Of a stretch of 64,000 nucleotides of DNA, positions 1 through 64,000 are shown one piece after another. How positions within the stretch are numbered: the stretch's first letter is position 1; every line of letters starts with the position of its first letter. The stretch is from assembly GCF_014644295.1 (NCBI RefSeq), contig NZ_BMKK01000003.1, positions 248,001 through 312,000 on the forward strand, given 5' to 3'. The translations under genes were made by a program, and so were the position numbers. The stretch is from Emticicia aquatilis. GTDB taxonomy: Bacteria; Bacteroidota; Bacteroidia; Cytophagales; Spirosomataceae. The notes beneath the pieces are model-generated. The model saw only the letters and a list, made by a program, of their open reading frames with translations, had not been told where the DNA came from and searched no databases.

Positions 1-210
1 GAAAAGACGATAGACAATGATATAATCTCTGACAGAGAAAGAGAGGTGCTTCAGCACATTTCGCAGGGTTTTGATACGAAGCGTATCGCTACCGAAATGA
101 AGATTAGCCCTAATACAGTTGATAATCATCGCCGAAATATGCTGGCCAGAACTGGTATGCGAGATACGACCGCTCTTATCCAATTATGTCGGATGGTTGG
201 GATTTTATGA
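1..210 (+). CDS. LuxR-type response regulator, C-terminal fragment
   Basis: An open frame runs in from the left edge and stops at TGA 208-210, giving the last 69 residues of a protein. It has the NarL/FixJ (LuxR) helix-turn-helix signature: SDREREVL, then a recognition helix around ISPNTVDNHRRNML. In this family the domain binds promoter DNA, usually downstream of a phospho-receiver domain. The receiver and start lie outside the window, so it could be a response regulator or a stand-alone LuxR protein. The domain call is firm; the target is unknown. Confidence 0.85.
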   Translation, partial: EKTIDNDIISDREREVLQHISQGFDTKRIATEMKISPNTVDNHRRNMLARTGMRDTTALIQLCRMVGIL

Positions 211-727
211 GTTCAAATAATTAGTACTTAAATACGATAAAATTAGAATATTGGTATTAAAGATATTAAAAGTGAATAAATCTTATATTTTTTTTAAATC
301 TATAAGTATTGTAAGTAGTTGATTATAAGTGCGTTGAAATAATTAATGGGTTGCTTAGTCAGACTGACTATTGTCATAACCGTAAATTTTGGAGAAATCG
401 CACACTAAACTAAGAAATTCACTTTTTTAGTCACAGCAAAAGTTGTTTTGGGTTCATCGGGGGACATTTTATGCCCCCTTTGCCTTTTCTAACGACTATC
501 AACATATATATATCTAAAAAGACGCATCATGCGTCTTTTTTATTTTCTTCTAAAAAAGATGACTAATAATGGCTTTAGGGCAAGAGAAGGGTATTAAATG
601 AAAGCCACCAAACTCATTGAGTTTGATGGCAAAACAATCTTTGTGTGGATTTATAACGCCCACAAAATTGAGAATACTTTTCCGAAATAAAAATTGACCT
701 AAGTCAATAAATGCAAGGCAATGCTAT
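211..727. other. 517-bp gap without a gene
   Basis: No convincing coding frame was found. The stretch holds a G/C hairpin (GGGGG at 459-463 against CCCCC at 474-478) and, further on, the perfect palindromic terminator annotated separately. Since genes on both sides end here, it is mainly a convergent terminator region. Confidence 0.6.
516..540 (+). terminator. Perfect palindromic terminator
   Basis: A 25-bp perfect palindrome with arms AAAAAGACGCAT and ATGCGTCTTTTT around a single C. The A and T runs on either side let it work in both directions, ending the LuxR-type gene from the left and the Crp-like gene from the right. Confidence 0.8.
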
Positions 728-1321
728 TTAGGCATCACGTTCGGCTCGTTTGGAGCGAACCCTGCTGAGGGTTTCGGGTCTGATATTGAGGTATGATGCT
801 ATGTATTTTTGAGGAACACGATTAACCAAAGTAGGGAAGGTTTCTTCGAACCAAGCTAGTTTTTCTTCCGAACTACGATACCTGATTAAGAGCAAAAATT
901 TTTCGTATTCGGTTAAGGTTTGCTCAGTTACAAGCCTGCCTATACGCTCCATCTGAGGTACTTTTTCGTAAATAATTTGTAAGTCTTGCTTGGTTATATA
1001 AAGCAGTTTTACTTTTTCGATGGCTCTTATGCCCATTTCAGTAGGTACTTCGTTGATAAAACTGACCGTCGAATACACAAAACTGCCTTCGGGCATTAGC
1101 CAATGGGTATTGGTTTGGTCTTCTTCTTGGTACGAAAATTCTTGCAAAACACCTTCTTCTACAAAATATAATTTATCGTTTATTTCTCCCATATCCAGCA
1201 GAATAGTGTCTTTTTCGTAAGAAACGGGCTTGAAGTACTGACTTAGAATTTGTAAATCTTTTTCGGTGAATGTAGCAAATTGTTGTAATCCTAAGAGCAT
1301 TGGGTGGTCTAAACTCAGCAT
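728..1321 (-). CDS. Crp/Fnr-family transcriptional regulator
   Basis: About 197 residues. The N-terminal half looks like a cyclic-nucleotide-binding beta-roll (LLDMGEINDKLYFVEEGVL). The C-terminus has a winged-helix motif (QKYIASYLNIRPETLSRVRS) typical of Crp/Fnr regulators. No Cys cluster for an Fe-S centre is visible, so it is closer to the small CRP-like regulators common in Bacteroidota than to Fnr. The ATG at 1321 was chosen because family members start just before a HPLL-like stretch (here LDHPMLLGL). The frame is open to an ATG at 1369, but the extra 16 residues look unnatural. The ligand is unknown. Confidence 0.85.
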   Translation of the reverse strand: MLSLDHPMLLGLQQFATFTEKDLQILSQYFKPVSYEKDTILLDMGEINDKLYFVEEGVLQEFSYQEEDQTNTHWLMPEGSFVYSTVSFINEVPTEMGIRAIEKVKLLYITKQDLQIIYEKVPQMERIGRLVTEQTLTEYEKFLLLIRYRSSEEKLAWFEETFPTLVNRVPQKYIASYLNIRPETLSRVRSKRAERDA

Positions 1322-1370
1322 AGTTGTTCTATCTTCTTCATAGGTTGTAAGAGGTGCAAAGAAACGCAAT

Positions 1371-1414
1371 AGCCCAATAAGTTCAAAATAATTTTACATC
1401 GAACTTATTGGGCT
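1371..1414 (-). terminator. Hairpin after the E1 gene
   Basis: Inverted repeat AGCCCAATAAGTTC (1371-1384) and GAACTTATTGGGCT (1401-1414), 14 of 14 paired with a 16-nt loop, 24 bp after the E1 stop. There is no long U-run, so it may be an attenuator or mRNA-stabilising hairpin rather than a strong terminator. Confidence 0.6.
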
Positions 1415-1437
1415 ACTATTGTCTTTCTGTGAAGATA

Positions 1438-3852
1438 TTAATACAATTTCGGGTATAAAGTAGGCTTGGCTTCGTGCATTATTTCATAAACCGCATCAAA
1501 AATTGTTTCGGTATTTGGTTTCGAGAAATAATCACCGTCTGAGGCGTACGCAGGGCGGTGTGCTTGAGCCGAAATAGCTTTTGGTGCAGAATCTAACCAG
1601 CGATAAGCTTGTTGGTTGTCGAGCACTTCTTGCATCATAAACGCTGACGCTCCCCCCGGTACGTCTTCATCTGCAAAAATCACTCGGTTAGTTTTTTTGA
1701 TTGATTCTACAATTAAATGATTCACATCAAATGGTAGTAAAGATTGTACGTCTATCACTTCAGCCTTGATACCTACCTCTTCTAATTGAGCTGCGGCTTC
1801 CATGACGATTCGGCACATTGAACCATAAGTTACGATGGTTATATCTGAGCCTTCTTTGATGGTTTCAGGTACGCCAAGCGGAACACAGATTTCATCTAAG
1901 TTGGTAGGCAGTTTTTCTTTGATTCGGTATCCGTTTAGGCATTCGATAACTAAAGCTGGGTCGTCGCCTTTCATGATAGTGTTGTAGAAGCCCGCAGCTT
2001 GTACGAAGTTGCGAGGAACCAAAACATGAATACCACGCAATGCTCCCAACATAGCCGACATTGGCGAACCAGAGTGCCAAATGCCCTCCAGACGATGCCC
2101 ACGTGTACGAATAATCAGTGGGGCGAGTTGCTGGCCAACCGTACGATAACGTAGCGAAGCTAAATCGTCGGTAAGGGTTGCGAGAGCGTAATAAATATAA
2201 TCGAAGTATTGAATCTCAACTATTGGGCGAAGTCCACGCATGGCAGCCCCAATTCCTTGCCCGATGATGGTAGTTTCTCGTATGCCTGTATCAGTTACTC
2301 TGATTTCTCCGTGTTTTTCTTGCAGACCCGCAAAACCTTGATTTACATCGCCGATTTTACCCACGTCTTCGCCAATCGCAAATACCCTTGGGTCACGTTC
2401 AAGTAATTTATCAAAATAAGTATTGATTATTTCCCGACCATCGACAGTTGGGCTATCATCTACGTAGTTGGCCGAAACTGGTTTCACATTCATTGGCGAG
2501 GTCGGAAACTCGCTCAGCAGATGAGAGTTGAATCTTTTATAATTTTCGGGAGCAACATCATCCAGCCATTTGACTAAATCTTTTTTTGCAGCTATATCTT
2601 CAAAGCGTAATGTCCTTATAGCTTTTTTAATGGCCGAAATAACATCACGTCTAACTGGGTTTTCTGTTTTTTCGAGCGATTCTCTGATGGCAGCAATCGC
2701 TTTCGTATTTTTACTCTCTATGGTCAGTTTTTTCAGAAGTGCAGTTGCCGAATCGTATTCAGGCTTTAGCGAGTCTCGGAAAGCTGCCCAAGCGGCATTG
2801 CGTGATTTTTTCGCAAGGTCTTTGGCTTGGCTTTCTATTTCGCTTAGTTCGTCTTGTGAAGCATAGCCATTTTCGAGAATCCATTTCTTAAAATGTACGT
2901 TACAATCAAACTCATGCTCAAATTGCAATCTTTCTTTTGATTTATAACGCTCGTGCGAACCCGAAGTAGAGTGGCCTTGTGGTTGTGTAACCTCAACGAC
3001 GTGTACAAGCACAGGTACGTGTTGGTCACGGGCATAAAGGGCGGCACGTTGGTAAGCATCAATCAGTTCGACGTAATTCCAAGCACGAGCTACAATGATT
3101 TCGAGACCATTGGAGTCTTCTTTACGCTGAAAACCCGACAGTGCTTCCGAAATACTCGATTTGGTGGTTTGGTATTTGATTGGCACCGAAATTCCGTAGC
3201 CATCGTCCCACACCGAAAATATAATAGGAATCTGTAAAACACCTGCCGCATTTATTGCCTCAAAAAACATTCCTTGCGAAGTAGAGGCATCGCCAATGGT
3301 AGCAAAACAAACTTCATTTCCTTGATTAGAGAATTTTGTAAGTTGCTGTAAGTCTGGGTTTTCTCTGAATAATTTTGAAGCATAAGCCAAGCCGATTGCA
3401 CGTGGCATTTGTCCAGCCGTAGATGATACATCACACACGGTGTTGTACATTTGGGTTTGGTCGAGCCATTCGCCTTTATCATCAACCCAACGATTTCCGT
3501 AGTGGGCATTCATTGAGCGACCGCCCGTAAATGGGTCGTGGGCAATATCAGTATGAGCGTATAATTGAGCAAAAAATTGTTGCCAAGTAAGCCCGCCAAC
3601 GGCTGCCAAGAAGGTTTGGTCACGGTAATACCCCGAGCGGAAATCGCCTTTGCGAAAAACTTTCGACATGGCAATCTGAGCCAGTTCTTTTCCATCGCCA
3701 AAGACTCCGAATTTTGCTCTACCTCTAAAGACATCCTGTCGTCCGATGTAGCTTACTTCTCGGCTTTCGCAAGCCACTCTATAATCGTTCAGCACTTCTT
3801 CTTTGGTTAAAAGAACATCGGTCGAAGAAATTGAGGCAAGTAGGTCAGTCAT
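1438..3852 (-). CDS. Fused 2-oxoacid dehydrogenase E1 (alpha+beta)
   Basis: This 804-residue protein joins both halves of a thiamine-diphosphate E1 enzyme, probably the branched-chain 2-oxoacid type. The alpha half (about 1-400) has GDASTSQGMFFEAINAAG and VWDDGYGIS at the cofactor site. The beta half (about 470-804) has the transketolase-like pyrimidine-binding stretch AIGEDVG...TDTGIRETTIIGQG and a C-terminal domain with IVTYGSM and FADEDVPGGA. E1 decarboxylates 2-oxoacids and passes the acyl group to E2 lipoyl groups. Alpha and beta are separate chains in many bacteria; the fusion is recurrent in Bacteroidota. No E2 or E3 gene is adjacent. Exact substrate (branched-chain or pyruvate) is inferred. 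Confidence 0.9.
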   Translation of the reverse strand: MTDLLASISSTDVLLTKEEVLNDYRVACESREVSYIGRQDVFRGRAKFGVFGDGKELAQIAMSKVFRKGDFRSGYYRDQTFLAAVGGLTWQQFFAQLYAHTDIAHDPFTGGRSMNAHYGNRWVDDKGEWLDQTQMYNTVCDVSSTAGQMPRAIGLAYASKLFRENPDLQQLTKFSNQGNEVCFATIGDASTSQGMFFEAINAAGVLQIPIIFSVWDDGYGISVPIKYQTTKSSISEALSGFQRKEDSNGLEIIVARAWNYVELIDAYQRAALYARDQHVPVLVHVVEVTQPQGHSTSGSHERYKSKERLQFEHEFDCNVHFKKWILENGYASQDELSEIESQAKDLAKKSRNAAWAAFRDSLKPEYDSATALLKKLTIESKNTKAIAAIRESLEKTENPVRRDVISAIKKAIRTLRFEDIAAKKDLVKWLDDVAPENYKRFNSHLLSEFPTSPMNVKPVSANYVDDSPTVDGREIINTYFDKLLERDPRVFAIGEDVGKIGDVNQGFAGLQEKHGEIRVTDTGIRETTIIGQGIGAAMRGLRPIVEIQYFDYIYYALATLTDDLASLRYRTVGQQLAPLIIRTRGHRLEGIWHSGSPMSAMLGALRGIHVLVPRNFVQAAGFYNTIMKGDDPALVIECLNGYRIKEKLPTNLDEICVPLGVPETIKEGSDITIVTYGSMCRIVMEAAAQLEEVGIKAEVIDVQSLLPFDVNHLIVESIKKTNRVIFADEDVPGGASAFMMQEVLDNQQAYRWLDSAPKAISAQAHRPAYASDGDYFSKPNTETIFDAVYEIMHEAKPTLYPKLY

Positions 3853-3896
3853 AAGATGAAATGTAGAGCGAGCAACTCGCTACTGGCTAAAGTGAC

Positions 3897-3904
3897 CAAA
3901 TTTA
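3897..3904 (-). promoter_or_regulatory. -7 box for the E1 gene
   Basis: On the minus strand this reads TAAATTTG, matching the Bacteroidota -7 consensus TAnnTTTG, 45 bp before the E1 start. I see no clear -33 element, so only this half of the promoter is supported. Confidence 0.5.
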
Positions 3905-4011
3905 TGGGTCAGTTTTTAATAATATAGAAAATAGTTAGTATAACAACTAATTTCAACGTAAAGTTAGAAAAAAATATTTCATTTTTCAAAATAATGAGAA
4001 GTGGCACGATT

Positions 4012-4025
4012 TTGTTAATGACTTG
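4012..4025 (+). repeat. Candidate left attachment repeat (attL)
   Basis: TTGTTAATGACTTG occurs here, 182 bp before the integrase, and again at 37865-37878 just past the last element gene. A 14-bp direct repeat at the two outer edges of the foreign block fits an attachment core. It lies between the E1 promoter and the integrase, so insertion would have left host promoters intact. It was found by eye. Confidence 0.55.
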
Positions 4026-4207
4026 CCAACACAAAAAAACTGCAAATACTCAGCTCGCACCATTACTACGTATTTTTACGCATATCAATAAGGGGTTTCA
4101 CGGATTTTTACTGGAGTATTAATACTCAGGCATTAACATTGTTTAGGGTCTATTTTTCACTAACACAATTTTAATATGAACAGTAAAAAACAATTCACAT
4201 CTACGAA

Positions 4208-5408
4208 ATGGATTTACTCTTTTATCCACGTTTAAACGATGCAACCAACACAGCTGGCCGTTGCTCTCTCTACTGCAAAATCACAGTCAATAAGCTTTCA
4301 TGCGTCCCCTTCTCGACTGACATCCGAATTTATGCAAAGAACTGGCAACCCAAAAAAAAAACCACCAACGACGAATTTTCCGACACAGTTAGGCAAGAAA
4401 TTAACCGACTGGAGAACATTCTTAGAAGAATTAAAATTGACCTCGAAGAACGACACGAGCCAATTACAGCCGAAATTATTAAGTATAACTATCTAAAATT
4501 AAAGAAAGACCAACGTCAGACAAAACCATCAATAACTTCCAATTCAACAACGCTTGAAAGTTTGTACAGTGCTTTTACTGAAAAAAAAATGAAAGAGGGA
4601 GCAAAGAAAAGTACTAAACGACATGATTATTATTTAGCAAAATCATTTCTTGATTTTGCTACAAAGAAAGGGTTTAAAGACATAAAGCCCTCAAATGTTA
4701 CCTTAGAACTCGTTGAGCAATTCTGTGATAATTTTAATAATTCAAAAAATTATTTACGTCAATCAGTTAAACTACTTATTCGTGTGCTTGATATAGCGGT
4801 AAAGAAGAAAATCATCATGCACAACCCAGCTAAAGAAGTAGAACTCCCGAAAGGAGGGTCAACAAAAAAAAATAATGAAATAGGGCTTGAGCCAGAAGAA
4901 CTTGAAATTCTAAAAAATGCAAAAACATACACCGAACGGGAAGAAAAAGCCATTGATATTTTTCTGTTTATGTGCGGTACAAGCTTAGATTTTTGTGATT
5001 ACAATATTCTAACAGAAAACGATATTGTTACAATCGGTACAACCAAAATTGTAAGAGCAGAACGCCAAAAGACCGACCGATATGATACTGAAAGAATATG
5101 CCAACACAATGCGATTATAAAAGAGGTAGCTTTGGAAGTTCTCGGTAAATATGGAAGTATCGAAAATTTACCACGCTTTAAGTATTCCCACGATTTAGAT
5201 GCAATACTGAGAGAAATAGCCGAACGGAACGGAATAGAAAAAAATAGTAACCACCAAACGAGCAAGAAAAACATTTGCAAACTTATCAATTAACTATGAA
5301 AAGCACACTGACGAGCAAACTGCCTATCAAATGGGACACGTGGACACCAAGCAACTCAGAAACTACCGAAGATATAGTGATAAGATTTTAGGAAATTTGA
5401 TAAAATAA
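4208..5408 (+). pseudogene. Tyrosine recombinase (integrase) with frameshift
   Basis: The first frame gives 361 residues: an arm-type N-terminal domain (FYPRLNDATNTAGRCSLYCKI), a SAM-like core-binding domain (about 120-220) and the start of the catalytic domain (IFLFMCGTSLDFCDYNIL). It then stops at 5290-5292, before the active site is complete. The +1 frame from about 5268 to TAA 5406-5408 continues with ARKTFANLS, MGHVDTKQLRNYRRY and a basic tail. These are the HxxR region, the GH box and the nucleophilic Tyr. The first catalytic Arg position reads TSLDFCD, as in the CTnDOT-like class lacking it. The product would excise or integrate the element. Either a real inactivating indel, a programmed +1 shift or a sequencing error explains the break. 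Confidence 0.85.
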
Positions 5409-5421
5409 TAATTGGATAACC

Positions 5422-5455
5422 ATAATCAGGTGTTTATCATGCAACACCTGATTAT
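5422..5455. terminator. Bidirectional hairpin terminator
   Basis: Perfect 13-bp inverted repeat ATAATCAGGTGTT and AACACCTGATTAT with an 8-nt loop. It sits between the convergent integrase (plus) and the coiled-coil secreted protein (minus). Confidence 0.65.
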
Positions 5456-5463
5456 AATGAATA

Positions 5464-6486
5464 TTATCGTAAACGTGTTTTGCTGGAAAGTATCAACTTC
5501 TTCAAACTCTCAGTTTCCTGCAAATTTTTTTTCATTTGACTCTCTAAATCATTAATTCTTCTATCTTTTTCAAGTAGCTGCCTTTTCAATGATTCAGTCT
5601 CGGATAATATTGCAGAAAGAGTAACAGGAATTGTACCTAAAATCAATTCCCCTTTGTCATTTACTGTAACAAATTTGGTTGTGACAACACTGGCAGGACT
5701 GGCAGAAGTCAGTTTTTTTAATCTTAACCCACTCACATTAGCTATTGGTGGATTCGTTGACATTGAGGGGCAATCACAAAGTGTGTTTGCTGTTGATGAA
5801 TATACCTGCAAAGGTTTTATAGAAAAATTATCAAACGCAAGGTATGAGTTAATTCCATCACCAAAAATGGAAATGAAAAGCCCCAAAGGTGAATAAATTG
5901 GAAATATATTACCAAGTGTTACATTGTAAACAAGTCTTTGAGTATCTCCCCAAACTTCATATTTTTTTGGGTAAATTGCCTGTGGCTCTCCTAACGGATT
6001 CGTAATGATAATCGTATCAGATGTATTGTTGATTAATATCCTAATTCTTAATCCATTACTATAAAATCTAAAACCATTATATTCCAATATTCCGTTACTG
6101 ACTTCAAAAGTTCCAAAACTGGCTTCTCCAATTTTTGGCTGTACTGTTTGTCTTCTTGGATTTGGTAAAACACCGCTTGAAAAATCTAAATCAAATTCCA
6201 GAGAAAAAAGGTTTAATCCCACTGGCAAGGAAATATCCTTTTCTATTGATGAGTTACTAATACCTGATTGATAGTCACTATTAGGCTTAAATACAAGTTT
6301 TCCATTTATAATATTTGCGAAGTTAGGACGGATATAAGTAAACTGTCCACTATCTGGGGAAGCACTTACATAACTATTAAGGTTAGTTGAACTTGAAAAA
6401 TCTTGTGTTAAGTAACTACCTTGTCCGTGTAAAGTGTTAAGTAGAAGACTTAGCATTACAACTGAGATTAAAGTAAAAGTTCTCAT
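5464..6486 (-). CDS. Secreted protein with C-terminal coiled coil
   Basis: 340 residues. It starts with a signal peptide (FTLISVVMLSLLLNTLHGQG) and a beta-rich body of about 220 residues. A short segment, SGLRLKKLTSASPASV...VNDKGELILG, resembles the tail-fibre-like stem seen in many Cytophagales exported proteins. It ends in a heptad-rich coiled coil (about 285-335, ETESLKRQLLEKDRRINDLE). The layout suggests an exported trimeric or oligomeric surface protein; ligand and function are unknown. It could be cargo of the element or displaced host DNA, and it has its own promoter. Confidence 0.7.
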   Translation of the reverse strand: MRTFTLISVVMLSLLLNTLHGQGSYLTQDFSSSTNLNSYVSASPDSGQFTYIRPNFANIINGKLVFKPNSDYQSGISNSSIEKDISLPVGLNLFSLEFDLDFSSGVLPNPRRQTVQPKIGEASFGTFEVSNGILEYNGFRFYSNGLRIRILINNTSDTIIITNPLGEPQAIYPKKYEVWGDTQRLVYNVTLGNIFPIYSPLGLFISIFGDGINSYLAFDNFSIKPLQVYSSTANTLCDCPSMSTNPPIANVSGLRLKKLTSASPASVVTTKFVTVNDKGELILGTIPVTLSAILSETESLKRQLLEKDRRINDLESQMKKNLQETESLKKLILSSKTRLR

Positions 6487-6521
6487 AAGGCATAAATATT
6501 TTAGATGAAATATAGCTTAAA

Positions 6522-6529
6522 CAAATATA
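6522..6529 (-). promoter_or_regulatory. -7 box for the coiled-coil protein gene
   Basis: The minus strand reads TATATTTG, an exact TAnnTTTG match, 36 bp upstream of the ATG at 6486. A TTG on the minus strand at 6545-6547 may be part of the -33 element, but its spacing is short. Confidence 0.5.
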
Positions 6530-6681
6530 AATAGGAAATGTATTCAACGTATGGAATAGCTTGTTGTTTTTTGTAAATCATTAAATATTAGGTATTTATG
6601 ATTTTTCTTGTATTTATATATGCGTAAAAATACCTGACATAAACAGGTATTTTTACGCTATTTTGTACGTACAAAATAACT

Positions 6682-6690
6682 TACATTTGC
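6682..6690 (+). promoter_or_regulatory. -7 box for the small lipoprotein and possibly the YejK operon
   Basis: TACATTTGC matches TAnnTTTGC exactly, 28 bp before the ATG at 6718. A TTTG at 6662-6665 could serve as the -33 box, though the 16-bp gap is shorter than the usual 19-20. Confidence 0.55.
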
Positions 6691-6717
6691 TGCGAATAGT
6701 CAAACAGCACAACCACA

Positions 6718-6921
6718 ATGAAAAACACCGTTAAGCCTATAACTACTATTTTCTTTTTCTTCCTTTTAATTTCTTGTGAAAATAAGCCAGCTTCTAAGGT
6801 TGAACAATTCTCTAATTCTGGTAACGTAGTTGATTATGTAGGATATGCAGATGAAATGATTATTGAAGGCTATATTCGAGATAGTGTAGAAGCCGCCGAG
6901 AGAGGACGTACAACACATTAA
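6718..6921 (+). CDS. Small lipoprotein, function unknown
   Basis: 67 residues. A hydrophobic N-terminus ends in a lipobox (LISC, Cys at about 20), so the mature protein would be about 48 acidic residues anchored to a membrane. I recognise no domain. It lies 88 bp before the YejK-like operon on the same strand and has a good -7 box, so it may be co-transcribed with it. Frequent Glu and Asp codons and the lipobox support a real gene. Confidence 0.6.
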   Translation: MKNTVKPITTIFFFFLLISCENKPASKVEQFSNSGNVVDYVGYADEMIIEGYIRDSVEAAERGRTTH

Positions 6922-7009
6922 TAATTATTACAGAATAGCTTTATTTAGATTTTGATTAATGCAACTATCTGAACACACTAATTTCAAAAACCTTATAAAT
7001 AAAAAATAT

Positions 7010-8029
7010 ATGATTGAAATACACCACTACGTTATACATGAATTAGAAAAGCAAGCAACTTCAATGGATGTTAATGAGAAATTATCACAAGGTCTTGCTG
7101 AAATTAATGGTTTTGCATTTGCTTTAGTTGAGAAAATGCACGTTGCTTTTAAAGAAGATTCTTCTACCAAAAACACTAAGTTTACTGATACTAATGAAAG
7201 TCCATTTCAAAATACACTCAAAAGCTACTTGCAAAATGAATGTACTTCTGATGATTTTTTGAAATTTAGTAAAGATTCATTAATTGATTTAAAAAATCGA
7301 ATCAAAGGTGAATCACTTTCTGTTGGGGGATTTTATGTATTCGCAGACTATAAATTTAATGAAAAAAAGTATATTTTAGTAGGATTACTAAGAAAAGAGG
7401 ATGGTTTTGATACCGAATTCAAGAACGGCGTATTTGTTGTAAAAGGAATAAAGAATTTAAATATTAATAAACTTGCAATGGGATTTCGATTTAATGTCGA
7501 TATATATGATAATCAAATTGATGATGATAGAAATTATATAGCTTTAATCACGACAGGGAAGACAATTTCTAAATATTTTAGAGATTGGGTCTCAGCAAAA
7601 GGTTTAATAAACAATGATGCGAATACTAAGGCATTTATTGAGATAATAACCTCTATAAAAAAAGAGGAGATTCCTAAGAGATTTAATTCCAAAATTGAAT
7701 TCTGGACTTCCTTATATACTTTTATCGAAGAGAGCGACAAATATGTGAAACTTGAAATAGTTAGTGCTATGTATTTTGACGATAAATTCTTTTTAATCAG
7801 TTTTGCAAATGAAAAGGGCATTGTTATTGACAATGAGTTTAGTTGCGATATGAATAGATTGAAGTCTTTAATTGAGATTAGAGTTAAAGCAGATGGTATT
7901 GATTTAAAAATACCAAGAAATAAAATAAATAATGAGGATATTTCAATTGATAATGGCTCTGTCACAATTCATTCTCAAGAATTTGCCGAAGAAATACTAC
8001 AAGAGTTAATTTTATTCCAAAATGGTTAA
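7010..8029 (+). CDS. YejK/NdpA-like nucleoid-associated protein
   Basis: 339 residues from ATG 7010 (MIEIHHYVIHELEK); the frame is open to 6959, but relatives start at this MI-x-I-x-x-x-x-IH motif. It follows E. coli YejK over its full length as I remember that sequence: GGFYVFADYKF...YILVGLL (about 107-130), LNINKLAMGFRFNV (about 155-170), ALITTGKTISKYFRDW (about 180-195) and a C-terminal beta segment (IDLKIPRNKI...GSVTIHS). YejK proteins bind the nucleoid; some mobile elements carry them. It overlaps the next gene by 8 bp. The region is strongly AT-rich, unlike the virion module. Its role here is unknown; a defence operon is my inference. Confidence 0.75.
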   Translation: MIEIHHYVIHELEKQATSMDVNEKLSQGLAEINGFAFALVEKMHVAFKEDSSTKNTKFTDTNESPFQNTLKSYLQNECTSDDFLKFSKDSLIDLKNRIKGESLSVGGFYVFADYKFNEKKYILVGLLRKEDGFDTEFKNGVFVVKGIKNLNINKLAMGFRFNVDIYDNQIDDDRNYIALITTGKTISKYFRDWVSAKGLINNDANTKAFIEIITSIKKEEIPKRFNSKIEFWTSLYTFIEESDKYVKLEIVSAMYFDDKFFLISFANEKGIVIDNEFSCDMNRLKSLIEIRVKADGIDLKIPRNKINNEDISIDNGSVTIHSQEFAEEILQELILFQNG

Positions 8030-9224
8030 GAATTATGAAGCTTTAAAGCTACTTTCTGAGATTATAATTGAATCCAAGTCAGTAACAGAAATAAGAAGAG
8101 AGCAAAAAATAGTGCTTGAAGTTGAACAATCTATTAATCTTACATTGGTAGATGTTTGCAAGAATCTAAACCTAAATTTAACGCAAAAAGAAAATATTTT
8201 TGAAATAACCTTTCCTAAAAGTTATTTTTTGACTGAGATAGATTTTATGAGTCGTTATTCATTTTCTTCTGAAGATGAATTCGACAGTTCAGAAGTTGTA
8301 ATTTTTAATTTTAATGGTAAACTCCAGGTTAAATCAGAGAATGACATTTTTAATACTGAGAATAGTTTAATTTATAATTTTAAGTCATACAAATTTTTAT
8401 TAGACTATCTAAGTAAGAAAGAAGAGTTTTTGGAACATATCAATAGCCAAACAAGAGAAATGATACTTGTTGGTAAGAATAGTAAAAAAAATGCTGTTAT
8501 TAAGATAAGATATAATCACAATGAAGCAAGAGTTGCATACTTAGAAAACCTTGCTCCAAGCATTGAATTAATTTTTAAAAGCTTCAAAGATAAGGAGTTT
8601 ATTTACTTATTTAGAGACAGGGTAGTAGATTTTTTAAGTACAAATATTTCTGAAAAGGATAGCTTTTTTTTGGTTGTAAAAAACCTGCCTAATCTGCTTA
8701 AAGAAGCTGAAATAGACTTTCAATTTTATTTGAAGAAGTTTAATTTTGAAAACATCAAAAACCGTTTTAGAGATGATAGGATAAAGTATTTTGATAGTTT
8801 AGATAAGCATCTTGATAATATAGGAAAACAGATTGCAGCAGTTCCATTATCATTTTCAGCCGTTGCTTTTGCTGAATATCAAGTAAAAGATACTTTTCTC
8901 ATTCTTTGGTTGATATTTTTTGGAATATTAATCTACACATACTTGAGTTGGAAAATGTTAAATTTATCTTTATTTGATGTAGAGAAATTAGAAGAGGACT
9001 TAGTTAATGAATATGAAAACATAAAAAAAGATTATCAAGATATGTTAGTATCACTTGATTCTGATTTTGCAAAAATATGGCAAAAAATAGATAACTTTAA
9101 GGATATTATTAAATATGTTAAATATTCCTTAATTGCTCTTTTATGTCTATTTATTCTTTTTTCAATATATTTAAATTTTTTCACAGAGACTGCGAAAGTT
9201 AAAGACTACATTTTAACACTATGA
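8022..9224 (+). CDS. Membrane protein between two YejK-like genes, function unknown
   Basis: 400 residues. The first 270 or so are soluble, charged and mixed alpha/beta, with no motif I know. A hydrophobic block at about 280-315 (TFLILWLIFFGILIYTYLSW) and another at about 368-390 (YSLIALLCLFILFSIYLNFF) flank an acidic helical segment that is probably coiled. Topology would be a large cytosolic domain and two membrane hairpins or spans. It overlaps the upstream gene by 8 bp and the downstream gene by 4 bp (ATGA), so the three are translationally coupled. Large sensor plus membrane hairpin is a common pattern of abortive-infection effectors (inference). Confidence 0.65.
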   Translation: MVKNYEALKLLSEIIIESKSVTEIRREQKIVLEVEQSINLTLVDVCKNLNLNLTQKENIFEITFPKSYFLTEIDFMSRYSFSSEDEFDSSEVVIFNFNGKLQVKSENDIFNTENSLIYNFKSYKFLLDYLSKKEEFLEHINSQTREMILVGKNSKKNAVIKIRYNHNEARVAYLENLAPSIELIFKSFKDKEFIYLFRDRVVDFLSTNISEKDSFFLVVKNLPNLLKEAEIDFQFYLKKFNFENIKNRFRDDRIKYFDSLDKHLDNIGKQIAAVPLSFSAVAFAEYQVKDTFLILWLIFFGILIYTYLSWKMLNLSLFDVEKLEEDLVNEYENIKKDYQDMLVSLDSDFAKIWQKIDNFKDIIKYVKYSLIALLCLFILFSIYLNFFTETAKVKDYILTL

Positions 9225-10267
9225 TTAAACTACTTGCTTCAAAATTAGAGAGTTCGGCAGTTCACTTTATTGGAAATAAAAATAATGATGAGAGGTTGAT
9301 TTTAACTAAGAAACCTATTGATATTCAAGATATTGAATTGAAAAATGTTTTGAATAGGTTTTTTACCAATCAATTTAATGGAAAAGAAGAATTATTCAGA
9401 TTTAATCATAGTTCAGATTTAAGCTTAAATGAGATATATTCTTATGTTACAGATATATTTGACAATCCCAATTCATTACATTTTAACTCTGTTAAAATTG
9501 CAAAATTTCTCTATGAGAAAACTTTGCACCCTAAGATAAAATCAGGAGAACTCTATATTGGTTTTTTAAAGGATTGCGTAGTAGAAGGAGAGGTAGTTGA
9601 TGGCGTTTGTATATTCAAATGTGAGTCCAAAACTACATTTTTGACTGTTAATCAAGAAGAAAATGAATTAAAGGTGTCATATAACTCATCAGGTGTTAAT
9701 ATTGAAAAAACAGATAAAGCCTGTATAATATTTAATGTAAAAAAGGAAGAAGGATATAAGATTTGTATCACAGACAATACTAATAAGTCAGTAGATGCCC
9801 AGTATTGGAAAGAGTCTTTTTTAAACGTAGAAAATATATCAAATAGTTACTTCCAAACAGATTCCATGATGGGTATTTATAGAAGCTTTATTAATGAAGA
9901 ATTTTCAAATAAAGATAAATTTCCCAAAACAGAAAAGATTGAATTAATAAATAGGTCAGTTGAGTATTTTAAGAATGAAGAAAAATTTCAAATTGAAGAT
10001 TTTGCTGAAAAAGTTTTGCAAAGCCGTGATTTAATCGAATCTTTTAGAACTTATAGAGAAGTACAGCCAACTAATGATAAAATAGTTGATGAGTTTAATA
10101 TTTCTGGCTCTGCTTTCAAAAAACAGTCTCGAAAACTAAAAAGCGTTTTGAAGCTTGATAGTAATTTTCATATTTACATACATGGAAACAATGAGATGAT
10201 AGAGCATGGCGTAGATGAGAAAACTGGAAGAAAGTTCTATAAAATTTATTATGATGTAGAAAGTTAA
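9221..10267 (+). CDS. Second nucleoid-associated (NA37/YejK-type) protein
   Basis: 348 residues. It matches the Bacteroidota form of the nucleoid-associated family (PF04245) from the N-terminus: HFIGNKNNDERLILTKKPID, then NEIYSYVTDIFDN, VKIAKFLYEKTLHPKIKSGE and LYIGFLKDCVVEGEVVDGV. The C-terminal part (SGSAFKKQSRKLKSVLKLD...HIYIHGNN) fits too. It is a different branch from the first gene of the operon, so the operon encodes two distant paralogues. Start ATG 9221 overlaps the previous stop (ATGA). This family binds DNA; an antiviral role for the set is inference. Confidence 0.8.
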   Translation: MIKLLASKLESSAVHFIGNKNNDERLILTKKPIDIQDIELKNVLNRFFTNQFNGKEELFRFNHSSDLSLNEIYSYVTDIFDNPNSLHFNSVKIAKFLYEKTLHPKIKSGELYIGFLKDCVVEGEVVDGVCIFKCESKTTFLTVNQEENELKVSYNSSGVNIEKTDKACIIFNVKKEEGYKICITDNTNKSVDAQYWKESFLNVENISNSYFQTDSMMGIYRSFINEEFSNKDKFPKTEKIELINRSVEYFKNEEKFQIEDFAEKVLQSRDLIESFRTYREVQPTNDKIVDEFNISGSAFKKQSRKLKSVLKLDSNFHIYIHGNNEMIEHGVDEKTGRKFYKIYYDVES

Positions 10268-10417
10268 GGGGTAAATACATAAAACTATCTGATGATGTGC
10301 TTGAGGGTTCACTAAACACACTAAGCTCATAATTAACTTTTTATTTTTACCATTTTTGTCTGCCATTTTCTATAAATTAATGTAAAAGATTTATCATATA
10401 TTTATTATTCAATCAAT

Positions 10418-11362
10418 ATGAAAAGTCGCCCGATGGTTCATGGATTGCTAAATGGGGATATTATTCAAATTGAAGATGTTGAAAGTGGTCTGAAATGCAA
10501 TTGCATTTGCCCTGAATGTGGAAGTAGGTTAGTAGCCCATAAAGGAGAAAAAGTGATACAGCATTTTAAGCACTATGATAAAACGGAAATTGAGAGTTGT
10601 TATGAATCAGCCATTCACTTAGCATCTAAAGCCTTATTTGCAAAACATAAAGAAGTTAGATTACCAAATCTTAAAGTATTTATACCTGAGTTAGGTTATA
10701 ATGCAAATATATTACAAGAAAAAAAGTATAAAATATCAAAGGTTAATGTCGAAAAGTATCTAATCGACTTTAAACCAGATATATTAGCCGAAATCATTGT
10801 AAAAAGTAAGGGAGAAACTAAAATAATTCCACTTATAATTGAAATTGCTGTAACTCACTTTGTTGATTACAATAAACTTCTAAAAATTGAAAAAAGTAAA
10901 ATCTCTGCCATTGAAATCTCATTAAAAGATGTGGAGAGAATAATGGATGATGACGACTTATGGTTTGAAATACAGAATCCTGTAAATATCAAATGGCTTT
11001 ACAATAATAAAACTCAAAATCTTATTGAAAAAAAAATAAATACGATTAGAGCGATTGAAGAAAATAGAGAGAAACAAAGAATAATGGCCGAAATAAGTAA
11101 TGAAAATTATAAATTGAAGCTTAAAAAAGAAGGGTATTTACTTTTAAAAATATATAAGGGGAGAAAAGAATATATAGGGACTACGGTTGATGAATATATC
11201 TTCACTGGTAAAATTTACTGCCCCAAACAGAATAATACTGAAATTGATAGAAGTATTTGTGAAAAATGCCTGTTTAATCATGGTGACTTCAAAAATTCAA
11301 ATGAAGATTTTTTTAGAATTATTTGTGGTTTTAAGAATAATAGGCTAAATCATAACGAATAA
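10418..11362 (+). CDS. CoiA-like nuclease-fold protein
   Basis: 314 residues. It has a zinc-finger-like N-terminus (CNCICPECGSRLVAHKGE...QHFKHY) as in CoiA-like proteins, followed by a PD-(D/E)XK-like core. Candidate catalytic residues are the D in DFKPDILAEI and the E in LIIEIAVTH. CoiA was named in competence; homologues on mobile elements are thought to cut or process DNA. The C-terminal 100 residues are Lys-rich with two further Cys pairs (YCPKQN, ICEKCLF). It has its own upstream gap of 150 bp and a terminator after it. It lies in the same AT-rich cargo block as the YejK operon and could belong to it. Confidence 0.75.
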   Translation: MKSRPMVHGLLNGDIIQIEDVESGLKCNCICPECGSRLVAHKGEKVIQHFKHYDKTEIESCYESAIHLASKALFAKHKEVRLPNLKVFIPELGYNANILQEKKYKISKVNVEKYLIDFKPDILAEIIVKSKGETKIIPLIIEIAVTHFVDYNKLLKIEKSKISAIEISLKDVERIMDDDDLWFEIQNPVNIKWLYNNKTQNLIEKKINTIRAIEENREKQRIMAEISNENYKLKLKKEGYLLLKIYKGRKEYIGTTVDEYIFTGKIYCPKQNNTEIDRSICEKCLFNHGDFKNSNEDFFRIICGFKNNRLNHNE

Positions 11363-11387
11363 TTGGCAAAATAGATGATTTTACAAC

Positions 11388-11413
11388 AAAGCCGCTCCAA
11401 ATGAAGCGGCTTT
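11388..11413. terminator. Hairpin terminator between cargo and structural module
   Basis: Perfect 9-bp inverted repeat AAAGCCGCT and AGCGGCTTT with an 8-nt loop. It separates the convergent CoiA-like gene (plus) and the 84-residue gene (minus). Confidence 0.75.
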
Positions 11414-11445
11414 ATTGCCATTTAATTGTTTCGACTTTTACCCCT

Positions 11446-11700
11446 TTATGCAGCCATTTCAACATAATTAGACGGTTTGCCCAAGTGCTTGACAAGCAAA
11501 CCAACTTCTTTTGGAGATAGCCAATTACCAGTAAAAAGTTTTGGGTTTTGTTCTTCTTCTCGGATTCTTCTCAGCCAAGACCGCCAAATGTGAGTTTTGC
11601 CAGTGCTATAAAATCCGTAAGATTCGCAAACGTGCTTTTTAAAGGCAATCTTGCCAGCCACAATAGCAGTTGTGGCTTTTTTCTCCGCTTCAATCGTCAT
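11446..11700 (-). CDS. 84-residue protein beside the ATPase, function unknown
   Basis: A small, mostly helical, basic protein with two Trp (HIWRSWLRRIREEE) and a C-terminal motif LSPKEVGLLVKHLGKP that resembles a helix-turn-helix. It ends the minus-strand operon, 11 bp after the ATPase gene. No membrane segment. It could be a DNA-binding partner of the ATPase or a regulator; no family recognised. Confidence 0.6.
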   Translation of the reverse strand: MTIEAEKKATTAIVAGKIAFKKHVCESYGFYSTGKTHIWRSWLRRIREEEQNPKLFTGNWLSPKEVGLLVKHLGKPSNYVEMAA

Positions 11701-11711
11701 GGTTTTAGGAA

Positions 11712-12413
11712 TTAGCGTTGAAAGTTTAAAGGTACGTAAAAATGTTTATTCGGGTGTGCTTCTACCGTATCAAATGCAGCCAGCACGGTTTCTGCATTGG
11801 GTATTTTATCAAGCGATTTCAGGTGTTTTCTACTGCTACCAGTTTTAAACAGAATCAAAAAATCTGCATACTGGAAAAGCTCACGTGGTACAGACTGCAA
11901 ACTGTGGTAAGTCATAATCACATTGCATCGAAAGTGTTCACGTTGATTCACGAGCCTTTGAAAACGTTGTGATGCCTTAAACTGCACATAATTGGTGCAA
12001 TCTTCTAAAATTACCGTACAATTCAAACCCCTGCCATCGGCCAGAGCAATGAGATTTTCCATGAAGTATTCGGGATTTGCTTCCGAATCATAGCCACGAA
12101 TAACAGGCACAGAACCTTTGTTGCTTGCTTGCCTTAAAGCCAGTTCCCAATGCTTCAACTGTTCCGATTCTATACCTTTCAGATGCTCCATCCACTTTTG
12201 CGGTTTGGTTGCAAATATCAAAACAGGCAAAGTGCTTGGTTGAATAAACTGCGAAAGTAACAAGGTACTTTTACCCATGCCAGGGCCACCGACAATGATA
12301 ACAAATTTATAGCGGTGTTCTTGGTTGAAAACATCACCCTTCGGTAGAACTTTCGTCAAGTAGTCCCCCGCCGTCGGGGTTTGGTTCAACTGTGGTTTTC
12401 TGCGTAGCTTCAT
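11712..12413 (-). CDS. P-loop ATPase, candidate genome-packaging ATPase (A32-like)
   Basis: 233 residues with a Walker A motif (GGPGMGKST, about 42-50), a hydrophobic strand ending in acidic residues (CTVILEDCTNY) as Walker B, and a later IMTYHSLQSVPRELFQYAD stretch like the sensor region of FtsK/HerA-type ATPases. No membrane segment, unlike the Zot/pI proteins of filamentous phages. The short length fits packaging ATPases of membrane-containing double-jelly-roll viruses (PRD1 P9 type). The ATG at 12413 overlaps the upstream gene by 80 bp; an in-frame TTG at 12359 would cut this to 26 bp. The specific packaging role is inference from length, lack of TM and neighbours. Confidence 0.7.
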   Translation of the reverse strand: MKLRRKPQLNQTPTAGDYLTKVLPKGDVFNQEHRYKFVIIVGGPGMGKSTLLLSQFIQPSTLPVLIFATKPQKWMEHLKGIESEQLKHWELALRQASNKGSVPVIRGYDSEANPEYFMENLIALADGRGLNCTVILEDCTNYVQFKASQRFQRLVNQREHFRCNVIMTYHSLQSVPRELFQYADFLILFKTGSSRKHLKSLDKIPNAETVLAAFDTVEAHPNKHFYVPLNFQR

Positions 12414-13110
12414 AAGCGTTAGTAACTTGCTGTTTTATGGTCAGTTCATCGACTACAAGCGGGCGGAACTGTTTCGCTCCCGACAATTCGAGGTTTGCAA
12501 AACGACTTCCCACCGATGATGCCACCACGACCGCAATTGTTATCATCGGGTTTTGCACTTTGTCTCGGTTTTGGTAAAGCCACGTAGCAAGGGCTTTTTC
12601 AAGTAATTTGGTTTCACCTTCATCCAAACCCTTTTGTTCAACTGATTTTTTAATCAGTGGGTACATTTGCCAAACTCGGTCGGCTTCTTCGTACGCTCCT
12701 TTGGCCTTCGAGAAAAACACTTTTTGCACTTCGTCTTGTTGTTCTTCGGAGAGCGAAACAAAAGCTTCATAATCGGCCTTAAATTGCTCGTAGTTGACTT
12801 GGTGCAAATTATACTGATGCTCACATTCTTCTTCGGTCGGGATATTATAGACCTTTTTTAGAATGACAGGCAAACCCCACTTTAGGCCATTATCCAACAG
12901 GCCGACATAAACCTTTGCTTCGGGAAGAAAATCGTCGATTTTTACCTCTGGTTTAGGTTTAGGGAAATCAAAGCCATTTTGGATGTGATTAACTGGTTCA
13001 GGTTGGTCAAAAACCGATTGTCCCAAACTTGGGGGCGTTGGTTGGTTCATTTGGTTGGCAATTTCTTCGACATTCATTGTCGAAAATTGCGGATACTTAT
13101 CAAACATCAT
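12334..13110 (-). CDS. 258-residue protein upstream of the ATPase, function unknown
   Basis: A Pro/Gln-rich N-terminus (about 1-60), then a helical charged core (EEECEHQYNLHQVNYEQFKADYE...). A short hydrophobic stretch MITIAVVVASSVGSRF lies at about 190-205. The C-terminal tail is polar and disordered. It overlaps the ATPase gene. One or two membrane-active helices are possible (also YVGLLDNGLKWGLPVIL at about 68-84). I considered it as capsid protein, but it lacks the beta-strand richness expected of a jelly roll. A virion or assembly protein is most likely. Confidence 0.6.
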   Translation of the reverse strand: MMFDKYPQFSTMNVEEIANQMNQPTPPSLGQSVFDQPEPVNHIQNGFDFPKPKPEVKIDDFLPEAKVYVGLLDNGLKWGLPVILKKVYNIPTEEECEHQYNLHQVNYEQFKADYEAFVSLSEEQQDEVQKVFFSKAKGAYEEADRVWQMYPLIKKSVEQKGLDEGETKLLEKALATWLYQNRDKVQNPMITIAVVVASSVGSRFANLELSGAKQFRPLVVDELTIKQQVTNAYEATQKTTVEPNPDGGGLLDESSTEG

Positions 13111-13129
13111 AAGTGATTAGGGTTTAAGG

Positions 13130-13612
13130 CTATTTCTGACTAAGTTTTTGTTGGGGTAAATTATCGTAATACATACCCCAAAAACGGATAAATTCAAGCA
13201 TGAATCCACGTTGGTCGGCTGTCATCGAAAAAATACCTTCCAAATTGAGTGGCATTTTAGCGGCTGCAAATTTCTGGTCGATGGTTCGTAGCATATTACC
13301 ACCTTCATCATTGCTTTTCAAGAATGCAGGGGTAAGCTTATCTTGCATTAAAGTTTTGCCAATATCCATCACAACCCCCACAATCTCATTTTTATTGACG
13401 CTTTCAAAGTCAATCGAAAGAATTGGTTCAAGTTTGATTCTTACGTGGGTGGCAAATACCCTCGTAAATTCAACCCCTTGCATAATTTCGGCCAAAGCAT
13501 CTTTCAATGTTACTTCGTTGAGATGCACGAGCGGATGCCCATCGGGGAATGTATGAAAATCTTTAAATCTTGCGGTGGTCAATAGGCCATTATTGGCCGT
13601 TTCTGCGTTCAT
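13130..13612 (-). CDS. 160-residue protein, function unknown
   Basis: Mixed alpha/beta, no membrane segment, no recognised motif. It contains short strands (VRIKLEPILSIDFE) and a helical C-terminus (GFMLEFIRFWGMYYDN). It lies 20 bp upstream of the 258-residue gene and overlaps the preceding gene by 23 bp, so the minus-strand genes form one operon ending with the ATPase. Confidence 0.6.
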   Translation of the reverse strand: MNAETANNGLLTTARFKDFHTFPDGHPLVHLNEVTLKDALAEIMQGVEFTRVFATHVRIKLEPILSIDFESVNKNEIVGVVMDIGKTLMQDKLTPAFLKSNDEGGNMLRTIDQKFAAAKMPLNLEGIFSMTADQRGFMLEFIRFWGMYYDNLPQQKLSQK

Positions 13613-14048
13613 ATTCTGAAATGGTTTTGATATACGAAATTTGTTGTTTTACGTCACTTCGGCCAAAAATACACCCACCAAGCACCCCACAGCCAGTATT
13701 TCTATTGGCTACGTGCAAATCATAAAATTCTGCTTTCAAGCCCGTTGCTCCTGCTTTTTTCTTGAAGTTGGTTTCAGCATCGGCATACCCTTTTTTATAG
13801 GCAAGGTCGGGAAGTAAAGTTTTGGCTTTTTGTAGTTCATCGTTCAAGGCCGTAACCATTTCGGCTTGTTGGATAGCCTTTAATTGCAAAGCTGCATTGT
13901 CTTTGATGATGGCCAATTCACCTGATAAAACTTTCTGTACGAGAAAGTTTGCGAACTGAAAGGAATTTTCACAGCCGAACTGTTGGCGGCCTATCTGCAA
14001 AAATTTTTCGTGGTCAGTATGGCTCACTTTTGCCGTAATTGATACCAT
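13590..14048 (-). CDS. Probable ribbon-helix-helix-like DNA-binding protein with coiled coil
   Basis: 152 residues from ATG 14048; the frame is open to 14135, but the extra N-terminus overlaps the operator-like repeats and looks unnatural. The start, SITAKVSHTDHEKFLQIGRQ, looks like a ribbon-helix-helix strand and helix. An Ala/Leu/Gln-rich helix follows (about 55-95). A Gly/Cys motif, NTGCGVLGGCIFG, occurs near 125. As first gene of the minus operon, beside a repeat-rich divergent promoter, it may be the regulator of both arms (inference). A mobilisation-type accessory protein is an alternative. Confidence 0.55.
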   Translation of the reverse strand: MVSITAKVSHTDHEKFLQIGRQQFGCENSFQFANFLVQKVLSGELAIIKDNAALQLKAIQQAEMVTALNDELQKAKTLLPDLAYKKGYADAETNFKKKAGATGLKAEFYDLHVANRNTGCGVLGGCIFGRSDVKQQISYIKTISEYERRNGQ

Positions 14049-14055
14049 AAAACAG

Positions 14056-14243
14056 GCGGTTGAATCGTGGTTGACTAATGGTTGAATTTTGCCAAAAAAG
14101 TGGCCAAATCGTGGTTGAATCGTGATTGAACGCATTCAACTAACGATGCAAATTTGAGCCAAAAAATTGCCTAAAAACAAGCAAAAAAACGAAAATCAAC
14201 TATTTGCGTACGTGGATGTAAGTAAATGTATGTAGGTGTAAGT
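14056..14243. promoter_or_regulatory. Repeat-rich divergent control region
   Basis: It lies between the minus operon (ATG 14048) and the plus operon (ATG 14330). GGTTGAATCGTG occurs at 14058-14069 and 14113-14124, with partial copies (GTGGTTGACT, ATGGTTGAAT) between and a TTGAAcgcaTTCAA palindrome at 14126-14139. On the other side, two 16-bp direct repeats, GTACGTGGATGTAAGT (14208-14223) and GTATGTAGGTGTAAGT (14228-14243), sit exactly 20 bp apart. Two sets of phased repeats at a divergent start point suggest operators, or an origin with iterons. Confidence 0.6.
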
Positions 14244-14329
14244 TGAACGAAGTTGACTAAAATTTGCTATTTGTTTTTTCGATTCCAAGCCACCTAAATT
14301 TGAACCCGAATCAAAAAACAACTACTCGT

Positions 14330-14755
14330 ATGACATCGGTACAGGTTAGAAAAGCTTGCTTACACATCGAACCATTAATTGAAGGCATTACACTTCCAAT
14401 CGTGGACAACAAAACAGCCCATTCGGATTCTCCCATCTATTGCATCCCAAGCCATAGACGTATCTACATCAACAAAGACAAAATGAAGGATGTCAATATT
14501 TTGGAGAAACCCGAACTACTCATGTTTTTGGTACTTCACGAAGTTCAACACATCAACGATAATAGCCTAATGGCCGAACTCCGTTTCGACCGCCAAGCCT
14601 TAGAATTGATGCTTGAACACGAAATTGATATTACTAAGATTAATGTCGATGATTTTGCAAGCTTATTGAACCCTACCGATTCGTACCGAGTAGCACGCAT
14701 CAATCAGTTACACAACTATCAAAACATCGTAACAAATGGCAGCATCAAAGGCTAA
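14330..14755 (+). CDS. Putative small metalloprotein (HExxH)
   Basis: 141 residues from ATG 14330; an upstream in-frame ATG (14264) would run through the control region. The motif FLVLHEVQHINDN contains HExxH, and MAELRFDRQALELM 13 or so residues later offers a Glu or Asp as third zinc ligand. This is the gluzincin-like minimal layout, but the protein is short and no family was recognised. First gene of the plus arm. It may be a maturation protease or a structural protein that kept the fold. Confidence 0.6.
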   Translation: MTSVQVRKACLHIEPLIEGITLPIVDNKTAHSDSPIYCIPSHRRIYINKDKMKDVNILEKPELLMFLVLHEVQHINDNSLMAELRFDRQALELMLEHEIDITKINVDDFASLLNPTDSYRVARINQLHNYQNIVTNGSIKG

Positions 14756-14927
14756 AATGAAACGTGTGATGAAACGTGCAGGTAAGTTGCGAAAAGAGGG
14801 AAAATCCGCCAGTGCGGCAATGAAAACCGCTTGGAAAGAAGAAAATGGCGGTTCTACCTCAAAAAGCAAAACCAAAAGCGGCAAATCACAGGAGAAACCA
14901 AGAAAGAAAATTTTTGGGATTTTCTAA
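14736..14927 (+). CDS. Very basic 63-residue protein (DNA-condensing candidate)
   Basis: Over a third of the residues are Lys or Arg (AKMKRVMKRAGKLRKEGKSA), with Ala and Ser and almost no acidic residues, like small histone-like or protamine-like virion proteins. It overlaps the preceding gene by 20 bp. No membrane segment. A second Lys-rich protein is encoded at 20386. Role in packing or binding the viral genome is inference. Confidence 0.65.
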   Translation: MAASKAKMKRVMKRAGKLRKEGKSASAAMKTAWKEENGGSTSKSKTKSGKSQEKPRKKIFGIF

Positions 14928-14950
14928 ACTAAATCCACACAACTAAATCA

Positions 14951-15112
14951 ATGTTTAAGAAAATCATTGAGGTAGCCAATGACCTGTTTAACAACTCCAA
15001 AGGTATTCAAGCGGTAGAAACACCGAAAGAAGAAAAAAAGCAAACCCTTTGGATTGTCTTGGTTGTGGTTACAATCGCAGTTTTAACAATTATCTTCATC
15101 AACAAAAAATGA
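14951..15112 (+). CDS. 53-residue single-span membrane protein
   Basis: Too short for most gene callers. An amphipathic charged N-terminus (MFKKIIEVANDLFNNSKG) is followed by a strong C-terminal transmembrane helix (about 32-50, LWIVLVVVTIAVLTIIFI) and a NKK tail. The stop overlaps the next start (ATGA at 15109-15112), which supports the gene and fixes the next start. Tail-anchored layout recurs across this module. Confidence 0.7.
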   Translation: MFKKIIEVANDLFNNSKGIQAVETPKEEKKQTLWIVLVVVTIAVLTIIFINKK

Positions 15113-15762
15113 AAAAAAACACAACTTTTGCCTTAATGGCAGCCCTCGTGTCTAACCTTTCGTCAGCAGGTGGCAAATTGTATGGTTACGCTGACCAAGT
15201 AATGTTTTACCGTACTGGTGGCGGTTCTATTCTCGGTATTTTCTCATTCATCTACAACGGCAAATTACACGCAATCGCAGTGGCCAACGATGGTGCAGGT
15301 AACTTCTTCCAATTCATTCCGAAATCGGTCTTAATCAACAACTTTGGTGTGCCTTCGGCCTATGCCACTGGTTTCGTTGAAACGGCTGATGCTGGCTTGA
15401 CCTTGCTCCCGCAAGATTCTAAATACACCACAGGCGTTCGTATTGTGAGCAATATCAGTCCTTCGGATGCGGCAAATGCAATCAATACTTTGAGTGCCTT
15501 AGAGAAAGGAACGAAAGTTTTTCCAACTACTGATGGATATTTTGTTTCGGTGAATGGTGCTGTACCTCCTTCATCTGCATTACCTATCACAACCGCTGAT
15601 GGTACAGTTCCAGATAAGAAAATCACTACTCAATCCGATGGTGAAGGCGACAAAAACCCCGATGGTTCTAAAAAAACATGGATTCAGAAAAACTGGGGCT
15701 ATGTAGTGGCAGGGGTTGCGGTCGTGGGTATCATCGTGGCCATCGTAGTTTCTAAGCGTTAA
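15109..15762 (+). CDS. Beta-rich protein with C-terminal membrane anchor; possible major virion protein
   Basis: 217 residues from ATG 15109, coupled to the previous stop. The body is Gly-, Ala-, Ser- and Thr-rich with few charges (VMFYRTGGGSILGIFSFIYN, IPKSVLINNFGVP) and probably beta-rich. A charged linker (about 170-190) leads to a transmembrane helix (about 195-213) and an SKR end. No family recognised. A strong 14-bp hairpin follows the gene, isolating it from the next one, which often marks a highly expressed product. It is a candidate major membrane-associated virion protein, but a C-terminal anchor would be odd for a capsid jelly-roll. Confidence 0.65.
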   Translation: MKKNTTFALMAALVSNLSSAGGKLYGYADQVMFYRTGGGSILGIFSFIYNGKLHAIAVANDGAGNFFQFIPKSVLINNFGVPSAYATGFVETADAGLTLLPQDSKYTTGVRIVSNISPSDAANAINTLSALEKGTKVFPTTDGYFVSVNGAVPPSSALPITTADGTVPDKKITTQSDGEGDKNPDGSKKTWIQKNWGYVVAGVAVVGIIVAIVVSKR

Positions 15763-15781
15763 TCAAGAATTTAGATGTATC

Positions 15782-15822
15782 AATGAATCACTCTATCTGA
15801 AAAAGCGGTAGAGTGATTCATT
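15782..15822 (+). terminator. Strong hairpin inside the structural operon
   Basis: Perfect 14-bp arms AATGAATCACTCTA (15782-15795) and TAGAGTGATTCATT (15809-15822) around a 13-nt loop. No U-run follows, so it may be a partial terminator or an mRNA end-stabiliser that boosts the level of the upstream message. Confidence 0.55.
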
Positions 15823-15840
15823 AAAAATCGACACAAAAAC

Positions 15841-16278
15841 ATGAATTTAGCAAGTTTAGCGGGCGGTGTAACCGTCGTAAAAAACAGGGCGTTTCAATGG
15901 TTTTTGGTGGTTTTTGCAATACTTCTAATCGGCTATTTGATTTACAGGCAAGGGCAGAAATCGGGCGGATTCCAAGCAGCGGCCAAACTACCCAACAACG
16001 GTAGTGGTATTCCGCAAGGTTGGACACCCACGAAATTGGTTGACGAACTTTGGGACAATCTCGGTACTATCTTTTGGTCATGGACTGAAAGAAACAGTAA
16101 GATTGAAACTTTACTGAATTTAACGCCCGACCAGTTGGCAGCAGTTTACAATGATTACAATTACAGGTATGGCAAGAAAGACGGCAATACATCATTGACA
16201 AAGAAAATCTCGAAAGAAATCTTCTTACTCCGTCAGTCTGAAATACTCGCAAAACTCCGTAGTTACGGTTTATACTAA
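15841..16278 (+). CDS. 145-residue membrane-anchored protein, function unknown
   Basis: One transmembrane helix near the N-terminus (about 20-37, WFLVVFAILLIGYLIYRQGQ), then a soluble domain of about 105 residues with Trp-rich patches (WDNLGTIFWSWTERNSK) and a Tyr/Lys-rich end. No known motif. Stop and next start overlap (16278). Part of the plus-strand structural operon. Confidence 0.65.
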   Translation: MNLASLAGGVTVVKNRAFQWFLVVFAILLIGYLIYRQGQKSGGFQAAAKLPNNGSGIPQGWTPTKLVDELWDNLGTIFWSWTERNSKIETLLNLTPDQLAAVYNDYNYRYGKKDGNTSLTKKISKEIFLLRQSEILAKLRSYGLY

Positions 16279-16718
16279 TGAAAAATTTTAATCCACTATG
16301 GCTTTTCTTGGTTGCGGTAATTGTAGCATTGGTATATCTACTCAAAAAGGCAAATGATGCTTTCAAAACCGACCCTAATGTGGGGTATTTTGGCGAAAAC
16401 ATTGTGAATCCTACCGCTGTCGAAGAAAAAGCCAAAACCGAATCACCCAAGCAAAACGCATCAGTTTATATCAAATCAAGTTTGCTAAGAATCCGAGATG
16501 CAAAGGGCAATCAGTACATTAATTCTGTCACGAAACAGCCTTTGTACTTCCAAAAAGAGGACGAGAAAGTGGGCGAATATATCGGCAATTCTTATTTCAA
16601 TGGTAAAAAGTATGTAGCCGTGAAAAAGACCCCCGAAACTGCTCAAAAATGGTCAATTAAAGGACTGGCAAACTACAATACAGTATATCTGTGGCGTGAT
16701 GCTGTAATAATCAAATAA
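16278..16718 (+). CDS. 146-residue membrane-anchored protein with SH3-like region
   Basis: N-terminal transmembrane helix (about 5-22, LWLFLVAVIVALVYLLKK), a linker and a small beta-rich domain at about 55-110 (SSLLRIRDAKGNQYIN...GEYIGNSYFNGKKYVAVKK) that looks like an SH3b-type or similar barrel. SH3b domains often bind cell-wall peptidoglycan. The domain call is tentative. One base shared with the previous gene; one base before the next. Confidence 0.6.
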   Translation: MKNFNPLWLFLVAVIVALVYLLKKANDAFKTDPNVGYFGENIVNPTAVEEKAKTESPKQNASVYIKSSLLRIRDAKGNQYINSVTKQPLYFQKEDEKVGEYIGNSYFNGKKYVAVKKTPETAQKWSIKGLANYNTVYLWRDAVIIK

Positions 16719-16719
16719 C

Positions 16720-16920
16720 ATGGATGCAGGAAAAAAACTCCAAACAACCACCAACGATGGCACACGAACGGATTTAGGGACGGTCTTAGATGTATTGAGC
16801 GGCAAGGCAAAACCAACCGTCAATTTTGAAACATCCATTTCAAAAGATTCAATCATCTTTTTGGCAGTAACCACCACGCTCGTAGGCCTATTATTAATCT
16901 TTGTCAGCAAGAGAGCATGA
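16720..16920 (+). CDS. 66-residue tail-anchored membrane protein
   Basis: A polar Thr-rich N-terminal half is followed by one C-terminal transmembrane helix (about 45-63, IIFLAVTTTLVGLLLIFVS) and a SKRA tail. It is coupled to the next gene by an ATGA overlap at 16917-16920. No family recognised. Confidence 0.65.
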   Translation: MDAGKKLQTTTNDGTRTDLGTVLDVLSGKAKPTVNFETSISKDSIIFLAVTTTLVGLLLIFVSKRA

Positions 16921-17036
16921 ACAAATTAAGTGCTGTTTTGGGCTTAGTTGCTGCGATTTGTATCATCGCTTACTATATCAGCGGCACGGCCTTAAACATT
17001 CGACAAAACAAGCTTTTGAAGAATGCAAAACTATAA
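16917..17036 (+). CDS. 39-residue single-span membrane protein
   Basis: Starts in the ATGA overlap with the previous stop. It is one transmembrane helix (about 4-24, LSAVLGLVAAICIIAYYISG) with a basic C-terminal tail (RQNKLLKNAKL). It overlaps the next gene by 14 bp. The double overlap and the tail composition argue that it is real despite its size. Confidence 0.6.
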   Translation: MNKLSAVLGLVAAICIIAYYISGTALNIRQNKLLKNAKL

Positions 17037-17427
17037 AAACGGTAGTATCATTCAAGTAAGACCCGACGACTACCCCCTCATACTACACTATGGAATACTG
17101 GTCAATTATCTGGGCGAATGGTGGGTTTTACACAACAACGAAAGCAATGGTGTGCATCGTGAAAAGTTAGCTTCGGTATTGGATAGGAGTACATTGATAC
17201 AAGTAATTGATACCAAACTAACTGGCAAGACCACGAACGAACTACTGGAGAGATTCAAGGCATACGAGGGCAAAAGCTACGATTTAGTAGCCTACAATTG
17301 TGAAAGCTTCGTGAATGACTTTATCAATCAAAAGAAGTATTCAAAGCAGACAATCATTTATACCTCCTTGATACTCATAACCATTGTTTTTTTAACCGCT
17401 TGGATAACAAAAAAACTCGTCAGATAA
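17023..17427 (+). CDS. LRAT-like (NlpC/P60-superfamily) protein with C-terminal anchor
   Basis: 134 residues. It follows the LRAT/H-rev107 pattern: an N-terminal strand (GSIIQVRPDDYP), HYGILVN with the first His, WVLHNNES with a second His, and YNCESFVNDF with the Cys near residue 90. A transmembrane helix ends it (about 109-128). LRAT-type enzymes are thiol acyltransferases or phospholipases; relatives cut peptides. Acting on lipids of an inner virion membrane or on the host envelope is inference. A cell-wall peptidase is the alternative. Confidence 0.7.
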   Translation: MQNYKNGSIIQVRPDDYPLILHYGILVNYLGEWWVLHNNESNGVHREKLASVLDRSTLIQVIDTKLTGKTTNELLERFKAYEGKSYDLVAYNCESFVNDFINQKKYSKQTIIYTSLILITIVFLTAWITKKLVR

Positions 17428-17428
17428 C

Positions 17429-17887
17429 ATGAAAGGTACGTACAAAATAATGCTCATAGTGTTGACGGTGGTAGTTATCATGGTAGCAGTTTTTAACAAA
17501 AAGGCAAGCGAAACAAAGATGCTTAATCCACTACCAAGCGGTAGAAAAACAAGCAAATTTGGGGACGATAGAGGCACTTACAAACACAATGGTTTAGACC
17601 TTGCCGCTCCAACAGGTACACCCATCATTGCACCATTGGACGGCATTGTAAGTGCGATATATACTAACTCATCGGGTGGTAATCAGTTGCTAATACTCCA
17701 CACAAACGGCATTACAACTGGTTACGCCCATTTGAGTAAAACGCTCGTAAAAATCGGCGATTATGTGAAACGAGGGCAAGCCATCGCACAAGTGGGTAAC
17801 ACTGGCAAAAGCACAGGCCCACATTTACATTTCACCGTGACAATCTTGGGTGTCAAACAAGACCCCGAAAAATTCATAACAACATGA
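17429..17887 (+). CDS. M23 family peptidase, membrane-anchored
   Basis: 152 residues: an N-terminal transmembrane helix (about 5-20) and one LytM/M23 domain. Zinc ligands are visible in HNGLDLAAPTGTP (H-x3-D) and GPHLHF (HxH); GYAHLSK supplies the catalytic His. M23 enzymes cut peptide cross-bridges of peptidoglycan. The anchor suggests display on a membrane, fitting a virion enzyme used during entry. ATGA overlap with the next gene. Confidence 0.85.
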   Translation: MKGTYKIMLIVLTVVVIMVAVFNKKASETKMLNPLPSGRKTSKFGDDRGTYKHNGLDLAAPTGTPIIAPLDGIVSAIYTNSSGGNQLLILHTNGITTGYAHLSKTLVKIGDYVKRGQAIAQVGNTGKSTGPHLHFTVTILGVKQDPEKFITT

Positions 17888-18042
17888 ACAAAGCATTTTA
17901 TTTCATCTTAGCCATATTGGCCATTGTGGCGGTGTATGTATATACCCAATATCCAAAATGGCAAAAAGGGCAGCGAATGAGCATCACGATTGACAAAACG
18001 AAGCTTACAACCGCACACCTCAAGCAACTCGGTTATATCTGA
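17884..18042 (+). CDS. 52-residue membrane-anchored protein
   Basis: Starts in the ATGA overlap with the M23 stop. One N-terminal transmembrane helix (about 4-22, AFYFILAILAIVAVYVYTQY), then a short basic domain (WQKGQRMSITIDKTKL, HLKQLGYI). Six bases precede the transglycosylase gene. Too short for usual gene callers; support is the overlap and the TM design shared with its neighbours. Confidence 0.6.
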   Translation: MNKAFYFILAILAIVAVYVYTQYPKWQKGQRMSITIDKTKLTTAHLKQLGYI

Positions 18043-18048
18043 AATTCA

Positions 18049-18714
18049 ATGGACAAAAGACGTATGAACGCAACTATTCCATCAACGAAACAAAGCTTTT
18101 ACGGTGAAACCGATTTAGCAGGAAACCGTGCCATTATTGCCAATCTTGAAAGGAGTTACGGCAAAATGATTCGAGAAGCAGCCTATCAAAACGGTATCGA
18201 ACCCGCACTGGTGGGAACTTATCTTTTTGTAGAATCAAGGGGAGATATTAACGCCCGCAATGGCAACACTTATGGTTTGGGGCAAGTATCGGTAGCTACT
18301 GTGGCCAATACGCTTTATAACGACTATAAGCAGAGCAGAATCAGCCCACGAGAAGAAGAATTGTTGATTGGTTTCTTAGGTCAGGCAGCCATTGATACCA
18401 TCAAGAAGGCGAAAGCAGATACAGAAATCTTGTCATTATTCAGCCCACAATTGCTGTATAATCCAAATTTCAATATTCTGGTATCGGTGATGTACTTCCG
18501 TAGATGCCTTGACAAATCGCACACTTTGGGGTATGGTCTTAGACTCGATATAGCTATCTATTTATACAATGCTGGCTACTATAAAACTGTGCCATTTTCA
18601 ACGGATGTAGATAGCTTTTTGGATGCTTCGATTCCAAACACAACAAAGAATTATATCAAAAAGGTATTAGGCACAAATACGCCTTATCCCGATGCAAAAC
18701 AAATTTTTGGGTAA
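18049..18714 (+). CDS. Lytic transglycosylase (SLT-like)
   Basis: 221 residues. Signature elements are ALVGTYLFVESRGDINARN (catalytic Glu in VESRGD), YGLGQVS and a late LYNAGYY, with TKNYIKKVLG as in the C-terminal part of Slt domains. It cleaves the glycan strand of peptidoglycan. No signal peptide or TM is visible, so it may be packaged in the virion. It sits between the M23 and CHAP-like genes, so one module can attack both peptide and glycan bonds. Confidence 0.85.
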   Translation: MDKRRMNATIPSTKQSFYGETDLAGNRAIIANLERSYGKMIREAAYQNGIEPALVGTYLFVESRGDINARNGNTYGLGQVSVATVANTLYNDYKQSRISPREEELLIGFLGQAAIDTIKKAKADTEILSLFSPQLLYNPNFNILVSVMYFRRCLDKSHTLGYGLRLDIAIYLYNAGYYKTVPFSTDVDSFLDASIPNTTKNYIKKVLGTNTPYPDAKQIFG

Positions 18715-18715
18715 A

Positions 18716-19426
18716 ATGGAAAAAATCAAGCTACAAGAAATCAAAGACAAATACACCTTTGAAAAGCAAGAAATTGAGCGAAAAGAAGGTGTAATCGTAT
18801 CCATCAACGAAAAACTACAAGAAATCAATGGCACACAGACGCAGATTCAGAAATGGAATAAATCCATCGACAGTATTAAAAACCCTATCGACAAAGCAAC
18901 CATGTTGCAGGCAAGAATTGATGCAGAAACCAAAATTGAACAACTCGAAACCGAGATTGACCAACTTTGGCAATCAATCAACGAGCCTATTTCAGCGAGT
19001 GCTGAAAAAGCTATTGATGATGTGGTACAAGTTGATGAACAAGGCATCCACCGAAAATGGCTGAATACAGGTTTATTCAAGTATTTGGGATTTGCTTTCG
19101 TATCTCTTTTTCTATTTGTTCTGATTCATGGTTCACAATTTTTATTCACAGAAGAATGGACACAAACATTAGAAAGTTTCAGATACACACATCAAATATT
19201 CCTAAAAATCTCAATGGGCTTTTTCGGTGTGCTAATGATGGCGGTATCGGTCAATTTATTACTGCCTTCGGTGCTTCGCTACTTCAATTCAGATTTAAGT
19301 GCTTACGATTTCTTTGCAGATTTCAAGGAATCCGACCCCAAAACACGCTTGCTTGTGTCCTGTTTTATCTTGTATTGTCTCATGCAGTATTGGGGCAAGA
19401 TAATGGCTTGGGAGATAGTCTTATAA
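18716..19426 (+). CDS. Coiled-coil protein with three membrane spans
   Basis: 236 residues from ATG 18716, one base after the previous stop; an earlier in-frame ATG at 18692 would overlap it. The first 100 residues are a long charged coiled coil (EKIKLQEIKDKYTFEKQEIE...). Hydrophobic segments follow at about 119-142, 161-185 and 208-236. The layout resembles tape-like or holin/spanin-type membrane proteins. No family recognised. The CHAP-like frame overlaps its end. Confidence 0.65.
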   Translation: MEKIKLQEIKDKYTFEKQEIERKEGVIVSINEKLQEINGTQTQIQKWNKSIDSIKNPIDKATMLQARIDAETKIEQLETEIDQLWQSINEPISASAEKAIDDVVQVDEQGIHRKWLNTGLFKYLGFAFVSLFLFVLIHGSQFLFTEEWTQTLESFRYTHQIFLKISMGFFGVLMMAVSVNLLLPSVLRYFNSDLSAYDFFADFKESDPKTRLLVSCFILYCLMQYWGKIMAWEIVL

Positions 19427-19932
19427 GGTCGAAAGTAGTCAATTTAGCCCTACTAAATACAGGGGTTTGCGAAGTTCCAGTAAATAGAGGTAAAGTCATT
19501 GACAAATACCGCTCGGTGGCTCTCGACCGCAAAATCAGTGGCTACACTGACCCGTGGTGTGCCTACTTCATCGGCTACATTTACAAGTCCTACGGCATCG
19601 ACACCAAAAAGGTTTTGGGTAATGGCTACATCGCAAGGGCGGCCGATTGGTTCAAGAACAAAAATCGAATTGTGTACCAAAAGGGTATCGGCTACCAACG
19701 AAAGCGAAAACCCAAAGCGGGCGATGTGGTAGGGTATAAATTCACCAGTGGCCGAATTAGCCACGTCGGAATCCTAATCGAATGGAACGAACTCGACGGC
19801 TACGCTCTGGTAGTGGAAGGCAACACAACCCCACGCAACAGTGTAACACGAGACGAAAACAAAAACGATTGTGTACGGCTCAAAAAACGCCCAATTTCAA
19901 TGATTTACGTAGTATCAAACATTATTGAATAA
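19375..19932 (+). CDS. CHAP/NlpC-like amidase or peptidase; start unresolved
   Basis: The domain lies at about 19430-19910: DPWCAYFIGYIYKSYG (Cys nucleophile), PKAGDVVGYKF, RISHVGILIEW (His) and VVEGNTTP (third residue). This is the CHAP-type layout that cuts peptidoglycan peptides. The frame is open far upstream, with ATGs at 19057 and 19156, but those would overlap the preceding gene by hundreds of bases. In-frame TTG codons at 19375, 19390 and 19408 are the likely starts; the first is listed. Just before them the frame reads LACVLFYLVLSHAVLGQ, like a signal peptide, so a non-standard start or frameshift is possible. Confidence 0.7.
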   Translation: MSHAVLGQDNGLGDSLIRSKVVNLALLNTGVCEVPVNRGKVIDKYRSVALDRKISGYTDPWCAYFIGYIYKSYGIDTKKVLGNGYIARAADWFKNKNRIVYQKGIGYQRKRKPKAGDVVGYKFTSGRISHVGILIEWNELDGYALVVEGNTTPRNSVTRDENKNDCVRLKKRPISMIYVVSNIIE

Positions 19933-20300
19933 TGAAACAAGAAACCATTCAATTTGCCGACCAAAGTATTTTGGCCAGTGAATTACAAACCGAAAAAATC
20001 GGGATTGACACATTAATAATCTTGGTCGGAATGTTAGTGGATGTCATCGAAACGCTGAAAGGGCTTCTCGGGAAAAAAGTAAAATTGCTTGCTGTAATGA
20101 AGGCATTAAAGGCAGTTTTTCCATTCATCAAGACCTTTTCCCAACACAGTAAAAAGGTATTGGCCGAGATTAAAGACCTTTCGACAGAAGAATTAACGGA
20201 TTTAGCTTTGCTTGTGTCCGACAAGTCAACCAACACAACAATTACAGATATTTTATATTTTATTCAGTTCATTACAATCTTAAAAAAGGGTAAAGAATAA
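19932..20300 (+). CDS. 122-residue helical protein, function unknown
   Basis: Starts in a TAATG overlap with the preceding stop. It is helical, with hydrophobic stretches at about 25-45 (IDTLIILVGMLVDVIETLKG) and 52-72, and an amphipathic end. It could be a holin-like or virion membrane protein. It is the last gene before a clear terminator, where lysis genes often sit, but no motif confirms that. Confidence 0.6.
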   Translation: MKQETIQFADQSILASELQTEKIGIDTLIILVGMLVDVIETLKGLLGKKVKLLAVMKALKAVFPFIKTFSQHSKKVLAEIKDLSTEELTDLALLVSDKSTNTTITDILYFIQFITILKKGKE

Positions 20301-20319
20301 GTTTAGGTAAGTCAGAAAA

Positions 20320-20348
20320 GCGGTTGGCATTGCTGACCGCCTTTTTTC
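20320..20348 (+). terminator. Rho-independent terminator
   Basis: GCGGT-GGC and GCT-ACCGC arms form a stem with a short loop, followed by a run of six T. It ends the first part of the plus-strand structural operon after the 122-residue gene. Confidence 0.8.
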
Positions 20349-20385
20349 TTGTAAAGCAATTTCACTTCATCAACATATAAAAACA

Positions 20386-20625
20386 ATGGCAACGAAAAGA
20401 ACAAAATCAACATCAAGACCGAGTGGACAAATGAGCATTTCATTTGGTAGCAAAAAAAAGGTCAATTCACAAGCAAAGAAAATGGGTTCTGCGTTGAAAA
20501 AAGCCCACAGTATGACCAAAAAACAAATCAAGCCAGTGAAGAAAACCATCACGGTTCGAGTGGGCTACAAGAAACGATTCAAAGAGAATCTAAAAAAGAC
20601 AATGAAGCTTTTCGGGGTTAAATAA
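20386..20625 (+). CDS. Second very basic protein (79 residues)
   Basis: Lys/Arg/Ser-rich throughout (ATKRTKSTSRPSGQMSIS, KKKVNSQAKKMGSALKKAH), with a short strand TITVRVGYKKRF near the end. No acidic patches or membrane segments. Like the 63-residue protein at 14736, it could bind or condense nucleic acid. It has its own leader region after the terminator, so it may be expressed separately. Confidence 0.65.
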   Translation: MATKRTKSTSRPSGQMSISFGSKKKVNSQAKKMGSALKKAHSMTKKQIKPVKKTITVRVGYKKRFKENLKKTMKLFGVK

Positions 20626-20652
20626 TTTTCACTTGAAAATACCGCAAACAAC

Positions 20653-21021
20653 ATGAATGAATATTGGAAATATTACTCAGAAGATTATCAAAAGGTTTTG
20701 GAGTCACAAATGACTACCACCAAACCGCCCACCACCGACCCTCCTAAAAAGACTTTTTGGGAAACAGGCTTCGGCACAGGGTTGTCAAACCTTTGGGGTT
20801 TCGTAACGAACAACCCACAACAGGTGGTGAATTTGGTTGCACCGAAACGAGCCATTGTAACCAACCCAACCGACCCCAATTATTTGCAAAATGGTGGTTT
20901 TGTTGGTGGAAATACGCAAAATCCACAACCAGAGCAACCTCAGAACAACAATAGTGCATTGCTTATCATCATGGGAGTTGTGATTGTGGTAATCCTATTT
21001 TTGATGTTTAAAAAGCAATAA
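20653..21021 (+). CDS. Pro/Asn-rich tail-anchored protein
   Basis: 122 residues. A Pro/Thr-rich N-terminus (TTTKPPTTDPPKKTFWETG) and an Asn/Gln/Pro-rich middle (about 75-95) suggest an extended, disordered stalk. A C-terminal transmembrane helix (about 98-118, ALLIIMGVVIVVILFLMF) and KKQ end anchor it. No family recognised; two bases before the next gene. Confidence 0.65.
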   Translation: MNEYWKYYSEDYQKVLESQMTTTKPPTTDPPKKTFWETGFGTGLSNLWGFVTNNPQQVVNLVAPKRAIVTNPTDPNYLQNGGFVGGNTQNPQPEQPQNNNSALLIIMGVVIVVILFLMFKKQ

Positions 21022-21022
21022 G

Positions 21023-22051
21023 ATGGCAACAAAGGCTGAAAAATACCAATGGAATCAATTACCCGAACCGTGGCGACATGGTGGTTTATTCCGAAATATC
21101 AACAATGATTTATCGGTTGCTCGGCAGGTTGGTTTTGTGTGGTCGGAGAGTGCCAATACTTGGTATATCGAAGTTGATGGAACAAAATATTGGGCTTATG
21201 ATACCAGTATCAGCTATGAAGCTTGGGCAGACCCTTATCGGAATTTAGGCGATAAAAACCCTAATAACGATGCCATTTTTGTATGGAATAATACAGGAAA
21301 AGCGTACCAACCACAAGGCACTTATGTATTGAGACAGGACGAAAACGGCCTTTGGTTCTATTATGATGATTTGGGTAAAAAAATCTATGATGATGCGACC
21401 TACTCCAATGATGTAAAGGCACAAGACTTTATAGGTAATAGTATTTTGAATGCTCCTACTTACGACGCATGGGATGCAAACATCAAAGACATTTTAGGCA
21501 ACCCAATTGTGCCGAAAAAGCCCGAAGTTGGCCTATACGATACCAAAAATTATTTGGATTCGGTCGATAAAAAGCGAACAGTTTACAAGCAGTTTTATTC
21601 TGCTAAAACACAGACTGAAAAACTCAATGCCATAAGCGTTCGAGCGGCTGACATTGTAGCCGAACAAAATCAGTTGATTAGCGACCTAAATAAAGCAGGG
21701 GCAGCAATTAAGCGTGAAAATATCATTATCAATACCGTAGTCGGTGGTTTTGGTAGTGCTTCTATAAAAGCAGCAAGTACAGTTACGAAACTTAATCCTA
21801 TTGGTGTTGGATTAGTTGTTTTTGGATATGTAAAGAAATACGCAGCCTCGAAAACAACAGGCAGACGAGAACAACTAAGGTCAGAAGATTTATTGTATTT
21901 AGAAGAAGAATTGAACGCAATAAAAGCCTATATCGAAAAAAACAACCTTAGTTCTGATAGTGGTAATGCTGACAAAAAAACTATCTATTGGATTATCGGG
22001 AGCGTAGTTGTGCTGGGCATAGTGATTTATTTTTTAGTACGTAACAAATAA
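21023..22051 (+). CDS. 342-residue tail-anchored protein, aromatic-rich N-terminus
   Basis: The first 130 residues are rich in Trp/Tyr and likely beta (WNQLPEPWRHGGLFRNINND, ENGLWFYYDDLGKKIYDD). A helical middle with a Gly/Ala-rich hydrophobic patch follows (about 240-275, NTVVGGFGSASIKAAS). A C-terminal transmembrane helix (about 318-338) ends in RNK. One base overlaps the astacin gene. No known domain; probably a large virion membrane protein. I considered it as capsid protein but the C-terminal anchor argues against that. Confidence 0.65.
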   Translation: MATKAEKYQWNQLPEPWRHGGLFRNINNDLSVARQVGFVWSESANTWYIEVDGTKYWAYDTSISYEAWADPYRNLGDKNPNNDAIFVWNNTGKAYQPQGTYVLRQDENGLWFYYDDLGKKIYDDATYSNDVKAQDFIGNSILNAPTYDAWDANIKDILGNPIVPKKPEVGLYDTKNYLDSVDKKRTVYKQFYSAKTQTEKLNAISVRAADIVAEQNQLISDLNKAGAAIKRENIIINTVVGGFGSASIKAASTVTKLNPIGVGLVVFGYVKKYAASKTTGRREQLRSEDLLYLEEELNAIKAYIEKNNLSSDSGNADKKTIYWIIGSVVVLGIVIYFLVRNK

Positions 22052-22779
22052 TGGCAGTAGTAAGCAATAATAAAATATTTCGATGGGTGAATGGCATCGT
22101 TCCTTTCGAGATTTCAAAGGATTTTCCCGAAGGAAGCGAAGGACGAAAAGAGATTTTACAAGCCATCAACGAAATTAATGTACGTACAAATTGCAGCTTT
22201 ATTGAGCGAACGACTGAGCCAAATTACGTGGTTTTTGTCTATGATGCAAAGTGGTGTCAATCATACGTCGGAATGCTCGGAGGTCGGCAAGAAATACGCT
22301 GTGCCATCGGCAAGAATTTCAAAGCAGGTTCGTTGATTCACGAAGTATTGCACGCTCTTGGATTCTACCATGAACACCAACGCCCCGACCGTGACGAGTA
22401 CATTAGAGTAGTGAAAAGCAATATCAAACGTCTGGACGATTTTCAAATTTTGAACAGTGAAATTGTCGAAACGATTGGCGAATATGATTTTTCAAGCATC
22501 ATGCACTACCCTCGAAGGATTGTAAACCCCAACTTGGTAAACAATATTTCGATAGATACCATTGAGCCGCTGAAAGCTTTACCGCTCGAAACCATCTTGG
22601 GGCAACGTGGAGCATTATCAAGCAAGGACGTAGCAGCCATCAATCAAATGTACCCAAAGAAGGCCATGAACACGAAGGAGTACAGTATGAGCGAACCGAT
22701 AAAAGCATGGCAACTAATACTAATCATTACAGTTTCAGCCACATTACTTTATATTACAGTTAGAAAAATTACCACATGA
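22051..22779 (+). CDS. Astacin-like metallopeptidase (M12A) with tail anchor
   Basis: 242 residues. The zinc site is textbook: HEVLHALGFYHEHQRPDRD (HExxHxxGxxH) about 110 residues in, and SSIMHYP as the Met-turn with its Tyr. The N-terminus (GIVPFEISKDFPEGS...INEINVRTNCSFIER) matches the astacin fold start. A transmembrane helix closes the protein (about 218-236). Astacins are secreted or membrane endopeptidases; on a virus-like module it may cut host surface proteins or mature virion proteins (inference). The 4-base overlap with the next gene shows tight coupling. Confidence 0.9.
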   Translation: MAVVSNNKIFRWVNGIVPFEISKDFPEGSEGRKEILQAINEINVRTNCSFIERTTEPNYVVFVYDAKWCQSYVGMLGGRQEIRCAIGKNFKAGSLIHEVLHALGFYHEHQRPDRDEYIRVVKSNIKRLDDFQILNSEIVETIGEYDFSSIMHYPRRIVNPNLVNNISIDTIEPLKALPLETILGQRGALSSKDVAAINQMYPKKAMNTKEYSMSEPIKAWQLILIITVSATLLYITVRKITT

Positions 22780-23564
22780 CAAAGAAACTATTGATTGGGA
22801 TTGCTCTCGTTTTGGGGGCAATTCTTGCTATTTGGGCTTGTACCAAAATAGATGTTCGACCAACACAACAAACCAAGACTACACAAAACACACAAACGAA
22901 TGATTCGGGTAGCAGTGGTGGGAGTGGTTCGGGTGGTGGCGGTGGTGGCACTGGCACTGGTGACGACGACAACCCTGTGGGTTCGGATAATTTTACTTAT
23001 CTATACAACTATGGCAGTAATTATGTTAGATGTACGCCCATTCCGAACAAATTTGAAAAGGTTGACCACGCATCAAAGGATGCCGCAAGGTCAATGATTC
23101 CCATAGACTTGCATAGTTGGTCAATTGCGAATTTTGTCCGTACGAAATTAATTTTCAGTCACTTCAAATTGAAGGATTCGCAAGGTACGGTATTGTATGA
23201 GTACCACGACACCGAAGGAGCGGTTCATGTAAGTCTTTCGCAGAATGACCGAGAAAACAACCGAGGTAATAACCATCAAGCGGCACTTTCGAGATTCTTA
23301 ATTGCCGAAGGGAATTACACGATTGAGTACCAAAATTTATCTAATAGTGTCGGTAAAGCTTATTTTGAAGCGTTTGAGCAGTACGAAGGCAATCAGTTTA
23401 GAATGTTAATTGGCTCGAATGTGACAGGTAATTTACAGCCTTCGATTGAGGTATCAGACCGAATGGAAGTAAGCCCAAATACAAGTATTACTTACGGTTT
23501 TACGGTCACTTACGGCAATTATTCGATGATTAAGTTTAATGCAAATGGTTTTGAACACAACTAA
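22776..23564 (+). CDS. Membrane-anchored protein with Gly/Ser linker and beta domain
   Basis: 262 residues. An N-terminal helix (about 4-22) ends in IWACTK, so it may be a lipobox or a TM anchor. A flexible stretch SGSSGGSGSGGGGGGTGTG follows (about 43-62). The C-terminal 190 residues are beta-rich (LIFSHFKLKDSQGTVLYEYH, NYTIEYQNLS). This is a stalk-plus-head layout of a surface or vertex protein. It lies between the astacin and the esterase. No family recognised. Confidence 0.65.
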   Translation: MTKKLLIGIALVLGAILAIWACTKIDVRPTQQTKTTQNTQTNDSGSSGGSGSGGGGGGTGTGDDDNPVGSDNFTYLYNYGSNYVRCTPIPNKFEKVDHASKDAARSMIPIDLHSWSIANFVRTKLIFSHFKLKDSQGTVLYEYHDTEGAVHVSLSQNDRENNRGNNHQAALSRFLIAEGNYTIEYQNLSNSVGKAYFEAFEQYEGNQFRMLIGSNVTGNLQPSIEVSDRMEVSPNTSITYGFTVTYGNYSMIKFNANGFEHN

Positions 23565-23576
23565 AATTACTACACA

Positions 23577-25082
23577 ATGATAAACGGTAACACACAACCT
23601 AATAAGGGTTATCAAGAAATTTTAGACCCTCACATGACTGGAGCGGCAAGTAATGCGAATAGTAGCAACTATGATTTACAATCTATCAAGAATTTTATTC
23701 TTGCTGACGAAAGGTTTTCTAATCAATCTCCATCACCATCGACACCCGAAACTGAGCTTACAAAGGTAGCTTTGTTTATTATATCGGGAGAGAGCAATTC
23801 GGGTGGCTACGCTTTAAACTCGGAAGCACCCACCAATGAAATTGGGCTAAGAAGTGAAGTAAAGATACTTAACAACACAACTTTGGCTTTTGAAAACCTA
23901 AATATTGGAGTTAATAATTTATTGGCACATACAGGATTATCGAACGGTTTAACTCATGGTTTTGAACTGCCAATTGCCAATGCAGTAAGAGACAGTGCAT
24001 TGAATTTTTCCGAAACATTCATTGTAAAAACTGGACAGGGCGGAAGTCGTATTTCGGAATGGGTTGAAGGTGGTCAATATTTCAATACCTATAAACAAAG
24101 GGTTCAAGCCGCTTTGAATTTACTGAAAGAACAAGGCAAAACACCTTACATCTTTTTGATTTATTCGCAAGGCATTAATGATGCCCTTGCGGCTTACTCA
24201 GCCGAGAGTTGGAAAGCAGATACATTGGCACATTTGCAAAAATTACGTTCAAAAGTTGGTTTTTGTCCAATCTTGTTAACCAAGTTTATGAATCCGTACA
24301 GTGGCTACAATGCAAAACTTGATGAAATAGAGCAGGTCAATAGCCTTAATATTGCCATCAGTGCTACGGATGCAGCCTTACGAGATGAAAACCATTGGAG
24401 TTATAACGGTTTTAGAACTCTTTTTTCAAGGATGATTCCGCATATTAACAGAATCGCAAAAGAATATGCCATTAATCAAAACCGTGCTTTATTTGAACAT
24501 ATAAATATGATTCCGAACACAAATAATTCAAGCAATTCAAGTAATTCGGGCAATCAAGGCAATTCAAGTGGAAGCAATTCGAGTGGACTATTAACTTGGG
24601 GTAATTTCGTAAACGCACGAGAGTTAAATGGATATATTGAATGTGTAGGCAACAATACACCATCGGGTGGACGTGCAACGCAGACCATCAATGCACAACA
24701 ACCGTTTTCGATTATTGTAGATATACCTACCACAGTGAGCGATAGCAACGCAACAGTAGTTTACTTAGATGAAAATCAAGCGGATGATTTTGCATGGATA
24801 ACAGGAAAAGTATTTTTGGCAGGGGTATATCAGTACGAAGGTTCGCTTTTTACACCAATTGGTGGTTACGCTGCTACTCCAGCAGGTTTGGCAGGTTCGG
24901 GCGATAAAATTAAGATTGAAAAATCGGGTAATGATTTGGTTTATAGTCGCTCAGTAAATGGCGGGCAAAGCTATAATGTTATCACAACAGCCACAGGGGT
25001 TTTAACTGGCAAAAACACGTTGTACGTGAAAACACTTTTTGCGGTAGCAGGAGCATATAAAGTCAAAGTTTCAATGAACTAA
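23577..25082 (+). CDS. SGNH-type carbohydrate esterase, virion receptor-binding candidate
   Basis: 501 residues. An SGNH/sialate O-acetylesterase-like domain (about 60-300) shows FIISGESNSGG (nucleophile Ser), KTGQGGSRISEW, YSQGINDA (Gly and Asn of the oxyanion hole) and DENHWSYNG (Asp-x-x-His). A Ser/Asn-rich linker (about 312-332) leads to a beta domain of about 165 residues. Such esterases remove acyl groups from surface sugars and are common on phage receptor-binding proteins. Residues 33-46 (DLQSIKNFILADER) resemble residues 34-46 of the next protein. No signal peptide. Confidence 0.8.
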   Translation: MINGNTQPNKGYQEILDPHMTGAASNANSSNYDLQSIKNFILADERFSNQSPSPSTPETELTKVALFIISGESNSGGYALNSEAPTNEIGLRSEVKILNNTTLAFENLNIGVNNLLAHTGLSNGLTHGFELPIANAVRDSALNFSETFIVKTGQGGSRISEWVEGGQYFNTYKQRVQAALNLLKEQGKTPYIFLIYSQGINDALAAYSAESWKADTLAHLQKLRSKVGFCPILLTKFMNPYSGYNAKLDEIEQVNSLNIAISATDAALRDENHWSYNGFRTLFSRMIPHINRIAKEYAINQNRALFEHINMIPNTNNSSNSSNSGNQGNSSGSNSSGLLTWGNFVNARELNGYIECVGNNTPSGGRATQTINAQQPFSIIVDIPTTVSDSNATVVYLDENQADDFAWITGKVFLAGVYQYEGSLFTPIGGYAATPAGLAGSGDKIKIEKSGNDLVYSRSVNGGQSYNVITTATGVLTGKNTLYVKTLFAVAGAYKVKVSMN

Positions 25083-25104
25083 AATCTAAATACACACAAC
25101 CAAA

Positions 25105-27123
25105 ATGATAGGACTTACAAAAAAAGTGGCAGTAGTACCACTGCAAAGCGAAGCAAATGCCAATTATAATCCGTTCCCAAATGATACTACTACTAATCCA
25201 ACGGATATTCAAGCTATCAAAGCGGCTTTTTTGGCTGACCAAGATGTTTTAACGGCACTAAAAGGAAGTGACGGCCAACAAGGCCCACAAGGGCCGCAAG
25301 GTAATCAAGGACAGGCAGGACCAGCAGGTGATTCCGTAATAGTGCGAGATACAGACCCGACTGATGCAATCAGCAGTAAGGTTGGAGATTTGTACTTGAA
25401 TGCCACAAGCGGAACACTTTACCAACGTTCGGGTATTACTCAAGCCCAATTTTACGCAGCAGGTTTACAAGGTCTTGTATTGCCCAATTCCATTTGGATT
25501 AGAAAAGGCAACCTAAAGGGGGCAACTGGAGACAAAGGAGATAAAGGGGACGGAATTATTAGTGGCAATGGACACCCGTCAAACGTTGTTCAAACTTTGC
25601 CGCCTGTTGGTACTTTGTACATCAATAAAAATACATTTGGGATGTACGAAAGAAGTGCAACCGAATACATTCCTGGCAATGTACCTGGAGAACTCCCCGA
25701 AGATTATACATTAGGCTACTGGTACGCTTTAGGTTCTTTGAGAGGTACAAACGGAACTAACGGCACTAATGGTGTAAACGGTACTGATGGCATGGATGGC
25801 AATGATGGAGAAAGTGCTGTTAGAATCTTATCTAATTACCAAGTAATTGGCAATTATGATTTGTTACAAAATGATATGGGAAAAACCATTGTCATAATGG
25901 CACAATGTGGGCTTTCAACCATGCAAGAAATAGACAACTATGATGGTTCTATAATTGTAATAAATGACCAAAACACTAATGTCACAATTTTAAATGCAAA
26001 TGGTACACAAAGTGTTATTTGTTCGCAAAAATCGGTTTCAGTGGTTAGTTTTAAAGTTGATGGTTCGGTCTCTGTGTATAGTTTGAAAGGCCAAAACGGC
26101 ACAAAAATTTACACTGTATCTGCTTTACCATCGAACTCGGCAGATGTACAAATTTACCAAAATGGCGATTTGATGTTTAATACAACAACAGGTGTTTTGT
26201 ATGAAAAATCAAATATGACAGCTGCACAATTTTTAATTCAAAATTCACAGCAAGGAACACAGGGAGTTGTTTTAGCCAATGTTGTTTTTCTAACGAAAGG
26301 CAATCTAAAGGGTACAAACGGCAAAGATGCAGTTGAGATTTTAACAGGTGCAGGCACAGTTTATTTGTCTAATGCTCAATTAGGTAAATATTTGGTCATT
26401 CCTGCTGATTCTGCAATAACACAGATTAGTTTTCGAGATACGACAATAGCATCTACAACTACATTTCTTTGTTTAAAAAAGTTGCAAGGTGGTATCAGTT
26501 ATATTCCTACAAATATGGATTTGCCTTCGCAGTTGGCACAGGCAAAGTCGGGCGATTTTTTTGCTATTCAAAATTTTACTGCACCTGTGGATGGGTATTG
26601 GTTTACAAAAACAGACCTAAGAAGTGGAACGAGAATCAAAACAGGAACTGACCATTTGACTTTTACCGATGCCAAAACAGGAGATTTGTATATTAATACA
26701 TCAACTGGTCACTACTGGAAATTTACTTCGGCACAGGATGCGTATTCTCAATCTGGGGTATGGGACGATTTAGGAGCATTAGGGGGAGCAACATCAATGA
26801 CGCAAATTTTGCGTGACCAAGTTTTTACAGTTCCTCTCAACATAAAAAATGTTTTAGTTCATGTATCTATTGATGCTCAATACATCGCTGGCGGTATTCC
26901 TACAATTAACCTTTATTACGATACTTCGGTGTTAGAAATGATGGAAATTTTGAATCCTACCACAACGGCTGTCAATGTGAACATTATCAATGAAGGTTCA
27001 CTTGTTAAAACTTATTCGCTTGATGGCTTTTCAATCACTAAAATTTTTAGAGTAGAAGATGTACAATTATTTGACTTTTTTATGCTTTCAACTGCAAACG
27101 GAACAAATTCAAACCGATTGTAA
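25105..27123 (+). CDS. Collagen-repeat spike-like protein
   Basis: 672 residues. Gly-x-y repeats occur at about 54-76 (GSDGQQGPQGPQGNQG), 145-157 (GATGDKGDKGDG) and 213-236 (GTNGTNGTNGVNGTDG). A repeated module of about 50 residues (DLYLNATSGTLYQRSGI, LYINKNTFGMYERS, DLMFNTTTGVLYEKSN, DLYINTSTGHYWKF) lies between. This builds a long trimeric fibre; PRD1 spike protein P5 also has a collagen-like part (known). The C-terminal 110 residues form the head. No signal peptide or anchor. It is the last gene of the plus arm. Confidence 0.75.
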   Translation: MIGLTKKVAVVPLQSEANANYNPFPNDTTTNPTDIQAIKAAFLADQDVLTALKGSDGQQGPQGPQGNQGQAGPAGDSVIVRDTDPTDAISSKVGDLYLNATSGTLYQRSGITQAQFYAAGLQGLVLPNSIWIRKGNLKGATGDKGDKGDGIISGNGHPSNVVQTLPPVGTLYINKNTFGMYERSATEYIPGNVPGELPEDYTLGYWYALGSLRGTNGTNGTNGVNGTDGMDGNDGESAVRILSNYQVIGNYDLLQNDMGKTIVIMAQCGLSTMQEIDNYDGSIIVINDQNTNVTILNANGTQSVICSQKSVSVVSFKVDGSVSVYSLKGQNGTKIYTVSALPSNSADVQIYQNGDLMFNTTTGVLYEKSNMTAAQFLIQNSQQGTQGVVLANVVFLTKGNLKGTNGKDAVEILTGAGTVYLSNAQLGKYLVIPADSAITQISFRDTTIASTTTFLCLKKLQGGISYIPTNMDLPSQLAQAKSGDFFAIQNFTAPVDGYWFTKTDLRSGTRIKTGTDHLTFTDAKTGDLYINTSTGHYWKFTSAQDAYSQSGVWDDLGALGGATSMTQILRDQVFTVPLNIKNVLVHVSIDAQYIAGGIPTINLYYDTSVLEMMEILNPTTTAVNVNIINEGSLVKTYSLDGFSITKIFRVEDVQLFDFFMLSTANGTNSNRL

Positions 27124-27127
27124 TCAT

Positions 27128-27204
27128 TTTGATACCAAAATTTTAGTGTTGCCGAGCTGATGGACGACGGAGCAGCTCTACTGAAGATTTTTTTTGATAC
27201 CAAA
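27128..27204 (+). promoter_or_regulatory. Two TTTGATACCAAA sites after the spike gene
   Basis: TTTGATACCAAA occurs at 27128-27139 and 27193-27204, both followed by ATTT. Between them is a GC-rich stretch. The motif is a near-palindrome (ideal TTTGGTACCAAA) and recurs three times near 33.7-33.8 kb, so it looks like a protein-binding site of the element. Confidence 0.55.
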
Positions 27205-27262
27205 ATTTAACAAAATTTTTCTTCAGATTTTATTTTCTTTAAAATTTTGACACCCAAAAGCA

Positions 27263-27297
27263 AAGCCGCCTACCATATTGATTTGGTAGGCGGTCTT
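27263..27297. terminator. Bidirectional hairpin terminator
   Basis: GCCGCCTACC (27265-27274) pairs with GGTAGGCGGT (27285-27294), with one mismatch at the stem base. It separates the plus-strand structural arm from the minus-strand STAND gene. Confidence 0.75.
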
Positions 27298-27315
27298 ACT
27301 TTATCCGATGAAATG

Positions 27316-30300
27316 TTATGAGATTTTATTGGATTTAACTATATATTTACCATATAGTAGTAATATAAATATTCCCCAACTCTCTGTACATACTTTAAGT
27401 TGCTCTTTCCATTTAGTAATAATTTTAATATTAAAACTAAATTGATAATTTTCTTCATCGTCTTTAGATTGGGGGAAAATATTATTACTTACATTAAGCA
27501 TCGCTTTGAAATACTCTTGCTCTTCCTCACTTTGAATATAGCTTTCTTCATCAAACGGAAACATTTTTAACCAATAGGATAATGACTCTACTACCGTTTG
27601 AAAGGACTGCTGCAATTCTAAACTTAATTTATTCAAATGTTGTTGTAACATATTTTTATCAACATCCGAAAGTTCAATCTCATCAAATAACCTCAAGTCA
27701 TAGAAATGGTCAACCAAGAAAAGTAATTTTCCATAAGCCTCGGTTGCATTATGGATTTTATTAAAGTCAGGATATATTTTCGCCCAAGTATCTATATTGA
27801 ATCTTTTACAAACTTCATCATCAATAGGCTGTGGAAGTGAATTGATGATAGATAATTCTTCAAAGATTTTATCGTTTATTTTATAAAGATTGAACTCATT
27901 CCAATTATTGTTTAATGTTTTATTTTGAACTGTTTGAATAAAGTAAAATTTTGGAAACCATATTTTTAACATTAAGTACTTTAAACTTGTGTATGCTGGA
28001 TTATCAATAGCTTGATGCAAAATATTATAAGCTTCTTTAAGCCCCAAAAGTGAATAGATAGGGCTTTGGCCTTCAATTATAAATATTGGTTTGCCCTCTG
28101 TAATTTTATGATTAAAATATTTTATGGTAAAGTAATCAGACTTAGAAGCTTGTTTGAACTCTTTCAGTATTCTGTTTTCAAAATCAGACTTTAAATTCAA
28201 TAATCTGTTCAATGAATGGTCTGCTTTTTTGTTGTTCAAGAAATCTTTCCAAATAATAGCTGTAGTATAGATGGATTTTGTCACAATTTTTGAATTATGA
28301 AAAGGGTCAATATTTCCCAAAACAATTTTATATTGAATATTATACTCGGTAAGACTATCAATTGCATCATATAGATTGATTTGTGATAATCTCTCTATGT
28401 TTTCATTGTGAATATGTTCTTTTTCTGTTTGTAATTTTATTCTTGAATACAGGGTTTGAGCTGATTGACTAATAAAAGTTTCAATTTTACTTTTAAAATT
28501 TGAATACTTATCAAAGAAGAGTTTATATTTAGATTTTAGTTTATTATTTATCACTTCCTCTCCACGCATTTGATTTTTAATAATATTATTGTCATTATAT
28601 ATTCCTAAAGAATCAGTAATGGATTTTGGCTGCATAACTTCTTCAGGAAACTTAAATAAAGCATTGTTCATAACGGGAATTACAGGCTTATAAGTTTTAC
28701 TGTCTGCAAAAAGCTTTGCAAACGAATTGTTAAATTCATTTAGCTTTTCTTTTATTAGACTTTCCCAATGATTTAAGAGAGCTAAGTACTCTTTCCAATC
28801 TTCAGGTCTATTGGGGTAATTATAAAGTTTTATTATACAAGCATTAATATTAACCCATTCTTCTAATGGTAAATTGTCAATGGGTATCGTTTTATGTGTA
28901 TCGTCATAATCCACTGCCAATGTTTGTAAGCGATGACCATAGCCTTGTGAGCAGTATTTTTTCTTATCTGGAAGAGCTGTTCTGATTATATCTAAAATAT
29001 TTACTACAAAATCATTGCTTGCTCTTAATTCCTCATTCTTGATAATATCAATAATGTAGTAAACTGTGATTTCTTCTCCTTGAAAGTTAATATGTACTAT
29101 GTCAAACTCTTCTTTTATTTTCTTTATAAATTGTTCAATATTTTTCTTTCTTATGTTATCCAATTGAGAAGAGTAATAGAACATTCCCAACATCAATTTA
29201 GATAGACTCAGACTATCCATAATTTGAAAGGCTTTTTCAAATTTTTCTTCAGCAAAAGTTTCAATATCGTTTTTTTCATTAGGTATATTTTTCAACCAAA
29301 ATAACGCTTCACCAAATGATTTCCATTCAAATATTGTCAAGGGAGTTTTATTCGGAAAATGAAGTTTATTAATTACTATAGTTGCTAAATTGAAAACATT
29401 TTCCTTTGCAGAAACTTTCTTATTAATTTCATCTATTTTTTCTATAATAATATCATCAACCTGAAGAATATCTAATATTCTTTTTTTATCAAAATTACTT
29501 GAAAACATAAAATCAATAAAAAACATCCAAGCTGCACCACAAGTTTTTCTACATTCATCGAATAGCCCACGATTAGTTTCAACATATTTTTTTGTTCCAA
29601 GCCATATAAAAGCTTTTACTATTGATGAGTATGTCGCCCAATTTTCTACAGAAATATATTCATTTAATTTTTGAATAAATGTGTCTGATTTTAGAATTTC
29701 AATATTGAACAATTGTAGAAGGAACAAATACAAATCTTGTTCACTTAATAATGGGATGACTTTATAAGCGTAATCTTCTTTATGATTAATAAATTCATCA
29801 AACAAAATTTCGGTCAACTTTTGAGAGCGGACAATGTGTAACCCCTGAATGTACTTTTTGTCCAAAGACTTTTTAATCAGATATTCATTTTCTAATTTTT
29901 CAATTATATACTGATAATTTATATTAGAATTTAGTTTTGAAGCATCAATCTTTGCTCCAAATGAATCAGCAAGACTTACAACTCTTAAAAACTCAATTTG
30001 TTGGGCTACATTTGGGCTATTTTCTGACTGTATTTGCTGTATCTGTTGTTTTAATTTATTAACTAAGGAATCTCCTTGTGTAATTGAATAAACAAATTCT
30101 AACATAGGAGCATTATTACCTAATTGAATCCATGCTTGTTCAAAATCAGTAAAGTGGTTTACTTTATTTTTTTTATTTAGGTTTAAGTAAACAGTCTTTG
30201 CTTCATCTTTCGTAAGAGATAGTTCTATTTCATTATACTCAAATTCAATGCCCACTGCGGATGCTCTGTACCAATCCTCATTCCTAATTGCAATGAGAAA

Positions 30301-31356
30301 CTTGATATGTTTTAAATGAGCTGATTCTTTTATTACTTTAAGCCATTCTGTAGTATTCGGTGTTACATTGATTACAAAAACTGTAGGAATCTCTAATTTC
30401 TTACTTATAGAGGCAATGGATTGGATAGACTGTTGAGTGACTATAGGGTCTTGTTGAATATTGAGTTCAAAAGAAAACCAATCATTTATGTACCTATGTA
30501 CATAACTGTATAACAGTGCAGTTTTTCCTTGTCCAGATGCACCTTTTAGCATTAAAACATTATTCGTTCGTAACTCTTCATTAATTTTTTCTAAATACTT
30601 TTCTCTACTAATATCAAGACCTAACATAATGTGTTCATATCTCGTTAATGTTGCTTTGTAAAATTCTTTTTCTAATAATTGGAGATTTACATCGTTACTT
30701 GAAATTTTATGTAATGGTTTTAGAACTACACCAAATTGATTGTGTATGGCGATTCGCTCACTTAAATACCTTGCAAAGTCCTGAACTTTATTATAGAAAT
30801 CTTTTTTCGTAATTGGTTGTTGTTTTTCAGCAATGAACTGTAACCAATACAATAGAAATCCGATGGTTGGTATCGGGTCAACTTCAGTGAAGCTGGCTTT
30901 CATCAGTTGTTCAACTTCGTTTGCGATTAGCTCTTCATTGATTTCGACAAACTGTATTTTATTCTTAATTAATTTCCAATCATCTTGGGTTATTCTGTGT
31001 TTTTCTAAAATAGGTTTTTCTGTTTCACTAATTATATTCTGATTTTTATTCCAGTTTTTAAGCTTTTCACTTATCTTCCCATACGACACAAGTATTGGTG
31101 TTGCCTCTCGGTAGTTATTCAAAAACCTTTTAATGAATGAGGTTTTTTTTGTTAAAAGAATATCCGATAATCTTATAGGGTCTTCTATGTTTTTTAACTG
31201 TATAGCATACAATAGTTGTCCATTGTTATCTAAAATATCCAAATCTTCCTCTCCCTCTAACCTATAAATGAAATCATTAGAAATGGTGGATAAGATATAG
31301 TGCAATGAATATAAGAATTGGGTTCTATACCCCTTAAGAGCTGATATAGCTGACAT
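27316..31356 (-). CDS. Avs-like defence ATPase: N-terminal nuclease fold, STAND NTPase, long repeat C-terminus
   Basis: 1346 residues. The N-terminus (about 30-60) has RLEGEEDLDILDNNGQ and YAIQLKN, a D...QxK pattern as in DUF4297/Cap4-type PD-(D/E)XK nucleases. A P-loop (LMLKGASGQGKTALL, about 270-284) and a later FLIAIRNEDW strand mark a STAND-type NTPase. The remaining 850 or so residues are helical and probably form a sensor superhelix. Avs proteins sense phage proteins and switch on the effector, here probably DNA cleavage. Very AT-rich, unlike the virion genes. The exact Avs type cannot be set by eye. Confidence 0.75.
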   Translation of the reverse strand: MSAISALKGYRTQFLYSLHYILSTISNDFIYRLEGEEDLDILDNNGQLLYAIQLKNIEDPIRLSDILLTKKTSFIKRFLNNYREATPILVSYGKISEKLKNWNKNQNIISETEKPILEKHRITQDDWKLIKNKIQFVEINEELIANEVEQLMKASFTEVDPIPTIGFLLYWLQFIAEKQQPITKKDFYNKVQDFARYLSERIAIHNQFGVVLKPLHKISSNDVNLQLLEKEFYKATLTRYEHIMLGLDISREKYLEKINEELRTNNVLMLKGASGQGKTALLYSYVHRYINDWFSFELNIQQDPIVTQQSIQSIASISKKLEIPTVFVINVTPNTTEWLKVIKESAHLKHIKFLIAIRNEDWYRASAVGIEFEYNEIELSLTKDEAKTVYLNLNKKNKVNHFTDFEQAWIQLGNNAPMLEFVYSITQGDSLVNKLKQQIQQIQSENSPNVAQQIEFLRVVSLADSFGAKIDASKLNSNINYQYIIEKLENEYLIKKSLDKKYIQGLHIVRSQKLTEILFDEFINHKEDYAYKVIPLLSEQDLYLFLLQLFNIEILKSDTFIQKLNEYISVENWATYSSIVKAFIWLGTKKYVETNRGLFDECRKTCGAAWMFFIDFMFSSNFDKKRILDILQVDDIIIEKIDEINKKVSAKENVFNLATIVINKLHFPNKTPLTIFEWKSFGEALFWLKNIPNEKNDIETFAEEKFEKAFQIMDSLSLSKLMLGMFYYSSQLDNIRKKNIEQFIKKIKEEFDIVHINFQGEEITVYYIIDIIKNEELRASNDFVVNILDIIRTALPDKKKYCSQGYGHRLQTLAVDYDDTHKTIPIDNLPLEEWVNINACIIKLYNYPNRPEDWKEYLALLNHWESLIKEKLNEFNNSFAKLFADSKTYKPVIPVMNNALFKFPEEVMQPKSITDSLGIYNDNNIIKNQMRGEEVINNKLKSKYKLFFDKYSNFKSKIETFISQSAQTLYSRIKLQTEKEHIHNENIERLSQINLYDAIDSLTEYNIQYKIVLGNIDPFHNSKIVTKSIYTTAIIWKDFLNNKKADHSLNRLLNLKSDFENRILKEFKQASKSDYFTIKYFNHKITEGKPIFIIEGQSPIYSLLGLKEAYNILHQAIDNPAYTSLKYLMLKIWFPKFYFIQTVQNKTLNNNWNEFNLYKINDKIFEELSIINSLPQPIDDEVCKRFNIDTWAKIYPDFNKIHNATEAYGKLLFLVDHFYDLRLFDEIELSDVDKNMLQQHLNKLSLELQQSFQTVVESLSYWLKMFPFDEESYIQSEEEQEYFKAMLNVSNNIFPQSKDDEENYQFSFNIKIITKWKEQLKVCTESWGIFILLLYGKYIVKSNKIS

Positions 31357-31531
31357 TGGATTAAATTTGTTTATTATAATTGCGGAATATATTCACGAAT
31401 TAACTCTATTGTTATTCCAATTGCAACCATTATTGTTAAATTGTAGAGTTATCTTGAGTGTAGAAATAACCTCGAAAGGGTGTGTGCTTTAGTATGTTGC
31501 AGCAGGTATAGTTCCTAATCAGTGTAATTAA

Positions 31532-31577
31532 CATTTATGGGGTAATAAGATTCTAAAAACTTATTGCCCCATAAATG
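31532..31577 (-). terminator. Hairpin after the zincin-like gene
   Basis: 18-bp arms starting CATTTATGGGG and mirrored by CCCCATAAATG, with 17 of 18 positions paired, 9 bp after the stop at 31586. It lacks a U-run. The remaining gap to the STAND gene start (31356) holds no gene. Confidence 0.6.
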
Positions 31578-31585
31578 TATATTGT

Positions 31586-32494
31586 TTATCCAATAAAATA
31601 CCCCGACTTAAATTCTTTCATAAAGTCTTGAAATATTTTATCTACTTCACGCACTTCATTTTCTGTGGGATAAATCAATGGGCTGTATTTGGCTTGTGAT
31701 AATAGTTTATTTTGAATGTTCATCGAACGAAGTTTAAGCGAAACCCAAGCTTCAAACCATCGTGCAAATAATTCATTCCTACGAATCAAATAATCGCTTT
31801 CAATTCCATTAGCCATCATAAATTTAGCCAATCGGGTATAATAGGCCGAAGGGGTTTTGTTGGGTACTTTCCAAATGATTTTTTCAAGTAAATCGTTGGT
31901 AATAACCCTTAGTCTTTGCCTGTCGTTGCAAGGCATTCTACTTCGAGATACTGAACGACCACCAGTTAGGGCAAATACTTGTGGATGTGGTGAGACGTAT
32001 TCACCGCCTACATAATCAAGAAAGTGGCCGTATTCGTGAGCAAATGACCCCATTCCACCAGTAGCCACAAACCGAGCCAATTTACTTTCATCGCCACGAT
32101 GGTATCGGGTAACGTTGATTATTTTAGTTTGTGATTCGTAGTGAGCCAAAGCAGAACCCGCCCCCCTTGCTCCAAATGAAACCGATAAAAGCCCAAGACC
32201 TAAGAAATAATCAATATTCATTAGTTTATTGAGGTCATAAAGGCTGATGATTAATCCATTCACATAATTGAATCTATCTTCGTTAGTTACCCAGTTACCG
32301 AAACCAATTTCAGCAATTCCAAATTTGGTACGTAACAAATCGGGGTTTGAGCCATAAGAAAGTGACTTTGGCAAGTCAAGATTCGGGCGAATGAATTTTG
32401 AATAATCGAGGAAACCGTTTTCGCTCCAATATTTGTCAGCACGGCTGCCAATGGCAATTTTAGGTGAATTTAGGATTACTTTACTTCTTTGCAT
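31586..32494 (-). CDS. Zincin-like protein, LPD1-type candidate
   Basis: 302 residues from ATG 32494. This start overlaps the end of the preceding 49-residue gene by 14 bp; the longer frame from 32572 would overlap it by 92. The motif SFAHEYGHFLDYVGG gives HExxHxxxD, and RRNELFARWFEAWV gives a downstream Glu. This matches the large polyvalent-protein-associated zincin domain (LPD1) that phages and conjugative elements carry, usually inside much larger proteins. Here it stands alone. Role in element biology unknown. Confidence 0.7.
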   Translation of the reverse strand: MQRSKVILNSPKIAIGSRADKYWSENGFLDYSKFIRPNLDLPKSLSYGSNPDLLRTKFGIAEIGFGNWVTNEDRFNYVNGLIISLYDLNKLMNIDYFLGLGLLSVSFGARGAGSALAHYESQTKIINVTRYHRGDESKLARFVATGGMGSFAHEYGHFLDYVGGEYVSPHPQVFALTGGRSVSRSRMPCNDRQRLRVITNDLLEKIIWKVPNKTPSAYYTRLAKFMMANGIESDYLIRRNELFARWFEAWVSLKLRSMNIQNKLLSQAKYSPLIYPTENEVREVDKIFQDFMKEFKSGYFIG

Positions 32495-32630
32495 TTTTGA
32501 GGAAATTTTGTGCTTGTTTTTCGATGGCTTTAAGATTGTTGTTAGCGGTTGTTTTGTTGTTTTCTCCGCCAATTAGCTTTTCATTATCGGGCAATTTGGC
32601 TTTCGTTGGTGTTAGTTTTCTAACTTTCAT
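32481..32630 (-). CDS. 49-residue basic protein, function unknown
   Basis: MKVRKLTPTKAKLPDNEKL starts it and a Lys/Asn-rich tail ends it. Too short for most gene callers. Its end overlaps the ATG of the zincin-like gene by 14 bp, typical coupling in this element. The upstream side directly faces the 44-bp repeat array, so the palindromes may control this gene pair. Confidence 0.5.
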   Translation of the reverse strand: MKVRKLTPTKAKLPDNEKLIGGENNKTTANNNLKAIEKQAQNFLKNAKK

Positions 32631-32701
32631 TTTGCTTTTTGGTTTTGGTGAAAAAATATTTAACTGTGAAAAAATGCTTATTAATGCTCCAGGTCAATGC
32701 A

Positions 32702-32938
32702 CATTTTGAAAGTGTGATTTTTATTAATTATAGCTGCATCGAGTATTCACACTTAATGTGATTTTGGCTAAATTCAGATTAGCCGGCCATTCACACTTGG
32801 TGTGATTTTTTACCATTCAGCTATCGGCGACTGCTCACATTTGGTGTGAATAAAACCTATTTAATTGGAACAGTTGCTTCACACTTGGTGTGAATTTAGG
32901 CTTGTCAATTCGCTGAGCTTTCGCACACTTAGGCGTTT
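32702..32938. repeat. Palindrome array with 44-bp period
   Basis: TTCACACTTGGTGTGAA-like 17-mers start at 32746, 32790, 32834 and 32878, exactly 44 bp apart. The one at 32878 is a perfect palindrome around TTG; the others have one to three changes. Half-conserved copies stand at 32702 (right half GTGTGAT) and 32922 (left half CACACTT), again 44 bp away. The 27-bp stretches between are different; the first contains a hairpin (GGCTAA/TTAGCC). The array overlaps the methyltransferase 3' end. Not a usual CRISPR repeat: too short and no cas genes. Confidence 0.8.
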
Positions 32939-33682
32939 TCTACAAGTATTGTTAGCCGATTTCTGCTTACCTTGTAAAGCCCTACCACATCCACAGGGGC
33001 AAGTTTTAGTGTTAAAAATTGTACGACTCTGTGATTCGGTAGCGTTCTTGATAGCACGTGCAATCACATTTGAAACGCCTAAATGCACTCCGTTTCCAAC
33101 TGCTTTGTACTTTGCGGCTTTATGGAATGATTCAAGCAACGGAGGACCTGAAAAGCCTTGAAGCTTACAAAAATCATCAAAGTTTCTGCGTTCGGCTTTT
33201 CTCCCTTCGCAAGCCAACGCACAATTTTGTTTTTGGCCGTTGTATTTTCGTACTGGTGGGAGTTCCAGAAGTAAGCCTTCTTTGCTACCGAATTGGAATG
33301 TTCGATTTCGATTTTGTGAAAAACCAATGTCAAAGGGGTTAAGGTTGAATCGTTGAACGTGGTAGCCATCCACGATAATATCGGGTACTTGTGGCACGTT
33401 TTCGAGTAAAAACCACTTTGGTTGGCATTCTATTACGATGCGAGCAAATTGTAAAAACAATTCGATTGATTCGGTATTTTGGTTTCTGCTACGGTTTACT
33501 ATGCTAAATCCTTGACAGGGCGAACCACCTATGATGCCATCAAATTTGCCCAAAATACCATTAAAATCTTGTATCGGCTGATTAGTGATAATATCGCCAG
33601 CACTAACCACACAAAAACCGTTTTTCTTGAATCCATCATCAAGCATCCCGATACCTGTAAATGTTGAAAGAACTAATTGCAT
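32879..33682 (-). CDS. C5 cytosine DNA methyltransferase with C-terminal Cys cluster
   Basis: 267 residues. C5 motifs in order: STFTGIGMLDDGF (I), GGSPCQGFS (IV, catalytic Cys), LLENVPQ (VI), QNRNRTF (VIII) and AVGNGVHLGVS (X). The target-recognition part between VIII and X is short. A tail, TCPCGCGRALQGKQKS with a later TCRKR, looks like a small zinc ribbon, unusual for the family. No restriction endonuclease gene is adjacent, so it appears orphan, probably protecting element DNA. Recognition site unknown. The last codons lie inside the repeat array. Confidence 0.9.
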   Translation of the reverse strand: MQLVLSTFTGIGMLDDGFKKNGFCVVSAGDIITNQPIQDFNGILGKFDGIIGGSPCQGFSIVNRSRNQNTESIELFLQFARIVIECQPKWFLLENVPQVPDIIVDGYHVQRFNLNPFDIGFSQNRNRTFQFGSKEGLLLELPPVRKYNGQKQNCALACEGRKAERRNFDDFCKLQGFSGPPLLESFHKAAKYKAVGNGVHLGVSNVIARAIKNATESQSRTIFNTKTCPCGCGRALQGKQKSANNTCRKRLSVRKLSELTSLNSHQV

Positions 33683-33714
33683 GGCTTTAAATTTAGATGA
33701 AACACATTTTATAA

Positions 33715-33844
33715 TTTGTTACCAAAATTCACAAAGCTTTCAATAATCCAACCCTTGCAAATGCGATTTTTGGTAACAAATTTGATTTATATTTTTTTTG
33801 GCCGTCAATGCTCCGAGCGTCAGCGTTTTTATTTTGGTATCAAA
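33715..33844. promoter_or_regulatory. Cluster of three TTTGnTACCAAA sites
   Basis: TTTGTTACCAAA at 33715-33726 (plus) and the same motif inverted at 33769-33780 and 33833-33844 (TTTGGTAACAAA, TTTGGTATCAAA). The first lies 33 bp before the methyltransferase start, the last reaches into the end of the 87-residue gene. Spacings are 54 and 64 bp; the pair near 27.1 kb is 65 bp apart. Confidence 0.55.
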
Positions 33845-34103
33845 CAATGAATTGGCTAAACAAAGAATTGAAACCCGATAGCATTTGCGATTCTATCTTT
33901 TCGACTTCTTCAAGGTCTGAAATCACGCTATAAATGGAATCGAACTCGTGTTCTAAACATTTTACGTAGGTAAATTCAAAGTGAGGTATTGGCTTATTTT
34001 TACTTTGAACTTGTGTAATTTTCAAGCAACAATCCTCTGATATTTGCTTGAGTAAAACCGTATCAGTTTGGTTTTTATCGCTGGCAATCAAGATATAGTT
34101 CAT
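33840..34103 (-). CDS. 87-residue protein, function unknown
   Basis: Last gene of a chain of seven overlapping minus-strand genes. It is mixed alpha/beta with an acidic C-terminal helix (YSVISDLEEVEKIESQML). No motif or membrane segment. It overlaps the upstream gene by 4 bp. The stop lies in the last TTTGnTACCAAA site. Confidence 0.55.
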   Translation of the reverse strand: MNYILIASDKNQTDTVLLKQISEDCCLKITQVQSKNKPIPHFEFTYVKCLEHEFDSIYSVISDLEEVEKIESQMLSGFNSLFSQFIV

Positions 34104-34390
34104 AATTCGGATAGATTTTGTTGAAATTCTTTGAATGATTCAATCGTACGTTGGTACTTTAAAACTTTGTTCTCCAGTTGACGGATTTTGGTTTTTGCTT
34201 CATTAAGTTCAATTGCTTTTTGGTCTCGTTCGGCTTCATACTTCATCTTAAACCATTGGCGTTCTTTCAAGCCTTTAATCACAATCGAACTTCCAGTAAG
34301 TAGATTGTTTTCTCTACCGATTTCGTTCATTATGTCGTTGGTTTCTTGGTCAATTTCCCTAATCTTGACCGTCTCAAAGTTTTTGTTCAT
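34100..34390 (-). CDS. 96-residue coiled-coil protein
   Basis: Begins with an acidic helix (VKIREIDQETNDIMNEIG), then a Lys/Glu coiled coil (about 45-90, AKTIRQLENKVLKYQRT-like heptads). Possible oligomeric regulator or structural partner. Four-base overlap with the next gene and 17 with the previous one. Confidence 0.55.
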   Translation of the reverse strand: MNKNFETVKIREIDQETNDIMNEIGRENNLLTGSSIVIKGLKERQWFKMKYEAERDQKAIELNEAKTKIRQLENKVLKYQRTIESFKEFQQNLSEL

Positions 34391-34631
34391 TTGATTCTTT
34401 TATTTTAGGTTTTACCGATACTCCAAATATTTTAATGAACCATCTATTTAATTGCTCCCACTCCTTTTCATCTAATGGATAGGCTTTTACAAAAACTACC
34501 TCTTGAATCAAGACCAAAGAAAAAGCAGATTTACGTCGAAATTCGGCAATGGCTTTTTCTAATGTTTGAGCATCAACAAAAACTCGAAATCGACCGCCAT
34601 TGTGGCGATAAACTATTTTATATTGATTCAT
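34374..34631 (-). CDS. 85-residue protein, function unknown
   Basis: Start ATG 34631 was chosen because it overlaps the preceding stop by 14 bp; the longer frame from 34691 would overlap by 74. A strand-rich N-terminus (YKIVYRHNGGRFRVFVDAQ) and a helix (LEKAIAEFRRK) suggest a small alpha/beta domain. No family recognised. Confidence 0.55.
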   Translation of the reverse strand: MNQYKIVYRHNGGRFRVFVDAQTLEKAIAEFRRKSAFSLVLIQEVVFVKAYPLDEKEWEQLNRWFIKIFGVSVKPKIKESNEQKL

Positions 34632-34833
34632 TTTTGCTTGTTTTAGGGTGAGTTTTGAATAAATAGTCATAGTACATATTAAGGCCAGCAATCAAAACGT
34701 CATGCTGTGTATGTGGCAATCCTTTGGCTCTACAAATCAACTGCGTATGTTCAAGTGTTTCTTTCTGAATCTGTGTAGCCTTAATCTCAATCCTGTGTTC
34801 GGATTTAGCAGAATACTTGGTTTTGCGTCCCAT
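34618..34833 (-). CDS. 71-residue possible DNA-binding protein
   Basis: MGRKTKYSAKSEHRIEIKAT begins with a basic arm. A strand (RIEIKATQIQKE) and two helices (LEHTQLICRAKG; HDVLIAGLNMYYDYLF) give a ribbon-helix-helix-like layout, so it may be a small regulator or mobilisation accessory. Call is tentative. Confidence 0.5.
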   Translation of the reverse strand: MGRKTKYSAKSEHRIEIKATQIQKETLEHTQLICRAKGLPHTQHDVLIAGLNMYYDYLFKTHPKTSKNESI

Positions 34834-35167
34834 CTTGAATCTGAATATTACAATTGTGATTAACTAAACACTGGTCAAGCTTTGAAAGGATGCTTTGTAG
34901 CAAGGAGTTTATTTTTTTGCCCAATAAATCTTTTGCAATGATTCGAGCGGTTGAAAGTGGCATTTCAAGGCTGTGTAATTTTGCTTCATTTTTGAAATGC
35001 CAAACGTATGATTTTTGGTTTAAAATATGGAAATAGTCACCTAAAACCATTTGGCTATCACTCACATAATCCAAGTTTGTATCCTGTAAATAGATATGTA
35101 TCATGTGGCAATAGTGATATAATTGCGAAAATTCAGCTACCGAAATTTTTATTGTTATCTTTTTCAT
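34805..35167 (-). CDS. 120-residue protein, function unknown
   Basis: Starts in a 4-base overlap with the previous gene. Helical; contains His/Tyr-rich FSQLYHYCHMIHIYLQ and a long helix near IIAKDLLGKKINSLLQSIL. No membrane segment. Overlaps the next gene by 29 bp. Confidence 0.5.
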   Translation of the reverse strand: MKKITIKISVAEFSQLYHYCHMIHIYLQDTNLDYVSDSQMVLGDYFHILNQKSYVWHFKNEAKLHSLEMPLSTARIIAKDLLGKKINSLLQSILSKLDQCLVNHNCNIQIQDGTQNQVFC

Positions 35168-35409
35168 TTTGAGTTCTGAGAAATGTAATAAAGAATAGTG
35201 TCATAAGCTTCTTTCAATTCAGTATTGGTTTTGTACTTACAAAACGTTATTTGAATGGTTTCGGAAATGTCCAAATCATCAAAGAAATTAGAATAAATAG
35301 CGATGTAAATTGCTTTAGTATTCATTTTCAAGGCTGCCCGATTTTTACCTTTCATGTCGTTGAGCATATAAATTTGCTCAAGCAATCGCATTAAAAGTTT
35401 CTGTTCCAT
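35164..35409 (-). CDS. 81-residue protein, function unknown
   Basis: A helical small protein (LLMRLLEQIYMLNDMKGKNR) with an acidic strand (DLDISETIQITFCKY) and a C-terminal helix. No family recognised. It begins one base after the stop of the 206-residue gene. Confidence 0.5.
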   Translation of the reverse strand: MEQKLLMRLLEQIYMLNDMKGKNRAALKMNTKAIYIAIYSNFFDDLDISETIQITFCKYKTNTELKEAYDTILYYISQNSK

Positions 35410-35410
35410 A

Positions 35411-36031
35411 TTATCGCCTAATCATGTGGCCGAGATTTGAATTAACCAAATTTTCAATGTTTTTAACCTCATTGGCTTCATTCACGGAGTTCAACGGATG
35501 AACTTTTAGGTAAGCATAATAAAAGCCTTGAACACGACCGTATGGCACACCTTTGGTTTTCAAGCCTTCGCAATAGTTATCAAGTTCGGCTTGGTTTTTA
35601 AACTGACCTTTGATTTTGAATAAATCAGGGCTAAATGATTTTGCAGTTATAGGCTTTACTTCGGTATAGTTTTGGCCTTTGTGAATTTTGGTATAGACTT
35701 GTTGTAGATAATTTTTTAAGTCGAACATTGTTTCTGCAATACCATGAAGTTTGTAACCTTGACAATGAAGCTCTACCAACATTTCATCGTTTTCTTTTCC
35801 TGCTTTTCCATGTTTATAGAAAACCATATACTGACTTTTTGACAGGTATCCGTTTGCAATAATTCGACTGATATAGCCAACTAAACACTTTTCTTTGTCC
35901 AGTGGCTCGTCATGGTTTTTATGTTTTGAATAACCATCCAAAACTTCGACTTTTCCATCATTTAGATAGATTTCGTGTCTATAAGTTGCGTTTTCACGGT
36001 CTCCTACGAATTTGAATTTGCGTTCTGACAT
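35411..36031 (-). CDS. 206-residue protein, first gene of the small-gene chain
   Basis: Alpha/beta, Lys- and Tyr-rich, with no recognised domain. KFKFVGDRENATYRHEIYLN forms an N-terminal beta start; a helical C-terminal half contains AELDNYCEGLKTKG. It heads seven overlapping minus-strand genes (36031 to 33840), arranged like an early operon of a phage or conjugative element. A replication role is possible but unproven. Confidence 0.55.
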   Translation of the reverse strand: MSERKFKFVGDRENATYRHEIYLNDGKVEVLDGYSKHKNHDEPLDKEKCLVGYISRIIANGYLSKSQYMVFYKHGKAGKENDEMLVELHCQGYKLHGIAETMFDLKNYLQQVYTKIHKGQNYTEVKPITAKSFSPDLFKIKGQFKNQAELDNYCEGLKTKGVPYGRVQGFYYAYLKVHPLNSVNEANEVKNIENLVNSNLGHMIRR

Positions 36032-36563
36032 TTTTGTTAAATTTTTTGAGTTCGTTAAAAATTTGGGTTCTCCTAACGTTACAGAAACGTTCTATGTACT
36101 ATTGAGACAGGTACGTTAGTAACGATTCTACGAAGTAGAATTTTTGGTACTTCGACCCTAACCGAATAACATGGTAGGGGGGCGGAAAAAAAAGCCTAAA
36201 AATTAGGCAAAAAGAAATCCGCTCGCACTTCTTCGAGGGGTGCGACATTTGGGGTGTGGGTGCTGAGAATTGGCCATAGCTAAGCAACCACAGGGATAAT
36301 ATAAATACTTGATTCTAAGGGGCTTGCGAAGTAATACGCATAAGGAAAAATTAAAAAAAGGAGTAAAAAATACTAAAAAAACTTGCTTTTTTGCTAAGAA
36401 TTTATTAGTTATTAAGGCGGAATACTAAGGAATTGGCACATAAAGAAAACAGTTAGGTATAGTCAATAATTAAATGCTCCAGTGTGGCCAAATAGGCTTG
36501 GTTAAGAATGTAACCGATACATAAATTCGTGCTTTCTAATTACAACCCAAAAAATTAACTAAA
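36032..36563. other. 532-bp non-coding region with hairpins
   Basis: No supported gene. It holds a perfect hairpin ATTCTAC-gaa-GTAGAAT (36125-36141), ACGTTAC/GTAACG-type palindromes at about 36076-36124, and the terminator at 36194-36208. It has a run of seven G followed by eight A, and long A-rich stretches. The layout could be an origin, a packaging site or a small RNA. Minus-strand frame 36099-36287 is Pro/Ser/Phe-rich and not convincing. Confidence 0.5.
36183..36208 (-). terminator. Rho-independent terminator (minus strand)
   Basis: Read on the minus strand: GCCTAA-TTT-TTAGGC followed by eight T. It would end the transcript that starts at the 122-residue gene (37322) and passes the two small genes. 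Confidence 0.75.
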
Positions 36564-36677
36564 TTAACAGTCAATATGATAATCGTCGTAGTGCCTGTTT
36601 TTCGACTTTGCACGTCCTAAGGCGTACATAAAGCCAGCAACAAAAAAACACGCTCCGACAATAAAAATCTTTTTCAT
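36564..36677 (-). CDS. 37-residue single-span membrane protein
   Basis: MKKIFIVGACFFVAGFMYAL starts with a basic pair and a hydrophobic helix (about 4-20), then a basic and His/Asp-rich tail (GRAKSKNRHYDDYHIDC). Too short for usual gene callers. It starts 13 bp after the stop of the 56-residue gene on the same strand. Confidence 0.5.
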   Translation of the reverse strand: MKKIFIVGACFFVAGFMYALGRAKSKNRHYDDYHIDC

Positions 36678-36690
36678 GTTATTTAGGGTT

Positions 36691-36861
36691 TCAATCGCCA
36701 GTTTTTACAAAAACTTTCTCAATCTGATACCTTCCCAATGGTGCTTTCTGTAAAATATCCTGCTCTGCATCTTGGTAGGTGTCATACTTACGTTCATTCA
36801 AGAAAAATGCTCGTTTTTCTTCGTCCCATCTTGAAATAAAAAAAACAACTTTCATATACAT
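36691..36861 (-). CDS. 56-residue protein, function unknown
   Basis: MYMKVVFFISRWDEEKRAFF is followed by a Tyr/Asp-rich helix and a strand (GRYQIEKVFVKTGD). Start could be ATG 36861 or 36855. The strand-helix-strand pattern suggests a compact domain. Between it and the 122-residue gene lies a GGGGGC-aaa-GCCCCC hairpin (36909-36923). Confidence 0.5.
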   Translation of the reverse strand: MYMKVVFFISRWDEEKRAFFLNERKYDTYQDAEQDILQKAPLGRYQIEKVFVKTGD

Positions 36862-36953
36862 TGAGGTAAAAGGGGATTTTTATATTTTTCTGAATTTAAA
36901 AGGATGGTGGGGGCAAAGCCCCCGAATCCATGTCTAATAAATCCACACAACTT

Positions 36954-37322
36954 TTATGAAAAATCTTGTTCGGTTAAAGTCCTTGATTTATAAGGCTCAA
37001 AACCTGCTGTAATATTGTCAATCTCTCTTTGTAAGTTATTTTCTCCGAAAACCTCACACCACATTTCTTGTATCCTTCGATTCAAAAAATTATACTCATA
37101 TTTTTCGGCTGTAACCTTACCTTTCAGAATCGAATAAATTCTATCTCGTGTTTTTGGAAACTTGCCTGTTTCCAATTCCTTCATCTTTTTCCAGTCAAAA
37201 ATGAATTTCGACTTTTTGACTTCAAACTTTCTCGAATCAACTGATTCGTAAAGTGCCAGTAAAATTGGAATTTCAAGCCGTAACATAAATTTTTTATCGG
37301 TTAGATGATGAAATTTCAACAA
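36954..37322 (-). CDS. 122-residue protein, divergent to the regulator
   Basis: Helical and Lys/Arg/Glu-rich (VKKSKFIFDWKKMKELETGK, YEYNFLNRRIQEMWCEVFG). No family recognised. It is transcribed away from the HTH gene across a 103-bp AT-rich divergent region, the typical place of an element's switch. It could be the antagonist or a replication or excision factor (inference). Confidence 0.55.
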   Translation of the reverse strand: MLKFHHLTDKKFMLRLEIPILLALYESVDSRKFEVKKSKFIFDWKKMKELETGKFPKTRDRIYSILKGKVTAEKYEYNFLNRRIQEMWCEVFGENNLQREIDNITAGFEPYKSRTLTEQDFS

Positions 37323-37425
37323 TATACTTTAATTTCGTTTCGTTATCGTTTTGATTTCGATTCAAAGTAAAATAAATTTAAAGTAAATTACAAATAAAAT
37401 TAGAAAAATTTTAATTTATTGTATT

Positions 37426-37821
37426 ATGGTACATCACGGACAAAGCATTTTCAGTATTGCAAAGACAAAAGGTTTTAATAAATCAAGTCTTGCCAGAATG
37501 TTATCAAAAACTCCCCAAGCAGTTGATTATGACGTAAAAAGGGCAGTTTTAGATAAAGAAGTATTAGAATCTTACGCTAAGATTTTAGGAGTGCCATCAG
37601 AAGAATTTCAAAAGAATTTAAAAGAAATTTCAAGTAACGAAGATAAGTCTTTGCAAGAAAGATATTTAGATGTTCTTGAAGAAAATAGAAAATTATGGAG
37701 AGTTCTAATGAGTAATGGCTTAACAATTGATTTGGGAAAGCTTGATGTTATTAGATTGCCACGTGTTTCAAGCCTATATTTTTTTGGCTTTACTAACATT
37801 TCTAATAACATTTGTGAGTAA
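37426..37821 (+). CDS. HTH-type regulator of the element
   Basis: 131 residues. The N-terminal 65 residues look like an XRE/Cro-type helix-turn-helix (FSIAKTKGFNKSSLARMLSK, then AVDYDVKRAVLDKEVLESYA). A coiled segment follows (LQERYLDVLEENRKLWRVL). The last 25 residues are hydrophobic and uneven. It is the rightmost element gene, divergent from the 122-residue gene, fitting a maintenance repressor. Target sites may be the repeats described elsewhere; unproven. Confidence 0.65.
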   Translation: MVHHGQSIFSIAKTKGFNKSSLARMLSKTPQAVDYDVKRAVLDKEVLESYAKILGVPSEEFQKNLKEISSNEDKSLQERYLDVLEENRKLWRVLMSNGLTIDLGKLDVIRLPRVSSLYFFGFTNISNNICE

Positions 37822-37864
37822 TTTACTTACAAGTGGCTGATTATTAAGGTTTTGGGCATATTAA

Positions 37865-37878
37865 TTGTTAATGACTTG
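37865..37878 (+). repeat. Candidate right attachment repeat (attR)
   Basis: TTGTTAATGACTTG, identical to 4012-4025, 43 bp after the HTH gene and 102 bp before the host DUF1573 gene. The block between the repeats is about 33.9 kb. Confidence 0.55.
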
Positions 37879-37980
37879 TTAAAAATTTGGGATATAAATA
37901 TATAATGATGTTTATTTGTATTAACAATATGCTTTGCTAATAACAAAATCTTATTTCAAAACTTAAAATCAATTAAATCA

Positions 37981-38406
37981 ATGAAAAAATTAATTTCAAC
38001 AATTGCAGTTGTTTTCGCTTTTGTAGCATCAATCCAAGCACAAGGAGTATTGAAATTCAATAAAGAAGTGCATGATTTCGGAAAAATTTCTGAAGGCCCA
38101 TTGGCAACTTATAACTTTGAAGTAACAAATACAGGTACAGCTCCAGTTGTTATCTCAAATGCACAAGCATCTTGCGGTTGTACAACTCCTGAGTTCTCGA
38201 AAGACGCTATCATGCCAGGTGGAAAATCAGTAATCAAAGTAGGATATAACACTTCTGGCCGTCCAGGTGCTTTTACAAAAACTATCACTGTATCAAGCAA
38301 CGCTGAAAACTCATCAGTTATCTTAACTATCAAAGGTGAAGTAACTTCTGCACCTGCTCCAGCAGCAGCACCAGCGGCATCGCCAAATGCTAAGAAAAAA
38401 TCATAA
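37981..38406 (+). CDS. Secreted DUF1573-family protein
   Basis: 141 residues: a signal peptide (ISTIAVVFAFVASIQAQG) and one ASPM/DUF1573-like Ig domain (FNKEVHDFGKISEGP, NFEVTNTGTAPVVISNAQ, CGCTTPEF). The C-terminus is an Ala/Pro-rich tail (about 122-136). Proteins of this type are common exported proteins in Bacteroidota; exact role unknown. Monocistronic, with a terminator after it. Directly right of the element edge. Confidence 0.85.
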   Translation: MKKLISTIAVVFAFVASIQAQGVLKFNKEVHDFGKISEGPLATYNFEVTNTGTAPVVISNAQASCGCTTPEFSKDAIMPGGKSVIKVGYNTSGRPGAFTKTITVSSNAENSSVILTIKGEVTSAPAPAAAPAASPNAKKKS

Positions 38407-38430
38407 TCTGAAAAAGATTAGTTTTTATAC

Positions 38431-38464
38431 AAGAGCCTCTCGCAAAACTGCGGGAGGCTCTTTT
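38431..38464 (+). terminator. Rho-independent terminator
   Basis: AAGAGCCTC-CGC and GCG-GAGGCTCTT stem with a six-base loop and a following TTTT, 24 bp after the DUF1573 gene. Confidence 0.8.
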
Positions 38465-38573
38465 GTTGGTGATTAAAAAAGTTTTAGCTACGCAACCATT
38501 CCGAAAACATCAGCGTACTTGTTAAGTCTTTTAGACCTTCCCCTTTTTTAATTACTAAACAAAACCGTAAAAA

Positions 38574-39017
38574 ATGAAGACTAAATTTTTAGCCCTTATC
38601 GTGGCAAATGTACTGTTCTTTTCATGCTCAAAAACTGAGCTTGAACCATCGTCGAGCGAGCAGCCATTAAAAAGCTATCAGTTGGCTGGTGGTGGTACAT
38701 GTACGCCAATTTCGAGCTATACCGTGAAAGGTGATTATCGTGCAGGCGAAACAGGTGTTTCGACGATTGATGTTGCGTATGCCGTAAAACCTTGCGATAA
38801 AAATCAGACAGTAAATGTTAAGATTGAAATTATAAAATTTGATACTAAGGCTGTTTTGGCAGTTGGCGAAAATCTTGAATTGAGCGGAAAATACCATTTT
38901 GCAGGTGTAGGACTTTATGGAATATATACTGCAAAAATGACGGTAACTGATACCGCAACAGGAAGCGTTGTTGCTACAAATTCATTCTCGGTTGCACTTG
39001 TTCCGAAAAGAGTATAG
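38574..39017 (+). CDS. Putative lipoprotein, function unknown
   Basis: 147 residues. Lipobox FFSCSK with Cys at about 18. After a Ser-rich linker, a beta-rich domain (about 45-145) with IDVAYAVKPCDKNQTVNVKI and TAKMTVTDTATGSVVATNSF resembles an Ig-like fold. No family named. Own promoter region and terminator. Confidence 0.7.
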   Translation: MKTKFLALIVANVLFFSCSKTELEPSSSEQPLKSYQLAGGGTCTPISSYTVKGDYRAGETGVSTIDVAYAVKPCDKNQTVNVKIEIIKFDTKAVLAVGENLELSGKYHFAGVGLYGIYTAKMTVTDTATGSVVATNSFSVALVPKRV

Positions 39018-39078
39018 TCAACCTTTTTTAACTTTTAAATATTATTATTGGTCGTAGAAAGATTAATAAATATGCTGA

Positions 39079-39116
39079 AGCCCCATTCTTTTTTGGAGAT
39101 TGGGGCTTTTTATTTT
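39079..39116 (+). terminator. Rho-independent terminator
   Basis: AAGCCCCA and TGGGGCTT arms with a loop, followed by TTTATTTT, after the lipoprotein gene. Confidence 0.8.
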
Positions 39117-39168
39117 TGACAAACATTGAATATAAATACCAAATTTTTATATTTGAGTATTAGAAGAT

Positions 39169-40404
39169 ATGTCAACCATCAACAATTCCCTTGAACCTAT
39201 GAATTTTCTTTGTATCTGTACTTATTTCAAAGGCGTCGAATTCCTGAAATCTTGTAAGGCCGAAGGCAATAATGTGTATTTGCTGACCAACCAAAAACTG
39301 CAAGATAAAGCATGGCCTCGTGAGTCAATCGACGAGATTTTTTATTTAGATAATGTAGAAAATACTTTCGATACTTACCAAAAAATATTGGTAGGCTTAG
39401 CAGCTTTGATGCGAAGCAAAAAGATTGATAGAGTAGTGGCACTCGATGACTTTGATGTCGAGAAGGCTGCACTGGTGCGTGAGCATTTCCGTATTCCAGG
39501 AATGGGACAAACTACTGCTCGTTATTTCAGAGATAAACTTGCCATGCGTGTGCAAGCACAAGATGCTGGCATTGCTGTTCCGCCTTTCAGCACACTTTTT
39601 CATGATATTGATATTACTGAATATTTGCAACGTACTTCTCCACCGTGGGTGATAAAACCTCGTTCGGAAGCATCAGCTGCTGGAATCAAGAAGGTACACA
39701 GTTTCCAAGAAGCATGGGATACCGTACATTCGTTGGGCGGCGAACGCCATAATTTCTTGATTGAGCAATTTAAACCTGGCGATGTATATCACGTAGATTC
39801 GTTGACGCTCAATGGTAAAGTAATTTTTACGAGATGCAGCCAATACCTAAACACACCTTTTGAGGTGGCTCATGGCGGTGGAATCTTCCGTTCGGTTACC
39901 GTTGAGCATGGTTCAGAAGATGATGCTGCTCTCAAGAAAATGAATGAGGATGTGATGCGGGCTTTTGGTATGAAATCGAGTGCCTCGCATACCGAAATGA
40001 TTAAGTGTTACGAAGACGGTAAATTTTATTTCCTCGAAACAGCGTCACGCGTAGGAGGGGCTAATTTGGCCGAAATGGTTGAGTATTCGTCTGGAATAAA
40101 TTTATGGAGAGAATGGGCTAAAATAGAAACCTCAGTAGCCATTGGAGGAGCTTATGAATTGCCACCAGTTGAGGATTATTATTCAGGAATCGTGATTTCG
40201 CTTTCATCGCAGGAACATCCCGACTACGCACCTTTCAATGACCCCGAAATTGTTTGGAAAATGAACGAAGAATATCATATTGGGCTTATCGTACGTTCAA
40301 AAAGTAGAGCAAAAGTAATCGAACTCATGGAAAAATATGCCATGATGATTCGAGATTTGGGCTACCATGCTTCTGCTCCCGCTCCCGATAAACCTGTACA
40401 TTAA
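39169..40404 (+). CDS. ATP-grasp family ligase
   Basis: 411 residues; ATG 39199 (MNFLCICTYF) is an alternative start. An N-terminal Rossmann-like part precedes the ATP-grasp core: WVIKPRSEASAAGIKKV (lysine and glycine loop), FLIEQFKPGDVYHVDS and FLETASRVGGANLAEM (metal-binding Glu and Asn region). This fold joins a carboxylate to an amine or thiol with ATP. It lies 103 bp before a glutamine-synthetase-like enzyme and a GntP permease on the same strand, so they may form one pathway. Substrate unknown. Confidence 0.85.
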   Translation: MSTINNSLEPMNFLCICTYFKGVEFLKSCKAEGNNVYLLTNQKLQDKAWPRESIDEIFYLDNVENTFDTYQKILVGLAALMRSKKIDRVVALDDFDVEKAALVREHFRIPGMGQTTARYFRDKLAMRVQAQDAGIAVPPFSTLFHDIDITEYLQRTSPPWVIKPRSEASAAGIKKVHSFQEAWDTVHSLGGERHNFLIEQFKPGDVYHVDSLTLNGKVIFTRCSQYLNTPFEVAHGGGIFRSVTVEHGSEDDAALKKMNEDVMRAFGMKSSASHTEMIKCYEDGKFYFLETASRVGGANLAEMVEYSSGINLWREWAKIETSVAIGGAYELPPVEDYYSGIVISLSSQEHPDYAPFNDPEIVWKMNEEYHIGLIVRSKSRAKVIELMEKYAMMIRDLGYHASAPAPDKPVH

Positions 40405-40506
40405 TTTGATTTACGAATTACAATTTTGGATTTACGAATAATATCCTATTCCATAAATCGTAATTCGTACTCGCACGGGCGACCCCGTCTTAAATCGTAA
40501 ATCGAA
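40405..40506. repeat. Inverted GATTTACGAAT-type repeats
   Basis: GATTTACGAATTAC (40410-40423) is mirrored by GTAATTCGTA and TAAATCGTAAATC later in the gap. Similar GATTTACGAAT words recur at 41930-41960. These look like a genome-wide dispersed repeat rather than a gene-specific site. Confidence 0.5.
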
Positions 40507-41856
40507 ATGACACAACAAGAAATCATCAATTACGTAAATACTCATCCATCAGGCAAAGTCAAATTGGCGATTGCTGATATTGATGGGGTTTTACGTGGAA
40601 AATATATTAGCAAACAAAAATTTATGTCGCTACTTGATGGCGACTTGGGTTTTTGTGATGTAGTTTTTGGCTGGGATATGGCCGATGTTTGCTACGATAA
40701 CCCCAGTTTTACGGGTTGGCACTCGGGCTATCCTGATGCAAAAGCAAAGCTGGATTTAAGTACATTTCGGAAAATTCCGTGGGAAAATGATATACCGTTT
40801 TTCTTAGCCGAATTTATTGAAGATGCTGCCGAAGTTTGTCCAAGAAATGTACTGAAAAGAGTCATTGAAGATGCTGATAAACAAGGCTTTAAGCCTTTCT
40901 TTTCGCAAGAATTCGAGTGGTTTAATTTTGAAGAAACGCCAGCCTCTGTTCACGAGAAAGGCTTTCAGAATCTTACGCCACTTACCCCAGGAATGTTTGG
41001 TTATTCGTTGCTCCGCAGTAGTTTACGCAACGATTTTATGACCAATATTTTCGAGCAACTCACCAAGTTTGATATTCCACTCGAAGGTTTGCACACCGAA
41101 ACGGGGCCTGGAGTTTACGAGGCTGCAATTACCTATTCAGATATTTTATCGGCTGCCGATAGAGCGATTTTATTCAAAACTTCGGTCAAAGAAATTGCCA
41201 ATAAATTGGGTATTATGGCAACTTTCATGGCAAAAATCAATGAAAATCTCCCAGGTTGTAGCGGTCACGTGCATCAAAGTCTGTGGGATTCTGCTGAGAA
41301 AACCAATCTTTTTTATGATGAAAATGCTCCAAATCATATCAGTTCATTGATGGAAAGCTACATGGCTGGACAGTTGCATTGTTTGCCGCATATTTTGCCA
41401 ATGGTTGCTCCGACAATCAATAGCTACAAGCGTTTGGTAGAAGGTGCTTGGGCTCCAACAACGCTTACTTGGGCGGTCGATAACCGAACAGTGGCTCTGC
41501 GAGCTTTGCCTTTAGGTAAAAAATCGTGTCGCCTCGAAACCCGTGTGGTTGGCTCAGATACCAACCCTTATTTGGCATTGGCGGCTTGTTTGGCAGCTGG
41601 ATTGTATGGTATTCGTCATCAGCTTAAACTTAATCAACCCGCTACGGTTGGCAATGGCTACCGTGACCTCAGCAATGGAATTTTACCAAGCAATTTACAC
41701 GAAGCTACGCAAGCCATGAAAAATTCGGCTATTGCTAAAGAACTTTTCGGCGAAAATTTCGTGCAGCATTTCACCCAAACCCGTGATTGGGAATGGCGAC
41801 AACACGCCAAAGTTGTAACCGATTGGGAGTTGAAGCGTTATTTTGAGATTGTATAA
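40507..41856 (+). CDS. Glutamine-synthetase-family enzyme
   Basis: 449 residues. The N-terminal beta-grasp shows KLAIADIDGVLRGKYIS. The catalytic core shows LHTETGPGVYEAAI (metal Glu), FMAKINENLPGCSGHVHQSL and CRLETRVVGSDTNPYLALAA. The DIDGVLRGK start resembles PuuA/GlnT-type enzymes, which ligate glutamate to amines, more than GlnA. Adjacent ATP-grasp and permease genes support an amine or sugar-acid pathway rather than ammonia assimilation. Substrate not set. Confidence 0.85.
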   Translation: MTQQEIINYVNTHPSGKVKLAIADIDGVLRGKYISKQKFMSLLDGDLGFCDVVFGWDMADVCYDNPSFTGWHSGYPDAKAKLDLSTFRKIPWENDIPFFLAEFIEDAAEVCPRNVLKRVIEDADKQGFKPFFSQEFEWFNFEETPASVHEKGFQNLTPLTPGMFGYSLLRSSLRNDFMTNIFEQLTKFDIPLEGLHTETGPGVYEAAITYSDILSAADRAILFKTSVKEIANKLGIMATFMAKINENLPGCSGHVHQSLWDSAEKTNLFYDENAPNHISSLMESYMAGQLHCLPHILPMVAPTINSYKRLVEGAWAPTTLTWAVDNRTVALRALPLGKKSCRLETRVVGSDTNPYLALAACLAAGLYGIRHQLKLNQPATVGNGYRDLSNGILPSNLHEATQAMKNSAIAKELFGENFVQHFTQTRDWEWRQHAKVVTDWELKRYFEIV

Positions 41857-42100
41857 AATCAATGATAGAATATTGAATGATAGAATGAGTGAATATTCAA
41901 GTGCTTGATTATAATTAAGTAGAATGACGAATTTAGATTTACGAATGACGAATTTAAAATGCTTACTATCAATTATTTAAGCCATTTCAAATTTAAAATA
42001 AATTCATCTCTCTACTTAACTTATGGTTATAGGTGTTCTAATCGAATATTTTCTCATTCATTCTCCCATTCTCTCACTCTCTCATTCACTCATTAATTCT

Positions 42101-43429
42101 ATGATAATCCTTGTTGTATTTTTGGCGATAGCCTTCATTGTTGTTTCTTCTACTTGGTTCAAACTTCACCCTTTAGCGGGCTTACTTTTGGCGGCTTTAG
42201 GCGTTGGTATTTTTGCAGGTCTGCCGATTGATAAATTGGCCGAAACAATCGGAAAAGGCTTCGGAGAATTGATGTCGAAAATTGGCTTGATGGTTATTTT
42301 GGGCTGCGTGATTGGGGCTATTTTGGATAAATCAGGGGCAGCAATAAAAGTTGCGGATGTTATTCTGAAACTTTTTGGTGAAAAATATCCTGCCTTTGCG
42401 ATGTCGGTCATTGGAGCGATTGTCGGTATTCCAGTTTTTTGCGATTCGGGTTTTATCATTTTAGCAAAACTTAATAAAATCGTAGCAAAAAAAGTAAATC
42501 GGCCACTCGGAACGATTGCTATTGCTCTTTCGGGTGGACTTTTCGCTACGCATACGCTCGTACCACCCACGCCTGGCCCACTTTCGGCGGCAGGAAATTT
42601 GTATCTAACTGATTCGGTCGGACTTGTGATTTTGGTTGGTTTGGTGGTTTCGATTCCGAGTTTATTTGTCTCTACTTGGTTTGCTCAGAAATTTGCGACA
42701 AACGTAGAAATAATCGAAGATAACGATTTGGAAATCAGCGAAGTAAAGAGCAACAATTTGCCCGCTTGGAAAGCATTTATGCCAATTTTATTGCCGATTT
42801 TATTGATTGCTTTTGCATCTTTTGCCAAAATCTCACACGTTTTCAGCGAAGAAGTTTTGCATTGGTTAAGTTTTCTTGGAAGCCCACTGGTATCGTTTTT
42901 ATTGGCAATTGGGTTTTCTTACACACTTTTCCCTGAGAAACCTGCTGAAAAATTGTTGACTTGTTTTAAAAGTGGAATTGAACATTGCGGTACAACGCTT
43001 GTATTGGTAGGAGCGGGGGGAGCTTTCGGTGCGATTTTGAAAGAAACTGCTCTAAAAGATATGATTAGCGATTGGCTTTTGGCCAATCAGACATCGGGCG
43101 TGATGTTTTTGGTGATTGCGTTTTTGGTGGCGGCATTTTTCAAAACTGCACAGGGTTCAACCACCACTTCGATGGTGCTTACTTCGGGCATTTTAGAACC
43201 GCTCACCACCACCGTAGGTTTCACCGAACCGCTCGACCTTACGCTTTTAGTAATGGCCGTTGGTAGCGGAGCAATGACCGTTTCACATGCCAACGATGCT
43301 TGGTTTTGGGTGGTTTCGCAGTTTACTGGCCTCAACCAACGAGATGCCTATCGCACCCACACATTGCTTTCTGGCTTGCAAGGAATTGTGAGCTTGATTG
43401 TGGTTTGTTTGATATATTTGATATTTTGA
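42101..43429 (+). CDS. GntP-family sugar-acid permease
   Basis: 442 residues from ATG 42101; the open frame extends to 42023 but those residues come from repetitive sequence. About 12 hydrophobic segments and family motifs: HPLAGLLLAALGVGIFAGLP, GIPVFCDSGFIILA, HTLVPPTPGPLSAAGNL and GSGAMTVSHANDAWFW. GntP carriers import gluconate and related acids with protons. Third gene of the ATP-grasp/GS-like/permease cluster. Confidence 0.9.
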   Translation: MIILVVFLAIAFIVVSSTWFKLHPLAGLLLAALGVGIFAGLPIDKLAETIGKGFGELMSKIGLMVILGCVIGAILDKSGAAIKVADVILKLFGEKYPAFAMSVIGAIVGIPVFCDSGFIILAKLNKIVAKKVNRPLGTIAIALSGGLFATHTLVPPTPGPLSAAGNLYLTDSVGLVILVGLVVSIPSLFVSTWFAQKFATNVEIIEDNDLEISEVKSNNLPAWKAFMPILLPILLIAFASFAKISHVFSEEVLHWLSFLGSPLVSFLLAIGFSYTLFPEKPAEKLLTCFKSGIEHCGTTLVLVGAGGAFGAILKETALKDMISDWLLANQTSGVMFLVIAFLVAAFFKTAQGSTTTSMVLTSGILEPLTTTVGFTEPLDLTLLVMAVGSGAMTVSHANDAWFWVVSQFTGLNQRDAYRTHTLLSGLQGIVSLIVVCLIYLIF

Positions 43430-43447
43430 GTCTAATTATCTTTAAAA

Positions 43448-43607
43448 ATAAACCACGAAGTGGTTGAACATAAATAGCCGTAGGTGAAACCTGCGGATTA
43501 GTGGAGAAATAAGTTTAACCCTGACAGGGTTGAACTTAAAAGAAACCTCACAATTTTCCATAGGTTTCACCTACGGCTATTCAAGTTTAATCTCTTCGAG
43601 ATTACAA
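43448..43607. repeat. Long inverted repeat, REP/BIME-like
   Basis: AATAGCCGTAGGTGAAACCT (43473-43492) and its exact complement (43562-43581) are 20/20 paired. Inside and around are small palindromes followed by TTGAAC (CCACGAAGTGG, CCCTGACAGGG) and TCTCTTCGAGA. Such strings of small palindromes look like the dispersed intergenic repeats of Cytophagales. Confidence 0.75.
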
Positions 43608-43657
43608 AAAACATCACTAAATGGAAGCTTTTATACTATCAAATTAAAATCTTTTTT

Positions 43658-45991
43658 CTACACATTCAACCAATAAGTCATTTTCAAAATCAATGCTCGG
43701 TTTTTAGGAGTCCATGCTTTGATATAATAATTCGGAATACTTTCGGCAAAATAATTATCGGTATAAACCAAGAAAATATCTGAAACAGGACGGAAACGCC
43801 ACTGTAAACGAGAGTTGATATTCGTATTGTTGGTTTGGGTATTATACTGAAAAAACGTACTGAAAAATACACTTTTCGAGAACGACAACTCAGCACGAGG
43901 CCCGACAAGCCAATATTTTACACTGTTGTATGGCTTCGACATATCAATTTGGGTATAGTTAAAATCAAGGCCAAAAACGCCGTAAGGCTGATAACGATAC
44001 CCGATGCTTCCTTCTAAAAACAAGCTTTTTCCCTCAATTCCTTTGACTTTATTCGTAAAATAATCACCTTTTGTGTAGCTAAATGAACCATTGAGGTCGT
44101 TACGATTACTACTTGTATAACCAAAACTTATAAAGTTTGAGCGATAATCTCCCACAGGCAGTTCAACCACATTTTTGAAGTTATCAGGGTTTGGATTATC
44201 GCTGGCATTGGTGGGGTCGAAAGAAGCAAATAAATGCGTAAAACTCCAGCCTTTTGCCAAATACACCTCCGAACCAGCCGAATTATTAGCGAAAAGAAAA
44301 ACGTTGGTTTCTCCGTCAAGACGTTTGCCTTTTAAGTCGAAAACGTCACTTCCTTCAGTACCGATTCCGTAGGCATTGATGTATTTGGCCACTTTTTTCG
44401 ATTTCGGATTCAGAATAATATTTGCTGGGCGGTATATTTGCCAAATGCCCGTACGTGGCACAAAACCCACATCTGCACGATAGTTTTCGCCGATACGTTG
44501 CACACCTAAGTTCAATTCAACATTTGGATGGCTATACCCCATAAAGTGGGCGGCACTTCCTGCATCTTTCTTGTTTTCAGGCGAAAAAGATTGATGATAA
44601 TAACTTTCAGACTGAAAACGGCTATCTTTTGAGTAATAATTAAACTCTAATCCACCGACTCGATTAAATTTTCGGTAACCCGCCGTTTGTTCGGCGGTTA
44701 GATTACTGAAATCATTTTCTTTATTAACAAAAATTCCTCCGAGCGTAGAGCGATTCAAGAGTTTTCGTTGCACAACTGCCACCGAATAATTGGCCGCTGG
44801 TAAATATTTATCTTCACCGAAATTTACTTTGCGGGTTTGCATATTCATTACTCCAATTCGCCAATCGTCGTTGAGTTTTCCGCTGAGTCTTGCACCTGCC
44901 AAAATCGGTACTCGTTGTGTATTTCCTGTATTTGGATTTCGAGTAATACCGATACGACGTGAGAAAAACGGACGAGTATCAGGAAAACCAAATGTGCCAA
45001 AAAGGTCGTTATTTTCAAGGAAAAACTGACGTCTTTCGGGGAAAAATAGTTCAAAACGGCTGAGGTTTGTTACTTGTTTGTCAACTTCAACTTGTGAAAA
45101 ATCGGGATTGACTGTTAAGTCTAAATTTAGTGATGGTGTGACCGCAATTTTGGCGTCCATGCCCACACCAGCAGGGAAATTAGAGGTCGTTGGTAGGGCT
45201 TTTAAGTCACTTTCATTGCGTGGAAAATCCTTTTCGGTTGCCACCGATACAAACGGAATCAACGAAACATTAGCCCCAGGTTTTGGCGGGTTTTCGTCCC
45301 AAATCATGTTTCCTGCAAAAGCCAAGTTGGCTGGTCTAAAATTACGTGGAACTGGTCGCCAAGTCGAGATTTCATTTTTTTTCAGCACATTCCTCCCAAA
45401 ATTTACACGCCAAGTATTTTGTCCTTCAGTTACTTTATAGCGTAAAGTTTTAAAAGGAATCGCCATTTCTACGACCCAAAAATCATCGTGCTGTTTTACC
45501 TGAGAGTACCACTTATTATCCCAAAAGTTAGACGTTTCTTCTCCGTTAAAAATCAATCCTTCACGTTGCACACCGTAAGGGTTAGTAGCAAACTGAAAAC
45601 CATTGAGTTTATCTTTGAAGGTGTCAAAATTGACCGTAAATACATCGCTTGTACCTCCCTCAAAATCACGTTTCAATGACGCAACCGTGTAGAGGCTACG
45701 GGGTTCGTAGCAGACAGCACCAACGTAAATAAAATTATCATCAAAAAGGACTTTTACTTCGGTTTGAAGTTGAGCAAAAGAAGAATCATACGGTCGATTC
45801 AGAAAGAAGTTTTTGGCAACTTCGGCAGTTTTCCAAGAATCTTCGTCGAGCAGCCCATCTAATTTGATGGGAGTTGTTGATTTTTTGATGTGAATATTAT
45901 ATTTGTCTTCGTCCTGAGTTTTTGAGTCCTGAGCAAATAATAAGTTCATTCCCAATAGGATTGCCCCTACGGTAAAGTAAAGTTTTTTCAT
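43658..45991 (-). CDS. DUF5916-type outer membrane protein with CBM9-like domain
   Basis: 777 residues from ATG 45991, whose product starts with a signal peptide (LYFTVGAILLGMNLLFAQ). The open frame continues to 46162 but that would overlap the next gene. An N-terminal CBM9-like beta domain (about 30-240, PIKLDGLLDEDSWKTAE) is followed by a large beta-barrel-like part (DLTVNPDFSQVEVDKQ, LFFPERRQFFLENNDLFG) typical of DUF5916. It may bind carbohydrate-like ligands at the outer membrane. Ligand unknown. Confidence 0.85.
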   Translation of the reverse strand: MKKLYFTVGAILLGMNLLFAQDSKTQDEDKYNIHIKKSTTPIKLDGLLDEDSWKTAEVAKNFFLNRPYDSSFAQLQTEVKVLFDDNFIYVGAVCYEPRSLYTVASLKRDFEGGTSDVFTVNFDTFKDKLNGFQFATNPYGVQREGLIFNGEETSNFWDNKWYSQVKQHDDFWVVEMAIPFKTLRYKVTEGQNTWRVNFGRNVLKKNEISTWRPVPRNFRPANLAFAGNMIWDENPPKPGANVSLIPFVSVATEKDFPRNESDLKALPTTSNFPAGVGMDAKIAVTPSLNLDLTVNPDFSQVEVDKQVTNLSRFELFFPERRQFFLENNDLFGTFGFPDTRPFFSRRIGITRNPNTGNTQRVPILAGARLSGKLNDDWRIGVMNMQTRKVNFGEDKYLPAANYSVAVVQRKLLNRSTLGGIFVNKENDFSNLTAEQTAGYRKFNRVGGLEFNYYSKDSRFQSESYYHQSFSPENKKDAGSAAHFMGYSHPNVELNLGVQRIGENYRADVGFVPRTGIWQIYRPANIILNPKSKKVAKYINAYGIGTEGSDVFDLKGKRLDGETNVFLFANNSAGSEVYLAKGWSFTHLFASFDPTNASDNPNPDNFKNVVELPVGDYRSNFISFGYTSSNRNDLNGSFSYTKGDYFTNKVKGIEGKSLFLEGSIGYRYQPYGVFGLDFNYTQIDMSKPYNSVKYWLVGPRAELSFSKSVFFSTFFQYNTQTNNTNINSRLQWRFRPVSDIFLVYTDNYFAESIPNYYIKAWTPKNRALILKMTYWLNV

Positions 45992-46065
45992 AAAGAATTT
46001 TAGAAATTGTAGTTTGTTGCTTTTAAAACAGACACATAAAAGTACGAAAAAGTTGCAAAAATGCT

Positions 46066-47019
46066 TTAAATCATTCCTTTTGGAGTCTTTCCTTGCTGAA
46101 ATGCCACGATATTTTCTACCACACCTTTCAACAATTCTTTGCGTGCATTTACACCTGCCCACGCAATATGTGGTGTAATAATGGTGTTTTTGGCTGTCAA
46201 TAAAGGATTGGTTTTAATAGGTGGCTCAACTGAAAGCACGTCAAGTCCAGCACCTGCAATCACGCCTGCATTGAGAGCATCAGCCAAGTCTTGTTCGTGA
46301 ATTAATCCACCCCTTGAAGTGTTTATCAAAATCGCAGATGATTTCATTAAAGTTAATCTTTCTTTGTTGATAAACTGTTGATTATCATGTGTTAATGGGC
46401 AATGTAGTGAAATGAAATCGCATTCTTGAAATATTTGTTCTTGGCTACAAAGTTGCACATCGGTCATCCCGCCCGAGGTCAAATCACGCTTGTTTGCCAA
46501 AACCTTCATGCCAAATCCTAAGCCAATATTGGCTACTTTTTTGCCAATATCACCCAAGCCTATGATGCCCAAAGTTTTTCCTTCGAGTTCGACCAAAGGC
46601 GAATGATAAAAACAAAAATCAGGGCAAGAAGTCCATGTATTTTCTATGTTTTGGGCGTGTTCGGCTACTCGATTCGTAAAACCTAAAATCAGCGAAAACA
46701 CTAATTGAGCTACCGATGCCGAGCTATATCCACGCACATTAGCTACTATAATTCCACGAGCCTTAGCCGCTTCAATGTCAATGATATTATAGCCAGTTGC
46801 TACCACTCCAATATATTTTAGATTGGGTAATTGGCTGATAGTCTGTGCATTAAGCGGACATTTATTGGTCAGTATTATTTCTGCATCTTTTGCTCGCTCA
46901 ATAATTTGGTCGGGTGAAGTGCGGTCATACAATGTAATATTTCCGAGCGTATTTAATATAGAAAGGTCTAAATCATTGAGCGGATTTAGGGTGTAGGCAT
47001 CAAGAAAAACGATGTTCAT
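46066..47019 (-). CDS. D-2-hydroxyacid dehydrogenase
   Basis: 317 residues. NAD-binding motif GIIGLGDIGKKVANIGLGFG (about 148-167), catalytic Arg in INTSRGGLIHE, Glu in LSVEPP and His in ITPHIAWAG. These enzymes reduce 2-oxoacids such as hydroxypyruvate or glyoxylate. Follows the two-component operon by 12 bp on the same strand and may be co-transcribed. Substrate unknown. Confidence 0.9.
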   Translation of the reverse strand: MNIVFLDAYTLNPLNDLDLSILNTLGNITLYDRTSPDQIIERAKDAEIILTNKCPLNAQTISQLPNLKYIGVVATGYNIIDIEAAKARGIIVANVRGYSSASVAQLVFSLILGFTNRVAEHAQNIENTWTSCPDFCFYHSPLVELEGKTLGIIGLGDIGKKVANIGLGFGMKVLANKRDLTSGGMTDVQLCSQEQIFQECDFISLHCPLTHDNQQFINKERLTLMKSSAILINTSRGGLIHEQDLADALNAGVIAGAGLDVLSVEPPIKTNPLLTAKNTIITPHIAWAGVNARKELLKGVVENIVAFQQGKTPKGMI

Positions 47020-47031
47020 TGCTAAGGTTGA

Positions 47032-47661
47032 TTAAGATAATCCATTTTCAATGGCAAATTTAACCAAATCGGCTGGTTTATTGATGCCTAATTTTAAGTT
47101 GATATTATTGCGATGAGTTTTTACGGTGGCAATGCTTAGAAATAATTTATCGGCAACTTCTTCATTTGTATAGCTTTTTCCGATGAGTCCAATGATTTCG
47201 ATTTCTCGCTTAGTTAGCTGAAATTGTTTCATAAAAAAATCATCGGTATGCTGGTTATTTGTGGTGCTTTTGGTGAGTTTTGGGTCATAATATTTTTTAT
47301 CACTCATCACCGATTCAATCGCCATGATGACTTCATCAACGCCAGAGTTTTTTAAAATATATCCCTGAACGCCCATTTTCTGACAGTCTTCAACAAATTT
47401 TCGGTCGTTATACATCGTCAGAATAATCACTTTTAGGCTCGGATGATGTTGCATGATTTGAGCCGCAACTTCCAAACCATTGAGATGCGGCATATTTATA
47501 TCAAGCAAAACCACATTAGGAGATAGCCGATGAATGGCATCCATCACGTCTTTTCCAGTAAAAACTTGTCCAACTATTTGAATATTATCTTCGGGCGAAA
47601 GCATCATTTTGATTCCATCGTTGAATAATTGGTGGTCGTCGGCTATTAATATTTTTATCAT
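47032..47661 (-). CDS. NarL/FixJ-type response regulator
   Basis: 209 residues. Receiver domain with ILIADDHQLFNDG (acidic pocket), VVLLDINMPHLNG (phospho-Asp), LTMYND and YILKNSG (Lys). The LuxR HTH has LTKREIEIIGLIGKS and SIATVKTHRNNI. It lies last after three sensor kinases, so it is probably their shared partner. Expected to activate from sites with AATACAAACAAG-type palindromes (inference). Confidence 0.9.
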   Translation of the reverse strand: MIKILIADDHQLFNDGIKMMLSPEDNIQIVGQVFTGKDVMDAIHRLSPNVVLLDINMPHLNGLEVAAQIMQHHPSLKVIILTMYNDRKFVEDCQKMGVQGYILKNSGVDEVIMAIESVMSDKKYYDPKLTKSTTNNQHTDDFFMKQFQLTKREIEIIGLIGKSYTNEEVADKLFLSIATVKTHRNNINLKLGINKPADLVKFAIENGLS

Positions 47662-47745
47662 GTTTTATTGGCTATTTGAAATCATAGATAATGTTTGTAA
47701 TTAATTTATAGTCAATTAATTATGTTGCATAAGTGCTAAAAGTTA

Positions 47746-49590
47746 TTAACTAAAAGGTATCTCCACAATTACCGTTACACCACTATCATTTACATCCAGA
47801 TTGAGCGTTCCGTTGATAAAGTTTACTTTCGATTCGAGGTTATTATACATGGGTTTTCCGCTACCATCATCTTCCGAAATTAGTGTTAATTTTTCTTCAT
47901 CATAAATCAATTGTAAAGTGGCATTTGTGGCAAACGAATTTTTTAAAATATCATTGATAAGTTCGGAGGCGATTCTGAAAATCTGGATTTCTACGGCCGA
48001 ACTCAACCTTTTTTCTTTGCCAACAACCACATATTCAAAATGAATATCGCTGGTTTCGGATACTTTATCAATGGTTTCGGCGAGAGATTTTGATAAACCT
48101 AATTGAGCAAAGTTTTTAGGCATCAAGTTGTGCGAAACGTTTCTTAGGTTTTCAACTGCTCGCTCTAAAAGTTTTCGTGCTTCCGAAATTATCGGATATT
48201 TTTCTTTGACTTCGGCTTTCCGCGTGATACTCGAAATATAACCGATTGCCGTCGAGAGAATCGCTCCGACATCATCGTACAGGTCTTCGGCAATCCGATT
48301 TCGTTCGATTTCAAGAGCATCAATAATTTTCTGCGACTGTGCCTGTTCGTGTTGGTGAAGTGTGGTCAAAAGTTCTTCATTTTGCGTGCGAAATTTACTG
48401 AATCCAAAATACAGAACTCCCAAAGAAAGAATAATTAAATCGAATAGAAAATTGTATAAAACTACCGATAAACTATCAAATTCAAAGAGTTTGAGTGCCA
48501 CATTTAAGAGATAAATCAATAAAATTAATGATTTGAAAAGCGTTACGGCTGCTAAAAAAAGTATGATTTTTTCACGTTTTTTGATACGTTCAACAACACT
48601 AATAATGCCCAATGGAATGACTATAAAGTCGAAGAAAAGTGACAATAAGAGCATAATACCGAAGAAATGCTGCGGAATTATGTCTAAAATCAATACGATG
48701 ATACTGATAACCAGCGAGCCAATGATAAACGATTGGATTTTTTTTACGAAGTGAAAAATACGGCTATTTTGGGCAGTTTGACCGATGAATTGTTGCATAA
48801 AATACAACTGAAATAATACCACGAGCCACGATGAAAATGTTTGTGGATAATAACCATTAATATCGGGAAAATTCGGCCATAAATACTGAAAACTCAGCCC
48901 AGTGGCGGCCCCAATATGAAAAGCTCCCGTGAGGATAATCATCATAAACCAGCCGTAAACAATATCTTTGGTGGCAAACCAAACTACGGCATTGAGTAGC
49001 AATACAATCAGCGTTAAGCCAAATAAAATTCCCCAATTTAGGTAACTTTTTCGGTCATTTTCTTCAAATTTATCGGCTTGCCAAAGCTGAATTTTATAAG
49101 TCAAAGCTTCATAGCGTTTTTCGGCCATGATGTAATAAATGGCCGTTTCGTTGGGTTTGAGCGATAGCTGGCAAACAAAATTTCGATTTGGGAAACCTCT
49201 GCTCTCAAATTTTAGAGCATCGCCTGTGTGTATTTTTTTCGTGAGTGAATCAGTTCTAAATTCATAAATATCAAGATGATTAATTCTTGGATTTACGACT
49301 TCGATAAAATAGTTAATTGTTTGGTCATCAGTATTTTGCAATTTGAACTTTACCCAATGATTAGATGGTGAATTACCGACATTTACCTTTTCGTTTTTCA
49401 GTAATTCAAAGTTTTTTTGTTGGATGTTTCGCTCAGTAAGTTGGTTGGTTTTATCTTCAAAATGATACAAATACCCCTTTAAAGAAAACGTTCCTTCGGG
49501 CTTTAATTCAAGCGAGCGGATTATTTCCTGCGATTGTACGGAACTTGAAATTAGCACCGCAAAAAAGATATTTAGTAGTTTTTTGAACAT
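47746..49590 (-). CDS. 7TMR-DISM sensor kinase, degenerate (HK1)
   Basis: 614 residues from ATG 49590 (MFKKLLNIF). A DISMED2-like extracellular domain (about 30-170), seven membrane helices and a HisKA_3/HATPase half. The dimerisation box reads IAEDLYDDVGA: the phospho-accepting His is Tyr (codon at 48277-48279). The ATPase domain keeps the N-box (SELINDIL) and EDDGSGK, but the G2 box (GxGL) is lost. It should not autophosphorylate and may act as an allosteric partner of its paralogues. A palindromic operator lies upstream. Confidence 0.85.
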   Translation of the reverse strand: MFKKLLNIFFAVLISSSVQSQEIIRSLELKPEGTFSLKGYLYHFEDKTNQLTERNIQQKNFELLKNEKVNVGNSPSNHWVKFKLQNTDDQTINYFIEVVNPRINHLDIYEFRTDSLTKKIHTGDALKFESRGFPNRNFVCQLSLKPNETAIYYIMAEKRYEALTYKIQLWQADKFEENDRKSYLNWGILFGLTLIVLLLNAVVWFATKDIVYGWFMMIILTGAFHIGAATGLSFQYLWPNFPDINGYYPQTFSSWLVVLFQLYFMQQFIGQTAQNSRIFHFVKKIQSFIIGSLVISIIVLILDIIPQHFFGIMLLLSLFFDFIVIPLGIISVVERIKKREKIILFLAAVTLFKSLILLIYLLNVALKLFEFDSLSVVLYNFLFDLIILSLGVLYFGFSKFRTQNEELLTTLHQHEQAQSQKIIDALEIERNRIAEDLYDDVGAILSTAIGYISSITRKAEVKEKYPIISEARKLLERAVENLRNVSHNLMPKNFAQLGLSKSLAETIDKVSETSDIHFEYVVVGKEKRLSSAVEIQIFRIASELINDILKNSFATNATLQLIYDEEKLTLISEDDGSGKPMYNNLESKVNFINGTLNLDVNDSGVTVIVEIPFS

Positions 49591-49633
49591 CAACTTGGTT
49601 TCAACTCGCAAAATAGAATAACAGCATTAATTA

Positions 49634-49659
49634 AAAAATACAAACTTGTTTGTATTTTT
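49634..49659 (-). promoter_or_regulatory. Palindromic operator before HK1
   Basis: AAAAATACAAAC and GTTTGTATTTTT arms with a two-base centre. On the minus strand it reads AATACAAACAAGTTTGTATT, matching the sites at 53457, 53567 and 55717. A TTTG lies 45 bp downstream on the minus strand. It can also fold as a hairpin, so a terminator role for the HK2 gene is an alternative. Confidence 0.65.
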
Positions 49660-51519
49660 CTAAATCGGAACATCAATCTTAATCGTCGTTCCTTCTTGGC
49701 TCGAATCAATTTTTACATCACCTTTCAAATATCGGGTTCGTGAATGTAAGTTTTTTACGCCAATTCCGCTCTCAGTATCGTCTAATTTGCTGATTTCAAA
49801 GCCTTTACCGTTATCTTTTACCAGCACGATTAGTTTTTGAGGCTTGTAATCGAAAGAAATTTTTGCCTCCGAAGCACCCGAATGTTTCAGAATATTATTG
49901 ATTAATTCACTTACAATGCGGTAAATCTGCACTTCTTTTTGGGTACTAATTCTTTGTTCTTCGCCTTTTACGGCATAATTAAATGAGACACTTTGTGTTT
50001 GATTAAGTTTTAAAACCAATTCATTGACGCTCTGAATAAGGCCTTTTTCGGCAAATTCGAGAGGAAGAAGGTTTTTTGAAATCTTGTTTAAATCTTGATT
50101 GGCTTTATCAATGAGTTTTAGCGAATCGGTCAATAAAGCTGTTGATTCGAGGTTTTTAATTTGGTTTTGGGCCGCAATTAATTTTTCGCCAACGCCGTTT
50201 TTAAGCATAAAATTTATTTGTTCTCTCTCTGACTCAAGCGAGTCGATTACGCCTTGATTGACTTCCTGTTGAGCTTGGATTAATCTAATTTGTAATTGTT
50301 GGTTTTGGGTATGAGAATTTTGGTAACGAACCGATAAAATATAAGTAAAAAAGATGAGGTCAATCAGAAAAACCCAAAGATAGATAATGTGCGGCTCGGG
50401 AGTTATTAAATCTAATTCTTGGTATTGTTGGAGCAAGTTTTTGATGATTACAAGCACAAAACCCAATAATTGAATCAGAATGGCAATAGAAAAAAAACGT
50501 TTTAGAATATCGTCGGAGCGTAAATGTGCAAAACCAATAATCAAAAACACAATGGTAGCCAATGAAGAAGAAACCGAATGAATCTTGGCACTGAGATTAT
50601 AAAGATTATGAGTTATTGTAGAGCCTGTTAGCTGTAAAATTAGAAAAATACAAAAAAGTGTAAAAAAGAAGTACTTGAAAAACTGTGAAATGTAAAAGAG
50701 TTTTTTGCGGTATTTTTTGAGTTCAAAGAATGCTTGCTGAAACTGAATCATGGCTGGTAAAAATAGCCAAAGAGCTTGTAATAAAGGATTTGGCCGATTG
50801 AAAATCGGAAAATCATACCAAAAAAACTGAAAACCCAGCCCAGCATCAGTGAGCTGTCGGAGCGAAAGACCAAGTATATATAACGTAAACCAAATATAAA
50901 TAGGGTCTTTGGTGAGCCAGCCAAAAATAACATTGAGTACCACAATCAAAAGCACAATGCCGATATAAAACCCCCATAAAAAATAAGTTCGTTGGTCGCT
51001 ATTTTCAAAATCATGGGTATTCCACAACAAAATTTTAGTAACTAAATTTTCTTCTCTTTTGTCGATTTTTAGTAAATAGGTAGCATTTTGGTAAGAATCT
51101 AAGCTGATGGGATAAACAAAAGTCTTGGTTGGCGATGGTCGTTGACTAAATTTTAACCAATCGCCAGTTTTTCCGAGCGAAATAAGTTGGTTGTTTTTCA
51201 GCTCAAATAATTCCAATTCGTTGATTGAATTATTCGTGATTTCGAGTGATAATTCTTTAGGAACAAGTTCAGATTTGAGCTTGAATCTAAACCATTGAAT
51301 GGCTTTTGTATTACCAAAATTGCTTTGGTTGGGTGATATTTTTTCAAATAAATGGCTTATAATCAGCTGATTAGGCAAAGTTGTATTTTGCTGGTCTTGA
51401 AAATGTTCGATTTCGAGAGGCAAAGAATTAATGTTTTTTACAGAATGAAAATGATACCACGAAAACCCAAAGATTGTCGAAATCACCAATAAGAGCAATA
51501 TAATTAGGTTTCGGGTCAT
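49660..51519 (-). CDS. 7TMR-DISM sensor kinase lacking the phospho-His (HK2)
   Basis: 619 residues. Same layout: N-terminal helix, DISMED2-like domain (about 40-165), seven membrane helices, HisKA_3/HATPase. In the position of DLHDDIGA it reads MLKNGVGE, so His is Lys (codon 50200-50202) and the acidic residues are gone. The ATP site looks intact: SELINNILKHSG, VKDNGKGF and SGIGVKNLHSR. It could bind ATP and phosphorylate a paralogue in trans. Four-base overlap with HK3. Confidence 0.85.
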   Translation of the reverse strand: MTRNLIILLLLVISTIFGFSWYHFHSVKNINSLPLEIEHFQDQQNTTLPNQLIISHLFEKISPNQSNFGNTKAIQWFRFKLKSELVPKELSLEITNNSINELELFELKNNQLISLGKTGDWLKFSQRPSPTKTFVYPISLDSYQNATYLLKIDKREENLVTKILLWNTHDFENSDQRTYFLWGFYIGIVLLIVVLNVIFGWLTKDPIYIWFTLYILGLSLRQLTDAGLGFQFFWYDFPIFNRPNPLLQALWLFLPAMIQFQQAFFELKKYRKKLFYISQFFKYFFFTLFCIFLILQLTGSTITHNLYNLSAKIHSVSSSLATIVFLIIGFAHLRSDDILKRFFSIAILIQLLGFVLVIIKNLLQQYQELDLITPEPHIIYLWVFLIDLIFFTYILSVRYQNSHTQNQQLQIRLIQAQQEVNQGVIDSLESEREQINFMLKNGVGEKLIAAQNQIKNLESTALLTDSLKLIDKANQDLNKISKNLLPLEFAEKGLIQSVNELVLKLNQTQSVSFNYAVKGEEQRISTQKEVQIYRIVSELINNILKHSGASEAKISFDYKPQKLIVLVKDNGKGFEISKLDDTESGIGVKNLHSRTRYLKGDVKIDSSQEGTTIKIDVPI

Positions 51520-53414
51520 TGGGCTTTAGCAATTAGATGATTATTGGTCGGTACAGTCAATATTACTGATGTGCCATGTTCGCTCGAATCAATTAATAAT
51601 TCACCTTTTAGGTATTCAGCACGGGCATAAAGATTCCGAATACCTTTGCCATCGTGGGTAGCATTGCCAAAACCTTTGCCGTTGTCTTCCACGATTAAGT
51701 TCAGAAAATCTGCATGATAAATCAATTGTATGGTAGCTTCCGTTGCTTCTGAGTGGCGTTGAATATTGTTTATGAGTTCGGTCAGAATCCTAAAAATGAC
51801 CAATTCGTCCGATTCTGAGAGTTTTTTAGGCTCACCAATCGTAATGAAATCAAATTGCGTTTTTTCTGAATTTATCTTTCTAATACTTTCATCAATCGTG
51901 CGGGAAAGAGCAATTTTATTAAAGTTTTTAGGCATTAAAGTGTGCGAAATCGTGCGGAGTTCTTCGGCTGCTTTATCTATTATGATTTGAGCATTTATCA
52001 ATTCTTTTGATTTTTTATCTCGCCCCAAAACCGACAAATAACCTTTTGCGGTAGCCAAAGTTGCACCAATATCATCGTGCAAATCTTGTGAAATTCGCTT
52101 TCTTTCTTCTTCCAGCGACTCAATGATTCGTTTCTGGCTTTCTTGCTTCGTATTTAAAATATTAAGTTCGAGGTTTTGGTTTTGCCTTTTATAGCTTTCA
52201 AAACGGTAAACCAAACCATACGAAAAAAAGAAAATATCAATAACTACCACAATTCCCATCACCACATAAGTTTCGATATCGAAAGGTAAATTAAAGCCGT
52301 TTGACTGACTTAAATTCAGTAAAGTGACGGTTGTGTAGCCCAAAAACTGAAAAAATAGTGCATAAGCATAGTATTTTACGAGTTTTTCTTTTTCGTTGCG
52401 TTTTTCGTAAAGACTCACAACTGTTAGTATGCACATTATCAATACAAAAATCGAAGTTGCCGTAGCCACGGCTTTATACATGTAAATTTCTTTGCCTTTT
52501 GGTTCAAAAAAATGAATGCTAATGGCTGTCAAAAGAGCAATCGTCAAAAAAACTTTGAAAGCGATAATCCACTTAAATACTTTACTATTTCTTCGAGTTT
52601 GGTGCAGAAAATACTGCATAAATGTGAGTTGGGCAATCATTGCTCCCCAAATGTAGAGATAAACGGGGTCGTAAATATTGAATTGCGGATAATCATGCCA
52701 GAGATATTGAAACCCCAAACCTGCATCCGAAAAAAGGTGCATCGTGATGCAATGTTGGTAAAGAATATACCAAAAATAAATCCAGTCTTTGATGATAATC
52801 AGCATCACGAGATTAACTACCAACAAAATCATAATAATACCGATATATATTCCCCAAACTACATATTCTTGTCTGTCGGTTTTCTTGAAATAATCATACT
52901 GAAAAAGTCGAATCGCAAATGATAAAATAGCATTTGGCTGATTGATATGTAGAAAATACTGGGTTTTTTGATTGGGTTCTAACCTCAGTAAAAACACATA
53001 ATTGTTGTTATAATAAGGTCTTTGTTCATACTTATAAATGTCTCCTGCAAAGCCTAAAGAACGAATTTCGTCATTTTTTACTTCAAAAAGCTCAATATGG
53101 TCGATGTTGGCGTACTCAATTTCGAGTATCAACTCTCGTTTTTGTGCAGCATTCACTTCAAAACTTAGCCAGTGTTTAGCCTTTGTATTATGACCAAAAT
53201 TTTGTCGATGAGTTGTACTTTCTGATAAAATAAACTTCTTGTTTTCGTACAATTTTATGGCTTGCAGAATATCAATATCGCCTTCGGGGTGTTCGAGATG
53301 AAAAATGAAGTCTTTGAGAGGAAGTTCGCTTGCAGCATTTATATCTAAAACTTTCTGCCCCATAGCCATATCAAAAACCAGCAGGAGCAGTAAGCAAGTA
53401 AAGTAGTTTTTCAT
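51516..53414 (-). CDS. 7TMR-DISM sensor kinase, canonical (HK3)
   Basis: 632 residues from ATG 53414 (MKNYFTCLLLLLVFDMAMGQ is a signal peptide); the longer frame from 53513 would run through the duplicated promoter. DISMED2-like domain (about 30-160), seven membrane helices and HisKA_3 with ISQDLHDDIGATLA. The phospho-His codon is at 52077-52079. The ATPase motifs ELINNIQRHS, EDNGKGFG and GKGIRNL are intact. First gene of the operon HK3-HK2-HK1-regulator. It is the only one of the three able to autophosphorylate by sequence. Confidence 0.88.
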   Translation of the reverse strand: MKNYFTCLLLLLVFDMAMGQKVLDINAASELPLKDFIFHLEHPEGDIDILQAIKLYENKKFILSESTTHRQNFGHNTKAKHWLSFEVNAAQKRELILEIEYANIDHIELFEVKNDEIRSLGFAGDIYKYEQRPYYNNNYVFLLRLEPNQKTQYFLHINQPNAILSFAIRLFQYDYFKKTDRQEYVVWGIYIGIIMILLVVNLVMLIIIKDWIYFWYILYQHCITMHLFSDAGLGFQYLWHDYPQFNIYDPVYLYIWGAMIAQLTFMQYFLHQTRRNSKVFKWIIAFKVFLTIALLTAISIHFFEPKGKEIYMYKAVATATSIFVLIMCILTVVSLYEKRNEKEKLVKYYAYALFFQFLGYTTVTLLNLSQSNGFNLPFDIETYVVMGIVVVIDIFFFSYGLVYRFESYKRQNQNLELNILNTKQESQKRIIESLEEERKRISQDLHDDIGATLATAKGYLSVLGRDKKSKELINAQIIIDKAAEELRTISHTLMPKNFNKIALSRTIDESIRKINSEKTQFDFITIGEPKKLSESDELVIFRILTELINNIQRHSEATEATIQLIYHADFLNLIVEDNGKGFGNATHDGKGIRNLYARAEYLKGELLIDSSEHGTSVILTVPTNNHLIAKAQ

Positions 53415-53723
53415 GGAGTAGGGTAAGAATTTGTCAAAAATAAGGAGATAATCTGAAAATACAAACAAGTTAGTATTGAAAAAGGGGTAGTGAATCTGCC
53501 AACTTTGCATCATCGAAAGGTCGTTAAGATTTGCAGTTTTTAAGCAGCGATTTCAACAAAATTCAAAAATACAAACAAGTTAGTATTGAAATCGGGGTAG
53601 CGAATCTGCCAACTTTGCATCATCGAAACAGTAGCCATCGAAATATTTACAATCAAAACTATTTTTTTAAAACAGCCACGAAAATTAAATTATTAACAAT
53701 AAAATAAAACAAAAAAAACAATC
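53415..53723 (+). promoter_or_regulatory. Duplicated promoter-operator, 309-bp gap
   Basis: A 63-bp unit occurs twice (53456-53518 and 53566-53628, a few mismatches): palindrome AATACAAACAAGTTAGTATT, GGGGTAG-GAATCTGCC, then CAACTTTGCATCATCG, which resembles a -7 box. The palindrome starts at 53457 and 53567; TTTG follows 47 bp later in each. Both point right towards the four small exported proteins. The first copy is only 43 bp from the HK3 start, so it may also act on HK3. Confidence 0.75.
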
Positions 53724-54161
53724 ATGAAAACTACAATTTTAAGTATCGTATTTTTATTAATTTCAGTTCTTACGTTTACTGCATCAGCTCAATCCGAAAT
53801 GCCAAGTTATGATAGCTCTACCGAGGTTCGCTTATCAAATGGCATGAACACTTTTGCTATACCAAATTCAAAATCAAGCCTTCGTGTCATTGTTAGAAAT
53901 GGCGATATCATTCAAGCCGTAGTACAAACCGAAGGTGGGAAAAGTATCAAAGCAGACCTCAATGAAACAGCAGGTCCAGAGGTTCGTAGCGACTGTGGTG
54001 AATGTGGGAAAAACAAATATATTGCCTTCACATGGAACGATGACAGCGGTAATGGTGGGTTTGGTTGCAAGGCGTGTAAAGGGAAAAAAGCACCAAATTC
54101 TTCATCAAATAATGAGCCTGAGTCTTTGACAATTTATTTAAAAAATGGCCCAAGAAATTAA
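53724..54161 (+). CDS. Small exported protein 1 of a four-gene family
   Basis: 145 residues: signal peptide (ILSIVFLLISVLTFTASAQ) then a beta-rich domain with VRLSNGMNTFAIPNSK, SLRVIVRNGDIIQAV. A Cys-rich part holds SDCGECGKN and GCKACKGKK, two CxxC pairs. A Ser/Asn-rich tail follows. It shares the x-x-G-x-N-T-x-x-x-x and (L/I)RxxxR pattern with the next three products. First gene behind the duplicated promoter. Function unknown; exported, possibly disulfide- or metal-stabilised. Confidence 0.7.
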   Translation: MKTTILSIVFLLISVLTFTASAQSEMPSYDSSTEVRLSNGMNTFAIPNSKSSLRVIVRNGDIIQAVVQTEGGKSIKADLNETAGPEVRSDCGECGKNKYIAFTWNDDSGNGGFGCKACKGKKAPNSSSNNEPESLTIYLKNGPRN

Positions 54162-54288
54162 TCATTTTGATAACGACTTTGAAAAGAATTAGCCCTGCGT
54201 GGTAGGTCTGACTCGTGAACTTGAACAAATTATCAATGTCGTTGTCAAACTTAATAAATAATTTTTAAAAGCAATTAAACAATCAGCC

Positions 54289-54687
54289 ATGAAAAACACA
54301 GTAATAACTTTCGTATTTGTACTTGCTACGGCATTTGCAATAAATGTTGCAGCACAAGATGCTCCAAGTGCTTCACAGCAAACCATATACCTTCGAGAGG
54401 GCATGAATACAGTAGTATTTAACCAATTTGGCACACTTAGATTTTTGTGTCGTAACCAAGAAGTCAGCAATGTAACATTGCAAGACGAAACAGGAATGCA
54501 ACTTAGGTCTAAAAGAGCCGAAGCTTCAGGAGATTCCCGTGAGTTTGATTGCAAAGGGAATATAATTTATTTTAAGAATGAAGAGAAAGGAATCAACGTT
54601 TATTTCTGTCATTCGGATATTACAAATGAAGGCAATAGCTCAGGGAAAGTCCAAAATCGAAGAGTAGAAGTTAAACTTTCAAAATGA
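54289..54687 (+). CDS. Small exported protein 2 of the family
   Basis: 132 residues: signal peptide (VITFVFVLATAFAINVAAQ), then IYLREGMNTVVFNQFGTLRF, CRNQEVSNVTLQDETG as in proteins 1 and 3. Cys are single (FLCRN, EFDCKG, YFCHSD) rather than paired. No DUF-type name known. The 127-bp gap before it has no promoter motif I can support, so it is probably in the same transcript. Confidence 0.7.
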   Translation: MKNTVITFVFVLATAFAINVAAQDAPSASQQTIYLREGMNTVVFNQFGTLRFLCRNQEVSNVTLQDETGMQLRSKRAEASGDSREFDCKGNIIYFKNEEKGINVYFCHSDITNEGNSSGKVQNRRVEVKLSK

Positions 54688-54725
54688 TTTTATTTTAAAC
54701 AAATTTTTCAAACAAAAAACAAGCC

Positions 54726-55157
54726 ATGAAAAAAACAATCGTAGTATTCGCCCTTTTATTAGTAGCCTTCGTAGGCAAAGTTTCAGCACAAAGATATGAG
54801 TTGGAAAATGTTTTGATAAGTTCCGTCAAAATGACCGAAGGAACTAACACAGTTCAGATTCCCAACGGAAGAGGAACAATCAGATTTGTAAAGCGAGGAG
54901 AAACTTTCTCAAATGTAATTTTCCAAGATGCCGCAGGTAAAATTGAGCGACTAAGCCCAAGTGATGGCTCGGTCGAAGGAGCTCCAACAATTCCTTGTAA
55001 ATGTCCAGTGCCAGATGCGTGTTTCGGAACAGCCAACAAAAATATTGGAATGTGTATGTGCAAACCTTGCGATTTGTCGAATGGTCAAAATGAATGGAAT
55101 ATCGGGCTTTTATTGCCAGCCGTTCAGAAAGTAAGAGAAGCAGCATCAAGATTATAA
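54726..55157 (+). CDS. Small exported protein 3, with DUF1559-like C-terminal motif
   Basis: 143 residues: signal peptide ending at VGKVSAQ, family core MTEGTNTVQIPNGRGTIRF and SNVIFQDAAGK, then Cys-rich PCKCPVPDACFG and CMCKPCDLSN. The protein ends IGLLLPAVQKVREAASRL, nearly identical to the conserved start of planctomycete DUF1559 pilin-like proteins. Such a motif at the very C-terminus is odd. The next gene carries the adjoining part of that motif. Confidence 0.7.
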   Translation: MKKTIVVFALLLVAFVGKVSAQRYELENVLISSVKMTEGTNTVQIPNGRGTIRFVKRGETFSNVIFQDAAGKIERLSPSDGSVEGAPTIPCKCPVPDACFGTANKNIGMCMCKPCDLSNGQNEWNIGLLLPAVQKVREAASRL

Positions 55158-55214
55158 ACTATTCATTATCAATTCTTTAAAAAAAGTGGCGATTGTATCG
55201 TCTAATAAAATATC

Positions 55215-55625
55215 ATGAAAACTAAATTTTTTGTAGCCGTAATTATCTTTATTTCAAGTTTTAGTACAGCCGTTTTTGCACAAACCTCACGTGAAAATAC
55301 AGTAGAAAAAAACGTAAGATTGGTAGAAGGAAATAATACCATAGATTTTGGAAGAGCAGGAACGCTTTTTATTACCAGAAGAGGTGGAAAAACAGTAGCG
55401 ATTAGAATGAAATGCCAGAATAATCTCAAACAATTAGCATTAGGCAACCACGATGGTAGCACCAACGGTGGCTTAGATTGTGAGTGCGGCATCAAAGTTA
55501 TCACCGAAGGATGGGCCGAATGTATTCCTTGTCCTGCCCCTGGGCTTCCATTTATTCCATCGGGAGATTTAACCCGAATCGTTTGGAAATTGGATGATAA
55601 TAATAGTCCAAATACTGGAAATTGA
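55215..55625 (+). CDS. Small exported protein 4, with DUF1559-like inner motif
   Basis: 136 residues: signal peptide ending at TAVFAQ, family core LVEGNNTIDFGRAGTLFI, then RMKCQNNLKQLALGNHDG (about 64-81). That piece matches the second part of the DUF1559 start (CQNNLKQ-x-x-L-x-x-HN). Cys-rich CECG and ECIPCPAPG follow. Terminator directly after. Function unknown. Confidence 0.7.
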   Translation: MKTKFFVAVIIFISSFSTAVFAQTSRENTVEKNVRLVEGNNTIDFGRAGTLFITRRGGKTVAIRMKCQNNLKQLALGNHDGSTNGGLDCECGIKVITEGWAECIPCPAPGLPFIPSGDLTRIVWKLDDNNSPNTGN

Positions 55626-55650
55626 AATATCATTTTTTCATAGTAATTAT

Positions 55651-55687
55651 AAAACCAGCCATCTTTAAAGGTGGCTGGTTTTGTTTT
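55651..55687 (+). terminator. Rho-independent terminator
   Basis: AAAACCAGCCA and TGGCTGGTTTT stem with a short loop, followed by GTTTT, after the fourth small exported protein gene. Confidence 0.85.
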
Positions 55688-55716
55688 AAATGACTAATAG
55701 CCAAATAATTACGCAA

Positions 55717-55768
55717 AAATACAAACAAGTTTGTATTGAACTGAGGCATCAAAAAAGTGCAAATTTGT
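55717..55768 (+). promoter_or_regulatory. Operator and -7 box before the barrel-like protein
   Basis: Palindrome AATACAAACAAGTTTGTATT starts (with a leading A) at 55717; a TTTG (CAAATTTGTATCATC) starts at 55764, 47 bp away. That distance equals that of both copies upstream of the small exported protein genes, and both share the ATCATC after TTTG. Confidence 0.75.
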
Positions 55769-55795
55769 ATCATCAATCTGATACAGATTTTAGCC

Positions 55796-57493
55796 ATGAA
55801 AACTATCTTATTTATCGTTATTTTAACGTCAAATTTTACTTCAATCCTTGCCAATGATTCTACCCAAACAAAGGCAGATTCTATAAAAATACCTGCACCA
55901 AAACTAAGCATTACGGGCGATTGGAGTATATCGACGGGTTATTACAAAATGAATGGTCTGGATTCACCTCGTGGACAATTTAATCCGTGGGGAATAAATG
56001 GTAAGCTCAGTATCAAGACCAGCAATGGTTGGTTTGTGCCTATTACGATGGTTTATAGTAGCCAAAATAACCGCTTTCGACAACCTTATAATCAAGCAGG
56101 GGCAAGTCCTTTGTATAAAAACTGGTTGGTGCTGCACGGCGGTTATCGAAATGTATATTTTTCACCTTTTACATTGGCTGGGCATACTTTTCTCGGAACA
56201 GGCATCGAACTCAATCCAAAAAAACTCAGATTTGGCTTTATTTATGGAAAATTCAATCGTGCGATTGAAAATAATTTTGCCGAACCAGACCGAATTCCTT
56301 TTTTCAAACGCACAGGTTTCGCTTCCAGAATTGGGGTTGGTACAAAAACAAATTACCTTGATTTGATAGTTTTAAAAGTAGCCGATGATGTAAATTCTAT
56401 CAGCTTACCAGCTGATTATCAATACACTAAGCCTGCCGAAAACTTGGCGTTTGGTATAAGTTCAAGGCTGAAAATTAAAAAGAAATTTATGTTTGAGTTA
56501 GATGGTTCGGTGAGTGCCTACACACGAGATAGTCGCACCGAAGCCATCGCCGAATTTATTAGCATCAAGTTTTATGATGTCATCAAAAAAGTGTTTATTC
56601 CACGGGTTTCAACGCAACTTTCGACGGCCTTTCAATCATCAATTGCTTATAAATCAAAGTTTTTTAATACCAAAATTCAGTATAAACGCATTGAGCCAGA
56701 ATTCAAGACAATGGGTGCGTATTATTTTCAGAATGATATTGAAAGCTATACTTTTAATCCAAATGTGAATTTGTTTAAAAGCAAGTTGAAACTCAATACG
56801 AGTATTGGTTTGCAGCACGATAATCTGTTGAATCAGAAAAAAACACAGACAAATCGACTTATTGGTTCGGCGGCGGTTGTGTATGCTCCAAATGAAAGTT
56901 TCTCGACAGATTTTTCGTATTCTAACTACGGAATTACACAAAAAGCGGGTTATTTACCCATTATCGACACACTCCGAATTGCCCAAAATAATAAAACTCT
57001 TTCTCTCAATTCGATTTATATGCGTATCGGTGAAAGCAATATGCAGACTTTTATGGTTTCGGCAATTTATCAAGAATTACAAGATTTGAACAGCAGAACT
57101 GCTCTTTTCAACGAAAATCAAAACTGGAATTATAATGCCAGTTATTCTTATCAAAACCTTCTTTCAAACTTCGACTTTAGTCTAAATTATTCCTATACAC
57201 TCACCAAATCGGCTGATATTGAAAGTGTTTTTCATGGTCCAACCGCCAGTTTTAATAAACGTTTTTTGAAAGAAAATAACTTAGTTCTTTCTTCAAATGT
57301 AGGATTTATGTTTAGTCAACAAAAAATCTACGAATTCAATGATAATGGCAGTGTTATAAACGCTTCGGCAAATGCCTCTTATACATTTCTAAAAAAACAT
57401 ACTTTGTCGCTCAATTGGAGTTTGATACAAAATAAAGGTCAACAAGCATTCTCCGAAAACAGAGGTGCAATCGAATATCAACTAAATTTCTAA
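55796..57493 (+). CDS. Outer-membrane barrel-like protein
   Basis: 565 residues from ATG 55796, which starts the signal peptide (MKTILFIVILTSNFTSILAN); 55757 is upstream of the TTTG box region and less likely. The rest is a long run of aromatic, alternating strands (LSITGDWSISTGYYKMNG, FYDVIKKVFIPRVS, NYNASYSYQNLLS) ending in a strand with aromatic last residue (EYQLNF), typical of outer membrane barrels. No family name. Regulated by the shared palindrome. Confidence 0.75.
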   Translation: MKTILFIVILTSNFTSILANDSTQTKADSIKIPAPKLSITGDWSISTGYYKMNGLDSPRGQFNPWGINGKLSIKTSNGWFVPITMVYSSQNNRFRQPYNQAGASPLYKNWLVLHGGYRNVYFSPFTLAGHTFLGTGIELNPKKLRFGFIYGKFNRAIENNFAEPDRIPFFKRTGFASRIGVGTKTNYLDLIVLKVADDVNSISLPADYQYTKPAENLAFGISSRLKIKKKFMFELDGSVSAYTRDSRTEAIAEFISIKFYDVIKKVFIPRVSTQLSTAFQSSIAYKSKFFNTKIQYKRIEPEFKTMGAYYFQNDIESYTFNPNVNLFKSKLKLNTSIGLQHDNLLNQKKTQTNRLIGSAAVVYAPNESFSTDFSYSNYGITQKAGYLPIIDTLRIAQNNKTLSLNSIYMRIGESNMQTFMVSAIYQELQDLNSRTALFNENQNWNYNASYSYQNLLSNFDFSLNYSYTLTKSADIESVFHGPTASFNKRFLKENNLVLSSNVGFMFSQQKIYEFNDNGSVINASANASYTFLKKHTLSLNWSLIQNKGQQAFSENRGAIEYQLNF

Positions 57494-57497
57494 AGTC

Positions 57498-58343
57498 ATG
57501 AAAAAATATATCTTACTAATAATCAGTGTTTTAAGTTTAAGTTTTACTTTCGCTCAGCAAGTTTCGGTCAATGTATCGGTTGCTCCGCCATACACGCCTT
57601 ATTTACTTGATTATTTGTTTTCCACAGGAAAAATCACCCTTCAAGTTAAAAATAATACTCGCCAGATTCTGCAAATAAAACTGCTTGGAAGTATCACGGG
57701 CGATAACGGACTTTGGGTAAAAACAAAACCTAATTTTCAACCAACAAAGCCTATTATTTTAAATCCAAATGAGATAAAAATCTTTAAAAATTGGCAAGAA
57801 CTACAAGGCTTTTTTGATGGGAATAATGTAGAATACTCCGAAATAAATCCAGAAGTTATCGCTCGAAACGGATTTCCCGAAGGAACTTATAATATCTGTT
57901 TGAGAGCTTTAGATTTTACGACTAATACAGTTTTATCTTTTGAAGAACCCTTGGGTTGTAGCAATCCTATCAGTATTCGATACGTCGAGCCGCCAGTTAT
58001 TATTTTTCCCAAAGATGAAGATATTGTGAATATCGGTAATCGCCAGCCCATTATGTTCAATTGGTCGAATATAATTGGTTTGACAAAAGGTATTAGTTTT
58101 TCTTTCAAATTGGTAGAATTACCCAACGATGAAGTAAGCCCAAATGCTTACGTAGAAGCCGTTTCGATTCCGATTTATGAACAAAAAAATATTCGTTCGA
58201 CAACATTAATTTATGGAAATAATATGCCAATATTGAAGCTAAATACCAAATATGCGGTCAGAATAACGGCTATTGATATTGATAAAAAAGTATCATTTCT
58301 AAACGATGGTCATAGTTTTGTAACAACATTTACCTGTAAATAA
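57498..58343 (+). CDS. Secreted protein, TANFOR-like
   Basis: 281 residues: signal peptide (ILLIISVLSLSFTFAQ) then VSVNVSVAPPYTPYLLDYL, a pattern of TANFOR-type proteins of Bacteroidota. Beta-rich with YNICLRALDF and PVIIFPKDEDIVNIGNRQPI in the C-terminal Ig-like half. Four bases after the barrel-like gene, so probably co-expressed. The TANFOR assignment is from memory of the VSV-x-x-x-PPY pattern. Confidence 0.65.
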   Translation: MKKYILLIISVLSLSFTFAQQVSVNVSVAPPYTPYLLDYLFSTGKITLQVKNNTRQILQIKLLGSITGDNGLWVKTKPNFQPTKPIILNPNEIKIFKNWQELQGFFDGNNVEYSEINPEVIARNGFPEGTYNICLRALDFTTNTVLSFEEPLGCSNPISIRYVEPPVIIFPKDEDIVNIGNRQPIMFNWSNIIGLTKGISFSFKLVELPNDEVSPNAYVEAVSIPIYEQKNIRSTTLIYGNNMPILKLNTKYAVRITAIDIDKKVSFLNDGHSFVTTFTCK

Positions 58344-58355
58344 CCAATCAAACCC

Positions 58356-58907
58356 ATGAAAAAACTATCTAATTTCTTTTACACCCGAGCCAGTGGTTAC
58401 CTTGTTTTAGGTTTTTTAGCCTTACAATTTACTTTTTCGGGGGCAATTCTGCCCTATTTTCAAAAACAATTCGACCCTGAACTAAATCGAGGTTTGATGG
58501 ATTTAAGTTTTGGTTTTACTCCCGACAAAGGTTATAGTATTATTGAATCGTATGGCGAGAAAGGCCGAGAAATTTATCTCTTTGTCGAATCCTTCGTTGA
58601 TGTCATTTATCCGATTATCTACACGCTTTCGTTTATCATGCTGGTTAGCTTTTTGTTCAAGAAAAACCAATGGCAAATGCAACGTTTTTCGGTAATCAAT
58701 GTCATTCCGATTGGCGGTTTAATCTTTGATTTGTGTGAAAACTATGGAATTGTGCAAATGCTTCGAGCCTTTCCCGAAAAAGTTGAATTTTGGGCAACAT
58801 TTGCTTCTAATTCAGGTTTAATTAAATGGATTTTTGCAGGAATAACCGTTTTGATGGTTTTGTGTGGTTTGGTAGGCTGGGCGATAAAGGCTTTAAAAAA
58901 TAGATAA
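58356..58907 (+). CDS. Four-span membrane protein
   Basis: 183 residues with hydrophobic segments at about 14-34, 77-99, 110-130 and 155-178. Between spans 1 and 2 lies a 40-residue periplasmic loop (FDPELNRGLMDLSFGFTP). No family recognised by name. Twelve bases after the TANFOR-like gene; may be co-transcribed. Confidence 0.65.
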   Translation: MKKLSNFFYTRASGYLVLGFLALQFTFSGAILPYFQKQFDPELNRGLMDLSFGFTPDKGYSIIESYGEKGREIYLFVESFVDVIYPIIYTLSFIMLVSFLFKKNQWQMQRFSVINVIPIGGLIFDLCENYGIVQMLRAFPEKVEFWATFASNSGLIKWIFAGITVLMVLCGLVGWAIKALKNR

Positions 58908-58920
58908 CACTTTGTTGCAG

Positions 58921-58953
58921 AAGGTCGGCAAGGCTCAAAGCCTTGCCGACCTT
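58921..58953. repeat. Perfect 15-bp hairpin
   Basis: AAGGTCGGCAAGGCT (58921-58935) and its exact complement (58939-58953) around CAA. No U-run. It resembles a REP-like dispersed element but can stop transcription. Confidence 0.7.
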
Positions 58954-58986
58954 GAAAATAAGACTCAACCTTAAATTCTAAAAAAT

Positions 58987-59691
58987 ATGAAAACAACGAT
59001 TTTTGCTTCATTCTTTATATTGACAATGGCTATTCAAAGCTTTGCTGGCACGTTGCGTGGAGCGTGGGAAATGCAGCCAGAAAGCAGTGTTTCTAACGAA
59101 AGAGCGGTGATGATTGCCTCCGAAAATTATCTTTCGATTGCCATTTTTGAGAAAAATACGTACATCCGAACTTACGGCGGTACTTACGAAATTAATGATG
59201 CTGGTCTTATACTGACACTCGAATTTAATGATAAAAATCCTGAGAGTGTAGGCACGAAAATCACCTATAAGTTTAGAAGAAAAGATAACGAGTTTATGAT
59301 TGAAAATCAAGCAAAAACAACTTGGAAACGCATTGATGAAGGAAAAGATGCTTTGTCGGGCAATTGGCGAATCTCGGCACGGGTTGGGCAAGATGGACAA
59401 ATGACTGAAATGAAGCGTACAGCTCGGAAAACCTTAAAAATATGTTCGGGAACACGGTTCCAATGGTTTGCGATTAACCCCGAAACCAAGGAGTTTTTCG
59501 GTACAGGCGGAGGTTCATACACCCTCAAAGATGGTAAATATACTGAAACCCTCGAATTTTTCTCAAGAGATAATAGCAGGGTAGGAGCGTCGCTCACGTT
59601 TGATGCAAAAGTGGAAGGAGATAAATGGCAACATTCGGGTAAAAGCTCAAAAGGCGACCCTGTCAATGAAATTTGGGGAAAAGAGAAATAG
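58987..59691 (+). CDS. Secreted lipocalin-like protein
   Basis: 234 residues: signal peptide (TIFASFFILTMAIQSFAG) and two similar beta halves, each with a GxW start (LRGAWEMQ; LSGNWRIS) and a later GG-x-Y strand (TYGGTYEIND; GGGSYTLKD). This suggests a duplicated lipocalin-like or membrane-associated beta domain. Ligand unknown. The gene ends just before the convergent GlcG/HbpS-like gene. Confidence 0.65.
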   Translation: MKTTIFASFFILTMAIQSFAGTLRGAWEMQPESSVSNERAVMIASENYLSIAIFEKNTYIRTYGGTYEINDAGLILTLEFNDKNPESVGTKITYKFRRKDNEFMIENQAKTTWKRIDEGKDALSGNWRISARVGQDGQMTEMKRTARKTLKICSGTRFQWFAINPETKEFFGTGGGSYTLKDGKYTETLEFFSRDNSRVGASLTFDAKVEGDKWQHSGKSSKGDPVNEIWGKEK

Positions 59692-59707
59692 CTTTTCCCC
59701 TTCATAT

Positions 59708-60160
59708 TTAGATTTGTTGTAAAGCTGCTTCTGCGGCTTTTTTTACGATTGCCAAGTCGGTTGCACCTTTAAAACCACTAAAACCGCACGAAATAGTCGT
59801 TTCGTCATCTAACTGAATCGGTTGGCCACCTTCCCAGCCCATGAGTTCGGGCAGTGGAATACCAAAATCTCGGTAATTGAGTTTATCGGTAAAAATTAAA
59901 CGCTCAAATTCGCCAGTTTTATAGCCAGTTATCCAAACTTGCGATGCTTTTCGGTAGGCCACATCGTAGTAGCGTCGGCCTTTTAGTTTATCATCACCCC
60001 AAATTTTGCCGTAAACATTGCCTTCGTCGTCAATGATACAAACTGCTACATTTCCTTCACAAATCCCCCAATCGGGTTCGCTATTTTGGTACGTAGGCAC
60101 TTCGATTGAGATATTTTCGAGTATTTGATGAATAATTTGTTGGCGTTTTTGAGGTGTCAT
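59708..60160 (-). CDS. GlcG/HbpS-like protein (DUF336)
   Basis: 150 residues. EGNVAVCIIDDEGNVYGKIW, AYRKASQVW and KKAAEAALQQI match the short alpha/beta heme-associated GlcG/HbpS family. Known members bind heme or sense redox; the exact role in Bacteroidota is unclear. No signal peptide. Two bases after the preceding membrane protein gene. Confidence 0.75.
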   Translation of the reverse strand: MTPQKRQQIIHQILENISIEVPTYQNSEPDWGICEGNVAVCIIDDEGNVYGKIWGDDKLKGRRYYDVAYRKASQVWITGYKTGEFERLIFTDKLNYRDFGIPLPELMGWEGGQPIQLDDETTISCGFSGFKGATDLAIVKKAAEAALQQI

Positions 60161-60161
60161 T

Positions 60162-60527
60162 TTAGAAGATTTTTATAAATAACCAATTGAGAAAAAAAGT
60201 AGTAATCGTGGCTAAACCGATTGATAAAACATAAGAGCGAATTACGAAGCCATCTGCTTTGAAAATATCAAAAAGGTCTTTGGTAAAAGCAAAGTAGGTA
60301 ATTTCCAGTAAGAATGGCAACAAAAAATATAAATGTTGGTAGTTCTGCCCCAGATTAGTGTTTTTAGTAAAATAAAAAATAAGCGAACAACTAATAAAAA
60401 TCGGAATAATAAAAATCAATTGTATAACAGGAGCAATGCCTACTTTTCTGCCCGCTGTACTACTGGTCACAATCAAAATATTGAAAATGAAAGCTAAAAT
60501 GCCAATCGCTAAATAGAGGAAGTACAT
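60162..60527 (-). CDS. Four-span membrane protein, function unknown
   Basis: 121 residues with four hydrophobic helices (FLYLAIGILAFIFNILI, VIQLIFIIPIFISCSLIFYF and two more). No motif known. One base before the GlcG/HbpS-like gene, which suggests co-expression. Confidence 0.6.
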   Translation of the reverse strand: MYFLYLAIGILAFIFNILIVTSSTAGRKVGIAPVIQLIFIIPIFISCSLIFYFTKNTNLGQNYQHLYFLLPFLLEITYFAFTKDLFDIFKADGFVIRSYVLSIGLATITTFFLNWLFIKIF

Positions 60528-60554
60528 TGTTTAGTTTATAAGATGAAAACACCC

Positions 60555-61592
60555 TCAAATCAACACAATATCATTGGCATTTGCTACTTCGTAGTTGATT
60601 GTTTTTAGATTTGCTGCTAACTCAGCCGAAGAAACCTTTGTGCGGGCAACAGCCAGCATTTCACCGTGATTATCAACAATTTCTACAACTTCGCCCATTT
60701 CAAAATCACCTTTTACTTTTCTTATACCAACGGCCAACAAACTACTGCGTTTTTGGATAGCTTTGGCTGCTCCTGCATCAATCTGTAAAGTTCCTACCGT
60801 AACGCTTCCACTGGCCAGCCATTTGTTTCTCGACGATAAATTTACTTCTTGAGCCGTAAATTCGCTTCCTGCATCGCCTTTAATGGCTTTCAAGATGCCA
60901 TCTTGCTCTTTCATTCCGAAAATAATAACTCTGATTCCCATTCGAGTGGCGAGCTTCGTAAAGGTGAGTTTTGAGGCCATACCGCCAGAACCAAGTGCCG
61001 ATTTACTGTTATCAACCAAACCAAGAATCTGATTATCAATGTTTTCTATTTTACGAATGATGTTTTTGTCTTTATCCAAAAGTCCACCAACCGAAGTACA
61101 AATCATTAGCGTTTCTGCACCAAAACCTGTGGCAATGAGAGTTGCCAGTTCATCGTTATCCGAAAATTTTAACTCACGGTTACTCACTACGTCGTTTTCG
61201 TTGGCAATCGGAATGATATCGTTTTCCCACAATTCTTGGTACGTTTCTTTGAGTTGCAAAAACTGTTCACGATTGCCAAAATGTTGGCGTTCGCACAAAC
61301 TTTGGGCAATCTGAATGCCGTATTGTGAGAAATATTTCGAGTAAATATTCAACAAAAGTGGGTTTCCGATGGCAGCGGCGGCTTTACGCTCGGCAATTTC
61401 ACCCGAATAATTTTTGATAAAATGTTTTCCTGCACCCACCGCACCCGATGATACCATAACTATCTGATAGTCAGCGTGAAGAATGGCCACTTGGCGAGCA
61501 ATATCGGCAATGATGGTTTCGTCAGGCTCTCCGTTTTTTTGAGTAATCGAAGCCGTTCCGAATTTTAGTATGAGGATAGGTTTTTGAATCAT
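60555..61592 (-). CDS. proB: Glutamate 5-kinase with PUA domain
   Basis: 345 residues. Amino-acid kinase motifs LILKFGTASI, VMVSSGAVGAG, IANENDVV, SDNDELATLIA and ALGSGGMASKL; a C-terminal PUA domain (about 265-345, GTLQIDAGAAKAIQKRSSLL). It phosphorylates glutamate, first step of proline synthesis. The proA partner is not next to it. Own transcription unit as far as seen. Confidence 0.92.
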   Translation of the reverse strand: MIQKPILILKFGTASITQKNGEPDETIIADIARQVAILHADYQIVMVSSGAVGAGKHFIKNYSGEIAERKAAAAIGNPLLLNIYSKYFSQYGIQIAQSLCERQHFGNREQFLQLKETYQELWENDIIPIANENDVVSNRELKFSDNDELATLIATGFGAETLMICTSVGGLLDKDKNIIRKIENIDNQILGLVDNSKSALGSGGMASKLTFTKLATRMGIRVIIFGMKEQDGILKAIKGDAGSEFTAQEVNLSSRNKWLASGSVTVGTLQIDAGAAKAIQKRSSLLAVGIRKVKGDFEMGEVVEIVDNHGEMLAVARTKVSSAELAANLKTINYEVANANDIVLI

Positions 61593-61625
61593 AATGGCAA
61601 AGATACGATTTTCAAACTACACAAA

Positions 61626-61661
61626 AAAAGCCTTGATAATCATTCGACTATCAAGGCTTTT
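61626..61661 (-). terminator. Rho-independent terminator after typA
   Basis: AAAAGCCTTGATA and TATCAAGGCTTTT arms with a 10-nt loop, T-rich on the minus strand. It lies between typA (ends 61702) and proB and ends typA transcription. Confidence 0.8.
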
Positions 61662-61701
61662 AGAAAATGAGTCAGACCTGCGGTACAGACTCTATTGATA
61701 A

Positions 61702-63522
61702 TTACGCCATTGCGAAAGTACCTTTACTTTCTGCACGTTTACGCTCGTTTTCGTCAAGATAAATCTTACGCATACGAATCGATTTTGGTGTAATTTCTAA
61801 GTATTCATCTTTTTGGATATACTCCATTGCATCTTCCAACGAGAAGTTGATTTTTGGAGCAATCTTCACGTTTGTATCTGAGCCAGATGCACGCATGTTG
61901 GTTAATTGTTTCGCAGTTTGTACGTTCACAACGATGTCGTTCTGACGGTTATGCTCACCAATTACCATACCCATGTAAACCTCTTCACCTGGGTCGATGA
62001 AGAACGCTCCTCTGTCTTGTAGTTTATCAATCGAGTAAGGAGTAGCTGGGCCATTACCGCTGGCAATCAATGAACCGTTTACACGGCCAGCAATTGCTCC
62101 TTTGAATGGCTCATAAGATTTGAAACGGTGGTTCATGATAGCTTCTCCGAAAGTAGCTGTCAATACGCTCGAACGCAAACCAATCAAACCACGTGATGGA
62201 ATATTGAACTCAAGGTGTTGTAAGTCGCCTTTTGGCTCCATAATCAACAATTCACCTTTACGTTGCGTAGCTAATTCGATTACTTTACCAGCAGTTTCTT
62301 CTGGAACGTCAACAACCAATGTTTCGATTGGCTCGAGACGCTCGCCGTTTTCACCTTCTTTGTATAATACTTGTGGTTGACCAACTTGAAGCTCATAACC
62401 TTCACGACGCATCGTTTCGATAAGAACCGACAAGTGGAGGATACCACGACCGAATACTAAGAATTTATCTTCAGTATCGCCCGATTGTACTCTCAAAGCA
62501 AGGTTTTTCTCAGTTTCTTTCATCAAACGGTCACGAAGGTGGCGTGATGTTACGAATTTACCTTCTTTTCCGAAGAAAGGAGAGTTGTTAATCGTAAACA
62601 ACATGTTCATCGTAGGCTCGTCGATTGAGATACGTGGTAAAGCCTCTGGGTTTTCCATATCAGCGATAGTGTCACCGATTTCGAAATCTTCGATACCTGT
62701 AATCGCACAAATTTCACCCGAAGCTACTTCTGCAACTTTTACTTTACCAAGACCTTCAAATACTTGTAATTCTTTGATTTTGTTTCTCTTGATTGAGCCA
62801 TCCGCTTTACAAAGAGCCACTTGCATACCCTCTTTCAAAACGCCTCTTGCTACACGACCGATAGCGATACGACCTACAAAAGAAGAATAATCGAGTGAAG
62901 TGATTTGTAATTGAGCCGTTCCGTCAACTACTGGAGAAGCAGGAATATGCTCAATGATAGCATCTAACAACGGAACGATGTCGGTTGTTGGAGTTTTCCA
63001 ATCAGTACTCATCCAACCTTGTTTTGATGAACCATAAAGACAAGGGAAATCAAGTTGGTCTTCTGTTGCTTCGAGGTTAAACATCAAATCGAAAACTTGC
63101 TCGTGAACTTCGTCTGGGCGGCAGTTTTCTTTATCAACTTTATTTACAACAACGATTGGTTTCAAACCTAATTGAAGAGCTTTGCCCAATACAAAACGAG
63201 TTTGTGGCATTGGTCCTTCAAAAGCATCAACTAATAAAATTACGCCATCGGCTAATTTCAATACACGCTCCACTTCACCACCAAAGTCAGAGTGACCCGG
63301 GGTATCAATGATGTTAATTTTTACGCCATTGTATCTCACTGAAACGTTTTTAGAAACGATAGTGATACCACGCTCACGCTCAAGGTCATTGTTATCAAGA
63401 ATCAAATCACCGAATTCTTGGTTTTCTCTGAAAATTTTTGAAGCGTGAATGATTTTATCAACCAATGTAGTTTTACCGTGGTCAACGTGGGCAATGATGG
63501 CGATGTTTCTGATATTATTCAT
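61702..63522 (-). CDS. typA: Ribosome-associated GTPase TypA/BipA
   Basis: 606 residues. G1 [13 protein letters not shown]2 RERGITI, G3 DTPGHSDF, G4 NKVDKE; then EF-Tu-like domain 2, two EF-G-like domains and the BipA-specific C-terminus ([21 protein letters not shown]). It works in 50S subunit assembly and stress growth in known bacteria. Full length; highly conserved. Start ATG 63522. Confidence 0.95.
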
Positions 63523-63612
63523 TAAATGTAATTGTTTAGTTCGTTGGCGTCAGCATTTACCCAACGGACGACGGATAAACAATGACGAAGAACACTTTTT
63601 CTTAAATAAACC

Positions 63613-63621
63613 GCAAAATTA
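63613..63621 (-). promoter_or_regulatory. -7 box of typA
   Basis: Minus strand reads TAATTTTGC, a full match to TAnnTTTGC, 91 bp before the start. No strong -33 element. Confidence 0.6.
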
Positions 63622-63820
63622 CGGAATATAAATGATAATTCCTTAACTAATTCAGACAATCCCCTGATTATCAAATTGTTAATAAGAATAGTACAATTAT
63701 TTTTACGAAAATCAATAATTTGAACAATATCTATGGGCCTTAATCAGGTTTAATTTACCCTAAGTCACACTAATTTGGTAGATTTAGTGGTATTTTAATC
63801 TCGTGTTTATTTTTTTCTTG

Positions 63821-63829
63821 TAATTTTGC
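63821..63829 (+). promoter_or_regulatory. -7 box of the rightmost gene
   Basis: TAATTTTGC matches TAnnTTTGC, 43 bp before the GTG start at 63872. GTTTAT at 63805-63810 may be part of the -33 box. Confidence 0.6.
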
Positions 63830-63871
63830 AAACCCTTTTTTAGAACTCTGTATATCAGATAATTACACTCA

Positions 63872-64000
63872 GTGAAAAACGTACAACAAGCCTTCAAAAT
63901 ACATAAGCAAACTTACCAAATCGTCGGATTTTGCCTTGGGATATTTTTTTCTACTTCGGGTTATGCCCAAACTTACAATCATACCAGCGTTTGGTCGAGA
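63872..64000 (+). CDS. Secreted protein, N-terminal fragment
   Basis: GTG start, then a signal peptide (IVGFCLGIFFSTSGYAQ) and YNHTSVWSR, running off the right edge. The mature N-terminus resembles DUF2490-type outer membrane proteins; only 43 residues are visible, so the family call is weak. Confidence 0.5.
   Translation, partial: MKNVQQAFKIHKQTYQIVGFCLGIFFSTSGYAQTYNHTSVWSR

Follow-up and report, generated by a model that had tools for sequence, protein, structure and literature searches.

The window, by which we mean the whole 64,000-nucleotide stretch of DNA analysed here, carries an integrated element. Within that element a regular array of short palindromes lies in the 248-bp gap between a methyltransferase ORF and a 49-residue ORF, the third-longest gap among the 44 listed genes. 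The features are as follows:

4012–37878: integrated element of about 33.9 kb, with the 14-bp direct repeat TTGTTAATGACTTG at its ends; it has an integrase, and relatives show an empty site
31586–32572, minus strand: LPD1-domain protein with an HEYGH motif (Pfam PF18796), next after the 49-residue ORF
32481–32630, minus strand: 49-residue ORF, with relatives (40–43%) before the LPD1 gene in loci L089, L108, L114, L142 and L143
32631–32745: A+T-rich stretch (100-bp segments from 32601, 32651 and 32701 have 70, 72 and 66% AT)
32702–32718: end unit 0 in the register listing, with the right half-site GTGTGA (32712–32717) and a T-run only
32747–32761: palindrome unit 1, TCACACTTAATGTGA, 5/6 arm positions paired
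32791–32805: palindrome unit 2, TCACACTTGGTGTGA, 6/6
32835–32849: palindrome unit 3, TCACATTTGGTGTGA, 5/6, with T-G on the plus strand
32879–32893: palindrome unit 4, TCACACTTGGTGTGA, 6/6, with the methyltransferase stop codon inside
32922–32938: end unit 5, left half CACACTT (32924) only, within the methyltransferase coding sequence
32879–33682, minus strand: C5-cytosine DNA methyltransferase (Pfam PF00145); the array lies downstream in its direction of transcription

The A+T-rich stretch separates the array from the 49-residue ORF; other 100-bp segments between 32.0 and 33.6 kb have 52–70% AT. The best phage match of the methyltransferase is to Pseudoalteromonas corticovirus GXT1010 (39% over 95%). 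Many Bacteroidota contigs (L108–L187) encode LPD1 proteins with the HEYGH region, which could mark such elements; the functions of domains LPD1 to LPD40 are called elusive in PMC5512222.

Four 15-bp palindromes of the form TCACA-N5-TGTGA start at 32747, 32791, 32835 and 32879, in steps of exactly 44 bp, and a repeat-family search returned four 20-bp copies at 32746, 32790, 32834 and 32878 (start-to-start 44, 44 and 44), in agreement with the exact period given in a preliminary description of this DNA. Alignment of the four units yields TCACA-Y-TT-RR-TGTGA, with columns T2–A6, T8, T9 and T12–A16 invariant in 4/4; its 15-bp core, TCACAC-TTG-GTGTGA, is an inverted repeat of the 6-3-6 type. Units 2 and 4 are perfect inverted repeats and units 1 and 3 pair at 5/6 arm positions in the alignment reading, which scores unit 3 in this way where the folding count takes its T-G as a pair on the plus strand. 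The four units had been described as 17-bp palindromes; their number stands, but the outer base pair of the 17-bp version is present in unit 4 only and the common core is 15 bp. The two half-conserved end units are as described, with GTGTGA at 32712 and CACACTT at 32924; both are in the register of the array and each keeps its inward-facing half. Each of the five 44-bp intervals accordingly has GTGTGA (ATGTGA for unit 1) at one end and a TCACAC-like sequence at the other. The 27-bp spacers are indeed unrelated, with a mean pairwise identity of 0.38 (n=5, range 0.26–0.48) that is due in part to a common T/A-rich start, and the reported overlap with the 3' end of the methyltransferase gene is borne out by the position of its stop codon within unit 4. 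The period had also been equated with about four helical turns; at 10.5 bp per turn it amounts to 4.19 turns, so that helical phasing is approximate only. Each 44-bp step rotates the site by about 69 degrees and six units make about one full rotation. The sites would therefore lie off one common face of the DNA and describe a gentle superhelix, which suits wrapping.

In 100 dinucleotide shuffles of the window, an equally spaced four-unit array arose in 0/100 and a three-unit array in 1/100, whereas single sites with up to three mismatches showed no excess (24 matches in the window versus 27.1 in shuffles). The improbable feature is the arrangement of the sites, not the number of single sites. 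The alternative 22-bp arrangement TGTGA-N7-TCACA is absent from the window and its one-mismatch matches number 1 against 2.2 expected. The host genome (6,747,492 bases) holds ten TCACA-N5-TGTGA sites, four in the array and six scattered singles, compared with four for a reversed control pattern; a host regulon was rejected on this comparison of six sites outside the array with four in the control. A looser asymmetric one-mismatch pattern matched the genome 16 times, three of them in the array (control 5); a TTACACAG-type sequence accounts for four of the 16, on two other contigs. On the plus strand of the element, 4/5 copies of GTGTGA and 3/4 of TCACAC fall within the array, where composition predicts 6.7 and 6.0 element-wide. 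No further copy of the site within two mismatches exists in the element outside the array, and hence none at the divergent pair of genes for 131-aa and 122-aa proteins (37322–37426). This concentration in the array leads us to expect that the predicted binder is specific to the element.

The limits of the element are drawn from its repeats and from empty sites in relatives. Copies of TTGTTAATGACTTG lie at 4012 and 37865, and the gene at 4208–5293 encodes an integrase-type protein that has Arm and SAM-like domains. In all ten other genomes of the genus the right flank match starts at 37863–37865, and in six of the ten the left flank matches up to 4019–4025 (in one via a separate short piece); in the remaining four the left flank stops about 200 bp short or is absent from a short locus. 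Together, the repeat and these flank matches place the element at about 4012–37878. The array had been proposed as a possible recombination site; as the site for the element's integration this is rejected, since the direct repeat lies elsewhere, at 4012 and 37865. The LPD1 gene of the element is found in 1/11 genomes of the genus, the window's own. The element also encodes a 233-aa P-loop protein (11712–12413) that is packaging ATPase-like, endolysin-type genes, and small proteins that show membrane segments by eye; these genes and the gene-sharing relatives suggest that it is tailless-phage-like. The Pfam or PHROGs scans, which covered 38 of the 44 listed ORFs, identified no capsid protein.

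Several other parts of the element deserve mention in their own right. A 1346-aa protein (27316–31356) has an nSTAND_NTPase5 match below the Pfam cut-off, of the STAND-type NTPases, and could be defence cargo; its PADLOC match is marginal (mad8, E 0.0009). Two genes for NA37 nucleoid-associated proteins (PF04245) flank a 400-aa gene that has no Pfam family (6959–10267). Between the divergent genes for the 131-aa protein (HTH-like by eye) and the 122-aa protein lie A+T-rich repeats with a period of about 11 bp (37364–37411), perhaps a lysogeny switch. The longest gap in the gene list, 659 bp without a listed gene (36032–36690), has no Rfam match.

Relatives identified by the P-loop protein, methyltransferase, LPD1 alignment and the 206-aa protein were distant only. 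LPD1 relatives occur in 9/390 genomes of the order and P-loop relatives in 8/222 genomes of the family, in both cases including the window's own. LPD1 searches gave 28 viral and 46 genome loci, the methyltransferase search 60 viral loci by short conserved matches and the search with the 206-aa protein one locus; the P-loop protein had no match among viral contigs. We scanned 96 sequences (1.54 Mb) for arrays, namely the window and 95 loci around LPD1, P-loop or 206-aa protein relatives, a set that includes repeats of the same contig (e.g. L108/L142, L085/L161, L084/L163) and weak LPD1 similarities (e.g. L132–L141, L182–L187). A palindromic, evenly spaced array with free spacers was found in the window and in 0/95 of the loci around relatives. 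The preliminary description had looked to the 44-bp spacing in homologous elements, and the related elements show no such array at all. On the sequences compared, conservation of this gene neighbourhood does not extend to the array, a finding that does not in itself disprove a function.

Weaker three-unit matches came from L111, L121, L123–L125, L173 and L179, with periods that are multiples of three except in L179, which has a 44-bp period, G+C-rich repeats and a palindrome score of 0.57; one match in L173 equals the score of the window (0.86) but lies inside a 27-bp tandem array. An initial scan of 97 loci that included those of the methyltransferase returned the window's array and some tandem-like repeats. 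One viral contig found by methyltransferase similarity, L064, has a palindromic unit ACCACTTATAGTGGT in 81-bp steps (about 12169–12345); it was rejected as an array of the free-spacer kind, its intervals being 0.69–0.77 alike. A specific double palindrome was present in 1/222 genomes of the family, the window's own, and a looser one in 2/395 genomes of the class, the second of which (L191) is by reading a 21-bp tandem repeat. The double palindrome also matched three viral contigs. L188 has three similar palindromes in 36–37-bp steps directly upstream of an ORF. L189 (5159–5245) and L190 (849–936) have TGTGA/TCACA half-site iterons with a 22–23-bp period inside initiator-like ORFs; that of L189 has MarR_2, HTH_36 and other winged-helix Pfam matches above cut-off and DnaT below it, and in L190 a winged-helix-like ORF adjoins a DnaB-like ORF, both by eye.

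Some relatives encode a rolling-circle module. An HUH-type Rep is present in L089, L108, L114, L142, L143 and, in a more distant form, L118, where L108 and L142 are one contig and L142 and L143 are titled Runella; the proteins of L108, L142, L143 and the viral contig L114 share 67–68% identity with that of L089, which matches PF23343 above cut-off. The array is absent from all six loci. Conversely, the L089 Rep has no match in the window, and a PF23343 search of the window's own genome gave one match just under cut-off, on another contig. The slot between the methyltransferase and the 49-residue ORF holds four small ORFs in L089 and, by reading, a gene-length stretch in L142 and almost nothing in L143. 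Since relatives carry other small genes or almost nothing there, the slot is variable. At the methyltransferase stop in L089 (15430–15466) lies one 12-bp inverted repeat with inner ends GTGTGA and TCACAC, which could be either chance or a remnant of an array site.

Direct observations are the palindromes, their exact period with unrelated spacers between, the clustering of the site at one locus and the surrounding mobile element. Equal spacing despite differing spacers suggests that the distance between the palindromes matters rather than the sequence between them, and this pattern is a hallmark of protein complexes assembled on DNA. The array most likely serves as a set of sites at which one of the element's own proteins docks, for copying or for gene control. 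We infer protein binding, the origin of the binder in the element and cooperativity from these features, and envision a scenario in which one dimeric, element-encoded protein binds the four full and two half sites, dimers at fixed 44-bp steps join into one nucleoprotein complex, and this complex bends or wraps about 220 bp. Our firmest prediction, common to the two leading readings of a replication origin and an operator, is that the array works at the DNA level, binds protein cooperatively and is specific to the element. These correspond to options of the preliminary description, which had proposed a replication or partition site and a cooperative operator; they fit best and both stay candidates. 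One targeted search of the literature on phage palindromic operators with 44-bp spacing returned nothing relevant; PMC7145576 and PMC8263062 served as further sources.

On thin evidence, we slightly favor an origin over an operator. That the array is an iteron-type replication origin, which replaces the rolling-circle module of some relatives, is a tentative reading whose chances we put somewhat below even; the A+T-rich stretch beside the array is a candidate opening site. The thin case for it comes from the single locus, the variable gene slot, an array without the Rep of the relatives, the initiator-like iterons of viral contigs and the lack of a minus strand promoter consensus. Repressors more often have sites at their own promoter too, which we also count for an origin. 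Like an iteron origin, the array has several phased repeats, with exact 44-bp steps between its four full sites and two half-sites, but Pfam or PHROGs scans of 38 of the 44 listed element ORFs revealed no cognate initiator, and we do not class the array as a member of that group. For the 206-residue protein encoded upstream, a model with pLDDT 71 gave no match to a solved or viral structure at E <= 0.001. No DnaA box (TTATCCACA, up to one mismatch) lies near the array except one partly formed by unit 3, and GC skew has no turning point there. Known iterons are mostly about 22 bp apart, which counts against an origin. The missing initiator match, the absence of a skew turn, the 44-bp step and the relatives that have neither Rep nor array make up a case against an origin that is likewise thin. 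The last of these are Spirosoma/Fibrella-type (L081–L088, in the stretches fetched), and because of them the apparent exchange of Rep for array rests on few cases.

Somewhat unlikely, though a serious competitor, is a cooperative operator, in which a regulator encoded by the element binds all four sites and, by looping or wrapping, governs transcription of the 49-residue/LPD1 unit or of the methyltransferase. The array lies in a long gap, where A+T-rich DNA separates it from the gene start downstream, and the three palindromes of L188 are similarly placed just upstream of an ORF. The C-terminal domain of the phage 186 CI repressor forms a 14-mer wheel and the protein loops DNA in vitro (PMC8053113), which offers an analogy. 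A scan with a Bacteroidota-type promoter consensus gave eight matches in 32300–33900, about twice the element density of 2.2 per kb, so that promoters nearby are possible. However, all eight are on the plus strand (among them 32639–32668 and 32874–32904) and point away from the 49-residue gene, and neither of two scans found a minus strand promoter consensus in the gap. An operator also sits poorly with the lack of a second copy of the site (up to two mismatches) in the element, the divergent 131-aa/122-aa pair included, and with related elements that have the same downstream genes without such an array. The 131-aa ORF (37426–37821), HTH-like by eye with no Pfam family above cut-off, is only a candidate repressor.

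Two further protein-binding readings have smaller chances. We regard as unlikely that the array is the cis-site of an undescribed replication, segregation or packaging system of tailless-phage-like Bacteroidota elements, in which a 44-bp lattice of dimers with free spacers would wrap about 220 bp and the rolling-circle module would have been replaced. A shade less probable still is a role in partition, as a centromere, or in packaging, as a start site, with a ribbon-helix-helix protein as one conceivable binder. A single locus with several dimer sites at even intervals would suit such a function, and in the relative L088 an RHH_1 protein is encoded beside the P-loop gene, but the window ORF at the corresponding place (13590–14135) does not score as RHH, and a 71-aa ORF that looks RHH-like by eye is modelled as two helices (pTM 0.31). 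Moreover, none of the element ORFs scanned matched a ParA-like or small-terminase family at cut-off, and the TerS_N match of the 131-aa protein (E 0.13) falls below it.

An RNA-level element of regularly spaced hairpins in a transcript is very improbable. Both strands have more stable folds than shuffled sequence (z −3.6 and −3.8), as is expected of palindromes anyway, but the stem has only 6 bp (about −6 kcal/mol), the end units have no hairpin, the four units show no compensatory change, and variation in the inner arm breaks pairing once per strand (unit 1 on the plus strand, unit 3 on the minus). With no Rfam match in 27000–38500, the earlier suggestion of a small RNA cassette loses its footing. 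CRISPR repeats are about 21 bp or more with conserved ends, and the CRISPR-like resemblance noted at the outset, a repeat-spacer layout with equal-length unrelated spacers, is hardly credible as an identity given repeats of 15–17 bp, both outer ones half lost, and, in the proposed comparison of spacers with phage genomes, a 321-base region unmatched in phage or plasmid records (E up to 1), the two of five spacers tested as exact 22-mers absent from viral contigs, and a best other match in the own genome at E 0.16.

To our knowledge, little is established about how such integrated phage-like elements in Bacteroidota replicate. The array measures 237 bp at a single locus and is thus a small, cloneable target for finding the protein and its function. 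As an operator, the array would form a 44-bp lattice of unusual rigidity. As an origin, it would exemplify the replacement of replication modules that PMC5894146 describes in general terms for double jelly-roll viruses, provided that the element belongs with them.

The array can be set beside four known systems. It resembles a CRISPR array in its short repeats and equal, unrelated spacers, and differs from one in that the repeat is too short, the ends are degenerate and no spacer match was found. Unlike the array, the RepA_N iterons of the PLE satellite are closer, with 14–16 bp between them, and inverted repeats there converge on poly-A; that satellite has a known RepA, whereas none was found in the element. 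The operators of phage 186 CI have neither a matching repressor nor a second site cluster as counterparts in the element, but they too are sites served by a multi-dimer wheel able to loop DNA (PMC8053113), as the proposed binder might here. A lambda-type origin differs from the array in its spacing, which is 22–23 bp as measured in L189 and L190 against 44 bp, and in that the array lies outside any initiator gene, with no initiator recognised. Yet the iterons to which dimers of lambda O bind are inverted repeats next to an A+T-rich region (PMC5043065), and the array likewise has inverted-repeat sites, for a predicted dimer, beside a stretch of 66–72% AT, while the viral contigs that share its half-sites, L189 and L190, have their iterons in initiator-like ORFs.
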